Below are positions 1 to 41,865 of a stretch of DNA of 41,865 nt, piece by piece. Below the pieces are notes generated by a model. It had not been told where the DNA came from, made no database searches, and saw only the letters and a program-made list of their open reading frames with translations. A program made the position numbers and the translations under genes. Location: positions 1 to 41,865 of the forward strand of contig JAUXVN010000086.1 in NCBI GenBank assembly GCA_030684555.1, read 5' to 3'. The stretch's first letter is position 1, and each line of letters begins with the position of its first letter. Source of the stretch: Ignavibacteria bacterium (GTDB lineage: Bacteria; Bacteroidota; Ignavibacteria; Ignavibacteriales; Ignavibacteriaceae).

Positions 1-449
1 CCAACAGCCCAAATGTTGTTTTCATCTATTATTGCTACATCGTAAAGTACACTGCTGCTGTGCTGTCCAAACTCAAATGTCTGCCAGGTAAAGTTGTGGC
101 TTGTGGTGTCAAGGGTTATTGCAAGTGTTTCATTACTTACATTATTGGAGTTCATTAGTTTATAACTATAGTTCTGTTTGGGGAGTAGGTTTTCTATTAC
201 AATTACTGTATCTCTTTGAGTGAAGGTAATCTCTGTTTTACGTCTGTTGTTTTCGTAAAGGACAAACTGTCCCGGCAGTTGTATATTACCGGTATTAACA
301 GCAAGCCAAACTTCTGTGCAAGAGACATCTTCAACAGTTATTGTTACGTTCCCGATAGTTGGCTCTGTCGGCTTATTACAACTCACCGCAGTAAAGAGTA
401 ACGGGAGTAATATTATAACTAATAGTTTTGTTAACGAGTTTAAGGACAT
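1..449 (-). CDS. Lipoprotein, 5' part only (runs off the left edge)
   Basis: Reading the minus strand from an ATG at 449 gives an open frame of 149 codons that continues past base 1. It begins MSLNSLTKLLVIILLPLL and reaches a lipobox-like AVSC around residues 21-24, so I infer a lipid-anchored exported protein. After the cysteine comes a short region of beta-rich, fibronectin-like character, and the visible part ends DVAIIDENNIWAVG. That last phrase is the typical opening of BNR/photosystem-stability-like beta-propeller repeats found in secreted proteins of this group, so a propeller may follow. The missing C-terminus prevents a firm assignment. The gene is divergent from the Lrp regulator at 817. 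Confidence 0.75.
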   Translation of the reverse strand, partial: MSLNSLTKLLVIILLPLLFTAVSCNKPTEPTIGNVTITVEDVSCTEVWLAVNTGNIQLPGQFVLYENNRRKTEITFTQRDTVIVIENLLPKQNYSYKLMNSNNVSNETLAITLDTTSHNFTWQTFEFGQHSSSVLYDVAIIDENNIWAV

Positions 450-816
450 AATTGCCTAATTGAGTTAATATAAAAATGCAAAGATTTATGTGCATATTCC
501 AAATATACAAAATCAAAAAAACAAAAAAGATAACTAGTCTTTAATAACTTTGCGGATGTTTTTGCTGACATCGTTTCAAACACTTCGCTGATTAATTATA
601 TTTTAGTTTTACCGCTTCTTCTGTCGAGAAGTGGTTCTCGACAGCCGTGAAAAAGCCTCCCTCCCAAATCCCTCTCTTTCAGCCACAGCGAATAATGCAA
701 AGAAAAACACTTTTAAAATTTTTTCTCAACATTAAAATATTTCTTGCTTATTTAGATTCACTTACCTTATATTTACAGCCGTTATTAAAATATTACCTAA
801 TAAATTTAGTTAAATT
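450..816. other. Intergenic region, no convincing gene
   Basis: This stretch separates two divergent genes and should carry both promoters. A short open frame at 647-832 is of low complexity, lacks a ribosome-binding site and overlaps the start of the Lrp gene, so I do not call it. The only clear structure is the perfect hairpin at 621-644, listed separately. Confidence 0.6.
621..644. repeat. Perfect inverted repeat, 10-bp arms
   Basis: The arms CTGTCGAGAA (621-630) and TTCTCGACAG (635-644) are exact reverse complements around a GTGG loop. There is no T-run after it in either direction, so it is not a classical intrinsic terminator. It may be a dispersed palindromic repeat or an mRNA/DNA hairpin in the leader of the downstream lrp-glnA genes. 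Confidence 0.7.
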
Positions 817-1272
817 ATGCTTGATGCCTTAGATATTAAAATATTAAATACCCTTCAAACTGAAGGTAGAACAAAAAGAAGTCAGCTTGCAGAAGAAATC
901 GGGATGTCAATTCCTTCAGTAAGTGAACGCCTCAATAAATTAGAAGAAAAAGGAATTATAAAAGGATATTATGCCAAAATTGACCGGAAGGTTTTCGGTT
1001 ATGATATCATGGCTTTTATTCTCGTTATAATGGAATCTTCTAAACATTACAAAACATTGATTGCAAATGTTGAAAAAAATCCGCAAATCCTGGAATGTCA
1101 TTCAATCCTTGGAGACGGCTCACACATTCTGAAAGCAGTTGTAAAAAATACCTCGGCACTCGAAAAACTTCTCGGTGAAATTCAAGCATGGCAGGGTGTA
1201 TTAGGAACAAAATCTTTCTTCGTTCTTTCTACAATAAAAGAACAAACAAAAATCGAATTAGAACAAAATTAA
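817..1272 (+). CDS. Lrp/AsnC family transcriptional regulator
   Basis: This 151-residue protein has the standard two-domain Lrp/AsnC layout. An N-terminal winged helix-turn-helix (about residues 3-60) has the family phrases LDALDIKILNTLQTEGR and SIPSVSERLNKLEEKGIIKGY. It is followed by a C-terminal RAM/AsnC ligand-binding domain (about 65-145). Such proteins form octamers or dimers of dimers, bind amino acids and act as DNA-binding regulators. The gene lies 34 bp upstream of glutamine synthetase on the same strand, so it probably controls nitrogen or amino-acid metabolism, including its own operon; that is inference from position. The effector amino acid cannot be read from the sequence. Confidence 0.93.
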   Translation: MLDALDIKILNTLQTEGRTKRSQLAEEIGMSIPSVSERLNKLEEKGIIKGYYAKIDRKVFGYDIMAFILVIMESSKHYKTLIANVEKNPQILECHSILGDGSHILKAVVKNTSALEKLLGEIQAWQGVLGTKSFFVLSTIKEQTKIELEQN

Positions 1273-1306
1273 AATTTATCATAACAACTAAGTAAGGAAA
1301 TAGAAA

Positions 1307-2734
1307 ATGGCAAAATCAGTCTCATCAATTGATAAGGTGTTAAAGTTCATTAAAGAAAACAAAGTACAATTTGTAGATATGAAATTCATGGATTTCCCCG
1401 GACAATGGCAGCATTTCACAGTTCCCGTAAGTCAATTTTCAGCTTCATCTTTTGAAGATGGATTTGGCTTCGACGGCTCTTCTATGCGCGGCTGGAAAGC
1501 TATTAACGAAAGTGATATGTTAATAATTCCCGATCCCGATACAATGTTTATGGATCCATTTATAACTGCTCCCACTTTAAGTATAATTTGCGATGTTTAC
1601 GAACCTGCTACAAAAGAAAAATATTCACGCTGTCCAAGAAATATTGCCCAAAAAGCGGAAGCCTTTCTTAAATCAACAGGTTTAGCCGATACGGTTTATT
1701 TCGGTCCCGAAGCTGAATTTTTTGTTTTTGACGATGTAAGATTTGATTCACAAGCAAACAGCAGTTTTTATTTTGTTGATTCAGTTGAAGGAAGATGGAA
1801 CAGCGGAAGAGAAGAAAGCCCTAATCTTGGATACAAACCACGCTACAAAGAAGGATATTTCCCCGTTCCACCGACAGATTCATTAGTCGATTTAAGAAAT
1901 GAAATGGTTCTAAATTTAATCAATGCCGGAATTGATGTTGAAGCTCAACATCATGAAGTTGCAAGCGGCGGACAATGTGAAATTGATCTAAGGTTTCAAC
2001 CAATTATTAAAGCTGCTGATCAATTATTAATGTTCAAATATATTGTTAAAAATACCGCAAAAATGAATAACAAAACCGTTACATATATGCCTAAACCAAT
2101 TTTTGGCGATAATGGAAGCGGAATGCACGTTCATGTTAGTCTTTGGAAAAAGGGAAAACCATTATTCGCAGGAAACGGTTATGCCGGATTAAGTGAAATG
2201 GCTTTATATTTTATCGGTGGAATTTTGAAACATGCTGCTTCAATTCTCGCTTTTTCAAATCCGACAACTAACTCATATAAGAGATTAGTTCCCGGTTACG
2301 AAGCTCCCGTTAATCTTGCTTACTCTCAAAGAAATCGAAGTGCATCGATTAGAATTCCGATGTACTCTGCAAGTCCTAAATCCAAGCGTGTTGAGTTCAG
2401 ATGCCCCGATCCATCTGCAAATCCATATCTCGCATTTTCTGCAATAATGTTAGCCGGAATAGACGGAGTGTTAAACCGTATCGAGCCGGGTGAGCCGCTT
2501 GATAAAGATATTTACGATATGGAGCCGGAAGAATTAAAGAATGTTCCATCAACTCCCGGAAGTTTACAAGAGGCATTAAAAGCTTTGGCTGACGATCACG
2601 AATATTTATTACGCGGTGATGTTTTTACTCCCGATGTTATTGAAACATGGATTCGCTATAAGTATGAAAAAGAAGTTAAACCGATGGCACTACAACCCCA
2701 TCCTTTTGAGTTTAATTTGTATTACGATGTTTAA
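1307..2734 (+). CDS. glnA: Glutamine synthetase, type I
   Basis: This cytoplasmic enzyme makes glutamine from glutamate, ammonia and ATP. The 475-residue length matches bacterial GSI, which works as a dodecamer. The beta-grasp N-terminal part ([15 protein letters not shown], then [11 protein letters not shown]) is followed by the catalytic domain with the ATP-binding signature [16 protein letters not shown] and the glutamate-site region NRSASIRIP. Near the end [11 protein letters not shown] contains Tyr403 at the place of the adenylylation tyrosine of GSI-beta enzymes, so regulation by GlnE-type adenylylation is possible, but no glnE is in the window. A ribosome-binding site (TAAGGAAA) precedes the ATG. 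The gene follows an Lrp-type regulator by 34 bp and ends before a strong terminator. Confidence 0.98.
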
Positions 2735-2754
2735 GTAATAACACGAGTAAAGAA

Positions 2755-2782
2755 AAAAAGGCTGTCGTAGGACAGCCTTTTT
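2755..2782. terminator. Bidirectional intrinsic terminator
   Basis: A perfect 12-bp stem has arms AAAAAGGCTGTC (2755-2766) and GACAGCCTTTTT (2771-2782) with a GTAG loop. It has A-runs on the left and T-runs on the right, so it works on both strands. It lies between the convergent ends of glnA (2734) and the YceI gene (2809) and should stop transcription from both. Confidence 0.93.
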
Positions 2783-2808
2783 CTATTTTAAGATTCGTTT
2801 TTAAATCT

Positions 2809-3384
2809 TTATTTTACAACAAATTCAACATTCAAAGTTATTTTTACTTCTTTACCAACTACAAGTGATCCTGTTTCAATAGCTTTATTCCAATTCAAAC
2901 CATAATCAAATCTGTTAACTGATGTAGTTGCAGTATAACCAACTCTGGTGTTCCCCCATGGATCTTTTACCTGTCCGTTAAATTTTCCGTCAAGAGTAAC
3001 TTTTTTGGTAACACCGCGCATGGTTAAATCACCATGAATTTTTAGCCCGTTTTTTCCTTTTTTCTCAATTTTAGTACTTACAAATTTAATTTCGGGATGG
3101 TTTTCAGCATCGAAAAAATCGGCGGATTTTAAATGTTTATCGCGATCACTATTTTCAGTATAAATTGATTCAACTTTAATAGTTGCTTCAACTTTTTCCA
3201 ATTCACCTTTTGCGTTTGGTGATGCCATCACTTCGAATTCTTTGAAACTACCGTCTACATCTGTAATAACCATGTGACTAACACTGAATTTAACACCACT
3301 GTGTGAACGATCAAAATTAAATGTCTGCGCAAAAATAGATGTTGATAATATAATTGCGAATATAAGAACAAATAACTGTTTCAT
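2809..3384 (-). CDS. YceI family periplasmic protein
   Basis: This 191-residue protein has a cleavable signal peptide (MKQLFVLIFAIILSTSIFAQ). The mature part is a YceI-type lipocalin-like beta-barrel: FNFDRSHSGVKFSVSHM near the start, DFFDAENHPEIKFVST in the middle, and the LTMRGVTKKV and GLNWNKA phrases of the family. YceI proteins bind polyisoprenoid-type lipids in the periplasm and are often induced under stress or alkaline conditions; the ligand here is not known. The start has a good ribosome-binding site (GAGGAG). The gene lies 28 bp downstream of pirin, so the two probably form one operon under the nearby MarR regulator. Confidence 0.93.
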   Translation of the reverse strand: MKQLFVLIFAIILSTSIFAQTFNFDRSHSGVKFSVSHMVITDVDGSFKEFEVMASPNAKGELEKVEATIKVESIYTENSDRDKHLKSADFFDAENHPEIKFVSTKIEKKGKNGLKIHGDLTMRGVTKKVTLDGKFNGQVKDPWGNTRVGYTATTSVNRFDYGLNWNKAIETGSLVVGKEVKITLNVEFVVK

Positions 3385-3412
3385 AGGGACTCCTCTTTTT
3401 TTTTGATTTTTT

Positions 3413-4126
3413 TTATTTATTAAAGTTCATTTTAACTTCGAATGCGATTAACTCTGCATCCGTTATAGCCTTCAATTTAAATATTTCATTTTCTGTAACT
3501 TGAATTGCATCTCCGTTTGTATAAATCTGATTATCCAACTCAACTTCTCCACTTATAATATGAAGATAAATTCCGCGTCCATCCTCATTACTAAACGAAA
3601 GATCATTACCGGCTTCGAGTGACGAGATGTAAATGGATGAATCTTGATTTATAAAGATTGTATCTTCATTTAAGTTAGGCGAAGCAACTTTAAGCAGTTT
3701 GTTTTTGCGTTCTTCAACACTCCATAAGCGTTGATCGTAAGACGGCTCAAGTCCGGCTTTATTGGGTATAATCCATATCTGTAAAAGATGAACGGAATTA
3801 TTCTGTGAACCGTTAAACTCTGAGTGATAAACCCCTTTTCCGGCGGTCATTTTCTGTAATTCACCAACACGGATTACCTCATGAGTTCCGGTACTGTCTT
3901 TATGTTCCAAAGCACCGCTCAAAACGTAGGTTACAATTTCCATATTTTGATGAGGATGAGTTGGGAAACCACCACCGGGGGCAACTATATCATCATTAAT
4001 TACTCGAAGTGGTCCAAAATGCAAATTTTGTGGATCATAATATTCACCGAATGAAAAGCTGTGATAACTATCTAACCATTCCCATTTTGTTTTGCCTCGC
4101 TCATTGCTTTTTTTTATCGTGATCAT
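3413..4126 (-). CDS. Pirin family bicupin protein
   Basis: This 237-residue protein has the pirin layout of two cupin domains. The N-terminal cupin holds the metal ligands: THPHQNMEI gives His57 and His59, and YHSEFNG gives His101 and Glu103, matching the usual pirin set of three His and one Glu that binds iron. Bacterial relatives such as YhhW have quercetin 2,3-dioxygenase activity, others act as redox-responsive partners; the real substrate cannot be read here. The C-terminal cupin has lost clear metal ligands, as is usual. No signal peptide is seen, so it is cytoplasmic. It is the first gene of the pirin-YceI pair, 217 bp downstream of a MarR-family gene. Confidence 0.93.
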   Translation of the reverse strand: MITIKKSNERGKTKWEWLDSYHSFSFGEYYDPQNLHFGPLRVINDDIVAPGGGFPTHPHQNMEIVTYVLSGALEHKDSTGTHEVIRVGELQKMTAGKGVYHSEFNGSQNNSVHLLQIWIIPNKAGLEPSYDQRLWSVEERKNKLLKVASPNLNEDTIFINQDSSIYISSLEAGNDLSFSNEDGRGIYLHIISGEVELDNQIYTNGDAIQVTENEIFKLKAITDAELIAFEVKMNFNK

Positions 4127-4309
4127 ATTATTTCCTTTTTAATAATTAACGCCTTCAAAGTCCTCAGATAAACATATTCTTTTCATATTCATCATTAAAC
4201 ACTTCAACATAGCACCATTTCGTCGGACGATGAAGGCAAAGGGGAAATCATTAATTAGTATAACCAATAAATTATTAAATAAGTTTCAATCTCTTCTATT
4301 ATTATCTTA

Positions 4310-4331
4310 AATATTTTAAACTTAAAATATT
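4310..4331. promoter_or_regulatory. Perfect 22-bp palindrome, candidate MarR operator
   Basis: The arms AATATTTTAA (4310-4319) and TTAAAATATT (4322-4331) are exact reverse complements around two bases. The size and two-fold symmetry fit a MarR-family operator. It lies just behind the marR stop codon and upstream of pirin, so it could control the pirin-YceI pair. It shares the core TTTTAA-N2-TTAAAA with a second site next to the marR start. The operator role is inferred; a weak AT-rich terminator is the alternative. Confidence 0.45.
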
Positions 4332-4343
4332 CGAGCAAAAAAA

Positions 4344-4799
4344 TTATTTTTCTTTAATTCCAAAACCTAATTTTTTCAACAGCGAACTGAGTTGAGTTTG
4401 TTCCTTAACATCTAAAACTGAAACAAGTTCTTTAATTCTTGTGGCATGTTGAATAAATATTTTATCGAATAACTCCCGTCCCTTTGTTGTTAGTTGAACA
4501 ATAATTGTGCGTCTATCTTCTTTACTGTGGATGCGTTCAACGAGTCCTTCTTTTTCGAGGTTGTCGACTACGAGAGTCATGTTTCCGCCGCTGACAAGCT
4601 GTTTCGAACAGAGAGTTCCGATTGTCATTGGTCCAAGATGTCCGAGACATTCTAATGCCCCAAACTGTGGTTCGGTCAAACCATAACGTCTTATATCTTC
4701 AATAGACTTTTTTGTAAAGACCGAATGTGAGCGGACTAATTTAACCCACAATGAAAGGGCTAGATCAATCTCTTTACCATATTTTTCTGTTGATTTCAT
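4344..4799 (-). CDS. MarR family transcriptional regulator
   Basis: This 151-residue protein has the MarR winged-helix fold: a dimerisation helix at the N-terminus, LTEPQFGALECLGHLGPMTIGTLCSK, a recognition helix around SGGNMTLVVDNLEKEGLV, and the wing ERIHSKEDRRTIIVQLT. These dimers usually repress nearby genes until a phenolic ligand or oxidant releases them. The closest targets are the pirin and YceI genes on the same strand downstream, and its own promoter. A palindrome sharing its core with the one at 4310-4331 lies 24 bases upstream of the start. Cys residues are present, but a redox switch cannot be claimed from sequence alone. Confidence 0.93.
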   Translation of the reverse strand: MKSTEKYGKEIDLALSLWVKLVRSHSVFTKKSIEDIRRYGLTEPQFGALECLGHLGPMTIGTLCSKQLVSGGNMTLVVDNLEKEGLVERIHSKEDRRTIIVQLTTKGRELFDKIFIQHATRIKELVSVLDVKEQTQLSSLLKKLGFGIKEK

Positions 4800-4822
4800 A
4801 AATTATACTTAAAACTTAAATC

Positions 4823-4836
4823 TTTTAATGTTAAAA
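4823..4836. promoter_or_regulatory. Second palindrome upstream of marR, candidate operator
   Basis: TTTTAA (4823-4828) and TTAAAA (4831-4836) form a perfect inverted repeat around TG. It has exactly the core TTTTAA-N2-TTAAAA of the 22-bp palindrome at 4310-4331. Its position 24-37 bases before the marR ATG suits autorepression. AT-rich palindromes of this size also arise by chance, so the shared core and the positions are the main support. Confidence 0.35.
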
Positions 4837-5024
4837 TATGTAATTCGAAAGCATTTGTCAAGTGAATTAAAAATTACTCCACTAATTTTTTTTTGTTGGA
4901 TAAAATACTATTGAATTTTTGTTGATTTATCTACCCAAGCCATTTTTGGAAATTAGAACATTGAATCTTATAATTGAGACGTAACAAATTACAAGTATTT
5001 TAATTTGATGAAGAAGCGCTTACT

Positions 5025-5204
5025 ATGACACAGGAAAAATCAGACTTATTAACTGCAGGTGCAATTGCAAAAGAACTTGGAGTGTCGGGCGCAGTTATAT
5101 CAAAAGCGATTAAAACTCTTGACTTAAAACCCGAATTGAAAAAAGGGGCTTGCAGTTACTACTCAAAACAGACTATGATGAAAATAAAATCATCGCTAAA
5201 ATAA
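5025..5204 (+). CDS. Small helix-turn-helix protein (59 residues)
   Basis: An ATG at 5025 opens a 59-codon frame ending TAA at 5204. The protein starts MTQEKSDLLTAGAIAKELG, and the segment LTAGAIAKELGVSGAVISKAIKTL has the spacing of a helix-turn-helix like those in MerR/excisionase-type or phage-like small DNA-binding proteins. The rest (DLKPELKKGACSYYSKQTMMKIKSSLK) resembles the wing and following helix of such domains. An upstream in-frame-looking ATG at 5008 meets a stop after six codons, so 5025 is the start. A terminator-like hairpin follows at 5331. It stands alone between marR and sppA; its targets are unknown. Confidence 0.65.
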   Translation: MTQEKSDLLTAGAIAKELGVSGAVISKAIKTLDLKPELKKGACSYYSKQTMMKIKSSLK

Positions 5205-5330
5205 ACTTGATTGATTTTAGTTGATCCTAAAAAATTAAATTGGGATTTAAGAATATCTTTAAGATCAATTATTGGCAACTGATAAAAAATAAACATGGCT
5301 CATTAAGTGTCAACTTAGTAAATGGAGGCT

Positions 5331-5356
5331 AAAAAACTTTTCCTAAAAAGTTTTTT
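5331..5356 (+). terminator. AT-rich hairpin with T-run
   Basis: The arms AAAAAACTTTT (5331-5341) and AAAAGTTTTTT (5346-5356) pair perfectly around a CCTA loop, ending in six T. It lies after the small helix-turn-helix gene and before sppA, so it probably ends the former. The stem has only one G-C pair, which makes it weak. Confidence 0.5.
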
Positions 5357-5462
5357 ACTAAACGATAAATGCTTTTATTTATTTTAATGATTTGTAATGA
5401 GTTCAAGTTCTCTCAATATTTTCTCCAACAGGATGTAGATCCGAAATTTTTAAGGAGTAGCA

Positions 5463-7865
5463 ATGAAACGATTAGTTTTAATTTTGTTGATTCTTAGTTC
5501 AACCCTCTTTTCACAGATTCGTTATTATAATAATCACGACTTTTCGTTTACTCCTCCCGGAGCAATGAAATATGGATTATACGGATTTGATAATCCCGCC
5601 CTTCTTTCAACAGTTAAGAAATTTGATGCGTCATTTCTTTGGAGTGATAAATCGGGGAATTGGTCAGACTTCAATAAATGGGGTTTGTTCTCGGGCTATT
5701 CTGGTTTAGGATTTGGAATGGTATATGAATCCGCCGGAAGTTTTTCGGTAAAAGATTACCGAATATCATCAGCTTTTGGTGATGAAGAGCTAAGTATTGG
5801 CGCTTCGTACGGCTGGGTAACGGGGGACAAAAATTTCTTCAACCGCTCAAATTTATACACATTGGGAATTCTTTACAGACCATATAAATATTTATCAGTT
5901 GGAGTTACCGGATATTTTTACAACCAATTCTCAGACGAAACAGTATTTGAAATAGCCGCACGTCCTTTCGGCAATCAATTAATTTCACTCTTCGGTGATT
6001 ATGTGCTCAATCAAAAATTTCCTAATGATAAAAACCGTTTCAGTGTTGGGGCTTCTGCCGAACTTTATGATGGAGTTGCATTAACAGCAAGATATTTTGA
6101 AAATAAAAGCTTAACAGCGGGACTGCAAGTCGGTTTGGGTCAATTTGGATTTGCATATCAAAAACAGTTAGACAATAAACAAAAGGGTTTACAGAATATT
6201 TATGGTATTCGCTTTGGTGGAAATGATAGAAATGTTCTGCAGCCATTTAAACCGAAAAATAATTATTATTCTCTTTCCCTCGGCGGTGGAATTAAATATC
6301 AGTCATATCGTTTCTTAGACAATTCAAAAACGCTTCATTCAATTCTGACATCAATTGATGCGGCAAAAAATGATCCTTCGGTAAAAGGAATTGTAATTAA
6401 TGCTGCTGAAATGCAAGTGGGATTTGAATTCAGTTGGGAACTTCGCGATGCACTTGAATCATTCAAATCAACCGGAAAAAAAGTTGTAATCTTTTTTGAT
6501 CGAACTAACATTGTTGGTTACTATTTATTCTCAGTTGCTGATCATTTGGTAATGGATCCGCTCGGAGGACTTACTCTCGAAGGTTTTGCTTTAGGCAGAA
6601 ATTATTACAAGGGATTATTGGAAAGTATCGGTGTAGGTTATCAGGAATGGAGATTCTTAAAGTATAAATCTGCAATGGAAACTTTCTCGCGGGAATCATT
6701 CAGTGAAGGAGACCGCGAACAGAGAGATCGACTTGTAGATGAATATTATAACATTGTGCGGGATGCAGTAACTTCATCAAGAAAATTAACCTCGATGGAG
6801 TTCGATAGAATTGTTAACGAAGAACTCTATTTAGTTGGCAACGGAGCTGTTGAAGCCGGCTTGGTCGATAAGCTTGCAAGATGGGATGAAATCGATAGCA
6901 TCTTAATTAAATATGACGGAGATAAAATAAAAAAAATCGGAACTTCATCTTTAATTCAAAATAAAATGCCAAATGATAATTACTGGGGGAAGAAACCTGA
7001 AGTAGCTGTTATTTATGCAATCGGTGGGACAGATTTAAACTCCGGTATGAGAGGAAGATACCTTTCTGAAGTAATTAGAAAAGTTGGTGGAGATAATAAT
7101 GTTAAAGCACTTGTCTTGCGTGTAGACTCCCCCGGTGGTGATGCTCTCGCTGCGGATCTGGTTGCTGAAGCATTAAAGTCATTTAAAGGAAAGAAACCGA
7201 TAATTGTAACTCAAGGAGGTGTCGCAGCATCCGGAGGTTATTGGGTTTCGATGTACGCCGATACGATTCTTGCCGCACCAATGACAGTTACCGGCTCGAT
7301 TGGAGTTATCGGTGGATGGTTTTATAATACAGGGTTAAAAGAAAAACTGGGTGTATCAACTGACTATGTTAAACGAGGAGCTTCTGCTGATTTAAATGTC
7401 GGCTTAGTAATACCGTTTATTGGTGCATTATTACCCGACCGCGCAATGAATGAAAAAGAACAAGCACTTGTTAAAAAAAGAATTTTAGGAATGTATGATG
7501 AATTCGTAAACAAAGTTGCAACCGGAAGAAATAAACCGGCACAAGAAATAGAAAATGTTGCGCAAGGGCGGGTTTGGAGCGGGCGTGACGGTAAAAAAAT
7601 CGGATTGATTGATGTCATTGGCGGAATGCGTGAATCAATAAAGATTGCAGTTAGTAAAGCCGGATTAAAAGAAGGGGAATATAACATAACCGAATATCCA
7701 GAAATGCCTCTTATTGATTTTTCATCTTTGATACCACTACCGATTTCGGCAGAGTTCGAAAAGTCAAAACTTTATCAAGATGTAAAAAGAAGAACCGAAT
7801 TAAATGGACAACCGGCTGCAATTCTTCCGTTTGATGAAATGTGGCTTGAACCGATTGGTGAATAA
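5463..7865 (+). CDS. sppA: SppA-type signal peptide peptidase with N-terminal barrel-like extension
   Basis: This 800-residue protein starts with a signal peptide (MKRLVLILLILSSTLFSQ) behind a clear AAGGAG site. Residues about 19-270 are rich in aromatic and glycine residues in alternating strands (YYNNHDFSFTPPGAMKYG onward), like an outer-membrane beta-barrel or PorV-like domain. Residues about 270-780 are a double SppA protease (S49). The general-base lysine is probably Lys402 in KYKSAMETF and the nucleophile Ser590 in GGVAASGGYW, matching the Lys and Ser of the E. coli long-form enzyme. SppA degrades leftover signal peptides and membrane protein fragments. E. coli SppA has 618 residues, so the N-terminal third is extra and suggests an enzyme held at the outer membrane or periplasm. 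That location is inference. Confidence 0.9.
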   Translation: MKRLVLILLILSSTLFSQIRYYNNHDFSFTPPGAMKYGLYGFDNPALLSTVKKFDASFLWSDKSGNWSDFNKWGLFSGYSGLGFGMVYESAGSFSVKDYRISSAFGDEELSIGASYGWVTGDKNFFNRSNLYTLGILYRPYKYLSVGVTGYFYNQFSDETVFEIAARPFGNQLISLFGDYVLNQKFPNDKNRFSVGASAELYDGVALTARYFENKSLTAGLQVGLGQFGFAYQKQLDNKQKGLQNIYGIRFGGNDRNVLQPFKPKNNYYSLSLGGGIKYQSYRFLDNSKTLHSILTSIDAAKNDPSVKGIVINAAEMQVGFEFSWELRDALESFKSTGKKVVIFFDRTNIVGYYLFSVADHLVMDPLGGLTLEGFALGRNYYKGLLESIGVGYQEWRFLKYKSAMETFSRESFSEGDREQRDRLVDEYYNIVRDAVTSSRKLTSMEFDRIVNEELYLVGNGAVEAGLVDKLARWDEIDSILIKYDGDKIKKIGTSSLIQNKMPNDNYWGKKPEVAVIYAIGGTDLNSGMRGRYLSEVIRKVGGDNNVKALVLRVDSPGGDALAADLVAEALKSFKGKKPIIVTQGGVAASGGYWVSMYADTILAAPMTVTGSIGVIGGWFYNTGLKEKLGVSTDYVKRGASADLNVGLVIPFIGALLPDRAMNEKEQALVKKRILGMYDEFVNKVATGRNKPAQEIENVAQGRVWSGRDGKKIGLIDVIGGMRESIKIAVSKAGLKEGEYNITEYPEMPLIDFSSLIPLPISAEFEKSKLYQDVKRRTELNGQPAAILPFDEMWLEPIGE

Positions 7866-7890
7866 TTTAAAATTAACAAGGGTATAAGAG

Positions 7891-8343
7891 ATGAAAAATA
7901 TTTTTTATAAAGAGGATGCTACAGAAATTGTTAATCGTATTAATCGATTAACTCCAACAACAAAACAGCTTTGGGGCAAAATGTCAGTCTCCCAAATGTT
8001 AGCGCATTGTAATGTTACGTATGAATTTGTTTATGAAGAGAAACATCCTAAACCGAATCCATTTATGAAATTCATTTTAATGGCTTTTGTTAAAAATGCT
8101 GTGGTGAATGATATTCCTTATAAAAAAAGTCTTCGTACAGCTCCCGCTTTTATTATGAATGATGATAAAAACTTTGAAGATGAAAAAAATCGTCTCACTA
8201 ACTTTATATTAAGAACGCAGGATCTCGGCGAAGATTACTTTGATGGAAAAGAATCACGTTCATTTGGTAAGTTATCAAAATCTGAATGGAATAATATGTT
8301 TTATAAACACCTTGATCATCACTTAAATCAATTTGGAGTTTAA
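7891..8343 (+). CDS. DUF1569 (DinB-superfamily) protein
   Basis: This 150-residue cytoplasmic protein has the DUF1569 pattern. An N-terminal helix is followed by LWGKMSVSQMLAHCNVTYEF, which places a His on the second helix, and the C-terminal HLDHHLNQFGV has clustered histidines. These are the places where DinB-like four-helix bundles bind a metal. The family is of unknown biochemical role; DinB relatives include thiol-dependent transferases such as bacillithiol S-transferase, but no substrate can be given. It starts 25 bp after sppA on the same strand and may share its transcript. It is the first of a run of small single-domain genes. Confidence 0.82.
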   Translation: MKNIFYKEDATEIVNRINRLTPTTKQLWGKMSVSQMLAHCNVTYEFVYEEKHPKPNPFMKFILMAFVKNAVVNDIPYKKSLRTAPAFIMNDDKNFEDEKNRLTNFILRTQDLGEDYFDGKESRSFGKLSKSEWNNMFYKHLDHHLNQFGV

Positions 8344-8404
8344 TTATCGAATAACATTAAAAAAATAATTAGTCATTCTTATCATTTCATAAAGGAATAG
8401 AACA

Positions 8405-8812
8405 ATGAAAGCAAAATCAATCTTCGTTAATCTTCCAGTAAAAGATCTTTCTGTATCAAGTGAGTTTTGGACAAAATTAGGATTCACATTCAATGAGCAG
8501 TTTAGTGATAATAAAGCACTCTGTCTTATTTTGAATGACGGTCTCATTTATTCCATGCTTATCACACACGAATTTTTTCAATCGTTTACTAACCGACCAA
8601 TTGCCGAAAACAATACAACACAAGTTTTAATCGCTATTGAAGTTGAGAGTAAAGAAAAAGTTGATGAAATAATAAAGCTTGCTTTGGAAAATGGTGGCAG
8701 CCGCTATGGCGAATCAGCCGATCATGAGTGGATGTATTACGACCGATTCGCTGATCCGGACGGACACCAGTGGGAAATAATGTATATGGACGAGACGCAA
8801 ATCCCACAATAA
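8405..8812 (+). CDS. VOC superfamily (glyoxalase/bleomycin-resistance fold) protein
   Basis: This 135-residue protein has the two beta-alpha-beta-beta-beta modules of the VOC fold: FVNLPVKDLSVSSEFWTKLGF at the N-terminus and a second half ending DRFADPDGHQWEIMYMD. The latter is the classical metal/substrate-binding end of glyoxalase-like enzymes. In the family, relatives act as lactoylglutathione lyases, dioxygenases or antibiotic-binding proteins; nothing here decides among them. The ribosome-binding site AAAGGAA precedes the ATG. An SRPBCC-like gene remnant follows directly. Confidence 0.9.
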   Translation: MKAKSIFVNLPVKDLSVSSEFWTKLGFTFNEQFSDNKALCLILNDGLIYSMLITHEFFQSFTNRPIAENNTTQVLIAIEVESKEKVDEIIKLALENGGSRYGESADHEWMYYDRFADPDGHQWEIMYMDETQIPQ

Positions 8813-8966
8813 TAAGGAATATATATTTATTAATCACAATGTTAACACTAAGATTATAGAAACATCTGAAACCGAAAATACTTTTTCTATCGAGATGCAG
8901 CAAGCCGGTTGGTTGACAATTATAAATAACTTTGGGAGATATGTTGAAAGTAACCAAAATTTATGA
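8781..8966 (+). pseudogene. Remnant resembling the 3' end of an SRPBCC/AHSA1-type gene
   Basis: An open frame without a usable ATG, GTG or TTG start runs to a TGA at 8964-8966. It encodes a tail with IETSETENTFSIEMQQAGW and then NNFGRYVESNQNL. A tryptophan-containing last helix ending FGRYVE is what the C-terminus of SRPBCC/AHSA1-type START-fold proteins looks like, so I read this as a 5'-truncated gene. Its stop overlaps the ATG of the CYTH gene in an ATGA, as if the two had once been translationally coupled. Family assignment rests on one short segment and is weak. Confidence 0.35.
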
Positions 8967-9493
8967 ACATTAAGAATTATGAATTTAAAGCACGGGTAAC
9001 TGATTTAGAAAAGTATGAATCTAAATTATTAACCCTAAATCCACAATTTCACGGAATAGACAATCAAACGGATACTTACTTCAATGTTCCAAACGGAAGA
9101 TTGAAATTGCGTGAGGGAAACATTGAAAACTCATTAATTAATTATGATAGAGAAAACATAACCGATTCAAAATTATCAAACATAATTCTTTTTAAACATG
9201 AACCGGACAACGCACTTAAGAAAATATTGGAAATTCAATTTGGTATAAAAGTGGTCGTTAACAAAAAACGAAAGATATATTTCATCGATAATGTAAAATT
9301 CCATTTTGACATTGTTGAAACCCTTGGCACCTTCATCGAAGTTGAGGTTATCGATAACAATAACAACTTTACGGTTGAACAGCTCAAAGAACAATGTGAT
9401 AATTATTTCAATTTTTTTGAGTTAAATAAAACTGATCTGATAGATAAATCTTACAGTGACATGATTGTAGAAAAAACAGATTACAAAATGTAG
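8963..9493 (+). CDS. CYTH domain protein (adenylate cyclase class IV/thiamine triphosphatase-like)
   Basis: This 176-residue protein has the CYTH tunnel-fold signatures: NYEFKARVTDLEKYES at the N-terminus (one glutamate of the usual ExExK is replaced), DTYFNVPNGRLKLREG, alternating charged strands, and FIEVEVIDNNNNF with paired glutamates for metal. A closing helical part contains DKSYSDM. CYTH enzymes act on triphosphate substrates: class IV adenylate cyclases, thiamine triphosphatases and tripolyphosphatases. The pattern NxEFKARV followed by DTYF is closest to the cyclase/CyaB-like branch, but a phosphatase is equally possible. Its start overlaps the TGA of an upstream gene remnant. Confidence 0.85.
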   Translation: MNIKNYEFKARVTDLEKYESKLLTLNPQFHGIDNQTDTYFNVPNGRLKLREGNIENSLINYDRENITDSKLSNIILFKHEPDNALKKILEIQFGIKVVVNKKRKIYFIDNVKFHFDIVETLGTFIEVEVIDNNNNFTVEQLKEQCDNYFNFFELNKTDLIDKSYSDMIVEKTDYKM

Positions 9494-9527
9494 AATTAAG
9501 TTAATCAATAATTAGAGGGATAATATA

Positions 9528-9644
9528 TTGGCAAAAAAAGGGAATGTGCTAATAAATTCAATTACAGGAGACTCTTACGAGTTTATCGAAAAGATTCGTC
9601 TCGTGGTTATTTCAAAGATATTTTTTTTACTAATCGTTGTGTGA
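9528..9644 (+). pseudogene. Cupin gene fragment, frameshifted after the N-terminus
   Basis: A TTG at 9528, behind GAGGGA, opens a 38-codon frame starting LAKKGNVLINSITGDSYEFIE. That is the usual opening of a small cupin family (GxVLxNPVTGDxxEFxET). After EFIE the frame turns into hydrophobic, unrelated residues and stops. Moving to the next frame restores plausible sequence (KDSSRGYFKD) for about ten codons before AT-rich nonsense, so I infer a frameshift followed by loss of the cupin barrel. The metal-binding region is absent, so this cannot be a working cupin. Confidence 0.4.
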
Positions 9645-10168
9645 ATTACCAATTTTTTATATTTTAACGACACTTCTTAGGGCAAGGGCAAACAAACTTA
9701 ATTAATAATCAGAATATATTATTCAGCATTGGGGGTTAAATAAAAAATTAACAAACTCAATGGATATTATGTCCTACAAAAATTACCCGGTAACAGAACC
9801 GGAGAACCATCGTAATAAACACCTTCGGAGCTATCTGAAAAATGAGGCTTTTCTGTTTTCCACAAAACTCACTTCCGCAAATACAAGCACAGATTATATT
9901 ATCCACTTCATTAATGTTTGGTTTCATAATGCATTTTCAAAACAAAACTATAAACAACTATTTATCAACAACTTAGAGGGAGAGAGAAGATATGGTTAGT
10001 AAAATCATCGGTTTACATTTTCTTTGGTGTGAATCGGGATAAAATTTAACTATTAAATAAAAGCACATATAGTTACTTATTGAGATCGGGAAGAGCAGTT
10101 ATAAGTAATATTCAATAATTTATTAGGAAGGGGAAGAACAAAAATTTTTCATCTATAAGGAATTAACT
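9645..10168. other. Gene-poor stretch between cupin remnant and cytochrome gene
   Basis: The only open frame of note (9760-9999, 79 codons) resembles no family I know. It has a skewed composition, and its last codons read through what looks like a ribosome-binding site (GAGGGAGAGAG) before a 16-codon frame starting at about 9994. I therefore see decayed sequence rather than a gene. An imperfect-looking stem with exact 8-bp arms TTACTTAT (10073-10080) and ATAAGTAA (10101-10108) lies 60-95 bases before the cytochrome start and might be part of its leader. Confidence 0.45.
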
Positions 10169-11164
10169 ATGAAAAAAGGAATTAAAATTCTGAAATGGTC
10201 AGGGATTGTTCTCTTCTCGGTAATAGTTCTATTATTCTTATTTGTTCAACTAACATGGGATAATAAATTTGATGCACCCTATCCCGAAATTAAAGCAAGT
10301 ACTGATTCTGCAGTAATTGCCCGGGGAAAATATCTTGTTTTCGGACCCTCCCATTGCGCAACCTGCCACGTTCCGATGGATAAAATTATGGAAGTTGAAA
10401 ACGGTCTTGAAATGCCGTTAAGTGGTGGTTGGGAATTGAGCATCAGCGGATTTGGTAACTTTCACGCACCCAATATTACACCCGATATAGAAACGGGGAT
10501 TGGTAAACAGACAGATGGTGAAATTGCAAGGACACTTCGACATGGTGTTGGAAATGACGGCCGTTTAATTTTTCCTTTTATGCCTTATCAAGAAATGAGT
10601 GATGAAGATATGACGGCAATAATCTCATTCCTCAGAACACAAGATCCTATTAAACACGAATTAAAAAAAACAGAGTACGAATTTATGGCAAAAGCACTTA
10701 TCGCCTTCGGTTTATTCAAACCCGAGGGACCGAAAAACACTCCATTAAAATCGATTAAGAAAGATTCAACAGCAGAGTATGGAAAATATTTAGCTTATAA
10801 TGTTGCCAACTGCAGAGGATGTCATACTCAAATGGATCTTAATACCGGTGAATACATCGGAGAAGATTTTGCCGGAAATAACTTATTTGAACCTGATGCT
10901 TTTTCGGCTGGATATGCATTTGTTTCACCGAATTTAACTCCGGATAAAGCAACAGGAGTAATGACAAATTGGAGTGAAGAGTTTTTTATAACTCGATTCA
11001 AAGCAGGCCGTGTACATAAAGGGACTCCAATGCCCTGGGGAGCTTTTTCACGAATTGATGAAACTGATTTAAAAGCTATTTATCGATATTTAAATTCACT
11101 TGAACCGGTGAATAATATGGTTTCTAAAACTGTTTATTTGCCCGGCGAGTATTTACCTGAATAA
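10169..11164 (+). CDS. Membrane-anchored di-haem cytochrome c
   Basis: This 331-residue protein has one N-terminal membrane segment (about residues 12-28, GIVLFSVIVLLFLFVQL) and two cytochrome c domains facing the periplasm. The haem-attachment motifs are CATCH (Cys63, Cys66, His67) and CRGCH (Cys215, Cys218, His219). Likely axial methionines are in FPFMPYQEMSDED after the first and GTPMPWGAFS after the second. The arrangement resembles the cytochrome subunits of periplasmic alcohol/aldehyde or gluconate dehydrogenases, but no dehydrogenase gene is adjacent, so the electron donor is unknown. The start has AAGGAA seven bases upstream. It sits inside a run of small accessory genes. Confidence 0.93.
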   Translation: MKKGIKILKWSGIVLFSVIVLLFLFVQLTWDNKFDAPYPEIKASTDSAVIARGKYLVFGPSHCATCHVPMDKIMEVENGLEMPLSGGWELSISGFGNFHAPNITPDIETGIGKQTDGEIARTLRHGVGNDGRLIFPFMPYQEMSDEDMTAIISFLRTQDPIKHELKKTEYEFMAKALIAFGLFKPEGPKNTPLKSIKKDSTAEYGKYLAYNVANCRGCHTQMDLNTGEYIGEDFAGNNLFEPDAFSAGYAFVSPNLTPDKATGVMTNWSEEFFITRFKAGRVHKGTPMPWGAFSRIDETDLKAIYRYLNSLEPVNNMVSKTVYLPGEYLPE

Positions 11165-11167
11165 TGA

Positions 11168-11187
11168 TTCGTTTTTCGGAAAACGAA
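11168..11187 (+). terminator. Hairpin just after the cytochrome gene
   Basis: TTCGTTTT (11168-11175) and AAAACGAA (11180-11187) form an exact 8-bp stem around TCGG, three bases after the cytochrome stop codon. The position suits transcript termination or 3'-end protection, but no T-run follows, so a terminator function is only possible. Confidence 0.4.
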
Positions 11188-11268
11188 AATGTTTAGAAAA
11201 ACAAATTGGGTTATATTAAAATTTGAGAATCAATTAAAATAATCGAATACAAAAGGAGAACAATAGTT

Positions 11269-11709
11269 ATGACAACAGTGAATGTTTATCTAACCTTTAA
11301 GGATAATTGTATGGAAGTATTTGAATTCTACAAGTCAGTTTTTGGCGGGGAGTTTACCTATGTTGGAAAATTCGGTGATATGCCTTCACAAGAAGGTATC
11401 CCCCCTGTTCCCGAAAGTGAAAAGGATAAAATAATGCATATCAGTCTTCCCATTAGTAATGAAACTATGTTAATGGGAAGTGACAGTTCAGATGCATTCG
11501 GACATGTTACTTTAATGGGAAATAATTTTGCTGTTTCAATAAACACAGATAGTAAAGAAGAAGCCGACAGATTGTTCCATGGATTATCTGACGGTGGAAA
11601 AGTTACTATGCCGATGAATCAAACTTTTTGGGGCGCATATTTTGGTATGTTTACTGATAAGTTCAATATTAATTGGATGATTAGTGTCGAGTCGAACGAA
11701 CAGAATTAA
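11269..11709 (+). CDS. PhnB-like VOC family protein
   Basis: This 146-residue protein belongs to the PhnB/'3-demethylubiquinone methyltransferase-like' branch of the VOC fold. It has VNVYLTFKDNCMEVFEFYKSVFGGEF at the N-terminus, IMHISLPISNETMLMGSD in the middle, and a closing half with MPMNQTFWGAYFGMFTDKFNINWMIS. The last is the conserved WGxxxGxxxDxFGxxWMI end of that branch. Members are widespread and mostly of unknown function. The gene has its own strong ribosome-binding site (AAAGGAGAA), is 104 bp from the cytochrome gene and is followed by a long imperfect inverted repeat. Confidence 0.92.
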   Translation: MTTVNVYLTFKDNCMEVFEFYKSVFGGEFTYVGKFGDMPSQEGIPPVPESEKDKIMHISLPISNETMLMGSDSSDAFGHVTLMGNNFAVSINTDSKEEADRLFHGLSDGGKVTMPMNQTFWGAYFGMFTDKFNINWMISVESNEQN

Positions 11710-11718
11710 TATTAATTT

Positions 11719-11793
11719 GGTTTAAAGCGGGTGGGTTTGTGGTCGGCGGAATCATTTTAAAAACGGTTTCGAACAAACTTAACCCGTAAAACC
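11719..11793. repeat. Long imperfect inverted repeat
   Basis: The left arm (11719-11740) and right arm (11773-11793) pair in three blocks: GGTTT with AAACC, CGGGT with ACCCG, and GTTTGT with ACAAAC. The blocks are separated by unpaired bases (4 against 2, then 2 against 3) with a 32-base loop between the arms. It lies between two small unrelated genes. The broken stem recalls integron attC sites in shape, but the outer ends do not give the required RYYYAAC...GTTRRRY polarity, so it is listed only as a repeat. Confidence 0.5.
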
Positions 11794-11877
11794 TAAAACA
11801 TAATTTAATTATTAAAAGTATTCGTTATTTTTTGGATGAGAAATATTTAACCAATAAAAATTACTAAGCGTTAATTT

Positions 11878-12435
11878 ATGAAACCGATATTTTTTGAAGA
11901 ACCGAAAGACTTTCGAAATTGGTTAGAAAAGAATCACAAAAAAGAGAGTGAACTTATTGTCGGATTTTATAAAGTTAATTCAGGAAAGAAAAGCGTCACC
12001 TGGTCACAATCGGTTGATGAAGCACTATGTTTCGGGTGGATTGACGGTGTCCGCAGATCAATCGATTTTGAGAGTTATTGTATCAGGTTCACTCCGCGGA
12101 AACCAAAAAGTAATTGGAGTGAAGTAAACATAAAAAAAGTTGAAGTGCTGATTAGTAAAGGACTAATGAAGTCAACCGGACTTAATCTTTATCGTAATAG
12201 AAAAATTGATAACTCCGGACTTTATAGCTATGAAAATAAACCGGCGAAACTTCCCGGTTCTTTTGAAGTAATATTTAAAGAAAATAACACTGCTTGGGAA
12301 TTTTTCTCAAGTCAAACTCCCTCATACAAAAAGACAATTTATTATTGGATATTAAGTGCTAAACAAGAAAAGACACAGCTTACCAGACTAAATAAAGTGA
12401 TACAGTTTAGCGCTGAGAATAGAAGGGTTCTGTAG
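11878..12435 (+). CDS. YdeI/OmpD-associated family protein
   Basis: This 185-residue cytoplasmic protein has the YdeI family opening FEEPKDFRNWLEKNHKKESELIVGFYKV. It continues with the hallmark VTWSQSVDEALCFGWIDGVRRSID, then RFTPRKPKSNWSEVN and a helical C-terminal half in which WILSAKQEKTQLTRLNKVI is the typical close. The family is annotated in places as bacteriocin-protection or OmpD-associated, but its chemistry is not established. No strong ribosome-binding site precedes the ATG at the end of an AT-rich 168-bp gap. It is typical of small, mobile accessory genes of soil and sediment bacteria. Confidence 0.88.
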   Translation: MKPIFFEEPKDFRNWLEKNHKKESELIVGFYKVNSGKKSVTWSQSVDEALCFGWIDGVRRSIDFESYCIRFTPRKPKSNWSEVNIKKVEVLISKGLMKSTGLNLYRNRKIDNSGLYSYENKPAKLPGSFEVIFKENNTAWEFFSSQTPSYKKTIYYWILSAKQEKTQLTRLNKVIQFSAENRRVL

Positions 12436-12484
12436 ACTGATAGGGCGTAGTTAATAAATTGAAAAAATATAATTCCATTTACTT

Positions 12485-13045
12485 ATGAAAAAAGAAACTC
12501 CCATGCAAAAAATTATTATAACAGTCATCTTTACAATTCTAATTACAAGTTGCAGTACATCAACATTTAAGGAGAGTAACATGAACAACCAAAACGAAAA
12601 GACAAATAGAAGCAATGAAGCAGTTGATTCAATTCCAAAAGTAACAGGAATTGGAGGCGTTTTCTTTTTTTCTGATAATCCGAAAGAGACCAGAGAATGG
12701 TATGCAGAAAATTTGGGTCTTGAAATAAATGAATGGGGTTCAAGTTTTGAATTTAGAAATGCGAATAGACCCGATGAAATTAATTATCTTCAATGGAGTC
12801 CTTTCAAAAAAGGGAGCGAGTATTTTGCTCCTTCAAAAAAAGAATTTATGATTAATTATAGAGTACAGCATATTGAGAAACTTGTTGATAAACTTCGTGC
12901 AAATGGAGTTACTATAGTTGATTCTATTGAAACTTATGATTACGGAAAATTCGTTCACATAATGGATTCCGAGGGAAACAAATTGGAACTTTGGGAACCA
13001 ATTGATAGTGTGTTTACACAAATGGGAGGCAAAACAACTAAATAA
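12485..13045 (+). CDS. VOC-fold protein, probably a lipoprotein
   Basis: The full frame has 186 residues. Residues 7-23 (MQKIIITVIFTILITSC) form a signal peptide with the lipobox ITSC, so the longest product is a predicted lipoprotein. From about residue 56 a VOC domain follows: GGVFFFSDNPKETREWYAENLGLEI, then FEFRNANRPDEINYLQWSPF, and the end FVHIMDSEGNKLELWEPID with the metal-site glutamate. Upstream of Met1 there is no clear ribosome-binding site. Right before Met33 (ATG at 12581) stands TTTAAGGAGAGTAAC, a strong one. The gene may therefore also, or only, make a 154-residue cytoplasmic form. Export of a VOC protein is uncommon. Confidence 0.85.
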   Translation: MKKETPMQKIIITVIFTILITSCSTSTFKESNMNNQNEKTNRSNEAVDSIPKVTGIGGVFFFSDNPKETREWYAENLGLEINEWGSSFEFRNANRPDEINYLQWSPFKKGSEYFAPSKKEFMINYRVQHIEKLVDKLRANGVTIVDSIETYDYGKFVHIMDSEGNKLELWEPIDSVFTQMGGKTTK

Positions 13046-13143
13046 CTTCTCACGTTACACAAGCACTTCAATTATTAACCGCGCCATTTATAGCGGAGTT
13101 ATTGAGCAACTGACTTTACATACTGTTACCAAAATAATAATGT

Positions 13144-13167
13144 AGGGAACGGTCGAGACCGTTCCCT
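13144..13167. terminator. Strong palindrome between convergent genes
   Basis: AGGGAACGGTC (13144-13154) and GACCGTTCCCT (13157-13167) form a perfect 11-bp GC-rich stem around GA. A T-rich tract (TGCTTTCTTTTT) follows on the plus strand. It lies between the convergent VOC (13045) and TlpA-like (13199) genes, so termination is its likely role. With a two-base nominal loop, it opens to a four-base loop in RNA. Confidence 0.7.
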
Positions 13168-13198
13168 TGCTTTCTTTTTAAGGCAAGCCCTTTACCGT

Positions 13199-15079
13199 TT
13201 ATTTAATCATCTCTATCATCATTGTTAATTCCTCAACCATCTTTTCCGTGTTACCACCAAAGCCAACACTTTTAAAACGGATATTTCCTTCTTTATCAAT
13301 TACAAATTTTGTCGGAATTCCTTCTACTTTAAATTTTGCAACAACTTCGTTTTGCTCATCCATTAACACGTTAAAAGTATAATTATTTTTTTCGATAAAC
13401 TGAGTTGCGTTAGTTTTTTTCTCGGTCACATTTTCCCAAGTGTTTACAAATAAAAATTGAACTGCTTCATCATCTTTAAATTTGTTGACTGCTTTTTGCA
13501 TTCCCGGAAATGATACCAAACATGGACCGCACCAGGTTGCCCAAAAATCAACAATTACTGTTTTCCCTTTTAATGATGCAAGATTAATTTCTGCACCATT
13601 TAAATTCATAAGTGTAAAATCAGGAGCAGGTAATGATATTAATTCTTTTTGCAGTGACGTTCTAATTTTGGTTTTGAATGGCTCCTCAAGTTTATTAAGA
13701 TAGACAAGAAAATCTTTTTCATCCCCATTCTTTTTAACGAATTCTTCTTTAAGAATTTCTTTAATCTCATCATTTGCATTACCTGATTTCACAAAGTTTT
13801 CCGCAACATTAAAAACTTCACCATGTTTCAATTGCTTGAGTGTTTTCAGAAATTTTGAATTAATCTCTACCATTTTTCCGTCAGATAATTCAACTGCATT
13901 ACCAAGAAAGCTCAGTGCGTCTTTCTCGTTTTCCTCATTAATTAGTAGAGTGGTATAAGTGTCGTATGCGGTTGCGAGATTATTTTTTCGAACTTTTTTC
14001 CATTCTTTGTTTGTTTGATATTTGGGTTTTGCTTCTTTTGGAATCTCTAGTTCTGCCTCAGCAATTTCAATAGCCGACAACGCAAATTTTTTGGCAACAT
14101 CAACTTTGGTTTTGTCTGTTGAAAATTTTATTGCGTTACGGTTGTAAAAGCTCCATTTCTCTGCTTTCGGGTATTCTTTGAAGAATGTTTGCAGTTTATC
14201 TAATCCTTTAGCGAGATTAATTTCACTCATTATATTATACATTCTTCCGAGCATCTTGCTTTCCGGAAAATCATTATAAAAAGACTTAAATAATTCCTCT
14301 TTTTTAAGGGTGTCTTTTTCAGAATTAAAAGCGGAAGCTCTGATTGTCTGTGCGTGTTCACTTTTTGGGAATTTCTCAATTAAACGCTGACTGAATAATT
14401 TTGCTTCATCAGTTTTTCGGAATCGTGAATACCAACTCTGAAGAATTGTTAATTCTTCTTGCGTCAAGTTTTCTTTCTTTCCGATAACATCTAATTCTGC
14501 AAGAGCAATTTCCTTTGCTTTATCCTTATCGATGGCTAATAATGTGCTGATATAGCCACCAAAATAGAGGGATTTAGATTTTGGGAAAATTTCAAATTCT
14601 TTCTCAAAATATTTTAAAGCGGTTTCAGGCTCACGTTTCATTCCGGTAAAATATTCACCCCAATCTGAAATAGCTTCCGCAAGTCCGGCATATGCTCCGG
14701 TTGCCGGATTTTTATTCTCATCAAAAAGAAGGGAGTAATAACCGTTTCCTTCATTATTATCAATTAATTCATCGCCATCAAAAAATTTAAATACAACTCC
14801 GGAAATGTCATTTTCGAGTTTAAATTTTCCGGTTAGTTTATCTCCTGATGTTTTCAGAATTATTTCATTAGCTCTTAAAATTTCTTTTCCATAGGAATAG
14901 ATCACTGCTTCAATTTTATCAACGCTTTGAAGCGGGGTACCGGATTTATCATAAATAATTTCAATCGTTTCTCCTTTTTGCGGATGTTCAGGTTTTATAA
15001 TTAATTTCCCTTCATCCATAGCTGAACAGGTAATTGTTAAAAGTATAAAAAGGGAAAAGAGATTTTCAATTGTATCCAT
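13199..15079 (-). CDS. TlpA-type thioredoxin-fold protein with long helical N-terminal region
   Basis: This 626-residue exported protein has a hydrophobic N-terminus (NLFSLFILLTITCSAMDEG); the ITC could be a lipobox. Residues about 25-130 are beta-rich. A long helical region follows (about 140-470) with tetratricopeptide-like spacing (YFEKEFEIFPKSKSLYFGGYIST and similar). Residues about 485-626 are a TlpA/AhpC-TSA-like thioredoxin domain. The redox motif is WATWCGPC with Cys517 and Cys520, and the cis-proline is in EGIPTKFVID. Relatives reduce disulfides in periplasmic proteins or support cytochrome c maturation. The target here is unknown, and the helical region may hold the client. It is divergent from the glycosyltransferase at 15304. 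Confidence 0.9.
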   Translation of the reverse strand: MDTIENLFSLFILLTITCSAMDEGKLIIKPEHPQKGETIEIIYDKSGTPLQSVDKIEAVIYSYGKEILRANEIILKTSGDKLTGKFKLENDISGVVFKFFDGDELIDNNEGNGYYSLLFDENKNPATGAYAGLAEAISDWGEYFTGMKREPETALKYFEKEFEIFPKSKSLYFGGYISTLLAIDKDKAKEIALAELDVIGKKENLTQEELTILQSWYSRFRKTDEAKLFSQRLIEKFPKSEHAQTIRASAFNSEKDTLKKEELFKSFYNDFPESKMLGRMYNIMSEINLAKGLDKLQTFFKEYPKAEKWSFYNRNAIKFSTDKTKVDVAKKFALSAIEIAEAELEIPKEAKPKYQTNKEWKKVRKNNLATAYDTYTTLLINEENEKDALSFLGNAVELSDGKMVEINSKFLKTLKQLKHGEVFNVAENFVKSGNANDEIKEILKEEFVKKNGDEKDFLVYLNKLEEPFKTKIRTSLQKELISLPAPDFTLMNLNGAEINLASLKGKTVIVDFWATWCGPCLVSFPGMQKAVNKFKDDEAVQFLFVNTWENVTEKKTNATQFIEKNNYTFNVLMDEQNEVVAKFKVEGIPTKFVIDKEGNIRFKSVGFGGNTEKMVEELTMMIEMIK

Positions 15080-15303
15080 GATTTTCTCCGAATAATATTT
15101 TCTAAATCAAGATTTATTTTTATAATGTCAAAATAGGAAAGAATTTGGAAATATTATTTCCTTAGTGCTATAGAGATTTACTATTGTTTTACTTTGCGGA
15201 GAAACCACACAAACTAAAATGAAAATCTTCTTAAGGGGATTAATCTAAAAATAAGATTCTTCTTAATTATATTTACACACATTAATTAATAATTGAATTC
15301 CCT

Positions 15304-16335
15304 ATGATTAGAATCTTAATAGTTCGCCCCGATCGTGTTGGAGATGTAACAACAGTAACTCCGGTACTACGTGAAATTCGAAAAAAGTTTCCGACTGTAT
15401 TTATAGCAACTTTAACAAAACCAAATACAGCCGCAATCTTGTATAACAATCCGAATATAAATCTTGTTTTAACTGATGATCAGTCAAAAGAAAATTTTTG
15501 GAGTACGGTAAAAGAGTTACGAAAACATAAATTCACTCATGGGTTTATTTTATGGCCTAATGAACGGGCGGCTTATCTACTCTACTTTTCCGGTATAAAA
15601 GTGCGTGTAGGGGTGGGGCATAAACTGTTTCAAATGATAACTGGAATGAAAAGTGTATCGCGTAATAAATATATTCCATTGCGTCACGAAGCAGATTATT
15701 CAATGGATTTCGCCCGCAAACTTGGTGTTGTTACTGAAAATCTTCAACCCGAAATTTTCTTGACCGATAACGAAATAAAAGAAGCCGAACAATTTTATGA
15801 GGACAAAGGAATTTTACCTCATGAAAAAATATTAATCATCCATACCGGCTCATTAAACTCAGCACCAAATTGGAGTGAGTTGAAATACCTTACATTTATA
15901 AAGGATATTCTAAACGATAATAATTTCAATCATCTCAAAATATTTCTTACAGCACGGGAAATGAGCAAGGAATTTATTAACGATGCTACAGCACTTTCAA
16001 CCCGTGTTATCAACATTGTTGAGGAGACTGAGGATTTACGTACACTCATAAAAGTAATATATAAAACCGGGTCTTTGTTAAGTTCATCAACGGGACCGCT
16101 TCATATTGCCTCCGCACTTAATGTAAATTGTATCGGATTATATTGCTGTGAACCAATGCGATGTGTGAAAAGGTGGGGAGCAATATCTCCAAAAGCGGTT
16201 AACCTTGAAGTATCGGCAGAATATTGTTCACAAAATTGTCCGGCAGATCAAAGCCAATGTGCATTTGAAAATGGAATTTCGATTGAGTTGGTTAAAGAAG
16301 TTTTGTTAAGACAAATAACGTTGTTAACAATTTAA
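15304..16335 (+). CDS. Glycosyltransferase family 9 (heptosyltransferase-like)
   Basis: This 343-residue protein shows the GT9/ADP-heptose:LPS heptosyltransferase pattern. The N-terminal RPDRVGDVTTVTPVLREIRKKFP is the acceptor-domain loop. The second half has IIHTGSLNSAPNWSELKYLTF and SSSTGPLHIASALNVNCIGLY, the nucleotide-sugar binding end. It probably adds a heptose or related sugar to the lipopolysaccharide core at the inner face of the inner membrane. The sugar and position cannot be told from sequence. The cysteine-rich end (CSQNCPADQSQCAFENGIS) is of the kind seen in this family. It is divergent from the TlpA-like gene and stands alone. Confidence 0.93.
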   Translation: MIRILIVRPDRVGDVTTVTPVLREIRKKFPTVFIATLTKPNTAAILYNNPNINLVLTDDQSKENFWSTVKELRKHKFTHGFILWPNERAAYLLYFSGIKVRVGVGHKLFQMITGMKSVSRNKYIPLRHEADYSMDFARKLGVVTENLQPEIFLTDNEIKEAEQFYEDKGILPHEKILIIHTGSLNSAPNWSELKYLTFIKDILNDNNFNHLKIFLTAREMSKEFINDATALSTRVINIVEETEDLRTLIKVIYKTGSLLSSSTGPLHIASALNVNCIGLYCCEPMRCVKRWGAISPKAVNLEVSAEYCSQNCPADQSQCAFENGISIELVKEVLLRQITLLTI

Positions 16336-16337
16336 GC

Positions 16338-16430
16338 ATGAGGATTAGAAAAGATTTTGAAAACATCATCAATCACCTTGATAAATCAGATGATGAAAAC
16401 GAGAGGCAAGTTGCAAAAGAGATGCGTTAG
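16338..16430 (+). CDS. Possible 30-residue peptide downstream of the glycosyltransferase
   Basis: An ATG two bases after the glycosyltransferase stop opens a 30-codon frame (MRIRKDFENIINHLDKSDDE then NERQVAKEMR). It is charged and predicted helical. Close spacing suggests translational re-initiation, but there is no separate ribosome-binding site and nothing to compare with, so it may be chance. Confidence 0.25.
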   Translation: MRIRKDFENIINHLDKSDDENERQVAKEMR

Positions 16431-16450
16431 CAGAGTGAAGGGGATTAATT

Positions 16451-16484
16451 GAGACGGTTCATAATTTGATTAATCTACCGTCTC
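16451..16484. terminator. Stem-loop between convergent genes
   Basis: GAGACGGT (16451-16458) and ACCGTCTC (16477-16484) form an exact 8-bp stem with an 18-base loop. It lies between the convergent glycosyltransferase and clpB ends. A short T/A-rich tract follows. The large loop makes it a weaker candidate than the others. Confidence 0.45.
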
Positions 16485-16503
16485 TTAAAATTCTAAAATT
16501 ATC

Positions 16504-19125
16504 TTACCCCTTCATAAACACTAAATGTCCTTTATCTCCATATTCTATACGAACGATATCGCCACTGATGAAATTACCCATTAATAGCTGTTGAGAAAGA
16601 GGATTAATTAAATGCCTTTGAATAGTTCGCTTTAACGGGCGAGCGCCGAATGTTACATCGTAACCGATATGAGCAAGCCAATCCTTTGCTTGTTCGGTAA
16701 TAGCAAGAGTAATCTCTTTATCCGTTAACATAGAAGCTACCCGTGTTATTTGAAGTTCAACTATTTGTCTTATTTCGTTTTTCATTAATGGTTTGAATAA
16801 GACAACCTCATCAATACGGTTTAGGAATTCAGGCTTTATGGTTTTGCGTAATAATTCAGACAACTGCAATCGCATGTGTCCCATCTTTGAATCAAAATTT
16901 TCCTCGTCAAGATTCATCAATTCTTCTTGTATTAATTGTGAACCAAGATTTGAAGTCATAATTATAATTGTATTTTTAAAGTTTACAGTTCTTCCTTGAT
17001 TATCAGTTAATCTACCGTCATCAAGTACTTGAAGCAGAACATTAAAAACATCAGGATGCGCTTTTTCGATTTCATCAAGAAGTAAAACCGAGTAGGGTCT
17101 TCTTCTTACAGATTCGGTTAACTGTCCTCCTTCTTCATAACCGACATAACCGGGAGGCGCACCAATTAAGCGTGAAACCGAAAACTTCTCCATATACTCA
17201 GACATATCAATTCTTATCATCGCATGTTCATCATCAAAAAGAAATTCAGCTAAAGCCCTTGCTAATTCAGTCTTTCCTACACCTGTTGTTCCTAAGAAAA
17301 TGAAAGAACCGATTGGTCGATTCATATCTTGCAATCCTGCTCGTGAACGTCTTATTGCATTTGCAACCGCAATAACAGCATCATCCTGCCCAATTACTCT
17401 TTTGTGAAGTTCATCTTCAAGACGAAGTAATTTACTTCGTTCACTTTCCAACATTTTACTTACGGGAATGCCTGTCCACTTAGCAACTATCTCTGCAATA
17501 TCTTCGGCATCCACTTCTTCTTTCAACATCTTCTTAGATTTTTGAACTTCAGCGAGAAGAGCGGTTTCATCTCTCATCTTTTTTTCAAGAGAAGAAATTT
17601 TCCCGTATCGAATTTCTGCAACCTTACCAAGATCACCTTCGCGTTCATAACGCTCCGCATCAGCTTTAAGTTTTTCGATTTCACTTTTTGCATTTCTGAG
17701 AGATTGAATTTTCTCTTTCTCTAAATTCCAATGAAGCTTTAAGCCATTCTTCTCTTCATTGAATTGACTTAATTCTTCTTCAAGTTCAATTAACCTTTTA
17801 GCTGAAGGTTCATCATTTTCTCTTTTCAGAGCTTCACGTTCGATTTCAAGCTGCTTAATTTTTCTTTCGATTACATCAAGCTCTTCCGGCATTGAATCAA
17901 TTTCAATCCGCAATTTGGAAGCAGATTCATCAATAAGGTCAATTGCTTTATCAGGAAGAAAACGATCGGATATATATCTGTTAGATAATTGAACCGCTGC
18001 GACAATAGCGCTGTCGGTTATTCTTACACCATGATGAACTTCATACCGTTCTTTTAATCCGCGAAGTATGGATATGGCATCTTCTTCCGAAGGTTCACTT
18101 ACAAGAACAGGTTGAAAACGCCTTTCGAGTGCCGCATCTTTTTCGATATACTTTTTATATTCGTTTAGTGTAGTTGCTCCTACGCAATGAAGATCGCCCC
18201 GTGCCAATGCCGGCTTAAGAATATTTGCTGCATCTACAGCTCCTTCAGCGGAACCTGCACCTACAAGTGTATGAAGTTCATCAATAAATAAAATAATTTC
18301 ACCGTTGGCATCTTGTACTTCTTTCAAAACCGCTTTCATTCTTTCTTCAAACTGACCGCGATATTGTGCTCCGGCAATTAATGAAGCCATATCAAGCGCA
18401 ATGATTCTTTTACTTTTTAAATTTTCAGGAACATCACCTGAAATAATTCTATGTGCTAACCCTTCGGCAATCGCAGTTTTACCGACTCCCGGCTCTCCAA
18501 TTAAAACAGGATTATTTTTAGTCCTTCGAGATAACACTTGAAGAACCCTTCTAATCTCTTCGTCTCTGCCGATAACAGGATCAAGTTTCCCGCGCTTGGC
18601 AAGTTCATTTAAATCTCTTCCGAATTTTTTCAATGATTGATATGTATCTTCTGCATTTTGTGAAGTTACTCGTTGAGTGCCTCGAACTTCTTTTAATGCT
18701 TGAAGAATAATATTATGATTGATTCCGCTGTCTCGCAATAATTGTCCTGCATTTCCCCGGTCTTCCGAAAGAGAAAGAAGTAAATGCTCTGTTGAAACAA
18801 ATTCATCTTTTAGGTTTTTAGCTTCATCTGAAGCTGAATCAAATACTTTCCCAAGATGTTGCGACATCTGTTGATTACCGAGTCCTGAAGCCCCCGACAC
18901 TTTAGGAAGTCTTTCTAATAATTCGAGAGTTTTGATTTTTATTCTATCAGAATTAGCTCCCGTCTTTTGAATTATTACATCAGTAATTCCCCCTTTATCT
19001 TCAACAAGAGAAGCGAGGATATGTTCCGGTTCTAAAATTTGATTACCATAGTTTTGTGCAATCTCAAGTGCATTCTGAATTGCTTCTTGAGCTTTAATTG
19101 TAAATTTATTTTGATTGAATGACAT
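16504..19125 (-). CDS. clpB: ATP-dependent disaggregase ClpB
   Basis: This 873-residue protein has the full ClpB layout. There is a double Clp-N domain (about 1-150), a first AAA+ module with Walker A GEPGVGKT (Lys216) and Walker B ILFIDELH (Glu283), and the long middle coiled-coil (about 410-530, rich in Glu, Lys and Leu) that recruits DnaK. The second AAA+ module has GTTGVGKT (Lys618), [13 protein letters not shown] and a D2-small domain with [10 protein letters not shown]. It works as a cytoplasmic hexamer that, with DnaK/DnaJ/GrpE, extracts proteins from aggregates after heat or oxidative stress. A GAGGTAG site precedes the start. No CIRCE element is visible upstream. Confidence 0.98.
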
Positions 19126-19313
19126 AGTTTCTACCTCTTTTCATATTTTCAAACTTTCGGCATTTCAAAAATAACATTCTATTTCGTATCGAACAGCATT
19201 TACTTATAGTCCCTAAATAATTCACCTATAAAAATTACTATTGATATTAAATATCTTTTTTAATAGTTATGAAGTCACATTTTTAATTTTTAATCAATTT
19301 AGACGGGGATTCC

Positions 19314-21116
19314 ATGAAAAAAGTTTTTTTCGCAATCGCCTTCCTTTGCGGAATTTCAACAGCACAATATTATGGTGAACGAACAACCGAGCAAAGCTTT
19401 GAACCTTCCGAAGTTTATTTCAAAAGTAATTTGCTGAACCCCTTCGGACTATCAATAATAGGACAAATAAGTCCATACACTATCGATAATCCATTTCTCA
19501 AACTAATGCAGAATCCGGCTGACTTATATTCCGATAAACAATCTTTACTTCTATATATCGACTTTAGAGGTGAACGAGAGGTGCGTCAGTATTATGATCA
19601 CGTTATGCCTCTTTACAATGTTAGCTATTCAAGCTCGATTGCTTATGATTACCGATGGATGGCATCACCTCAAGCTGAACCTGAGCCTTTCGTATCACTC
19701 GGTTTTTTGAAGTATGTAACAGACAAATTAATGATTGGCGGGACTTATCAATTAATAAATAATAAATCCAATTATTACAGTTCCCCTTATTCATATTATG
19801 GATGGAATCCATACTACGACGGCTTCGGAATAAGAACAATGGAAGCAAGTGCTGGAGCACCTACCGTTGATCGTTACTCGGGAAATGATAACCTTAAAAC
19901 TAAAGCTCATTTTGTTACTCTTTATACGGGATATCAAATCTCGGACGAACTTTCTACAGGATTAACTTTCAGTTACGTTAATCACTCTCGTAACGGAGAA
20001 TATGGAAACACTACTCACAGCGGTTATTCATCGACCGGATTGGATGATTACTATTATTCAAATCAAACCGGAAAAGATCACTCTTATTCCCATTATGATA
20101 TTTCGGCGGGAATAAAATATCTTGTTAATCCAAAAACTTCTGTTGGTATTAAAGCCGGATTTCTTTCGGGAAACGGTAATCAACTAAGTAATTCATTTAA
20201 TGATTATCAGTATAAAAACAATACTCCAAATGTCTCATCTGATTGGAATTACTCTTATTCAAAATCATCTTCAGAACAAAAGTATGATCAAGACGGAAAA
20301 TCATTTTATGCGGGATTAAATATTAATCATCAACTCAACGAATCAACTACTCTGTTAGGTTATTACGACTACAGAAATACTAATATCGATCTTTCAAACT
20401 CTTCTTTAGTTGTTGATACATCAAATTACAATAACAGATGGTCATCATCATATAATAATGTGGTTTATAATTACAGCGGAATTTCGTCTATAATTGATCA
20501 AAGAATAGGTTCCGGCACAAGAAAAATTTCAGAGCACAAAATATTTGGAGGGGTAAAAGTAGAACTAACACCATCAAGCAGTGTCACAACCGGTATTTTC
20601 TACAGCTCAAATTCAATTGATGTTAACAGCACTGAACCTGTAAAAGCATATCGATATTCTAAAGCAGCAAGTTCTGCTTCTGACAATAGCCACTCATACA
20701 ATTATGAATATTTGCTGATCGAAGATAAACGTCTTGAATGGAATTACACATCAGTTAGTAGCTCAATACAGATTCCCGTTGTATTGAACTTCGTACTTAA
20801 TCAAAACTGGACAATGATATTAGGCATCAATAAAGTAATGAACGATTGGGAAGTTAAACAACAAACAAACGCTCATTTTACATTAAGAGACAAGACTGAT
20901 AATGGAGTTAATAACAAAGAGACAAACTTTATAGAAAGATACACATCGCCGGACGAATCATACACAGAAGAATACACCCATTTATTTATAGGATTCGAAG
21001 CCAATATTTCCAAAATGTTCACACTTAGAATATTAGTCGAACCCGAACTATTCAACGCATACAGCGAATTTAGTTTCATGAATCAATGGTGGTTAGGGTT
21101 TGAGGTTAGATTGTAA
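19314..21116 (+). CDS. Large predicted outer-membrane beta-barrel protein
   Basis: I do not recognise a named family. The 600-residue protein has a signal peptide (MKKVFFAIAFLCGISTAQ). After it come many amphipathic strands rich in Tyr, Ser, Asn and Gly, with turn-like segments (for example NWNYSYSKSSSEQKYDQDGK), and it ends WWLGFEVRL. A terminal strand with hydrophobic residues of this sort is usual for outer-membrane barrels inserted by BamA. The early segment YTIDNPFLKLMQNPADLYSD resembles the N-terminal asparagine/proline segment of PorV/PorP-like and OmpP1-like proteins of this phylum. Its function is unknown. It is divergent from clpB, with 188 bp between. Confidence 0.75.
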   Translation: MKKVFFAIAFLCGISTAQYYGERTTEQSFEPSEVYFKSNLLNPFGLSIIGQISPYTIDNPFLKLMQNPADLYSDKQSLLLYIDFRGEREVRQYYDHVMPLYNVSYSSSIAYDYRWMASPQAEPEPFVSLGFLKYVTDKLMIGGTYQLINNKSNYYSSPYSYYGWNPYYDGFGIRTMEASAGAPTVDRYSGNDNLKTKAHFVTLYTGYQISDELSTGLTFSYVNHSRNGEYGNTTHSGYSSTGLDDYYYSNQTGKDHSYSHYDISAGIKYLVNPKTSVGIKAGFLSGNGNQLSNSFNDYQYKNNTPNVSSDWNYSYSKSSSEQKYDQDGKSFYAGLNINHQLNESTTLLGYYDYRNTNIDLSNSSLVVDTSNYNNRWSSSYNNVVYNYSGISSIIDQRIGSGTRKISEHKIFGGVKVELTPSSSVTTGIFYSSNSIDVNSTEPVKAYRYSKAASSASDNSHSYNYEYLLIEDKRLEWNYTSVSSSIQIPVVLNFVLNQNWTMILGINKVMNDWEVKQQTNAHFTLRDKTDNGVNNKETNFIERYTSPDESYTEEYTHLFIGFEANISKMFTLRILVEPELFNAYSEFSFMNQWWLGFEVRL

Positions 21117-21147
21117 AATACTTTTTTCAAGTATGAATATTTTCCTT

Positions 21148-21184
21148 TGAGCTGTTCTACCTTACTCTCTGAGCTATGGCGGGA
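21148..21184 (-). other. tRNA 5'-half-like fragment
   Basis: On the minus strand the segment reads CCCGCCATAGCTCAGAGAG, then TAAGGTAGAACAGCTC. This resembles the acceptor 5' strand and D-arm of a tRNA (TAGCTCAG...GGTAGAxC). The D-stem has one mismatch, and no anticodon arm, T-arm or pairing 3' acceptor strand follows, so it is not a working tRNA. It may be a decayed or recombined tRNA end, for example an old integration site, or a chance likeness. Confidence 0.3.
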
Positions 21185-21191
21185 TAATTTT

Positions 21192-21650
21192 TTACTTTAT
21201 CTCTTTTATAATAATTTGCGATAAATTTGTAATTATTTTTTTAAGATTAACTTCTTTCTTTGAATAAAAAAGATGACTGGTACAGTTACAATCGGATGAG
21301 CCAAAATATTTAACCGGTACAATTAAATTGTTTTTTAATGAATCCGCAAAAGAATGTTCAAGCTCTCTTGGGCCCAAAACAAAATAGATTTTATTTAAAG
21401 AAGAAAACCTTCTAAGATAATCAATATGCCAATGTGGTTTCTCTGATATTTTAATGTGATGAGATAATCGAGAAGCGATTCCCCCCTTATTCCATGCGCT
21501 TCCGATGTAGTAATAGTAACCGGTTATAAATTCAAATAGACCGAGTTTTCCGATATTTATTTTTTTAGTTTCAGGCAGCAACAAAGATAAAATATAAATC
21601 CCTCTTTGTTTTAATTCGGGGCGCTCAAGATTGGCGATTCTGGGTTTCAA
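21192..21650 (-). CDS. DUF123 GIY-YIG nuclease-like protein
   Basis: This 152-residue protein carries the DUF123 form of the GIY-YIG fold: KQRGIYILSLLLPETKKI, then FITGYYYYIGSAWNKGGIASRLSHH, then KPHWHIDYLRRFSS and the end YFGSSDCNCTSHLFY. The GIY, YIG, arginine and histidine elements stand at the family positions. DUF123 proteins are sometimes fused to endonuclease III, so a DNA role is possible, but activity has not been shown for the family as far as I know. It starts seven bases after the PP2C stop on the same strand, so it is probably the last gene of the kinase-AAA operon, though its role there may be accidental. Confidence 0.88.
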   Translation of the reverse strand: MKPRIANLERPELKQRGIYILSLLLPETKKINIGKLGLFEFITGYYYYIGSAWNKGGIASRLSHHIKISEKPHWHIDYLRRFSSLNKIYFVLGPRELEHSFADSLKNNLIVPVKYFGSSDCNCTSHLFYSKKEVNLKKIITNLSQIIIKEIK

Positions 21651-21657
21651 TAAATAT

Positions 21658-22443
21658 TTAGTCTTCTAATTCAGGTTCGAAGATAAGCTTGACCATCGCA
21701 ATGCTGATGTTGTCTTTTCCACCGGCTTCTTTCGCCTTATTACATAGACTTATAGAAGAGTAATTTATTTCAAGATCGTTTTCGATTTCATCATCTGAGA
21801 GCATATCGGTTAAACCATCACTGCATAAGAGAAGAGTGTCATCGTCTAATAATTGATCTGTAATTTCAATGAAATCGATGAAGACAGATTCCCCGCCGCC
21901 AATCGAATTAAGAATTAAATGTGATTTGCTTCTTGCATCTCCAATAAGTTCAGCAAGTGAATGATCTTTAGAAATTTTTTTTAATATTCCTCTTCTGAAG
22001 CGATAAAGTCTGCTATCACCGGCGCTAAAATAGTAAACACGATTGTGCAGCAATAGCAGAGCTATTAAAGTTGCTCCCATTCCATGTTTATTAGAATCTC
22101 TTTTCCCTTCATCATTCAGCTTTTTGTGGATTTCTTTAACTTTGCTTTGAAAAAGTGGTTTTAATTCTTCAGAATCATTCGAAATATTTTCGGGAAGATT
22201 TTGCTTAAAAAGATGAAGTTCATTTAGTACAATTTCACTTGCAACTTCACCGGCATTATGTCCCCCCATTCCATCGCTTACGGCGATAAGGAATCGATTA
22301 TTAGTATCGTTCTGCTCAAGTGTAAGTTGAAAATTATTGTTACGGAATATCATTCCATCAAGAGAAACAATATCTTCGTTGTTTGTTCTTACAGCTCCAA
22401 CATCACAAACGGCATCAATGTTCAGGTTCAGAATCTTCATCAA
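21658..22443 (-). CDS. PP2C-family Ser/Thr protein phosphatase
   Basis: This 261-residue protein is a stand-alone bacterial PP2C of the Stp/PrpC/PppA size. The metal-binding aspartates are in the expected places: NNEDIVSLDG near the start, FLIAVSDGMGGHNAGEVASE (Asp57), YYFSAGDSRLYRFRRG, LLLCSDGLTDMLSDDEI and GGKDNISIAMV at the end. It removes phosphate from Ser/Thr residues using Mn or Mg and lies in the cytoplasm. Its start overlaps the FHA gene stop by four bases, so the two are translationally coupled. The evident partner is the kinase three genes upstream; together they form a reversible phosphothreonine switch. Confidence 0.97.
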   Translation of the reverse strand: MMKILNLNIDAVCDVGAVRTNNEDIVSLDGMIFRNNNFQLTLEQNDTNNRFLIAVSDGMGGHNAGEVASEIVLNELHLFKQNLPENISNDSEELKPLFQSKVKEIHKKLNDEGKRDSNKHGMGATLIALLLLHNRVYYFSAGDSRLYRFRRGILKKISKDHSLAELIGDARSKSHLILNSIGGGESVFIDFIEITDQLLDDDTLLLCSDGLTDMLSDDEIENDLEINYSSISLCNKAKEAGGKDNISIAMVKLIFEPELED

Positions 22444-23063
22444 ATTCTCACGGTTTTATCTAAGTCAACTTCTTCAGAACTAATCTGAACTAAAAATTCG
22501 ATGTTTGCAAGAATAATTTTCGTATTATTTACAAGCGGGTATAATAACATAGGCTCAAGTTTTTTGCCGTTATAAGTAGTTCCGTTTGAAGAGTTAAGAT
22601 CAAGAATATTCCAACCGGCTCCCTGTAAATATTTTATCTGAACATGCTTACCGCTGAGTTGATTATATGAAGATAATAGTGGTGTAAATGGACCTTGTTT
22701 TCTTCCAATAATATCATCGTGGTTTAACTTTAAAGTAAGATTCAATGAGTTGTTAACAAATTTTAATTCCGGTACACCGCTCGTTGATAAAGCAGCTTGA
22801 GTTGATGTAACCTGAGGCGCAGGTTGACTTGGAGTGCTTATTATTGGTTTATCGGGAACAACTTCGGTTTTTGAAGTTATGTTACTTTGTGCATTTTTCA
22901 TAGCGGCAAAATCTTTTGCTGTAACAAGCTTTGTTCCGTCACTTGTACAAACTTTGCCGGTTTTCGGATTTCTGCAAGTGGGACAAATTAATATTTCAAC
23001 TCCGCATTGATCACAAAAGAAAGAATCAAATTCAATATCGGCTTTACACTTAGCGCAAATCAT
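22440..23063 (-). CDS. FHA-domain protein with N-terminal zinc ribbon and C-terminal DKTVR motif
   Basis: This 207-residue protein starts with a zinc ribbon (Cys3, Cys6, Cys17, Cys20) and a second cysteine set (Cys27, Cys30, Cys39). A Ser/Thr/Pro-rich linker follows (about 55-97) and then an FHA domain (about 98-195). The phosphothreonine-binding residues are visible: Gly120-Arg121 (IIGRK), Ser137 with His140 (SGKHVQ) and Asn165-Gly166 (TTYNGKKL). The last seven residues are LDKTVRI, the same DKTVR found three times at the N-terminus of the kinase in this operon, so Thr204 is a likely phosphosite that could bind this FHA in cis or in trans. That is inference. It overlaps both neighbours by four bases. 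Confidence 0.95.
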   Translation of the reverse strand: MICAKCKADIEFDSFFCDQCGVEILICPTCRNPKTGKVCTSDGTKLVTAKDFAAMKNAQSNITSKTEVVPDKPIISTPSQPAPQVTSTQAALSTSGVPELKFVNNSLNLTLKLNHDDIIGRKQGPFTPLLSSYNQLSGKHVQIKYLQGAGWNILDLNSSNGTTYNGKKLEPMLLYPLVNNTKIILANIEFLVQISSEEVDLDKTVRI

Positions 23064-26000
23064 GATTCGATATCCTCCTTAATAAGTGTATTGATAATCG
23101 CCGGATCAGTGATTCCGGATTTAACTAAAACCGTTACGCGCGAACTTTGTTTTTGTAAAGCGGATTCAAATATATTTCTAACAGTTCTTGCATTGCCGAA
23201 ATTTTTATCTCTATTTTCATAAAGTTGATCGAAGTAGTTTCGAATCCATTCTTCGGTTTCAGGATTTATTTTCATCGATTTGTTATTAATCATCTTTACA
23301 AAAATTTCAGTCATCTCTTCGCCGTTGTAATCAACAAAGTGAATTTTCTTTGTGAAGCGGGATGTTAACCCCGGATTTGTCTGAATAAAATCATGCATTT
23401 GATCTGTATATCCTGCAATAACACAAACAAATTTTCCTCTATCATCTTCAAGCCGCTTTAATAAAGTATCAATTGCCTCTTTGCCAAAATCACCCTGACC
23501 TCCGACGCTTAGAGTATAAGCTTCGTCTATAAATAATATTCCTCCCATTGCTTGATCGATAAGGTCGTTTGTTTTAATTGAAGTTTGTCCGATATATTGA
23601 GCAACAAGTTTAGAGCGGTCTGCTTCAACAACATGTCCGCGCGGAAGTAAATCCAATCCTTTGAATATTTTTCCCATTAATCTTGCGACCGTTGTTTTTC
23701 CCGTTCCGGGATTTCCGGTAAAAATAAAATGAAGATTAAGTTGAGTTTCTTTTCCACCTGACTCACTTCTGATTTTTTCAACATTAAGGAAGTCAACAAG
23801 ACTTCTAACTTCTTCTTTAATATTTTTCATTCCGGTAAGCTGGTTTAGTTCTGAAATAACATCATCAATGTTAATCTCTTTCTTTTTATCGAAAGGAATG
23901 TCTTGCGGAAGAATAGTTACAAAAACATTGTTGTCAGTGATTTCTTCTGGTTTAAGCTTTCCGATTCTGTCAGAAAAACGATTGATTGTATCTTCAAAAA
24001 GCTTTCTCATCTCGCGGGCATTAGCAAAGTTTTTATCTCGACCATCATAAATAGCTTTGATTGCCTTTGCTAAAATATCATCTGTATCTGGATGAAGAAT
24101 AAATTTACGTTTGCTTAAAAATTGTTTATAGATACGAACCAGCTCGGCTGGTTTATAATCTTCAATGTGAAGATATTTATTGAAGCGGCTTTTCATTCCC
24201 GGGTTAGTATTTAAGAAGCGGTCCATTTCCTGCTGATAACCTGCAGCAATAACAACATATTTTCCGCGGTCATCTTCCATTCGTTTCATCAAAGTTTCGA
24301 TTGCTTCCTTGCCGAATGCATCGGTGCTTCCGCTTGATGATGCAGCAAGTGTGTAAGCTTCATCAATAAAAAGAATACCTCCCATTGCTTTTTCAATTTG
24401 CTCGTTTACAAGTTTTGGAGTTTGTCCGATATATTGTCCGACTAAGCTACTTCTATCGGTTTCGATAACGTGTCCTTTTGAAAGAAAATCGACTGCTTTA
24501 AATATCTCACCAAGTTTTCGTGAAATAGTTGTTTTTCCAGTTCCGGGATTTCCGGTAAGAATAAAATGGATTCCCAAACTCTCTTTATCACCAAGCCCGC
24601 GTTTAAAGCGTTCTTGTTGCACTTGAATTTGTTGAGCAATCTCACGAACGGCAGCTTTAACATTATCCATTCCGATAAATTCATCAAGCTCAGTTAGTAT
24701 TTCGGGAATAGTTTTTTTCTTTTTAATATTGATTCCGAGATCATCCTTCGTAATCGTATTCAGGTCTTTATCATTCAATTCATCTACATTTAACTTGCTT
24801 AAGCGGGCACTCTGTTTTTGAAGTGATGATTCAAAAATATTTCTAACTTCCCGCGCATTACCGAAATTTTTATCACGCTTATCATATAGTTCTTCAAAAT
24901 ATTCAACAAGATTTGAGGCGGCTTCACCTTCGAGCAACATATCTTTTTCGGTTACAAGTTTTTCGTAAATCTGCGCCATTTCTTTACCGTTGTAATCGTC
25001 GAAATGGATTGTCTTTGTAAATCTTGATAGTAGCCCGGGATTTGTCTCAAGAAAATCTTTCATTTGTTGTGTATATCCGGCAACAATAACAACAAACTTT
25101 CCTCTATCATCTTCCATTCGTTTGAGCAGTGTATCGATAGCTTCCTTACCGAAACTTGAATCGCCGCTGCTTAATGTATATGCTTCATCGATAAATAATA
25201 AGCCACCCATTGCAGAGTCGATAAGTTGATTTGTTTTGATGGCGGTTTGTCCGCTATAACCTGCAACAAGTTTAGAGCGGTCTGCTTCAATTAAATGACC
25301 GCGCGGCAATAATCCGAGTGAAGAAAATATTTTTCCCATTAATCTGGCAACGGTAGTTTTCCCAGTTCCGGGATCTCCGGTGAAGACAAAATGAAGACTA
25401 AGTTGAGTTTCTTTTCCGCCTGCTTCAGCACGCTTCTTTTCGAAGTTAAGATAATCAACAAGATTTTTAACTTCATCTTTAATGGTTTTCATTCCGGTCA
25501 GTTTATTTAAGTCAACCATAACTTCTTCAACAGAAAGCTCTTTCTTAGCTGTGAATGGAATATCTTCCGGTTGAACAGTTGTATATACCGAGTCATCAGT
25601 TATAGAAGAAGGCCCAAGTTTACCAAGCCTATCAGAAAACTTAGTTACAGTATCTTCAAAAAGCTTTCGCATTTCCCTTCCGTTACCGAAGTATTTATCG
25701 CGTGAATCGTGAATGGCTTTGATTGCTTTCTTTGCTATTTCTTCGGCTTCAGGACTTAAAACATATTTTTTCTTTTTGATAAATCCCTTGTAAATTTTTA
25801 GAAGCTCGTCAGGGTTATAATCATTTATATGAAGATATTTATTGAAGCGGCTTTTCATTCCCGGATTTGAATTTAGGAAGTTTTCCATTTCTAATTGATA
25901 ACCGGCTGCAATCATCACAAACTTACCACGGTCATCTTCCATACGTTTCATTAATGTTTCGATTGCTTCGGTACCGTACTTATCTTTTGAACCATCACCG

Positions 26001-27235
26001 CTTTGCGGAGCAAGGGCATAGGCTTCATCAACAAATAGAATTCCCCCCATAGCTTTATTAATTGCTTCGGTGACTATCTTAGGAGTTTCTCCTTGATACT
26101 GCCCTACTAGTTGGGAGCGGTCAGTCTCGATTACGTGTCCACTATCAAGGTAAGCGATTGCTGCAAAAATATCACCAAGTTTGCGTGCGATTGTTGTTTT
26201 GCCGGTCCCGGGATTTCCGGTAAGAACTATATGTATTCCGAATTTTTCATCATCGGATAGACCGCGTAGCGCCCGTTCTTGCTGCATTTGGACTTGTTTG
26301 GCTATTTCTTTAACAGCGGTTTTAACATTATCCATTCCGATGAATTCATCAAGCTCGGTCATAATTTGATCAAGACTTCTTTCAACGGGAATATCACCAT
26401 GAATATCATCTACCGAAACAATGTTATCATCATTTGCCCCTTTACCAATGCGGGCGAGATAAGATTTAAAAATATTCTCTGCGGTGTTTGAAGCCAGATG
26501 CGCATTTCCGAAAGATTCGTTTTTTGTTTTAACAGCTTGCTTAAATAATGATTTCAATCGTTTTTCGGAATCATCATTTAATGTAAGCGAATAGGATTTC
26601 AGTTTATTTACACTTATCTGATAAAGTTCGTTTGAAGAATAATCAGGCAGCTTAAATAAATATTTAAATCTGTTTTTTACCGAAGGATTTTTTTCGAGGA
26701 ACTCTTCAAATCCCTTGGGAAGTCCGGCAAGAATTACAATTGGATCAAATCCGAATTTATCCATTTCAGAAAATAGTTTATCAAGTTGATTTATATCTGA
26801 AGCAAAACCACCCGGAATTAGTTTTTGAGCGTTATCGATGAACAAAATTCCCCCTTTTAGATTAGGGAGATTTTGAGATAACTTTTGTGAATAAGCGGGA
26901 TAGTCAACCGCATCAATAATTTCTGCAGTTGGTTTGGTCGTAATTCCATTTTGAAAATAGAGCTGTTCTAAAATTTTTACAAGTGCACTTTTACCCGTGC
27001 CGGCATTTCCGATTATTATGCTATGCAAATTAATTTTGAATGCACTTCCCCCCTGCCGTTTTTGCATAGCTTTGGTAATGTTAATTAACGATTTGATTTC
27101 GTTTTTAACTTCGCCAAGTCCTATCATGTCTTCAAGCAATGAGGTTGATTCAGACAAAATCGGTTGTCCGCATATCTTGCAATACTTTGCAATATCTCTA
27201 TTTTGGGTTGAACATTTATCACATTGAATAGGCAT
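23060..27235 (-). CDS. Five-module CbxX/CfqX-type AAA+ protein with N-terminal zinc ribbon
   Basis: This 1391-residue protein starts with a zinc ribbon (Cys5, Cys8, Cys19, Cys22) and carries five tandem AAA+ modules of the CbxX/CfqX class, the family of Rubisco activase CbbX, SpoVK and EccA. Walker A lysines are at about 82, 346, 626, 901 and 1180. Module 1 is degenerate: its Walker B reads ILFIDNAQ, with Asn in place of the catalytic Glu. Modules 2-5 have intact DEA Walker B boxes (Glu404, 684, 959, 1237). Modules 2 and 4 are alike, as are 3 and 5, with a period of about 555 residues, so the array is an A-B-A-B duplication. Single-module relatives work as hexameric remodelling ATPases. The client here is unknown. 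It starts two bases after the kinase stop. Confidence 0.95.
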   Translation of the reverse strand: MPIQCDKCSTQNRDIAKYCKICGQPILSESTSLLEDMIGLGEVKNEIKSLINITKAMQKRQGGSAFKINLHSIIIGNAGTGKSALVKILEQLYFQNGITTKPTAEIIDAVDYPAYSQKLSQNLPNLKGGILFIDNAQKLIPGGFASDINQLDKLFSEMDKFGFDPIVILAGLPKGFEEFLEKNPSVKNRFKYLFKLPDYSSNELYQISVNKLKSYSLTLNDDSEKRLKSLFKQAVKTKNESFGNAHLASNTAENIFKSYLARIGKGANDDNIVSVDDIHGDIPVERSLDQIMTELDEFIGMDNVKTAVKEIAKQVQMQQERALRGLSDDEKFGIHIVLTGNPGTGKTTIARKLGDIFAAIAYLDSGHVIETDRSQLVGQYQGETPKIVTEAINKAMGGILFVDEAYALAPQSGDGSKDKYGTEAIETLMKRMEDDRGKFVMIAAGYQLEMENFLNSNPGMKSRFNKYLHINDYNPDELLKIYKGFIKKKKYVLSPEAEEIAKKAIKAIHDSRDKYFGNGREMRKLFEDTVTKFSDRLGKLGPSSITDDSVYTTVQPEDIPFTAKKELSVEEVMVDLNKLTGMKTIKDEVKNLVDYLNFEKKRAEAGGKETQLSLHFVFTGDPGTGKTTVARLMGKIFSSLGLLPRGHLIEADRSKLVAGYSGQTAIKTNQLIDSAMGGLLFIDEAYTLSSGDSSFGKEAIDTLLKRMEDDRGKFVVIVAGYTQQMKDFLETNPGLLSRFTKTIHFDDYNGKEMAQIYEKLVTEKDMLLEGEAASNLVEYFEELYDKRDKNFGNAREVRNIFESSLQKQSARLSKLNVDELNDKDLNTITKDDLGINIKKKKTIPEILTELDEFIGMDNVKAAVREIAQQIQVQQERFKRGLGDKESLGIHFILTGNPGTGKTTISRKLGEIFKAVDFLSKGHVIETDRSSLVGQYIGQTPKLVNEQIEKAMGGILFIDEAYTLAASSSGSTDAFGKEAIETLMKRMEDDRGKYVVIAAGYQQEMDRFLNTNPGMKSRFNKYLHIEDYKPAELVRIYKQFLSKRKFILHPDTDDILAKAIKAIYDGRDKNFANAREMRKLFEDTINRFSDRIGKLKPEEITDNNVFVTILPQDIPFDKKKEINIDDVISELNQLTGMKNIKEEVRSLVDFLNVEKIRSESGGKETQLNLHFIFTGNPGTGKTTVARLMGKIFKGLDLLPRGHVVEADRSKLVAQYIGQTSIKTNDLIDQAMGGILFIDEAYTLSVGGQGDFGKEAIDTLLKRLEDDRGKFVCVIAGYTDQMHDFIQTNPGLTSRFTKKIHFVDYNGEEMTEIFVKMINNKSMKINPETEEWIRNYFDQLYENRDKNFGNARTVRNIFESALQKQSSRVTVLVKSGITDPAIINTLIKEDIES

Positions 27236-27237
27236 AA

Positions 27238-30200
27238 TTATCTTGTTCTTCTTGTTCTACGTGTTGGTTTTTTAGCTGCTTCTTCTGCCGCTTTTTTCTC
27301 GTTAGCAGCCTTAATTGAGTCTTGAATTTGTTCTTGACGAAACTCTTCCGGGTGTAAAACTTCTTTGTATTGCGGATCAAGATAGATAAGGAAGAATAAC
27401 AAAGTTGCAAAAGCGAGAGAAGGTAAAGCGCTATATCTGAAAATCATGAATTTAGTTGATCGTCTAGTTTTTTTATAGGTTTTTAATAATTCATCTTTTG
27501 AACTTTCAAATTTAGGTTCATCATTGAATACAAATTGAAGAGGCTCATAAACATAACCGCTGAAATCATTCGGATCGAATAATTGGTTTCTCAAATTTAC
27601 ATCTGTATACTGTCCCTTTAGGATTTTATCAAACACAAAATAAAGAGCAACGACTAAAATTCCCGCAAGCAAGTACCAAAGCGAAATTGTAAGCATGAAT
27701 AAATAATAAACCACCACACCCACAATCAGTCCTAATATTGGTCCGCCAAACAATAATGTGCTGAAAGAAAATTCACCATCGTCTATCATTCCTAACAGAA
27801 CGAATCCCATAGTTAAAATTACCATTACGATATAGTAGTAGGAGCTTACATCCCAGAAAGCTCCCGGTAAGGGGTTGCTTTCCAAATTATAGACATAATA
27901 CATCAACACTCCTGCGAAGAGTACGGGAAAGATTAGGAAAATCCATTTCACTAAATTGAACCGTTGATCAACAGCACCTTCTTTTGTTATCATGTCGTGG
28001 AAGTATTTTACCCCTGTATTAAAACGTTTAACAAAAGTATTCTCGGGATTAATACTCTCAACAAACTGAACATATTCTTTCAATTTAATCTCATAATCTC
28101 CCCGCTTCTTGAAAACGAGGAAAGGATCTTCATGGAAGAAAACACTTAACCAGGCATTAACCAATGAGTCTTTTTTCTCTAGTTCAGGAATTAGTTTTGA
28201 TTTTACATTATTATCTGCTTTTTGTAATTGTTCCGGTTTAGTGAACTTTTTTCCTTCGAAATAAAAAGGAGTTTCACCACCAAAGCCGCGTATTATTTTG
28301 TACGTTGAAATATCGGCACTTGTATAACCAATTTTCCCCTTGTTATAACCTTTCGAATAAAAACTTCTGAAGGCATTATATTCATTGGTTAAACCGCGGG
28401 CAATTAAGAACATATAAAATTCATCATTGCCGTTTTTAAGTTGTTTAGAATATTTCTTGATGTTGTTAGCTAAAGCTTCGGCAAGCTCTTCTTTTGTGGT
28501 GCAGTGTGAATCATCAAGAGCATTATAACCGATAGATGGGTCAAGTGCATACGCAGCACAAACTAAACCGGCAGATTGATTTTTTTCAAATTGCTCAACT
28601 ATAGAATTAATTTGTTCGAGCAAACCTTGATCTATATAGTAAATCCATGCTGCAACTTCGTGACTGAAAAGAACTTCTTTTCCTCTTTCGGGTTCATCCC
28701 AAAATCTGATGGATAATTCTTCGGGGGTAGTAATTGGATCTCCTTCGTCAAACATAAACGGTGCTTCAGGATCAAGTGTATATAACACGTGCATAATTGC
28801 AATGTAGTCAACATAATCTTTAAAGTATTTTCTGAATTGTTTGACCTCTTTGTTTAACCCATGTGCAGAGAAGTATAAATAAAAAGAATCATTTTTATTT
28901 TGAAGCCGCTTCATATATTCTTCTTTATTGTTCTGAAGAACAGTAACAAAGTCTTCAATAGAACGGCACTTTGTTCCGTCATCGGCGATATATGGAAGGT
29001 CGGGATCAAGCATGAAAATAGCGGCTTGTAAGCCTGCTTCTTCATCTTTTGGATAATTGGTTTCGTAAATTTCTTCCAGCGTAACGGAAAGTTTTAAATT
29101 GTTACACTCGTCAAGCCAATTTTTAATTTTCCCTCTGTATAAATATTTTTTGCCGATAGCGGGATAATCTTGTAATAATTTAGCAAGCTCAATCGGAGTA
29201 TTGGCGACTAAATCTAAATCGGAATCATATACGAATGGTTTATATTTGGATTGATCTTGTTCAACGAAAACAGAAACAGCTTCACCACGCATCCATTTTT
29301 TAATTTCTTGATAACCCCAGCGTTTATCAATGCTGACAACGGTTAATCCTTTAATAAGATTTTTAAGTTCAGCCGGCATATCTTCGGGGATATTAATTTT
29401 GCCGAGATTTTTAATTCTCATAATTCCCATTTCAGGAATCCCTTTAAACGGATTTTCTGCTGTCCAGATTTTGATAAGCATTATGCCGAGTGCATAATAA
29501 TCAAGCTCTTTGCTTACAAAAGCTTTTCCATCAAGACTTTGATATAATTCGGGAGCTGCATAAACCATGGTTCTTGCTTGACCTGTAACTTGAGCTTCCT
29601 GGTTTTCATCGAGTAGAGATGAGATGCCGAAATCACCAATTAAAACATCACTTCCGTCGGCATTTTTGTAAAATATATTTTCGGGTTTTATATCGCGATG
29701 GATAATACCTTTGCTGTGGCAATATTCGAGAGCATCTGTTGTTTCATCAACAATCTCTTTAATTCTCTTCATATCTTTTATTGGAAGATAAGTATCGAGA
29801 GTTCCGCCGGCAGCAAATTCAAGAAGTTCATAGAATCGTCCTTCATGATAACCATAATCAAGAACTCTAAGAATATCTTTATGAGAGATAGCACGCATCT
29901 TTTTAATGAGTGCTTCTTTCGGTTTGATGTTTGGATAATAAAGTTTTAGAACAGATTTTTCTCCTTCTTTTTCAAGAAGAAAAATTTGTGCTTCACCGGT
30001 TGATTCTGAAATTACTTTTAATTTTTGATAAGTTTTTTGATTTAATACAAACGAAGTTTGTTGTGTGACATTCACTGCAATCTTTGTCCCAAGAGCATTG
30101 GTCGCATTTCCATCAGAAGAAATAAGACCGCCGTCTGCCCTAACGGTTGAATCGTTATCATCTAGTGCGTCGGCTGAGATTACTCCCGAACCGGCTCTTA

Positions 30201-30315
30201 CAGTTTTATCCGGATCATCAGAAGAATTCGCACTGATAATATTTTGTCCGGCACGAACAGTTTTGTCCTCATCATCGTTATTTATTCTGACGGTTTTGTC
30301 GTCGTCTGCTGCCAT
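27238..30315 (-). CDS. Membrane-anchored Ser/Thr protein kinase with DKTVR repeats
   Basis: The 1025-residue protein opens with an acidic tail holding DKTVR at residues 6-10, 17-21 and 36-40 and DSTVR at 55-59. The Hanks-type kinase domain (about 92-345) has Lys124 (SVLKLYY), HRDIKPEN (Asp208, Asn213), GDFG (Asp228) and AAPELY (Glu256). Its glycine loop (ISESTGEAQIF) lacks the usual GxGxxG. Residues about 359-735 hold about five degenerate repeats, the clearest with LDPDLPY, LDPEAPF and LDPSIGY followed by a helical DSFYLYFSAHGL-type segment. About five membrane segments lie at 790-900 and 957-979. The tail ends in TRRTRRTR. It should be held at the inner membrane with the kinase in the cytoplasm, phosphorylating itself, the FHA protein or the AAA+ protein. 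Confidence 0.95.
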   Translation of the reverse strand: MAADDDKTVRINNDDEDKTVRAGQNIISANSSDDPDKTVRAGSGVISADALDDNDSTVRADGGLISSDGNATNALGTKIAVNVTQQTSFVLNQKTYQKLKVISESTGEAQIFLLEKEGEKSVLKLYYPNIKPKEALIKKMRAISHKDILRVLDYGYHEGRFYELLEFAAGGTLDTYLPIKDMKRIKEIVDETTDALEYCHSKGIIHRDIKPENIFYKNADGSDVLIGDFGISSLLDENQEAQVTGQARTMVYAAPELYQSLDGKAFVSKELDYYALGIMLIKIWTAENPFKGIPEMGIMRIKNLGKINIPEDMPAELKNLIKGLTVVSIDKRWGYQEIKKWMRGEAVSVFVEQDQSKYKPFVYDSDLDLVANTPIELAKLLQDYPAIGKKYLYRGKIKNWLDECNNLKLSVTLEEIYETNYPKDEEAGLQAAIFMLDPDLPYIADDGTKCRSIEDFVTVLQNNKEEYMKRLQNKNDSFYLYFSAHGLNKEVKQFRKYFKDYVDYIAIMHVLYTLDPEAPFMFDEGDPITTPEELSIRFWDEPERGKEVLFSHEVAAWIYYIDQGLLEQINSIVEQFEKNQSAGLVCAAYALDPSIGYNALDDSHCTTKEELAEALANNIKKYSKQLKNGNDEFYMFLIARGLTNEYNAFRSFYSKGYNKGKIGYTSADISTYKIIRGFGGETPFYFEGKKFTKPEQLQKADNNVKSKLIPELEKKDSLVNAWLSVFFHEDPFLVFKKRGDYEIKLKEYVQFVESINPENTFVKRFNTGVKYFHDMITKEGAVDQRFNLVKWIFLIFPVLFAGVLMYYVYNLESNPLPGAFWDVSSYYYIVMVILTMGFVLLGMIDDGEFSFSTLLFGGPILGLIVGVVVYYLFMLTISLWYLLAGILVVALYFVFDKILKGQYTDVNLRNQLFDPNDFSGYVYEPLQFVFNDEPKFESSKDELLKTYKKTRRSTKFMIFRYSALPSLAFATLLFFLIYLDPQYKEVLHPEEFRQEQIQDSIKAANEKKAAEEAAKKPTRRTRRTR

Positions 30316-30351
30316 AATTAAATCCTTATCTTAATAAATTTATCTCGAAAA

Positions 30352-31290
30352 TTAATTGCTTGTATCTATTACCCAGACTCCCCCGCCATGAGGCTCGGCG
30401 CATTCGCTTGGGTCGTTATGCAAAACTTCATACCTTGAACAGCGCCAGCCTATTATTCTTGGCGGTTTTGATGCTTTGAAAAACTTTCTTGCTTCCTGTG
30501 GATTTTGAAAAGTAAGTGATTTCATTTTATTTAATTTTTCTTGAGCCTCTCGATTTTTTCTTGCCCGTTCTTGATTCTTTGATGCAATATCCTGTGCTCG
30601 TTTTAATGCATCTTTTAATGATTCTCTTTTTACTTCGGGTTTGGGAGTATTCTGGGTTTGTGGTTTTGGAGCTTCTTTTTGTGATTTTTGTATATAACCG
30701 GATATGCTGTTCAGAAGAGCAAGTTTTTTTTGTCTCTCTTCTTCTTCCTTATCTACCAACTCCTCTTGCTTAGCCTGTGCTTCATCTTGTTGAAGTAAGA
30801 CAGACTCTTCTTTAATCTCCTGCTCCATCTGTGCAATTTCTTGAAAAAGATTTTGCATTTGAGACATAACCGGATCGTTCTGAATTTGCTTAATTGCTTC
30901 TAAAGCAAAATCAGTTAAAGGGGTATTACATTTTGGACAAAAATCGAAGTAACTTAAATGCTGACATGTATGACAAACTATTCCGACTACGGGGTTTCCA
31001 CATTCACCGCAAAATGTTTCATTAAGATCGACAGGGGATGAACAGAATTTACATTGTTTATCAAGCAGCCAATGACCGCAGGCTTCACATATATCGGCAT
31101 TCGGGTAAACTTTAGAGTTGCATTTTGGACATTTTAAATCTTCGGTAAGAGAAGCCCCACATTCTTCACAAAATTTAGCTTCATAATTATTCAGCGTAGA
31201 ACAAGCATGGCAAGTTTTACTCTCCGGCTTTTCTAAAGCTTTCTGTTGAAAAGCTTTCTCCTGAAACCGGGACTGTTCCTGGTTATCCAT
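30352..31290 (-). CDS. Four-zinc-ribbon protein with coiled-coil region
   Basis: This 312-residue protein has eight CxxC pairs between residues 27 and 121 (27/30, 41/44, 54/57, 68/71, 80/83, 94/97, 106/109, 118/121), forming about four zinc ribbons. A strongly charged helical region of about residues 130-270 (QMEQEIKEESVLLQQDEAQ and KALLNSISG-like parts, rich in Gln, Glu and Lys) is probably a coiled coil. The last 40 residues contain a small Trp/Cys/His module (GWRCSRYEVLHNDPSECAEP) with a different look. I know of no named family for the whole. It is the first gene of the tight kinase-AAA-FHA-phosphatase operon, 36 bp upstream of the kinase, and may be its adaptor or scaffold. Confidence 0.88.
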   Translation of the reverse strand: MDNQEQSRFQEKAFQQKALEKPESKTCHACSTLNNYEAKFCEECGASLTEDLKCPKCNSKVYPNADICEACGHWLLDKQCKFCSSPVDLNETFCGECGNPVVGIVCHTCQHLSYFDFCPKCNTPLTDFALEAIKQIQNDPVMSQMQNLFQEIAQMEQEIKEESVLLQQDEAQAKQEELVDKEEEERQKKLALLNSISGYIQKSQKEAPKPQTQNTPKPEVKRESLKDALKRAQDIASKNQERARKNREAQEKLNKMKSLTFQNPQEARKFFKASKPPRIIGWRCSRYEVLHNDPSECAEPHGGGVWVIDTSN

Positions 31291-31389
31291 CTTTCCCCAT
31301 GAATATTAATTCAGTTTAAAAACTTAACTCAAAATTAACGATTAATGAAAGATTATCAAAGTATAAAAGGGATTCTATCACATGTTATA

Positions 31390-32226
31390 CTAAAAAGAAT
31401 AAGAAACATTTAACCAGGGTAAAAAGGCAATTCCATTGTTGTTATATTGCGGCATTGCACTTATCAAACCAAAATCACTCGACAATTTTTCCCCGATACT
31501 TCTAATTCCCATTAACAACAATACTCCGTCGCTTCCTGTGATTGACCAGGTTTCCAGTATCGCTTTTGTATTTCCAAACAGGAAAAACTCTCCCGAGATA
31601 GTTATAATTGGTTTTTCTCCAAACTGATTATTCGCGTTATATAATCCAACACCGACACTTAAAGAAGCCCTGTTTCCGGTATAAGTTGAAATTAAATAAA
31701 GAGATTTAATTCCTTCGGATGGGTTGGACTGGGAAATAGAATTGAGATACAATCCACCCAAACTGACATCAAAATTGTTTTTACTGTAGAATCTTCCTTT
31801 GGGGGAAATAAAATAGGTTTGATTAATTGTTCCCGGAAGCACAGTTATACCGGCAGTAACCATAATTTCATCTATAAATCCATAACCGGCAGAAAGTACA
31901 AATATCTGACTATTACTAAAAAATCCCTTTCCCTTTTTTAGAGTGCGTGCAGTTGGAGTAATTACTAATCGGTGATCACTTGGGTCACGGTAAAATGTAT
32001 CTTTTTTGACGATTGAATATTTTATTTCTTTAATGTTTGATTTTGAAGCGGTAATATTTGCACCATTTGGCAGGAGTAACTGAATTTGCAATGAATCATC
32101 TCTTATGATAGTCCCTTTATAATATGAACCATCATTAAGAGTTATAGCAATAGTGCGAATTGAATCAGATACTTCTTGTGAAAAAAGTAAAACCGGAAAC
32201 AAAAGGACGACGAATATTTTTTTCAT
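31390..32226 (-). CDS. Small beta-rich exported protein, probably outer membrane
   Basis: I do not recognise a named family. The 278-residue protein has a signal peptide (MKKIFVVLLFPVLLFSQ). An N-terminal beta-rich segment (TIAITLNDGSYYKGTIIRDD, followed by SNIKEIKY) resembles a short Sm-like or PRC-barrel-like fold. The remaining part from about residue 95 has alternating hydrophobic strands (LSAGYGFIDEIMVTAGITVL, SLSVGVGLYNAN) and ends in NVSYSF, whose terminal Phe suits an outer-membrane barrel. It lies 33 bp after the YyaL-like gene and 99 bp before the zinc-ribbon gene, so it may share a transcript with the signalling operon. Confidence 0.72.
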   Translation of the reverse strand: MKKIFVVLLFPVLLFSQEVSDSIRTIAITLNDGSYYKGTIIRDDSLQIQLLLPNGANITASKSNIKEIKYSIVKKDTFYRDPSDHRLVITPTARTLKKGKGFFSNSQIFVLSAGYGFIDEIMVTAGITVLPGTINQTYFISPKGRFYSKNNFDVSLGGLYLNSISQSNPSEGIKSLYLISTYTGNRASLSVGVGLYNANNQFGEKPIITISGEFFLFGNTKAILETWSITGSDGVLLLMGIRSIGEKLSSDFGLISAMPQYNNNGIAFLPWLNVSYSF

Positions 32227-32259
32227 AAACTCCCCTATTATACATTCACAAATTAAGAA

Positions 32260-34347
32260 TTAGTCTTGAAGAAGTCGAACCATTTCTTCAACCGTGTTTA
32301 CCGGCAAACTGCATGAGTAATCAACACAAACATAAACTGTTGTTTTATCATCCACTGATTTCATATTTATTGTAAATGGAGCAATTTCATCTAATACTTT
32401 TTCAGAGGCTTCATTCTTTACCAAAACTACTTTATATGGAATAAACATTGAGTTTATTGCATCTATAAACTTTTTGGATTCGGACTTATCATTCCCTTCA
32501 ACCAAAACAATTTCAAAAGATTTGGAGCGAAGGTAATCAACCGATGAAAGAAATTGTGTATAGGCAGAAGCCATACTATTTACTTCATCGGAAAAAGTTC
32601 GTTCAAGCATTCGGGCTCGATTTTCATAATAAGATTTTCCCGTTAATCGACTTAGCTCAATTAGATTTAAAAATGCTATTGAATTGCTTGAAGGAATGGC
32701 TCCGTCATATAAATCTTTTTTCCTCACTATAAGTTCTTCACCAATATCTGAATTAATGAAATAACCGCCATATTCTTCATCGAGGAAATGTTTATCAAAA
32801 TATTCTTGGAATTTTATTGCTTCAGAAAGATATGAGATTTCGAAAGTTGACTGATATAATTCAATTAATCCCCATATAAAGAAACTATAATCTTCTGCGG
32901 TTCCTTCAAATGCAGATTCATTATCGCGATAGCGATGAAGCAGCGAATAATCTTCTCGTTTCATTTTATCCAAAATAAAAGCTGCAGATTTTTCTGCCGA
33001 TTGAATAAAAGACTCTTCATTGAAAACCGCACCGGCTTTTGCAAATGCGGTTATCATAAGTCCGTTCCAGTCAACAAGAATTTTGTCGTCTTTATGCGGA
33101 TGAACTCTTTCTTTTCTTACGATAAAAAGTTTTTCTTTGGCAAGCATTACAAATTCTTGAAGAGTTTCAAAATCGATTTCGTTTTTCTCCGCAAATTCTT
33201 CAAGCGAAATAGTTAAGTGAGGAATATTTTCTCCGGTAAGAGTTCCCCCCTTAAATGGGTCGACAAAATTTCCTTCTTCTTTTATAGAAAAAATATCACA
33301 GAACAGTTCATGTTCAGCACCGAGGATTTCTTTTATTTCCTCTTTTCTCCATAAATAAAATTTTCCCTCTTCTCCTTCACTATCGGCATCTTCAGCGGAA
33401 TAGAATCCACCGTTTGGGTCAGTCAAATCACGTTGAACGTAAGATAAGATTTCATAAACGGTTTCTTTTAAAAAAGGATCTTGTGTAAGTTGATATGCTT
33501 CTGTATAAGCGATTGTAAGCATCGCTTGATCGTATAGCATTTTTTCAAAATGAGGAAGAAGCCATTGTCTATCGGTTGAATATCGATGGAAACCAAATCC
33601 TACTTGATCATAAATGCCCCCCCGTTTCATTGCGAAAAGAGTTTTGATTACCATTCGCAGCGGTTTTTCTTCTTTTGTACGAAGAAAATATCTCAATAAA
33701 AAAGTTAAGTTGTGGGGAGAAGGAAATTTTGGTGAAGAGCCGAATCCGCCATATTCCTCATCAAATCTTTCAGAAAATTGTTTGAATGCTTTTGTTAAGA
33801 CATCAACTGTTAAATCATCACCTAAATATGATTGAACTGATTGTTTAACCGATTCAGCTATCTCTTCTGCCGATTGAAGTAAATCTTCTTTTTTTGTTAG
33901 CCATAATTCTTTTATCCGTGGAATAAGCTCAAGCATTCCGACCCTGCCATAATTACTCTCTTTCGGAAAATAGGTTCCTGTAAAAAATGGTTTTTTATCG
34001 GGAGTCATTATTACCGTCAAGGGCCAGCCGCCGGCTCCGGTTAAAGCTTGACAAATACTCATGTATATTGAATCTATATCGGGACGTTCTTCCCGATCTA
34101 CTTTTATAGAGACAAAAGTATCGTTCATCTGTTTGGCAACTTCTTCATCTTCAAATGATTCATGTTCCATTACGTGGCACCAATGACAAGTTGAATATCC
34201 AATGGAAAGGAAAATCGGTTTGTTTTCATCTTCAGCTTTTTGAAAAGCTTCATCACCCCAGGCAAACCAATCAACCGGATTATAAGCATGTTGTAAAAGG
34301 TATGGACTTTTTTCGTTGATTAATCTGTTTGTCTGTTTCGATTTCAA
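32260..34347 (-). CDS. YyaL/DUF255 thioredoxin-domain protein
   Basis: This 695-residue protein matches the YyaL/spermatogenesis-associated protein 20 family. An N-terminal thioredoxin-like DUF255 domain (about 1-165) has [22 protein letters not shown] and the [16 protein letters not shown] box with Cys54 and Cys57. An alpha/alpha-barrel region follows, of the sort seen in six-hairpin glycosidases ([64 protein letters not shown]). The biochemical role of the family is not settled; a redox or carbohydrate-linked role is proposed from domains alone. No signal peptide is seen. It overlaps no neighbour but is 21 bp downstream of the small cysteine-rich protein. Confidence 0.94.
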
Positions 34348-34368
34348 ATTTATCCTCTTTTAATATTA

Positions 34369-34593
34369 TTATTCGTTTTGATATGGACAATGTCTGCATC
34401 CTGAACCACAGCAAAAACCACGAAATTTATGATAGTAAGCAGTAAACACCGATAACCCGGACTGAGGGTCAGTATATGAAGATTTTCCATCTTCACAAGC
34501 TTGCGAGTGGATTAACCTAATCTCTTTATAAAAAGGGTTTTTTAAGTCGACCCGAATGAAGTCTGCTAAATTATTTGCTTTCTTTTCTTTCAT
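34369..34593 (-). CDS. DUF5522-like small cysteine-rich protein
   Basis: This 74-residue cytoplasmic protein ends with FRGFCCGSGCRHCPYQNE, the hallmark of a small family (DUF5522-like) found widely in Bacteroidota and in eukaryotes. The clustered cysteines (CCxxxCxxC) suggest metal or iron-sulfur binding. An earlier segment YTDPQSGLSVFTAYYH is also typical. Its function is unknown. It is the first gene of the minus-strand series and is 21 bp upstream of the YyaL-like gene, so the two are likely co-transcribed. Confidence 0.83.
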   Translation of the reverse strand: MKEKKANNLADFIRVDLKNPFYKEIRLIHSQACEDGKSSYTDPQSGLSVFTAYYHKFRGFCCGSGCRHCPYQNE

Positions 34594-34779
34594 CTCTAAA
34601 CATTAATATTTGATGCAGTTTCCGTTATTATTCTTAATTTTCAGTTGATTAAATTACTAAATAAATTTCTTTTCCTTTATACAAAACGATATACAGTACA
34701 ACAGTGAAAACATTCAAAGAGTTTCTCTATTTATGGGAAAAGAAAAGGCACATCATTTAAAACATTTTAAGGAGTTAAA

Positions 34780-35436
34780 ATGAAAAAGCGACTATTTATT
34801 TTTTTGATTATCGGATTAATCGGATCAGTCCTTAATTATGCCGGAGGTGATAAAAAAAGTATTTCCTCGGAAGAAGCATTACAAAAACTAGTTGATGGAA
34901 ATTTAAGATTTGTAAACGGTGCAAGTATTAATCCCAATCAATCTTCTCAAGACATTGAAAGACTTTCGAAAGGGCAATATCCATTTGCAATTATACTAAG
35001 CTGCTCCGATTCCAGAATCCCACCTGAAATAGTATTCGATCAAGGGCTTGGTGATTTATTTGTTATTCGTACAGCCGGAGAAGTTGTTGATTCTATAGGA
35101 ATCGGAAGTATTGAATATGCGGCAGAACATTTACACGTCTCATTAATAGTAGTTTTGGGGCATGGGAAATGCGGTGCCGTAACCGCCGCTCATTCAGATG
35201 GAGAGGTTGAAGGTTATCTAAATAAAATTGTGAACGATATCAGGAACAATATTTCTTCGGTGAATAGAGAAGAAAATAATTCATTAGAAAAAGCAATTGA
35301 TGTAAATACTAAAAGTATAACACATCAACTCAGGGAGAGTAAGCCTGTTATTTCAGAACTTGTAGAGCATGGGAAAGTAAAAGTTGTTCCGGCTTATTAC
35401 GATATCACAACGGGTAAAGTAGATTTTTTTAAATGA
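34780..35436 (+). CDS. Beta-class carbonic anhydrase, exported
   Basis: The enzyme interconverts carbon dioxide and bicarbonate. This 218-residue protein has the beta-class zinc ligands: CSDSR (Cys75, Asp77, Arg79) and GHGKCGAV (His128, Cys131), with VIRTAGEV in between. The N-terminus MKKRLFIFLIIGLIGSVLNYAG looks like a signal peptide, so it should act in the periplasm, unlike many beta-class enzymes. It has a strong ribosome-binding site (TTAAGGAG). MarC follows 15 bp later on the same strand. Confidence 0.95.
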   Translation: MKKRLFIFLIIGLIGSVLNYAGGDKKSISSEEALQKLVDGNLRFVNGASINPNQSSQDIERLSKGQYPFAIILSCSDSRIPPEIVFDQGLGDLFVIRTAGEVVDSIGIGSIEYAAEHLHVSLIVVLGHGKCGAVTAAHSDGEVEGYLNKIVNDIRNNISSVNREENNSLEKAIDVNTKSITHQLRESKPVISELVEHGKVKVVPAYYDITTGKVDFFK

Positions 35437-35451
35437 AAGTAATTAATTAAA

Positions 35452-36087
35452 ATGGAGATAGTATTTAGTTTCGGACTGCTTGCATTCACATCAATATTTA
35501 CAATGGTTAACCCGCTTGGTGTGATTCCGGTTTATACTTCTATGACATCACAGATGAGTTCGGAAGAAGCCAGGCGGGTAGCGAAAAAATCGGTATTAGT
35601 TGCATTGTTAACAATGCTGTTATTTGCATTAACGGGGAAGTTTGTTTTTGACTTTTTCCAAATCAGCGTAAACAGTTTGAGGATAGTTGGTGGAATCATA
35701 TTCTTTATGGCGGGATATGACATGCTTAATGCCAGATTAATAAGGACTAAATCAATGGAGCAAACCCAATCGGAATATGTAAACGATATTTCAATAACCC
35801 CGCTTGCAATACCGATGATTTGCGGTCCGGGAGCCATTACCGTTTCAATAGTTTTAATGAATGACGCTCATACAATTTTACTAAAGTCCGTTTTATTTTT
35901 AGTTATTATTCTTGTTGCTGTTATAACATTGATATTTCTTTTATCGGCACGAAAAATAATGAAAGCACTTGGCGACAGCGGGAACAAAGTTTTAATGAGA
36001 ATAATGGGATTAATAGTGATGGTAATAGCCGTTGAGTTTTTATTCAGCGGACTCAAACCAATTGTTAAAGAAATGTTAAGTCAATGA
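35452..36087 (+). CDS. MarC family integral membrane protein
   Basis: This 211-residue protein has six predicted membrane segments and the MarC/UPF0056 phrases: FTMVNPLGVIPVYTSMT near the start, IIFFMAGYDMLNA in the middle, and the re-entrant repeat TPLAIPMICGPGAITVSIVLM. The name comes from the multiple-antibiotic-resistance locus, but a resistance role for MarC is not supported, and its substrate is unknown. The gene sits 15 bp after the carbonic anhydrase and 27 bp before the reductase-like gene, so they probably form one operon. Confidence 0.94.
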   Translation: MEIVFSFGLLAFTSIFTMVNPLGVIPVYTSMTSQMSSEEARRVAKKSVLVALLTMLLFALTGKFVFDFFQISVNSLRIVGGIIFFMAGYDMLNARLIRTKSMEQTQSEYVNDISITPLAIPMICGPGAITVSIVLMNDAHTILLKSVLFLVIILVAVITLIFLLSARKIMKALGDSGNKVLMRIMGLIVMVIAVEFLFSGLKPIVKEMLSQ

Positions 36088-36114
36088 AATTAGATAAAAA
36101 ATTTTAATAGATTT

Positions 36115-36759
36115 ATGAATGCAGTATTAATAGGCGCAACCGGCTTAATCGGAAATGAACTCTTAAATTCTTTATTAGAAGATAATCGTTATAATAAAGT
36201 AATAGCTTTAACACGAAAGCCGCTTCAACCCCATGCCAAGTTAGAGAATCACCTTATTAAATTTGATGTGATGGAAGAGTATAGTAAACTATGCGTTGGA
36301 GATCATTTCTATTGTGCTTTGGGAACGACAATAAAACAGGCTGGAAGCAAAGAATATTTTTATAGAGTAGATTATTCTTATGTTTATGAATTTGCCAAAA
36401 TTGCTAAACAACACCTTGCAGAAAGATTTCTTATTGTAAGTTCTCAAGGAGCTAATGCCGCATCGTCTATTTTTTATCCAAAAGTTAAGGGGGAAATAGA
36501 AGCAGCAATAAAAGAGTTGGGGTTGGTTAGTACATCAATTTTTCGTCCTTCACTTCTGCTTGGAAATAGAAAAGAGTATAGAAGCGGAGAAGAATTCGGT
36601 AAGAAGATGATGTCGGTTATATCATTTCTAATTCCTTTAAAATATAAACCGATTCACGCTTCGGTGGTTGCGTCGGCAATGATAAACGCTGCATTTAATC
36701 AAGCTGAAAAAAATAAGATTTATGAATCAGATGAAATACAAGAACTGGGGAAAGCATAA
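36115..36759 (+). CDS. NAD(P)-binding oxidoreductase/epimerase-like protein (HTATIP2-like)
   Basis: This 214-residue protein is an atypical short-chain dehydrogenase with Rossmann fold. The nucleotide-binding loop AVLIGATGLIGNELL is at the N-terminus, HFYCALGTTIKQAGSKEYFYRVDYSY in the middle, and the catalytic-like FLIVSSQGANAASSIFYPKVKGEIE gives the Ser, Tyr and Lys triad. SIFRPSLLLGNRKEYRSGE follows. This matches the HTATIP2/Oxidored-like NAD(P)H-binding family. The substrate is unknown. Its 3' end overlaps the start of the GxGYxYP-like gene by up to 38 bases. Confidence 0.9.
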   Translation: MNAVLIGATGLIGNELLNSLLEDNRYNKVIALTRKPLQPHAKLENHLIKFDVMEEYSKLCVGDHFYCALGTTIKQAGSKEYFYRVDYSYVYEFAKIAKQHLAERFLIVSSQGANAASSIFYPKVKGEIEAAIKELGLVSTSIFRPSLLLGNRKEYRSGEEFGKKMMSVISFLIPLKYKPIHASVVASAMINAAFNQAEKNKIYESDEIQELGKA

Positions 36760-38815
36760 ATTATTCTCGTCGAAGGTGATTTTTTTTCTTTTAGTTTTAG
36801 TCTCACAAACCAAAGCTTATGATGCTGTCTTTTACAATATGTCAGCATCGCCATGGTATGATAAACTTATCGCTATGACACTTGCCGGAATTGTTAATCG
36901 TGATTCGTCACAGTTATACTTATCTAATGTTTATGAAACCTGGAGCTACAATCAAACTGACGAGCGATGGGCTGAAATTTATGCACAAAAAGGGAATGTA
37001 ATTTTTGATACTGTAAAAACAATTCCGCAACTTCTTACAAAATTCTCTTCTTATATTGGAGGAGGAATCTCATTTGATCAAAATGCAACCTTCGGAAACT
37101 TTACTGGACAATCATTCCGATGGCAGGCTGAATATGCAGCATTGATTGGCGGCTTATCGAATAGATTACCCGTTACCCCGCAATTAGCACAACTATATGG
37201 TTTAAACTTAACCGATTCTGTTTTTATTACAGATTACTTTGATGGTGATTCTCCCAAATGGGTTACGGGAAAACTCGAACTTTCTTCACATATCTGGAAT
37301 TCCATTTCAACTAACAGTGAAACAAGATATTTAGCACTGCTTGATTGGGGAATTAATAATCTTCTCCCATTATGTAACCCGAATAAATTCTACATTCGTG
37401 AATTAACTGATTTTACAATTAAACACAGAATGTTTCAGGTAAATTTAGCAGGAACAGATGCTCTCGATTTTAACTCGCTTCCTTCTCAACGGGCTGATAT
37501 TATCGAGCGGGTACTGAATTATCTGCAATCAAAAAATCAGAATAAAATATTTCACATTTACGGATGGATGCATCCCGAGCCGTTAACACAATGGTTTGCC
37601 TGCTTTGGTGCAAGTTTTCATGAAACCTTAATGGGAAATCTTTCGTGGCATACATCATTTCCGCTTGAGGAGCGGCAATTTATTCCCAAATCTTCTGTTG
37701 ATGAAGATACGATTACGTTATCGAACAAATTTTACATTCTGTTTATAAGCTCTGAAGGAGATGCCGCAAATTGGGTTATGAGTTTTCAATCCGGCGCATG
37801 GCTTTCAGCATCGCGTGGATTGAATGCCGTAGGCTGGGGATGGAATTTTTATCTATTTAATGAAGCTCCTTTTGTAGCTGCATATTATTACGATTCGGCA
37901 ACACCAAAAGATGGTTTTTTAAGTGTTACATCTCCGCTCGGTTATGCTTATCCCGACTTATGGGGAAGTAATTTTTTCAGTAATGCTGTTGACTCTACGC
38001 GCTCATTAATGGATAAATTCAACATTAACAATATTTATGGTTATAAACATTACGCTCCCGGTTATTCGACTATGTACAGAGGGAAAACAATTTACAACAG
38101 TTTTCAATTTCAGAAGTATGCCGATTTTCAAACTGCTATCGGTGCAAAGTTAACGATGATATTTGATCCAATGCTGCCGACACAAACACCGAACACTCAA
38201 TACGGTGCACTTCTTTTTAATCATGTAAATGACGGTTCTTTTTACGGGAACGCTTCTGATCTTCAGACTTTTGCAAACACAATTTTGAACAACATAAAAC
38301 TAAAACAAAAACCGGGATTTATTTTAGCTGGTTACCAACGATTCAGACAAGAAGAATTTTATTCACGCCCTTCTCCGTCAACTTCAGATATTTCATTATC
38401 AAGATTAAACACGTTGATTTCTTATATCAAAGCTGATCCAACAGTCGGGAATGATGTTGAAGTTGTAACTCCTGAACTGTTTTCAGCATTGATGAGAAAG
38501 AAGTTGGGAATTAGTAATATACCAAACGAAACGGATGCCCCTTCTTCATTTGCATTGATGCAAAACTACCCGAACCCATTTAATCCTTCTACCACCATTT
38601 GTTATGCAATAGCTGAAAGGCAAAATGTAACTATGAAAGTTTATGATATCCTTGGTAAAGAAATCGTAACTCTGTTAAATGAAGAAAAAGATGCCGGATA
38701 CTATCAGATAGAGTTTGATGCAGAAAAATATAGCTTAGCATCAGGAGTTTATTTCTGTGAATTGATATTGAATAATAATATTTCAAAAAAAATAAAAATC
38801 GTTTACTTAAAGTAA
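36722..38815 (+). CDS. Secreted GxGYxYP-like protein with T9SS sorting domain
   Basis: The frame has 697 codons. The signal peptide (FSSKVIFFLLVLVSQTKAYD) suggests the second Met (ATG at 36731) as the true start, so the overlap with the upstream reductase gene is about 29-38 bases. The body has the features of the GxGYxYP family of putative glycoside hydrolases: SPWYDKLIAMTLAGIVNRD near the start and VTSPLGYAYPDLWGSNFF in the catalytic-like part. The last 90 residues (from LMQNYPNPFNPSTTICY) are a type A T9SS sorting domain ending KKIKIVYLK, so the product is exported through the outer membrane and probably attached to the surface. Its carbohydrate target is unknown. Confidence 0.82.
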   Translation: MNQMKYKNWGKHKLFSSKVIFFLLVLVSQTKAYDAVFYNMSASPWYDKLIAMTLAGIVNRDSSQLYLSNVYETWSYNQTDERWAEIYAQKGNVIFDTVKTIPQLLTKFSSYIGGGISFDQNATFGNFTGQSFRWQAEYAALIGGLSNRLPVTPQLAQLYGLNLTDSVFITDYFDGDSPKWVTGKLELSSHIWNSISTNSETRYLALLDWGINNLLPLCNPNKFYIRELTDFTIKHRMFQVNLAGTDALDFNSLPSQRADIIERVLNYLQSKNQNKIFHIYGWMHPEPLTQWFACFGASFHETLMGNLSWHTSFPLEERQFIPKSSVDEDTITLSNKFYILFISSEGDAANWVMSFQSGAWLSASRGLNAVGWGWNFYLFNEAPFVAAYYYDSATPKDGFLSVTSPLGYAYPDLWGSNFFSNAVDSTRSLMDKFNINNIYGYKHYAPGYSTMYRGKTIYNSFQFQKYADFQTAIGAKLTMIFDPMLPTQTPNTQYGALLFNHVNDGSFYGNASDLQTFANTILNNIKLKQKPGFILAGYQRFRQEEFYSRPSPSTSDISLSRLNTLISYIKADPTVGNDVEVVTPELFSALMRKKLGISNIPNETDAPSSFALMQNYPNPFNPSTTICYAIAERQNVTMKVYDILGKEIVTLLNEEKDAGYYQIEFDAEKYSLASGVYFCELILNNNISKKIKIVYLK
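38561..38812 (+). repeat. T9SS sorting-domain coding repeat, copy 1
   Basis: This segment encodes the QNYPNPFNP to KIKIVYLK tail and is largely the same at DNA level as 39889-40140 and 41542-41793. It is the most diverged of the three (for example AGAAAAATATAGCTTA in place of CTAAATATAACCTT). The likeness at DNA level shows recent sharing by duplication or gene conversion. Confidence 0.85.
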
Positions 38816-38826
38816 AGAGGCAGTTT

Positions 38827-40143
38827 ATGAAAAAATTAATAACCTTTATAGTAACACTTTCCGCAGCAGTGATACCACAATCCCTTGATTCCATTCCTTT
38901 TGAATACTGGAAAGTAAGCGACTTTGGGATGGCATTTGAGGTTGAAGCTAAAGATAAATTTAATTCTCAAGGTAGTATATCTCAAGATTGGATGCCTTTG
39001 GCTTTAGGAAATAAATGGCAGTATATTAAAACAACAGCTGAATATCCTTTTAATAATCCAACAAACAATATATCTACAGATTCTGTAAACGAAAAAATTA
39101 TAATTAATGGCTTAGAATACTTTAAGATCAATTCAAGTATTTACAGATATAATAAGGATTTGCAAATCCTTTATTATAGGGCCAATGATGATAGTGATTA
39201 TGTTATAATAGATTTTACTAAACCTCCTGGTTATCAGTATTCTCGACCTCCATTTTACAATTGCACAATTAAACAAGGAAATGCTACCTTATTTGATTCA
39301 GTACAATTTTATAAAGGATATAGTTATTGGTGGATTTATGGTCATGGAGAAGAAAGATATTCAAGAAATATCGGAAAGTTTTATTCTTATGGTTGGTCAG
39401 ATGTGTCAGGACACCCTCCTTATGAAAGCACTTCAGTATTAATTGAAACGATTCTTTTTGATTCAACCGAAATAAGGTATTATGCTTACAATAATTACCC
39501 TGAGATAATGATTACTCCTATATTAAAAATATCAAATCCAAATTTCGAATTAAATTTTTCTGTAATGCATATGTATACTAAAAATAACTTTAGCTTTATT
39601 GATTCAGTAATAATGTATTCTCATTATTCAAAGGAAGATTCAATTATCAATATCGCTCCAGTTTTAGCAATTAATCAACCAATAAATTCCAAGAATTACA
39701 CTGTGACGACAATATTAAATATGGGCTTACTCGCTGATGGATTTAATTATAACTATCGTTTTACTTCGAAAGATAAACATTTGATACCAAAATATGATTT
39801 TTCTCCTGACTCAGGTTATTTTGTAGCTATCTTTGATTCATTAACTGATGTTAGAGAGGAAAGTTTTATAAAGAGTTTTAAACTGGATCAAAACTACCCC
39901 AACCCCTTCAATCCTTTTACCACCATTCGTTATGCAATAGCTGAAAGACAAAATGTAACTATGAAAGTTTATGATATACTCGGGAAAGAGGTTGTAACTC
40001 TGTTAAATGAAGAAAAACATGCCGGATACTATCAGATAGATTTTGATCCTGCTAAATATAACCTTGCATCGGGAGTTTATTTCTGTGAATTAAGATTGAA
40101 TAATGTTCCTTCAAATAAAATAAAAATGATTTATTTAAAGTAG
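38827..40143 (+). CDS. Secreted protein with T9SS sorting domain; chimeric N-terminus
   Basis: This 438-residue protein has a signal peptide (MKKLITFIVTLSAAVIPQS). A 30-residue stretch follows (DSIPFEYWKVSDFGMAFEVE) that is homologous to the start of the FG-GAP gene at 40165, but then the sequence changes abruptly to an unrelated beta-rich body beginning WMPLALGNKWQYIKT. That phrase opens many secreted proteins of this group. The last 90 residues are a type A T9SS sorting domain (QNYPNPFNPFTTIRY to KIKMIYLK). I see no enzyme motif in the body. The switch from FG-GAP start to GNKWQY body points to domain shuffling within the family. Confidence 0.85.
   Translation: MKKLITFIVTLSAAVIPQSLDSIPFEYWKVSDFGMAFEVEAKDKFNSQGSISQDWMPLALGNKWQYIKTTAEYPFNNPTNNISTDSVNEKIIINGLEYFKINSSIYRYNKDLQILYYRANDDSDYVIIDFTKPPGYQYSRPPFYNCTIKQGNATLFDSVQFYKGYSYWWIYGHGEERYSRNIGKFYSYGWSDVSGHPPYESTSVLIETILFDSTEIRYYAYNNYPEIMITPILKISNPNFELNFSVMHMYTKNNFSFIDSVIMYSHYSKEDSIINIAPVLAINQPINSKNYTVTTILNMGLLADGFNYNYRFTSKDKHLIPKYDFSPDSGYFVAIFDSLTDVREESFIKSFKLDQNYPNPFNPFTTIRYAIAERQNVTMKVYDILGKEVVTLLNEEKHAGYYQIDFDPAKYNLASGVYFCELRLNNVPSNKIKMIYLK
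39889..40140 (+). repeat. T9SS sorting-domain coding repeat, copy 2
   Basis: This copy is nearly the same as copy 3 (41542-41793) over about 250 bases, with only scattered changes. From 40114 on it is identical through the stop codon, the intergenic spacer and the start of the next gene. Confidence 0.9.
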
Positions 40144-40212
40144 GAAAACAAGAAAGAGGAAATTATGAAACAGCCATTAATTTTTATAATAATACTTTCG
40201 CTAAAGCTATCT
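40114..40212 (+). repeat. 99-bp exact direct repeat, copy 1
   Basis: These 99 bases cover the last codons of one gene, the stop, the 21-bp spacer with its ribosome-binding site (GAAAGAGGAAATT) and the first 16 codons of the next. They recur without change at 41767-41865, offset 1653, and the match continues to the window edge, so the true repeat is longer. Confidence 0.95.
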
Positions 40213-41796
40213 GCCCAATCTCCTGATTTTATTCCCTTTGAGTATTGGCGTGTAAGCGGCTTTGGAATGGCATTTAATGTTGAGGTGCACGATATAAACC
40301 GGGATGGAAAGCCAGATATAATAGTAGGCAACTGGAATGACACTTATGTTTACTTTGGAGGAGCAGGAGTACTTGACTCCACTGTAGATGTAGTTTATAC
40401 CGGCAGAATGCTTGCAGTATGCGACTATAACGGGGATGGATTTAAGGATATGATAACAATGCACTTAACTAACTATGACAGCAGCAGGTTTGACTATGAT
40501 GGAGAGATACTTTTTTACTGGGGAAGTGATACAACTGAACTTGCAATAGATACTATACCCGGTTACTCAATACCTTTGCCTACTTTATACCCAACAAGGG
40601 AAGGGTTCTCCGTAGGAGTTGGTAAAACAGGAGTTGAAACTGGTGACTTAAATAATGATGGGAAATGTGATATAATTATAAATTCTCCATCCTATCCTAT
40701 TCAAAGCACGTATGGTAAAGTATATATATATATGGGAGATGAAATTCCACCCGATACGGCAAGTTATTCAATCGAAGGTTTTTTATCTCCAATTCAAGTA
40801 TTAAGCTATGGAAATTTTTTTCAAATAAGTGATATTAATAAAGATGGTTATGATGATTTATTACTTAGTGCTAGAATATTTACAACAATTCCCAATCCTA
40901 AAGATAGCTTAGATGTACTTTATATATATATGGGCAATGAAAATTTTGCCTTCATTTACGGTGAGGAATCATTCAAATACGAGTCTCTATTAAAAAATTC
41001 AAACTATTCCTATGGCTGGTTTAACTGGATATTTTCTTTATTGGATGTAAACGGGTCTGGCATTCCTGATTTAGTCATAAATCATTATCATAAAGATTCA
41101 ACAAACCATGTTCATTTTGGCTCAACAAATGAAATTGATACAATACCTTCTTTCTATATAACAGATCCTGATACTACAAATTCTGATATAATTGTGGGTG
41201 CTGTTGCCCATGACATAGGTGATTTTAATAATGATGGATACAATGACTTTATATTAACACCATCATATTACAAATCATTTAGTCTTCATTTAGGTGGACC
41301 GCGATTAAGTAATAGAAACCCTTATGGAATGAGAGGATTATTAGAGGCACATTCAACTTTCCCGAGCAAAGCACTAAACTGTGATGATCAGAACGGAGAT
41401 GGAGTAAAAGATTTCGTAGCTACTGCAAACCCTTACAGTAAGGATCGCTTGGGTTATGTTTTAATATTTCTTGGTGATCCAACAATAGTTACAAATGTTG
41501 ACATCCCTGTAAGAGAAAAATCAGTAAGCTTCAGTTTGCTGCAGAATTACCCTAACCCGTTTAATCCTTTTACCACCATTCGGTATGCAATAGCTGGGAG
41601 GCAAAATGTAACTATGAAAGTTTATGATATACTCGGGAAAGAGGTTGTAACTCTGTTAAATGAAGAAAAAGATGCCGGATACTATCAGATAGAGTTTGAT
41701 CCTGCTAAATATAACCTTGCATCGGGAGTTTATTTCTGTGAATTGAGATTGAATAATAATATTTCGAATAAAATAAAAATGATTTATTTAAAGTAG
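40165..41796 (+). CDS. Secreted FG-GAP/VCBS repeat protein with T9SS sorting domain
   Basis: This 543-residue protein has a signal peptide (MKQPLIFIIILSLKLSAQS). About seven FG-GAP-type calcium-binding blades of a seven-bladed propeller follow, each with a Dx[DN]xDG-like loop: DINRDGKPDIIVG, DYNGDGFKDM, DLNNDGKCDI, DINKDGYDDL, DVNGSGIPDL, DFNNDGYNDF and DQNGDGVKDF. The last 90 residues are a type A T9SS sorting domain (LLQNYPNPFNPFTTIRY onward). Such proteins are surface-exposed and bind ligands or act as structural or adhesive proteins. No catalytic domain is seen. The next gene begins with the same 16 codons. Confidence 0.93.
   Translation: MKQPLIFIIILSLKLSAQSPDFIPFEYWRVSGFGMAFNVEVHDINRDGKPDIIVGNWNDTYVYFGGAGVLDSTVDVVYTGRMLAVCDYNGDGFKDMITMHLTNYDSSRFDYDGEILFYWGSDTTELAIDTIPGYSIPLPTLYPTREGFSVGVGKTGVETGDLNNDGKCDIIINSPSYPIQSTYGKVYIYMGDEIPPDTASYSIEGFLSPIQVLSYGNFFQISDINKDGYDDLLLSARIFTTIPNPKDSLDVLYIYMGNENFAFIYGEESFKYESLLKNSNYSYGWFNWIFSLLDVNGSGIPDLVINHYHKDSTNHVHFGSTNEIDTIPSFYITDPDTTNSDIIVGAVAHDIGDFNNDGYNDFILTPSYYKSFSLHLGGPRLSNRNPYGMRGLLEAHSTFPSKALNCDDQNGDGVKDFVATANPYSKDRLGYVLIFLGDPTIVTNVDIPVREKSVSFSLLQNYPNPFNPFTTIRYAIAGRQNVTMKVYDILGKEVVTLLNEEKDAGYYQIEFDPAKYNLASGVYFCELRLNNNISNKIKMIYLK
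41542..41793 (+). repeat. T9SS sorting-domain coding repeat, copy 3
   Basis: This is the third copy of the roughly 250-bp segment encoding the T9SS tail. It is nearly identical to copy 2 and clearly related to copy 1. Confidence 0.9.
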
Positions 41797-41865
41797 GAAA
41801 ACAAGAAAGAGGAAATTATGAAACAGCCATTAATTTTTATAATAATACTTTCGCTAAAGCTATCT
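41767..41865 (+). repeat. 99-bp exact direct repeat, copy 2 (cut by window end)
   Basis: This is identical to 40114-40212 through the last base of the window. It shows that another gene of the same family starts here. Confidence 0.95.
41818..41865 (+). CDS. Start of another FG-GAP-family secreted protein (cut by window end)
   Basis: The first 16 codons (MKQPLIFIIILSLKLS) are the same at DNA level as the start of the gene at 40165, with the same spacer and ribosome-binding site. Only the signal peptide is visible, so it could be another FG-GAP protein or a further chimera. The tandem position supports local duplication. Confidence 0.85.
   Translation, partial: MKQPLIFIIILSLKLS

Follow-up and report, generated by a model that had tools for sequence, protein, structure and literature searches.

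A conserved five-gene operon that may place a multi-module AAA+ protein under threonine phosphorylation control

In the threonine phosphorylation pathway of type VI secretion systems (T6SS), a kinase, a PP2C phosphatase, an FHA protein and an AAA+ protein belong to one regulatory circuit (PpkA, PppA, Fha and ClpV). As stated in extracts of one account, Fha of Agrobacterium binds a phosphothreonine of TssL, and in Pseudomonas the recruitment of ClpV1 needs Fha1 (PMC3953482). In Sulfolobus, ArnA, which consists of an N-terminal zinc finger followed by an FHA domain, partners with the vWA protein ArnB (kinases ArnC and ArnD) and controls archaellum expression. Extracts of a study of this pair link the ArnA-ArnB interaction to phosphorylation and report two ArnB phosphopeptides that contain ETTRR (PMC6509490). 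The FHA domains of GarA, OdhI and Bdellovibrio DgcB bind a phosphothreonine motif in their own protein's tail, according to extracts of PMC6733907, and self-binding of GarA is likewise described in extracts of PMC5448819. The output of DgcB is a GGDEF domain, and the targets of GarA are metabolic enzymes. The GTPase-centred GAP1-N2 conflict systems resemble the locus described here in that a kinase, a PP2C phosphatase and a zinc ribbon occur together. They differ in their GTPase and vWA proteins, and the extracts that describe them place no CbxX-type AAA+ protein with this trio (PMC7159879).

Here we analysed a window of 41,865 bp, positions 1-41,865 of contig JAUXVN010000086.1 from an Ignavibacteria bacterium, in which five minus-strand ORFs occupy positions 21658-31290; all features below lie on this strand. 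They encode a protein that combines four zinc ribbons with a charged central region and a conserved C-terminal W-C-H-C-GG motif (ZnR; 30352..31290; Pfam DZR, E = 1.8e-19, and Zn_Ribbon_1, with alignment), a membrane Ser/Thr kinase of 1025 aa (27238..30315; Pkinase, 1.7e-35, and an AF2 model), a CbxX/CbbX-type AAA+ protein of 1391 aa with five modules (23060..27235; Pfam, a module profile and solved relatives), a zinc ribbon and FHA protein of 207 aa (22440..23063; FHA, 1.5e-8, and alignment) and a PP2C phosphatase (21658..22443; PP2C_2, 5.1e-12). From ZnR to PP2C the intergenic spacings are 36, 2, -4 and -4 bp. The last of these takes PP2C to start at a TTG; a start at the following ATG (22440) would shorten the overlap to 1 bp. 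ORFs and Pfam domains confirm the five gene identities, places and spacings given in the original prediction. Zinc ribbons are present in three of the five proteins, ZnR and the N-termini of the AAA+ and FHA proteins; these two N-terminal ribbons, a degenerate first AAA+ module and recurring DKTVR motifs are points that the prediction did not contain.

The catalytic residues of the kinase and PP2C and the key residues of the FHA domain look intact from the alignments. Kinase K124, D208, N213 and D228-F229-G230 are invariant in 26 sequences (aligned without the fragmentary L022 and L033, and L014 and L026, whose loci have no kinase), as are PP2C D56, D208 and D243 in 25 sequences (without L018, L032 and two loci that lack the gene) and FHA G120, R121, S137, H140 and N160 in 29. 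In ZnR, the Cys columns and W282, C284, H291, C297, G303 and G304 are invariant across 22 sequences, an alignment made without L013, L022, L037, L038 and three loci that lack the gene.

The AF2 model of the kinase shows, in order, a disordered tail (residues 1-81, pLDDT <50), the kinase domain (residues 88-342; 29290..30054; Pfam, AF2 and Foldseek), four to five helical repeats of ~78 aa each (28051..29196; AF2 secondary structure) and C-terminal membrane helices. The transmembrane segments (27373..27963; hydropathy and AF2 helices) correspond to hydrophobic stretches near residues 785-811, 823-901 and 961-981. The best 50 of 1972 Foldseek matches to the model were kinase chains, and the middle of the protein (residues 345-790) matched no Pfam family up to an E-value of 5. 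As a guess, the helical repeats may be a sensor.

A motif scan found four closely similar threonine motifs in the disordered N-terminus of the kinase, three of them DKTVR (30287..30300, 30254..30267 and 30197..30210) and the fourth DSTVR (30139..30153). The C-terminus of the FHA protein ends in a DKTVRI tail (22443..22460; alignment and motif scan). At other loci, where kinase and FHA proteins were covered by the motif counts, the wording changes with lineage (DKTIR, DKTMRP, DKTLRP, DKTLKP, GTARI, GTQRP, NSTLKM). Of 27 kinase N-termini, 20 held more TxR/K motifs than composition-shuffled sequences (1% level) and seven failed this comparison (L036 partly because its N-region was cut at 39 residues), and the FHA protein motif fitted its own kinase better than other kinases (mean 20.8 vs 15.1; 21 loci; 0/10000; the L010 kinase stood in for L014), with both the shuffle counts and the fit inflated because the loci are related and share wording. 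By eye, the motif is present in 18 of 29 FHA proteins, in the C-terminal tail of 10 and in the linker before the FHA domain of eight; it is absent in eight and doubtful in three, and a looser pattern rule finds it in 21 of 29. At three loci found later (L076, L079 and L080), neither the kinase nor the FHA protein shows a clear TxR repeat. A genome-wide DNA search gave 26 motif matches, four of them in the operon, compared with 20 for a reversed-pattern control, and plus-strand matches alone were read in frame. With so little excess, substrates outside the operon are not indicated.

The FHA domain itself (22512..22709; PF00498) is the only match to this family in the window's genome. Over the combined length of ribbon and FHA domain, the best solved sequence match is the ArnA chain 5a8i (5.7e-15, profile 3-193), and the operon FHA protein shares with ArnA the order of N-terminal zinc finger and FHA domain. 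The probable partner differs, as ArnA works with a vWA protein rather than an AAA+ protein; no vWA model occurs among the matches listed for eight proteins, the five of the operon and three encoded next to it (for the AAA+ protein, the best 25 of 55). The operon FHA protein carries a threonine motif on its own flexible tail or linker, in the window as in the other loci where it was seen by eye, which is reminiscent of GarA and DgcB. The wording of this motif appears to differ from that of GarA, OdhI and DgcB. To our knowledge, GarA, OdhI and DgcB have no AAA+ partner.

The operon encodes kinase, PP2C and FHA genes together, as in the T6SS pathway, and differs from it in an AAA+ protein of the multi-module CbxX type rather than the ClpV type (the ClpV1 model scores 52 bits against a cut-off of 885), in an extra zinc-ribbon protein and in a motif that sits on the kinase and the FHA protein. 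The T6SS sheath family VipB (PF05943) has no match in the window's genome, with a positive E. coli control, and a T6SS remnant was rejected on this ground; together with the single genomic FHA match, it makes an orphaned T6SS module unlikely. The T6SS trio named in the original prediction is present in a genome with no VipB match, and the likeness is one of analogy and not of membership. That prediction also knew of no described system with this composition, and we found no named one among the open-access papers searched.

In the AAA+ protein, Pfam recognises four AAA and four AAA_lid_6 stretches, and five modules are recovered with a profile made from the window's own module sequences. These belong to the family of CbbX/CfxQ, EccA and SpoVK (AAA plus AAA_lid_6), and the best solved relatives are CbbX (6.5e-57) and EccA1 (1.4e-52). 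Across loci, the operon protein differs from all of these in having three to six modules per chain, the first without the Walker B Glu, an N-terminal zinc ribbon, and a kinase and an FHA protein in the operon. The whole-protein scores for SpoVK, EccA and CbbX (1141, 949 and 902) exceed the cut-offs but are summed over five modules, and naming the protein a SpoVK or EccA orthologue was rejected for this reason. In the ribbon (27167..27223; conserved Cys), C5, C8, C19 and C22 are invariant in four sequences, and the same Cys occur in 14 others.

By profile and module alignment, module 1 (26378..27139) keeps Walker A and has FIDN at Walker B (Glu to Asn). The motifs are intact in module 2 (25547..26377), module 3 (24725..25534), module 4 (23885..24712), which is like module 2, and module 5 (23063..23872), which is like module 3. 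Across loci, in an alignment limited to modules >200 aa and first-module counts made without L018, L026 and L030 (AAA+ start cut or split), Walker B reads DE in one of 26 first modules compared with 86 of 87 later modules. Asn stands at the second place in 24 of the 26, and the Walker A Lys is kept in every one (GK in 22, AK in four). Among the loci found later, the first module of L076 has DN, and those of L079 and L080 show no Walker B by simple pattern. On general knowledge of AAA+ proteins, this pattern suggests that module 1 would bind ATP without hydrolysing it. Chains of three, four, five and six modules (the fifth of L038 is degenerate) fit no single hexamer rule. The model of the AAA+ protein has good local confidence and a pTM of 0.44, at which the arrangement of modules is unreliable, so no ring is claimed.

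The C-terminal part of the kinase, searched against 296 genomes of the window's phylum, matched five, the window's own included. Three of the other four carry ZnR, kinase, AAA+, FHA and PP2C genes on one strand, and one of these three, L009, has an additional SUKH-like gene that separates ZnR from the kinase. The contig of the fourth (G066) stops after the kinase. A scan of genome contigs seeded by the FHA alignment alone revealed 28 loci, three of which are records already seen in the kinase search. They span Ignavibacteria (including Melioribacteraceae), Chitinophagaceae, many Bacteroidales, three Burkholderiales (Roseateles, Pelomonas and Ramlibacter), one member of the Spirochaetales and others. 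The AAA+ gene lies directly upstream of the FHA gene in all 28 (in L027 with a small extra AAA ORF between them), and a kinase is present in 26, PP2C in 26 and ZnR in 24, one of these cut by a contig end; an automatic ZnR call in L038 was the FHA gene itself and is left out of the count. All absent ZnR and kinase genes belong to loci at contig ends. Two loci, L026 and L031, have no PP2C beside the FHA gene, and the genome of L031 has no PP2C match at an E-value of 1e-8. Gene order varies: PP2C precedes the kinase in the spirochaete and all three Burkholderiales, and in L016 ZnR is the last gene. Chance gene packing was rejected, as the arrangement is conserved in the 28 loci. Repeated records are L012, L013 and L015 (the same as L008, L009 and L007) and L077 and L078 (the same as L027 and L029), and L010 and L014 are, by their matching coordinates, apparently two contigs of one genome (G066).

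Protein distance matrices correlate at 0.89-0.97 for all ten gene pairs (18 loci; 0/2000 permutations each), based on 18 of 30 entries after L010 and 11 others were dropped. On these correlations, we read the five-gene block as inherited as a unit.

To check the block beyond these loci, we searched four genome sets with an FHA profile built from 29 proteins. Strong full-length matches, seeds included, were found in 6/395 genomes of the window's phylum (one of them the window's own), 1/250 around Roseateles (the seed itself), 3/247 around a Bacteroides and 3/149 around the spirochaete. Carriers of the block are rare, at 0.4-2% of the sampled genomes with seeds counted. The complete gene set is present at the three new loci, L076, L079 and L080, two of which have a ZnR of weak similarity. 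Weaker matches L081 and L082 are without the full set, and 13 further genomes of the 395 match the FHA profile at E-values of 1e-10 to 1e-15, most of them, judging by coverage, over the FHA part only.

Flanking genes within 6 kb differ between loci. The largest flank cluster consists of AAA proteins from six loci (among them a core fragment from L018 and the ClpB of the window), and the second is SUKH-like, from four loci; all other families in these flanks are confined to three loci or fewer. The original prediction proposed to look for a conserved five-gene block in distant genera with no fixed secretion partner, and the loci described here agree with it; the operon neighbours are conserved in relatives.

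We consider the operon to encode one co-inherited machine, in which the kinase writes on tails, the FHA protein reads them and the AAA+ remodeller is controlled, with a probability of roughly one in two. The membrane kinase would sense a signal via its helical repeats or membrane part. Its substrates would be threonines of two proteins, the kinase itself, in the disordered DKTVR-like tail, and the FHA protein, in the tail or linker, and PP2C would strip these phosphates. The FHA domain would bind the phosphorylated motif either within the FHA protein, an arrangement known from GarA, OdhI and DgcB, or in the kinase tail, and this binding may switch the AAA+ protein between recruitment to the membrane kinase and release. 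The AAA+ protein would bind ATP at a hydrolysis-dead module 1, with the later modules remodelling a target, and the zinc ribbons are probable docking elements between the parts. We favour such phosphothreonine-dependent recruitment or release at the membrane because the parts are conserved and because FHA precedents exist in GarA/OdhI/DgcB, ArnA and T6SS Fha. The phosphothreonine-gated remodelling put forward in the original prediction is still an inference, which gains ground from the motif that kinase and FHA protein share and from a first module whose degeneracy is conserved. Somewhat short of even odds is the more specific version, an undescribed machine, a unit in at least three phyla, whose kinase and PP2C would write and erase repeated tails and whose ribbon-FHA protein would gate an AAA+ protein with an ATP-locked first module as anchor.

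A less probable reading, to which we give perhaps half the weight of the machine proposed above, is that the AAA+ protein, regulated by the kinase, phosphatase and FHA protein, is a housekeeping-type activase or chaperone for one metabolic enzyme or membrane complex, as CbbX is for Rubisco, with the ribbons sensing redox state or metal. The standing of CbbX as the closest solved relative of the modules and the presence of several zinc ribbons are consistent with this; as flanking genes differ by locus, the target of such an activase would be encoded elsewhere. However, a housekeeping partner would not be expected to have so rare and scattered a distribution, and the 6 kb flanks share no target gene.

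A conflict or defence system, in which the AAA+ protein would dismantle invader or toxin complexes after kinase activation, seems unlikely. The patchy spread of carriers points towards it, as do SUKH-type genes in or near five loci, DUF1963 in one, and two PADLOC likenesses, one between the kinase domain and mad6 (7.4e-38), the other between the AAA+ protein and IetA (9.6e-31). These likenesses are limited to the kinase or AAA part, however (among the matches listed, PADLOC covers kinase, AAA or PP2C parts only), and the corresponding NCBIfam models are far below cut-off. Moreover, Pfam reveals no nuclease or toxin domain in the five proteins (for the AAA+ protein, among the best 25 of 55 matches), and the FHA protein, searched in plasmids and phages, had no match there. 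Already disfavoured, and very improbable, is a stray or derived secretion piece, from the T6SS phosphorylation pathway or as an EccA-like type VII part, for which the kinase/PP2C/FHA trio and the EccA1-like modules speak, but against which stand the lack of a VipB match in the window's genome, the CbxX rather than ClpV type of the AAA+ protein and 6 kb flanks in which no families other than AAA and SUKH-like ones exceed three loci.

Many bacterial Ser/Thr kinases have no known reader or output. Here a writer, an eraser, a reader, a candidate ligand motif and a probable output motor are encoded in one 9.6 kb unit, and the circuit could therefore be rebuilt in vitro. The AAA+ proteins also form a natural series of three to six modules per chain with a conserved altered first module. 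If the proposed mechanism is true, it would be a case outside secretion in which phosphothreonine switches an AAA+ remodeller.

Genes of the SUKH/SMI1-KNR4 type occur within or close to the operon at five of the loci that carry related gene blocks in other genomes. The Pfam cut-off for this assignment was passed in three of the five (L008, 10445-10966; L009, 8189-8983; L036, 16737-17243), and the genes of the other two fell under it (L010, 4665-5198; L023, 11980-12729). At another locus, L027, the block is adjoined by DUF1963. The window itself encodes ClpB (16504-19125) ~2.5 kb past the operon, and no ClpB was detected at the other loci among the flanking ORFs compared within 6 kb.

In two Burkholderiales loci the kinase is followed by a lipoprotein-like gene of ~560 aa (L025, 15326-16990; L032, 15383-17092); a Pfam search with the L025 protein returned zero matches. 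In three Bacteroidales loci the block is adjoined by a second AAA protein, which is ~620 aa in L019 (11526-13397) and L024 (11451-13325) and is cut in L034 (1-1527). Pfam identified one AAA module in the L019 protein. At L080, a locus from the spirochaete phylum, two kinases similar to that of the window (3018-6350 and 13439-15115) flank the AAA-FHA-PP2C genes, one on either side.

Some block genes are split. The AAA+ and PP2C genes of L018 are each divided between two ORFs (6573-9948 and 10619-11366, respectively), as is the kinase of L022 (522-3490). Such interruptions could stem from assembly sequence errors, or else the copies are broken.

Near the C-terminus of the zinc-ribbon (ZnR) proteins, an alignment of 22 sequences revealed a common motif in which W, C, H, C and GG are invariant; in the window ZnR (30352-31290, reverse strand) it lies in the C-terminal 45 residues. 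The motif may represent an undescribed small zinc domain.
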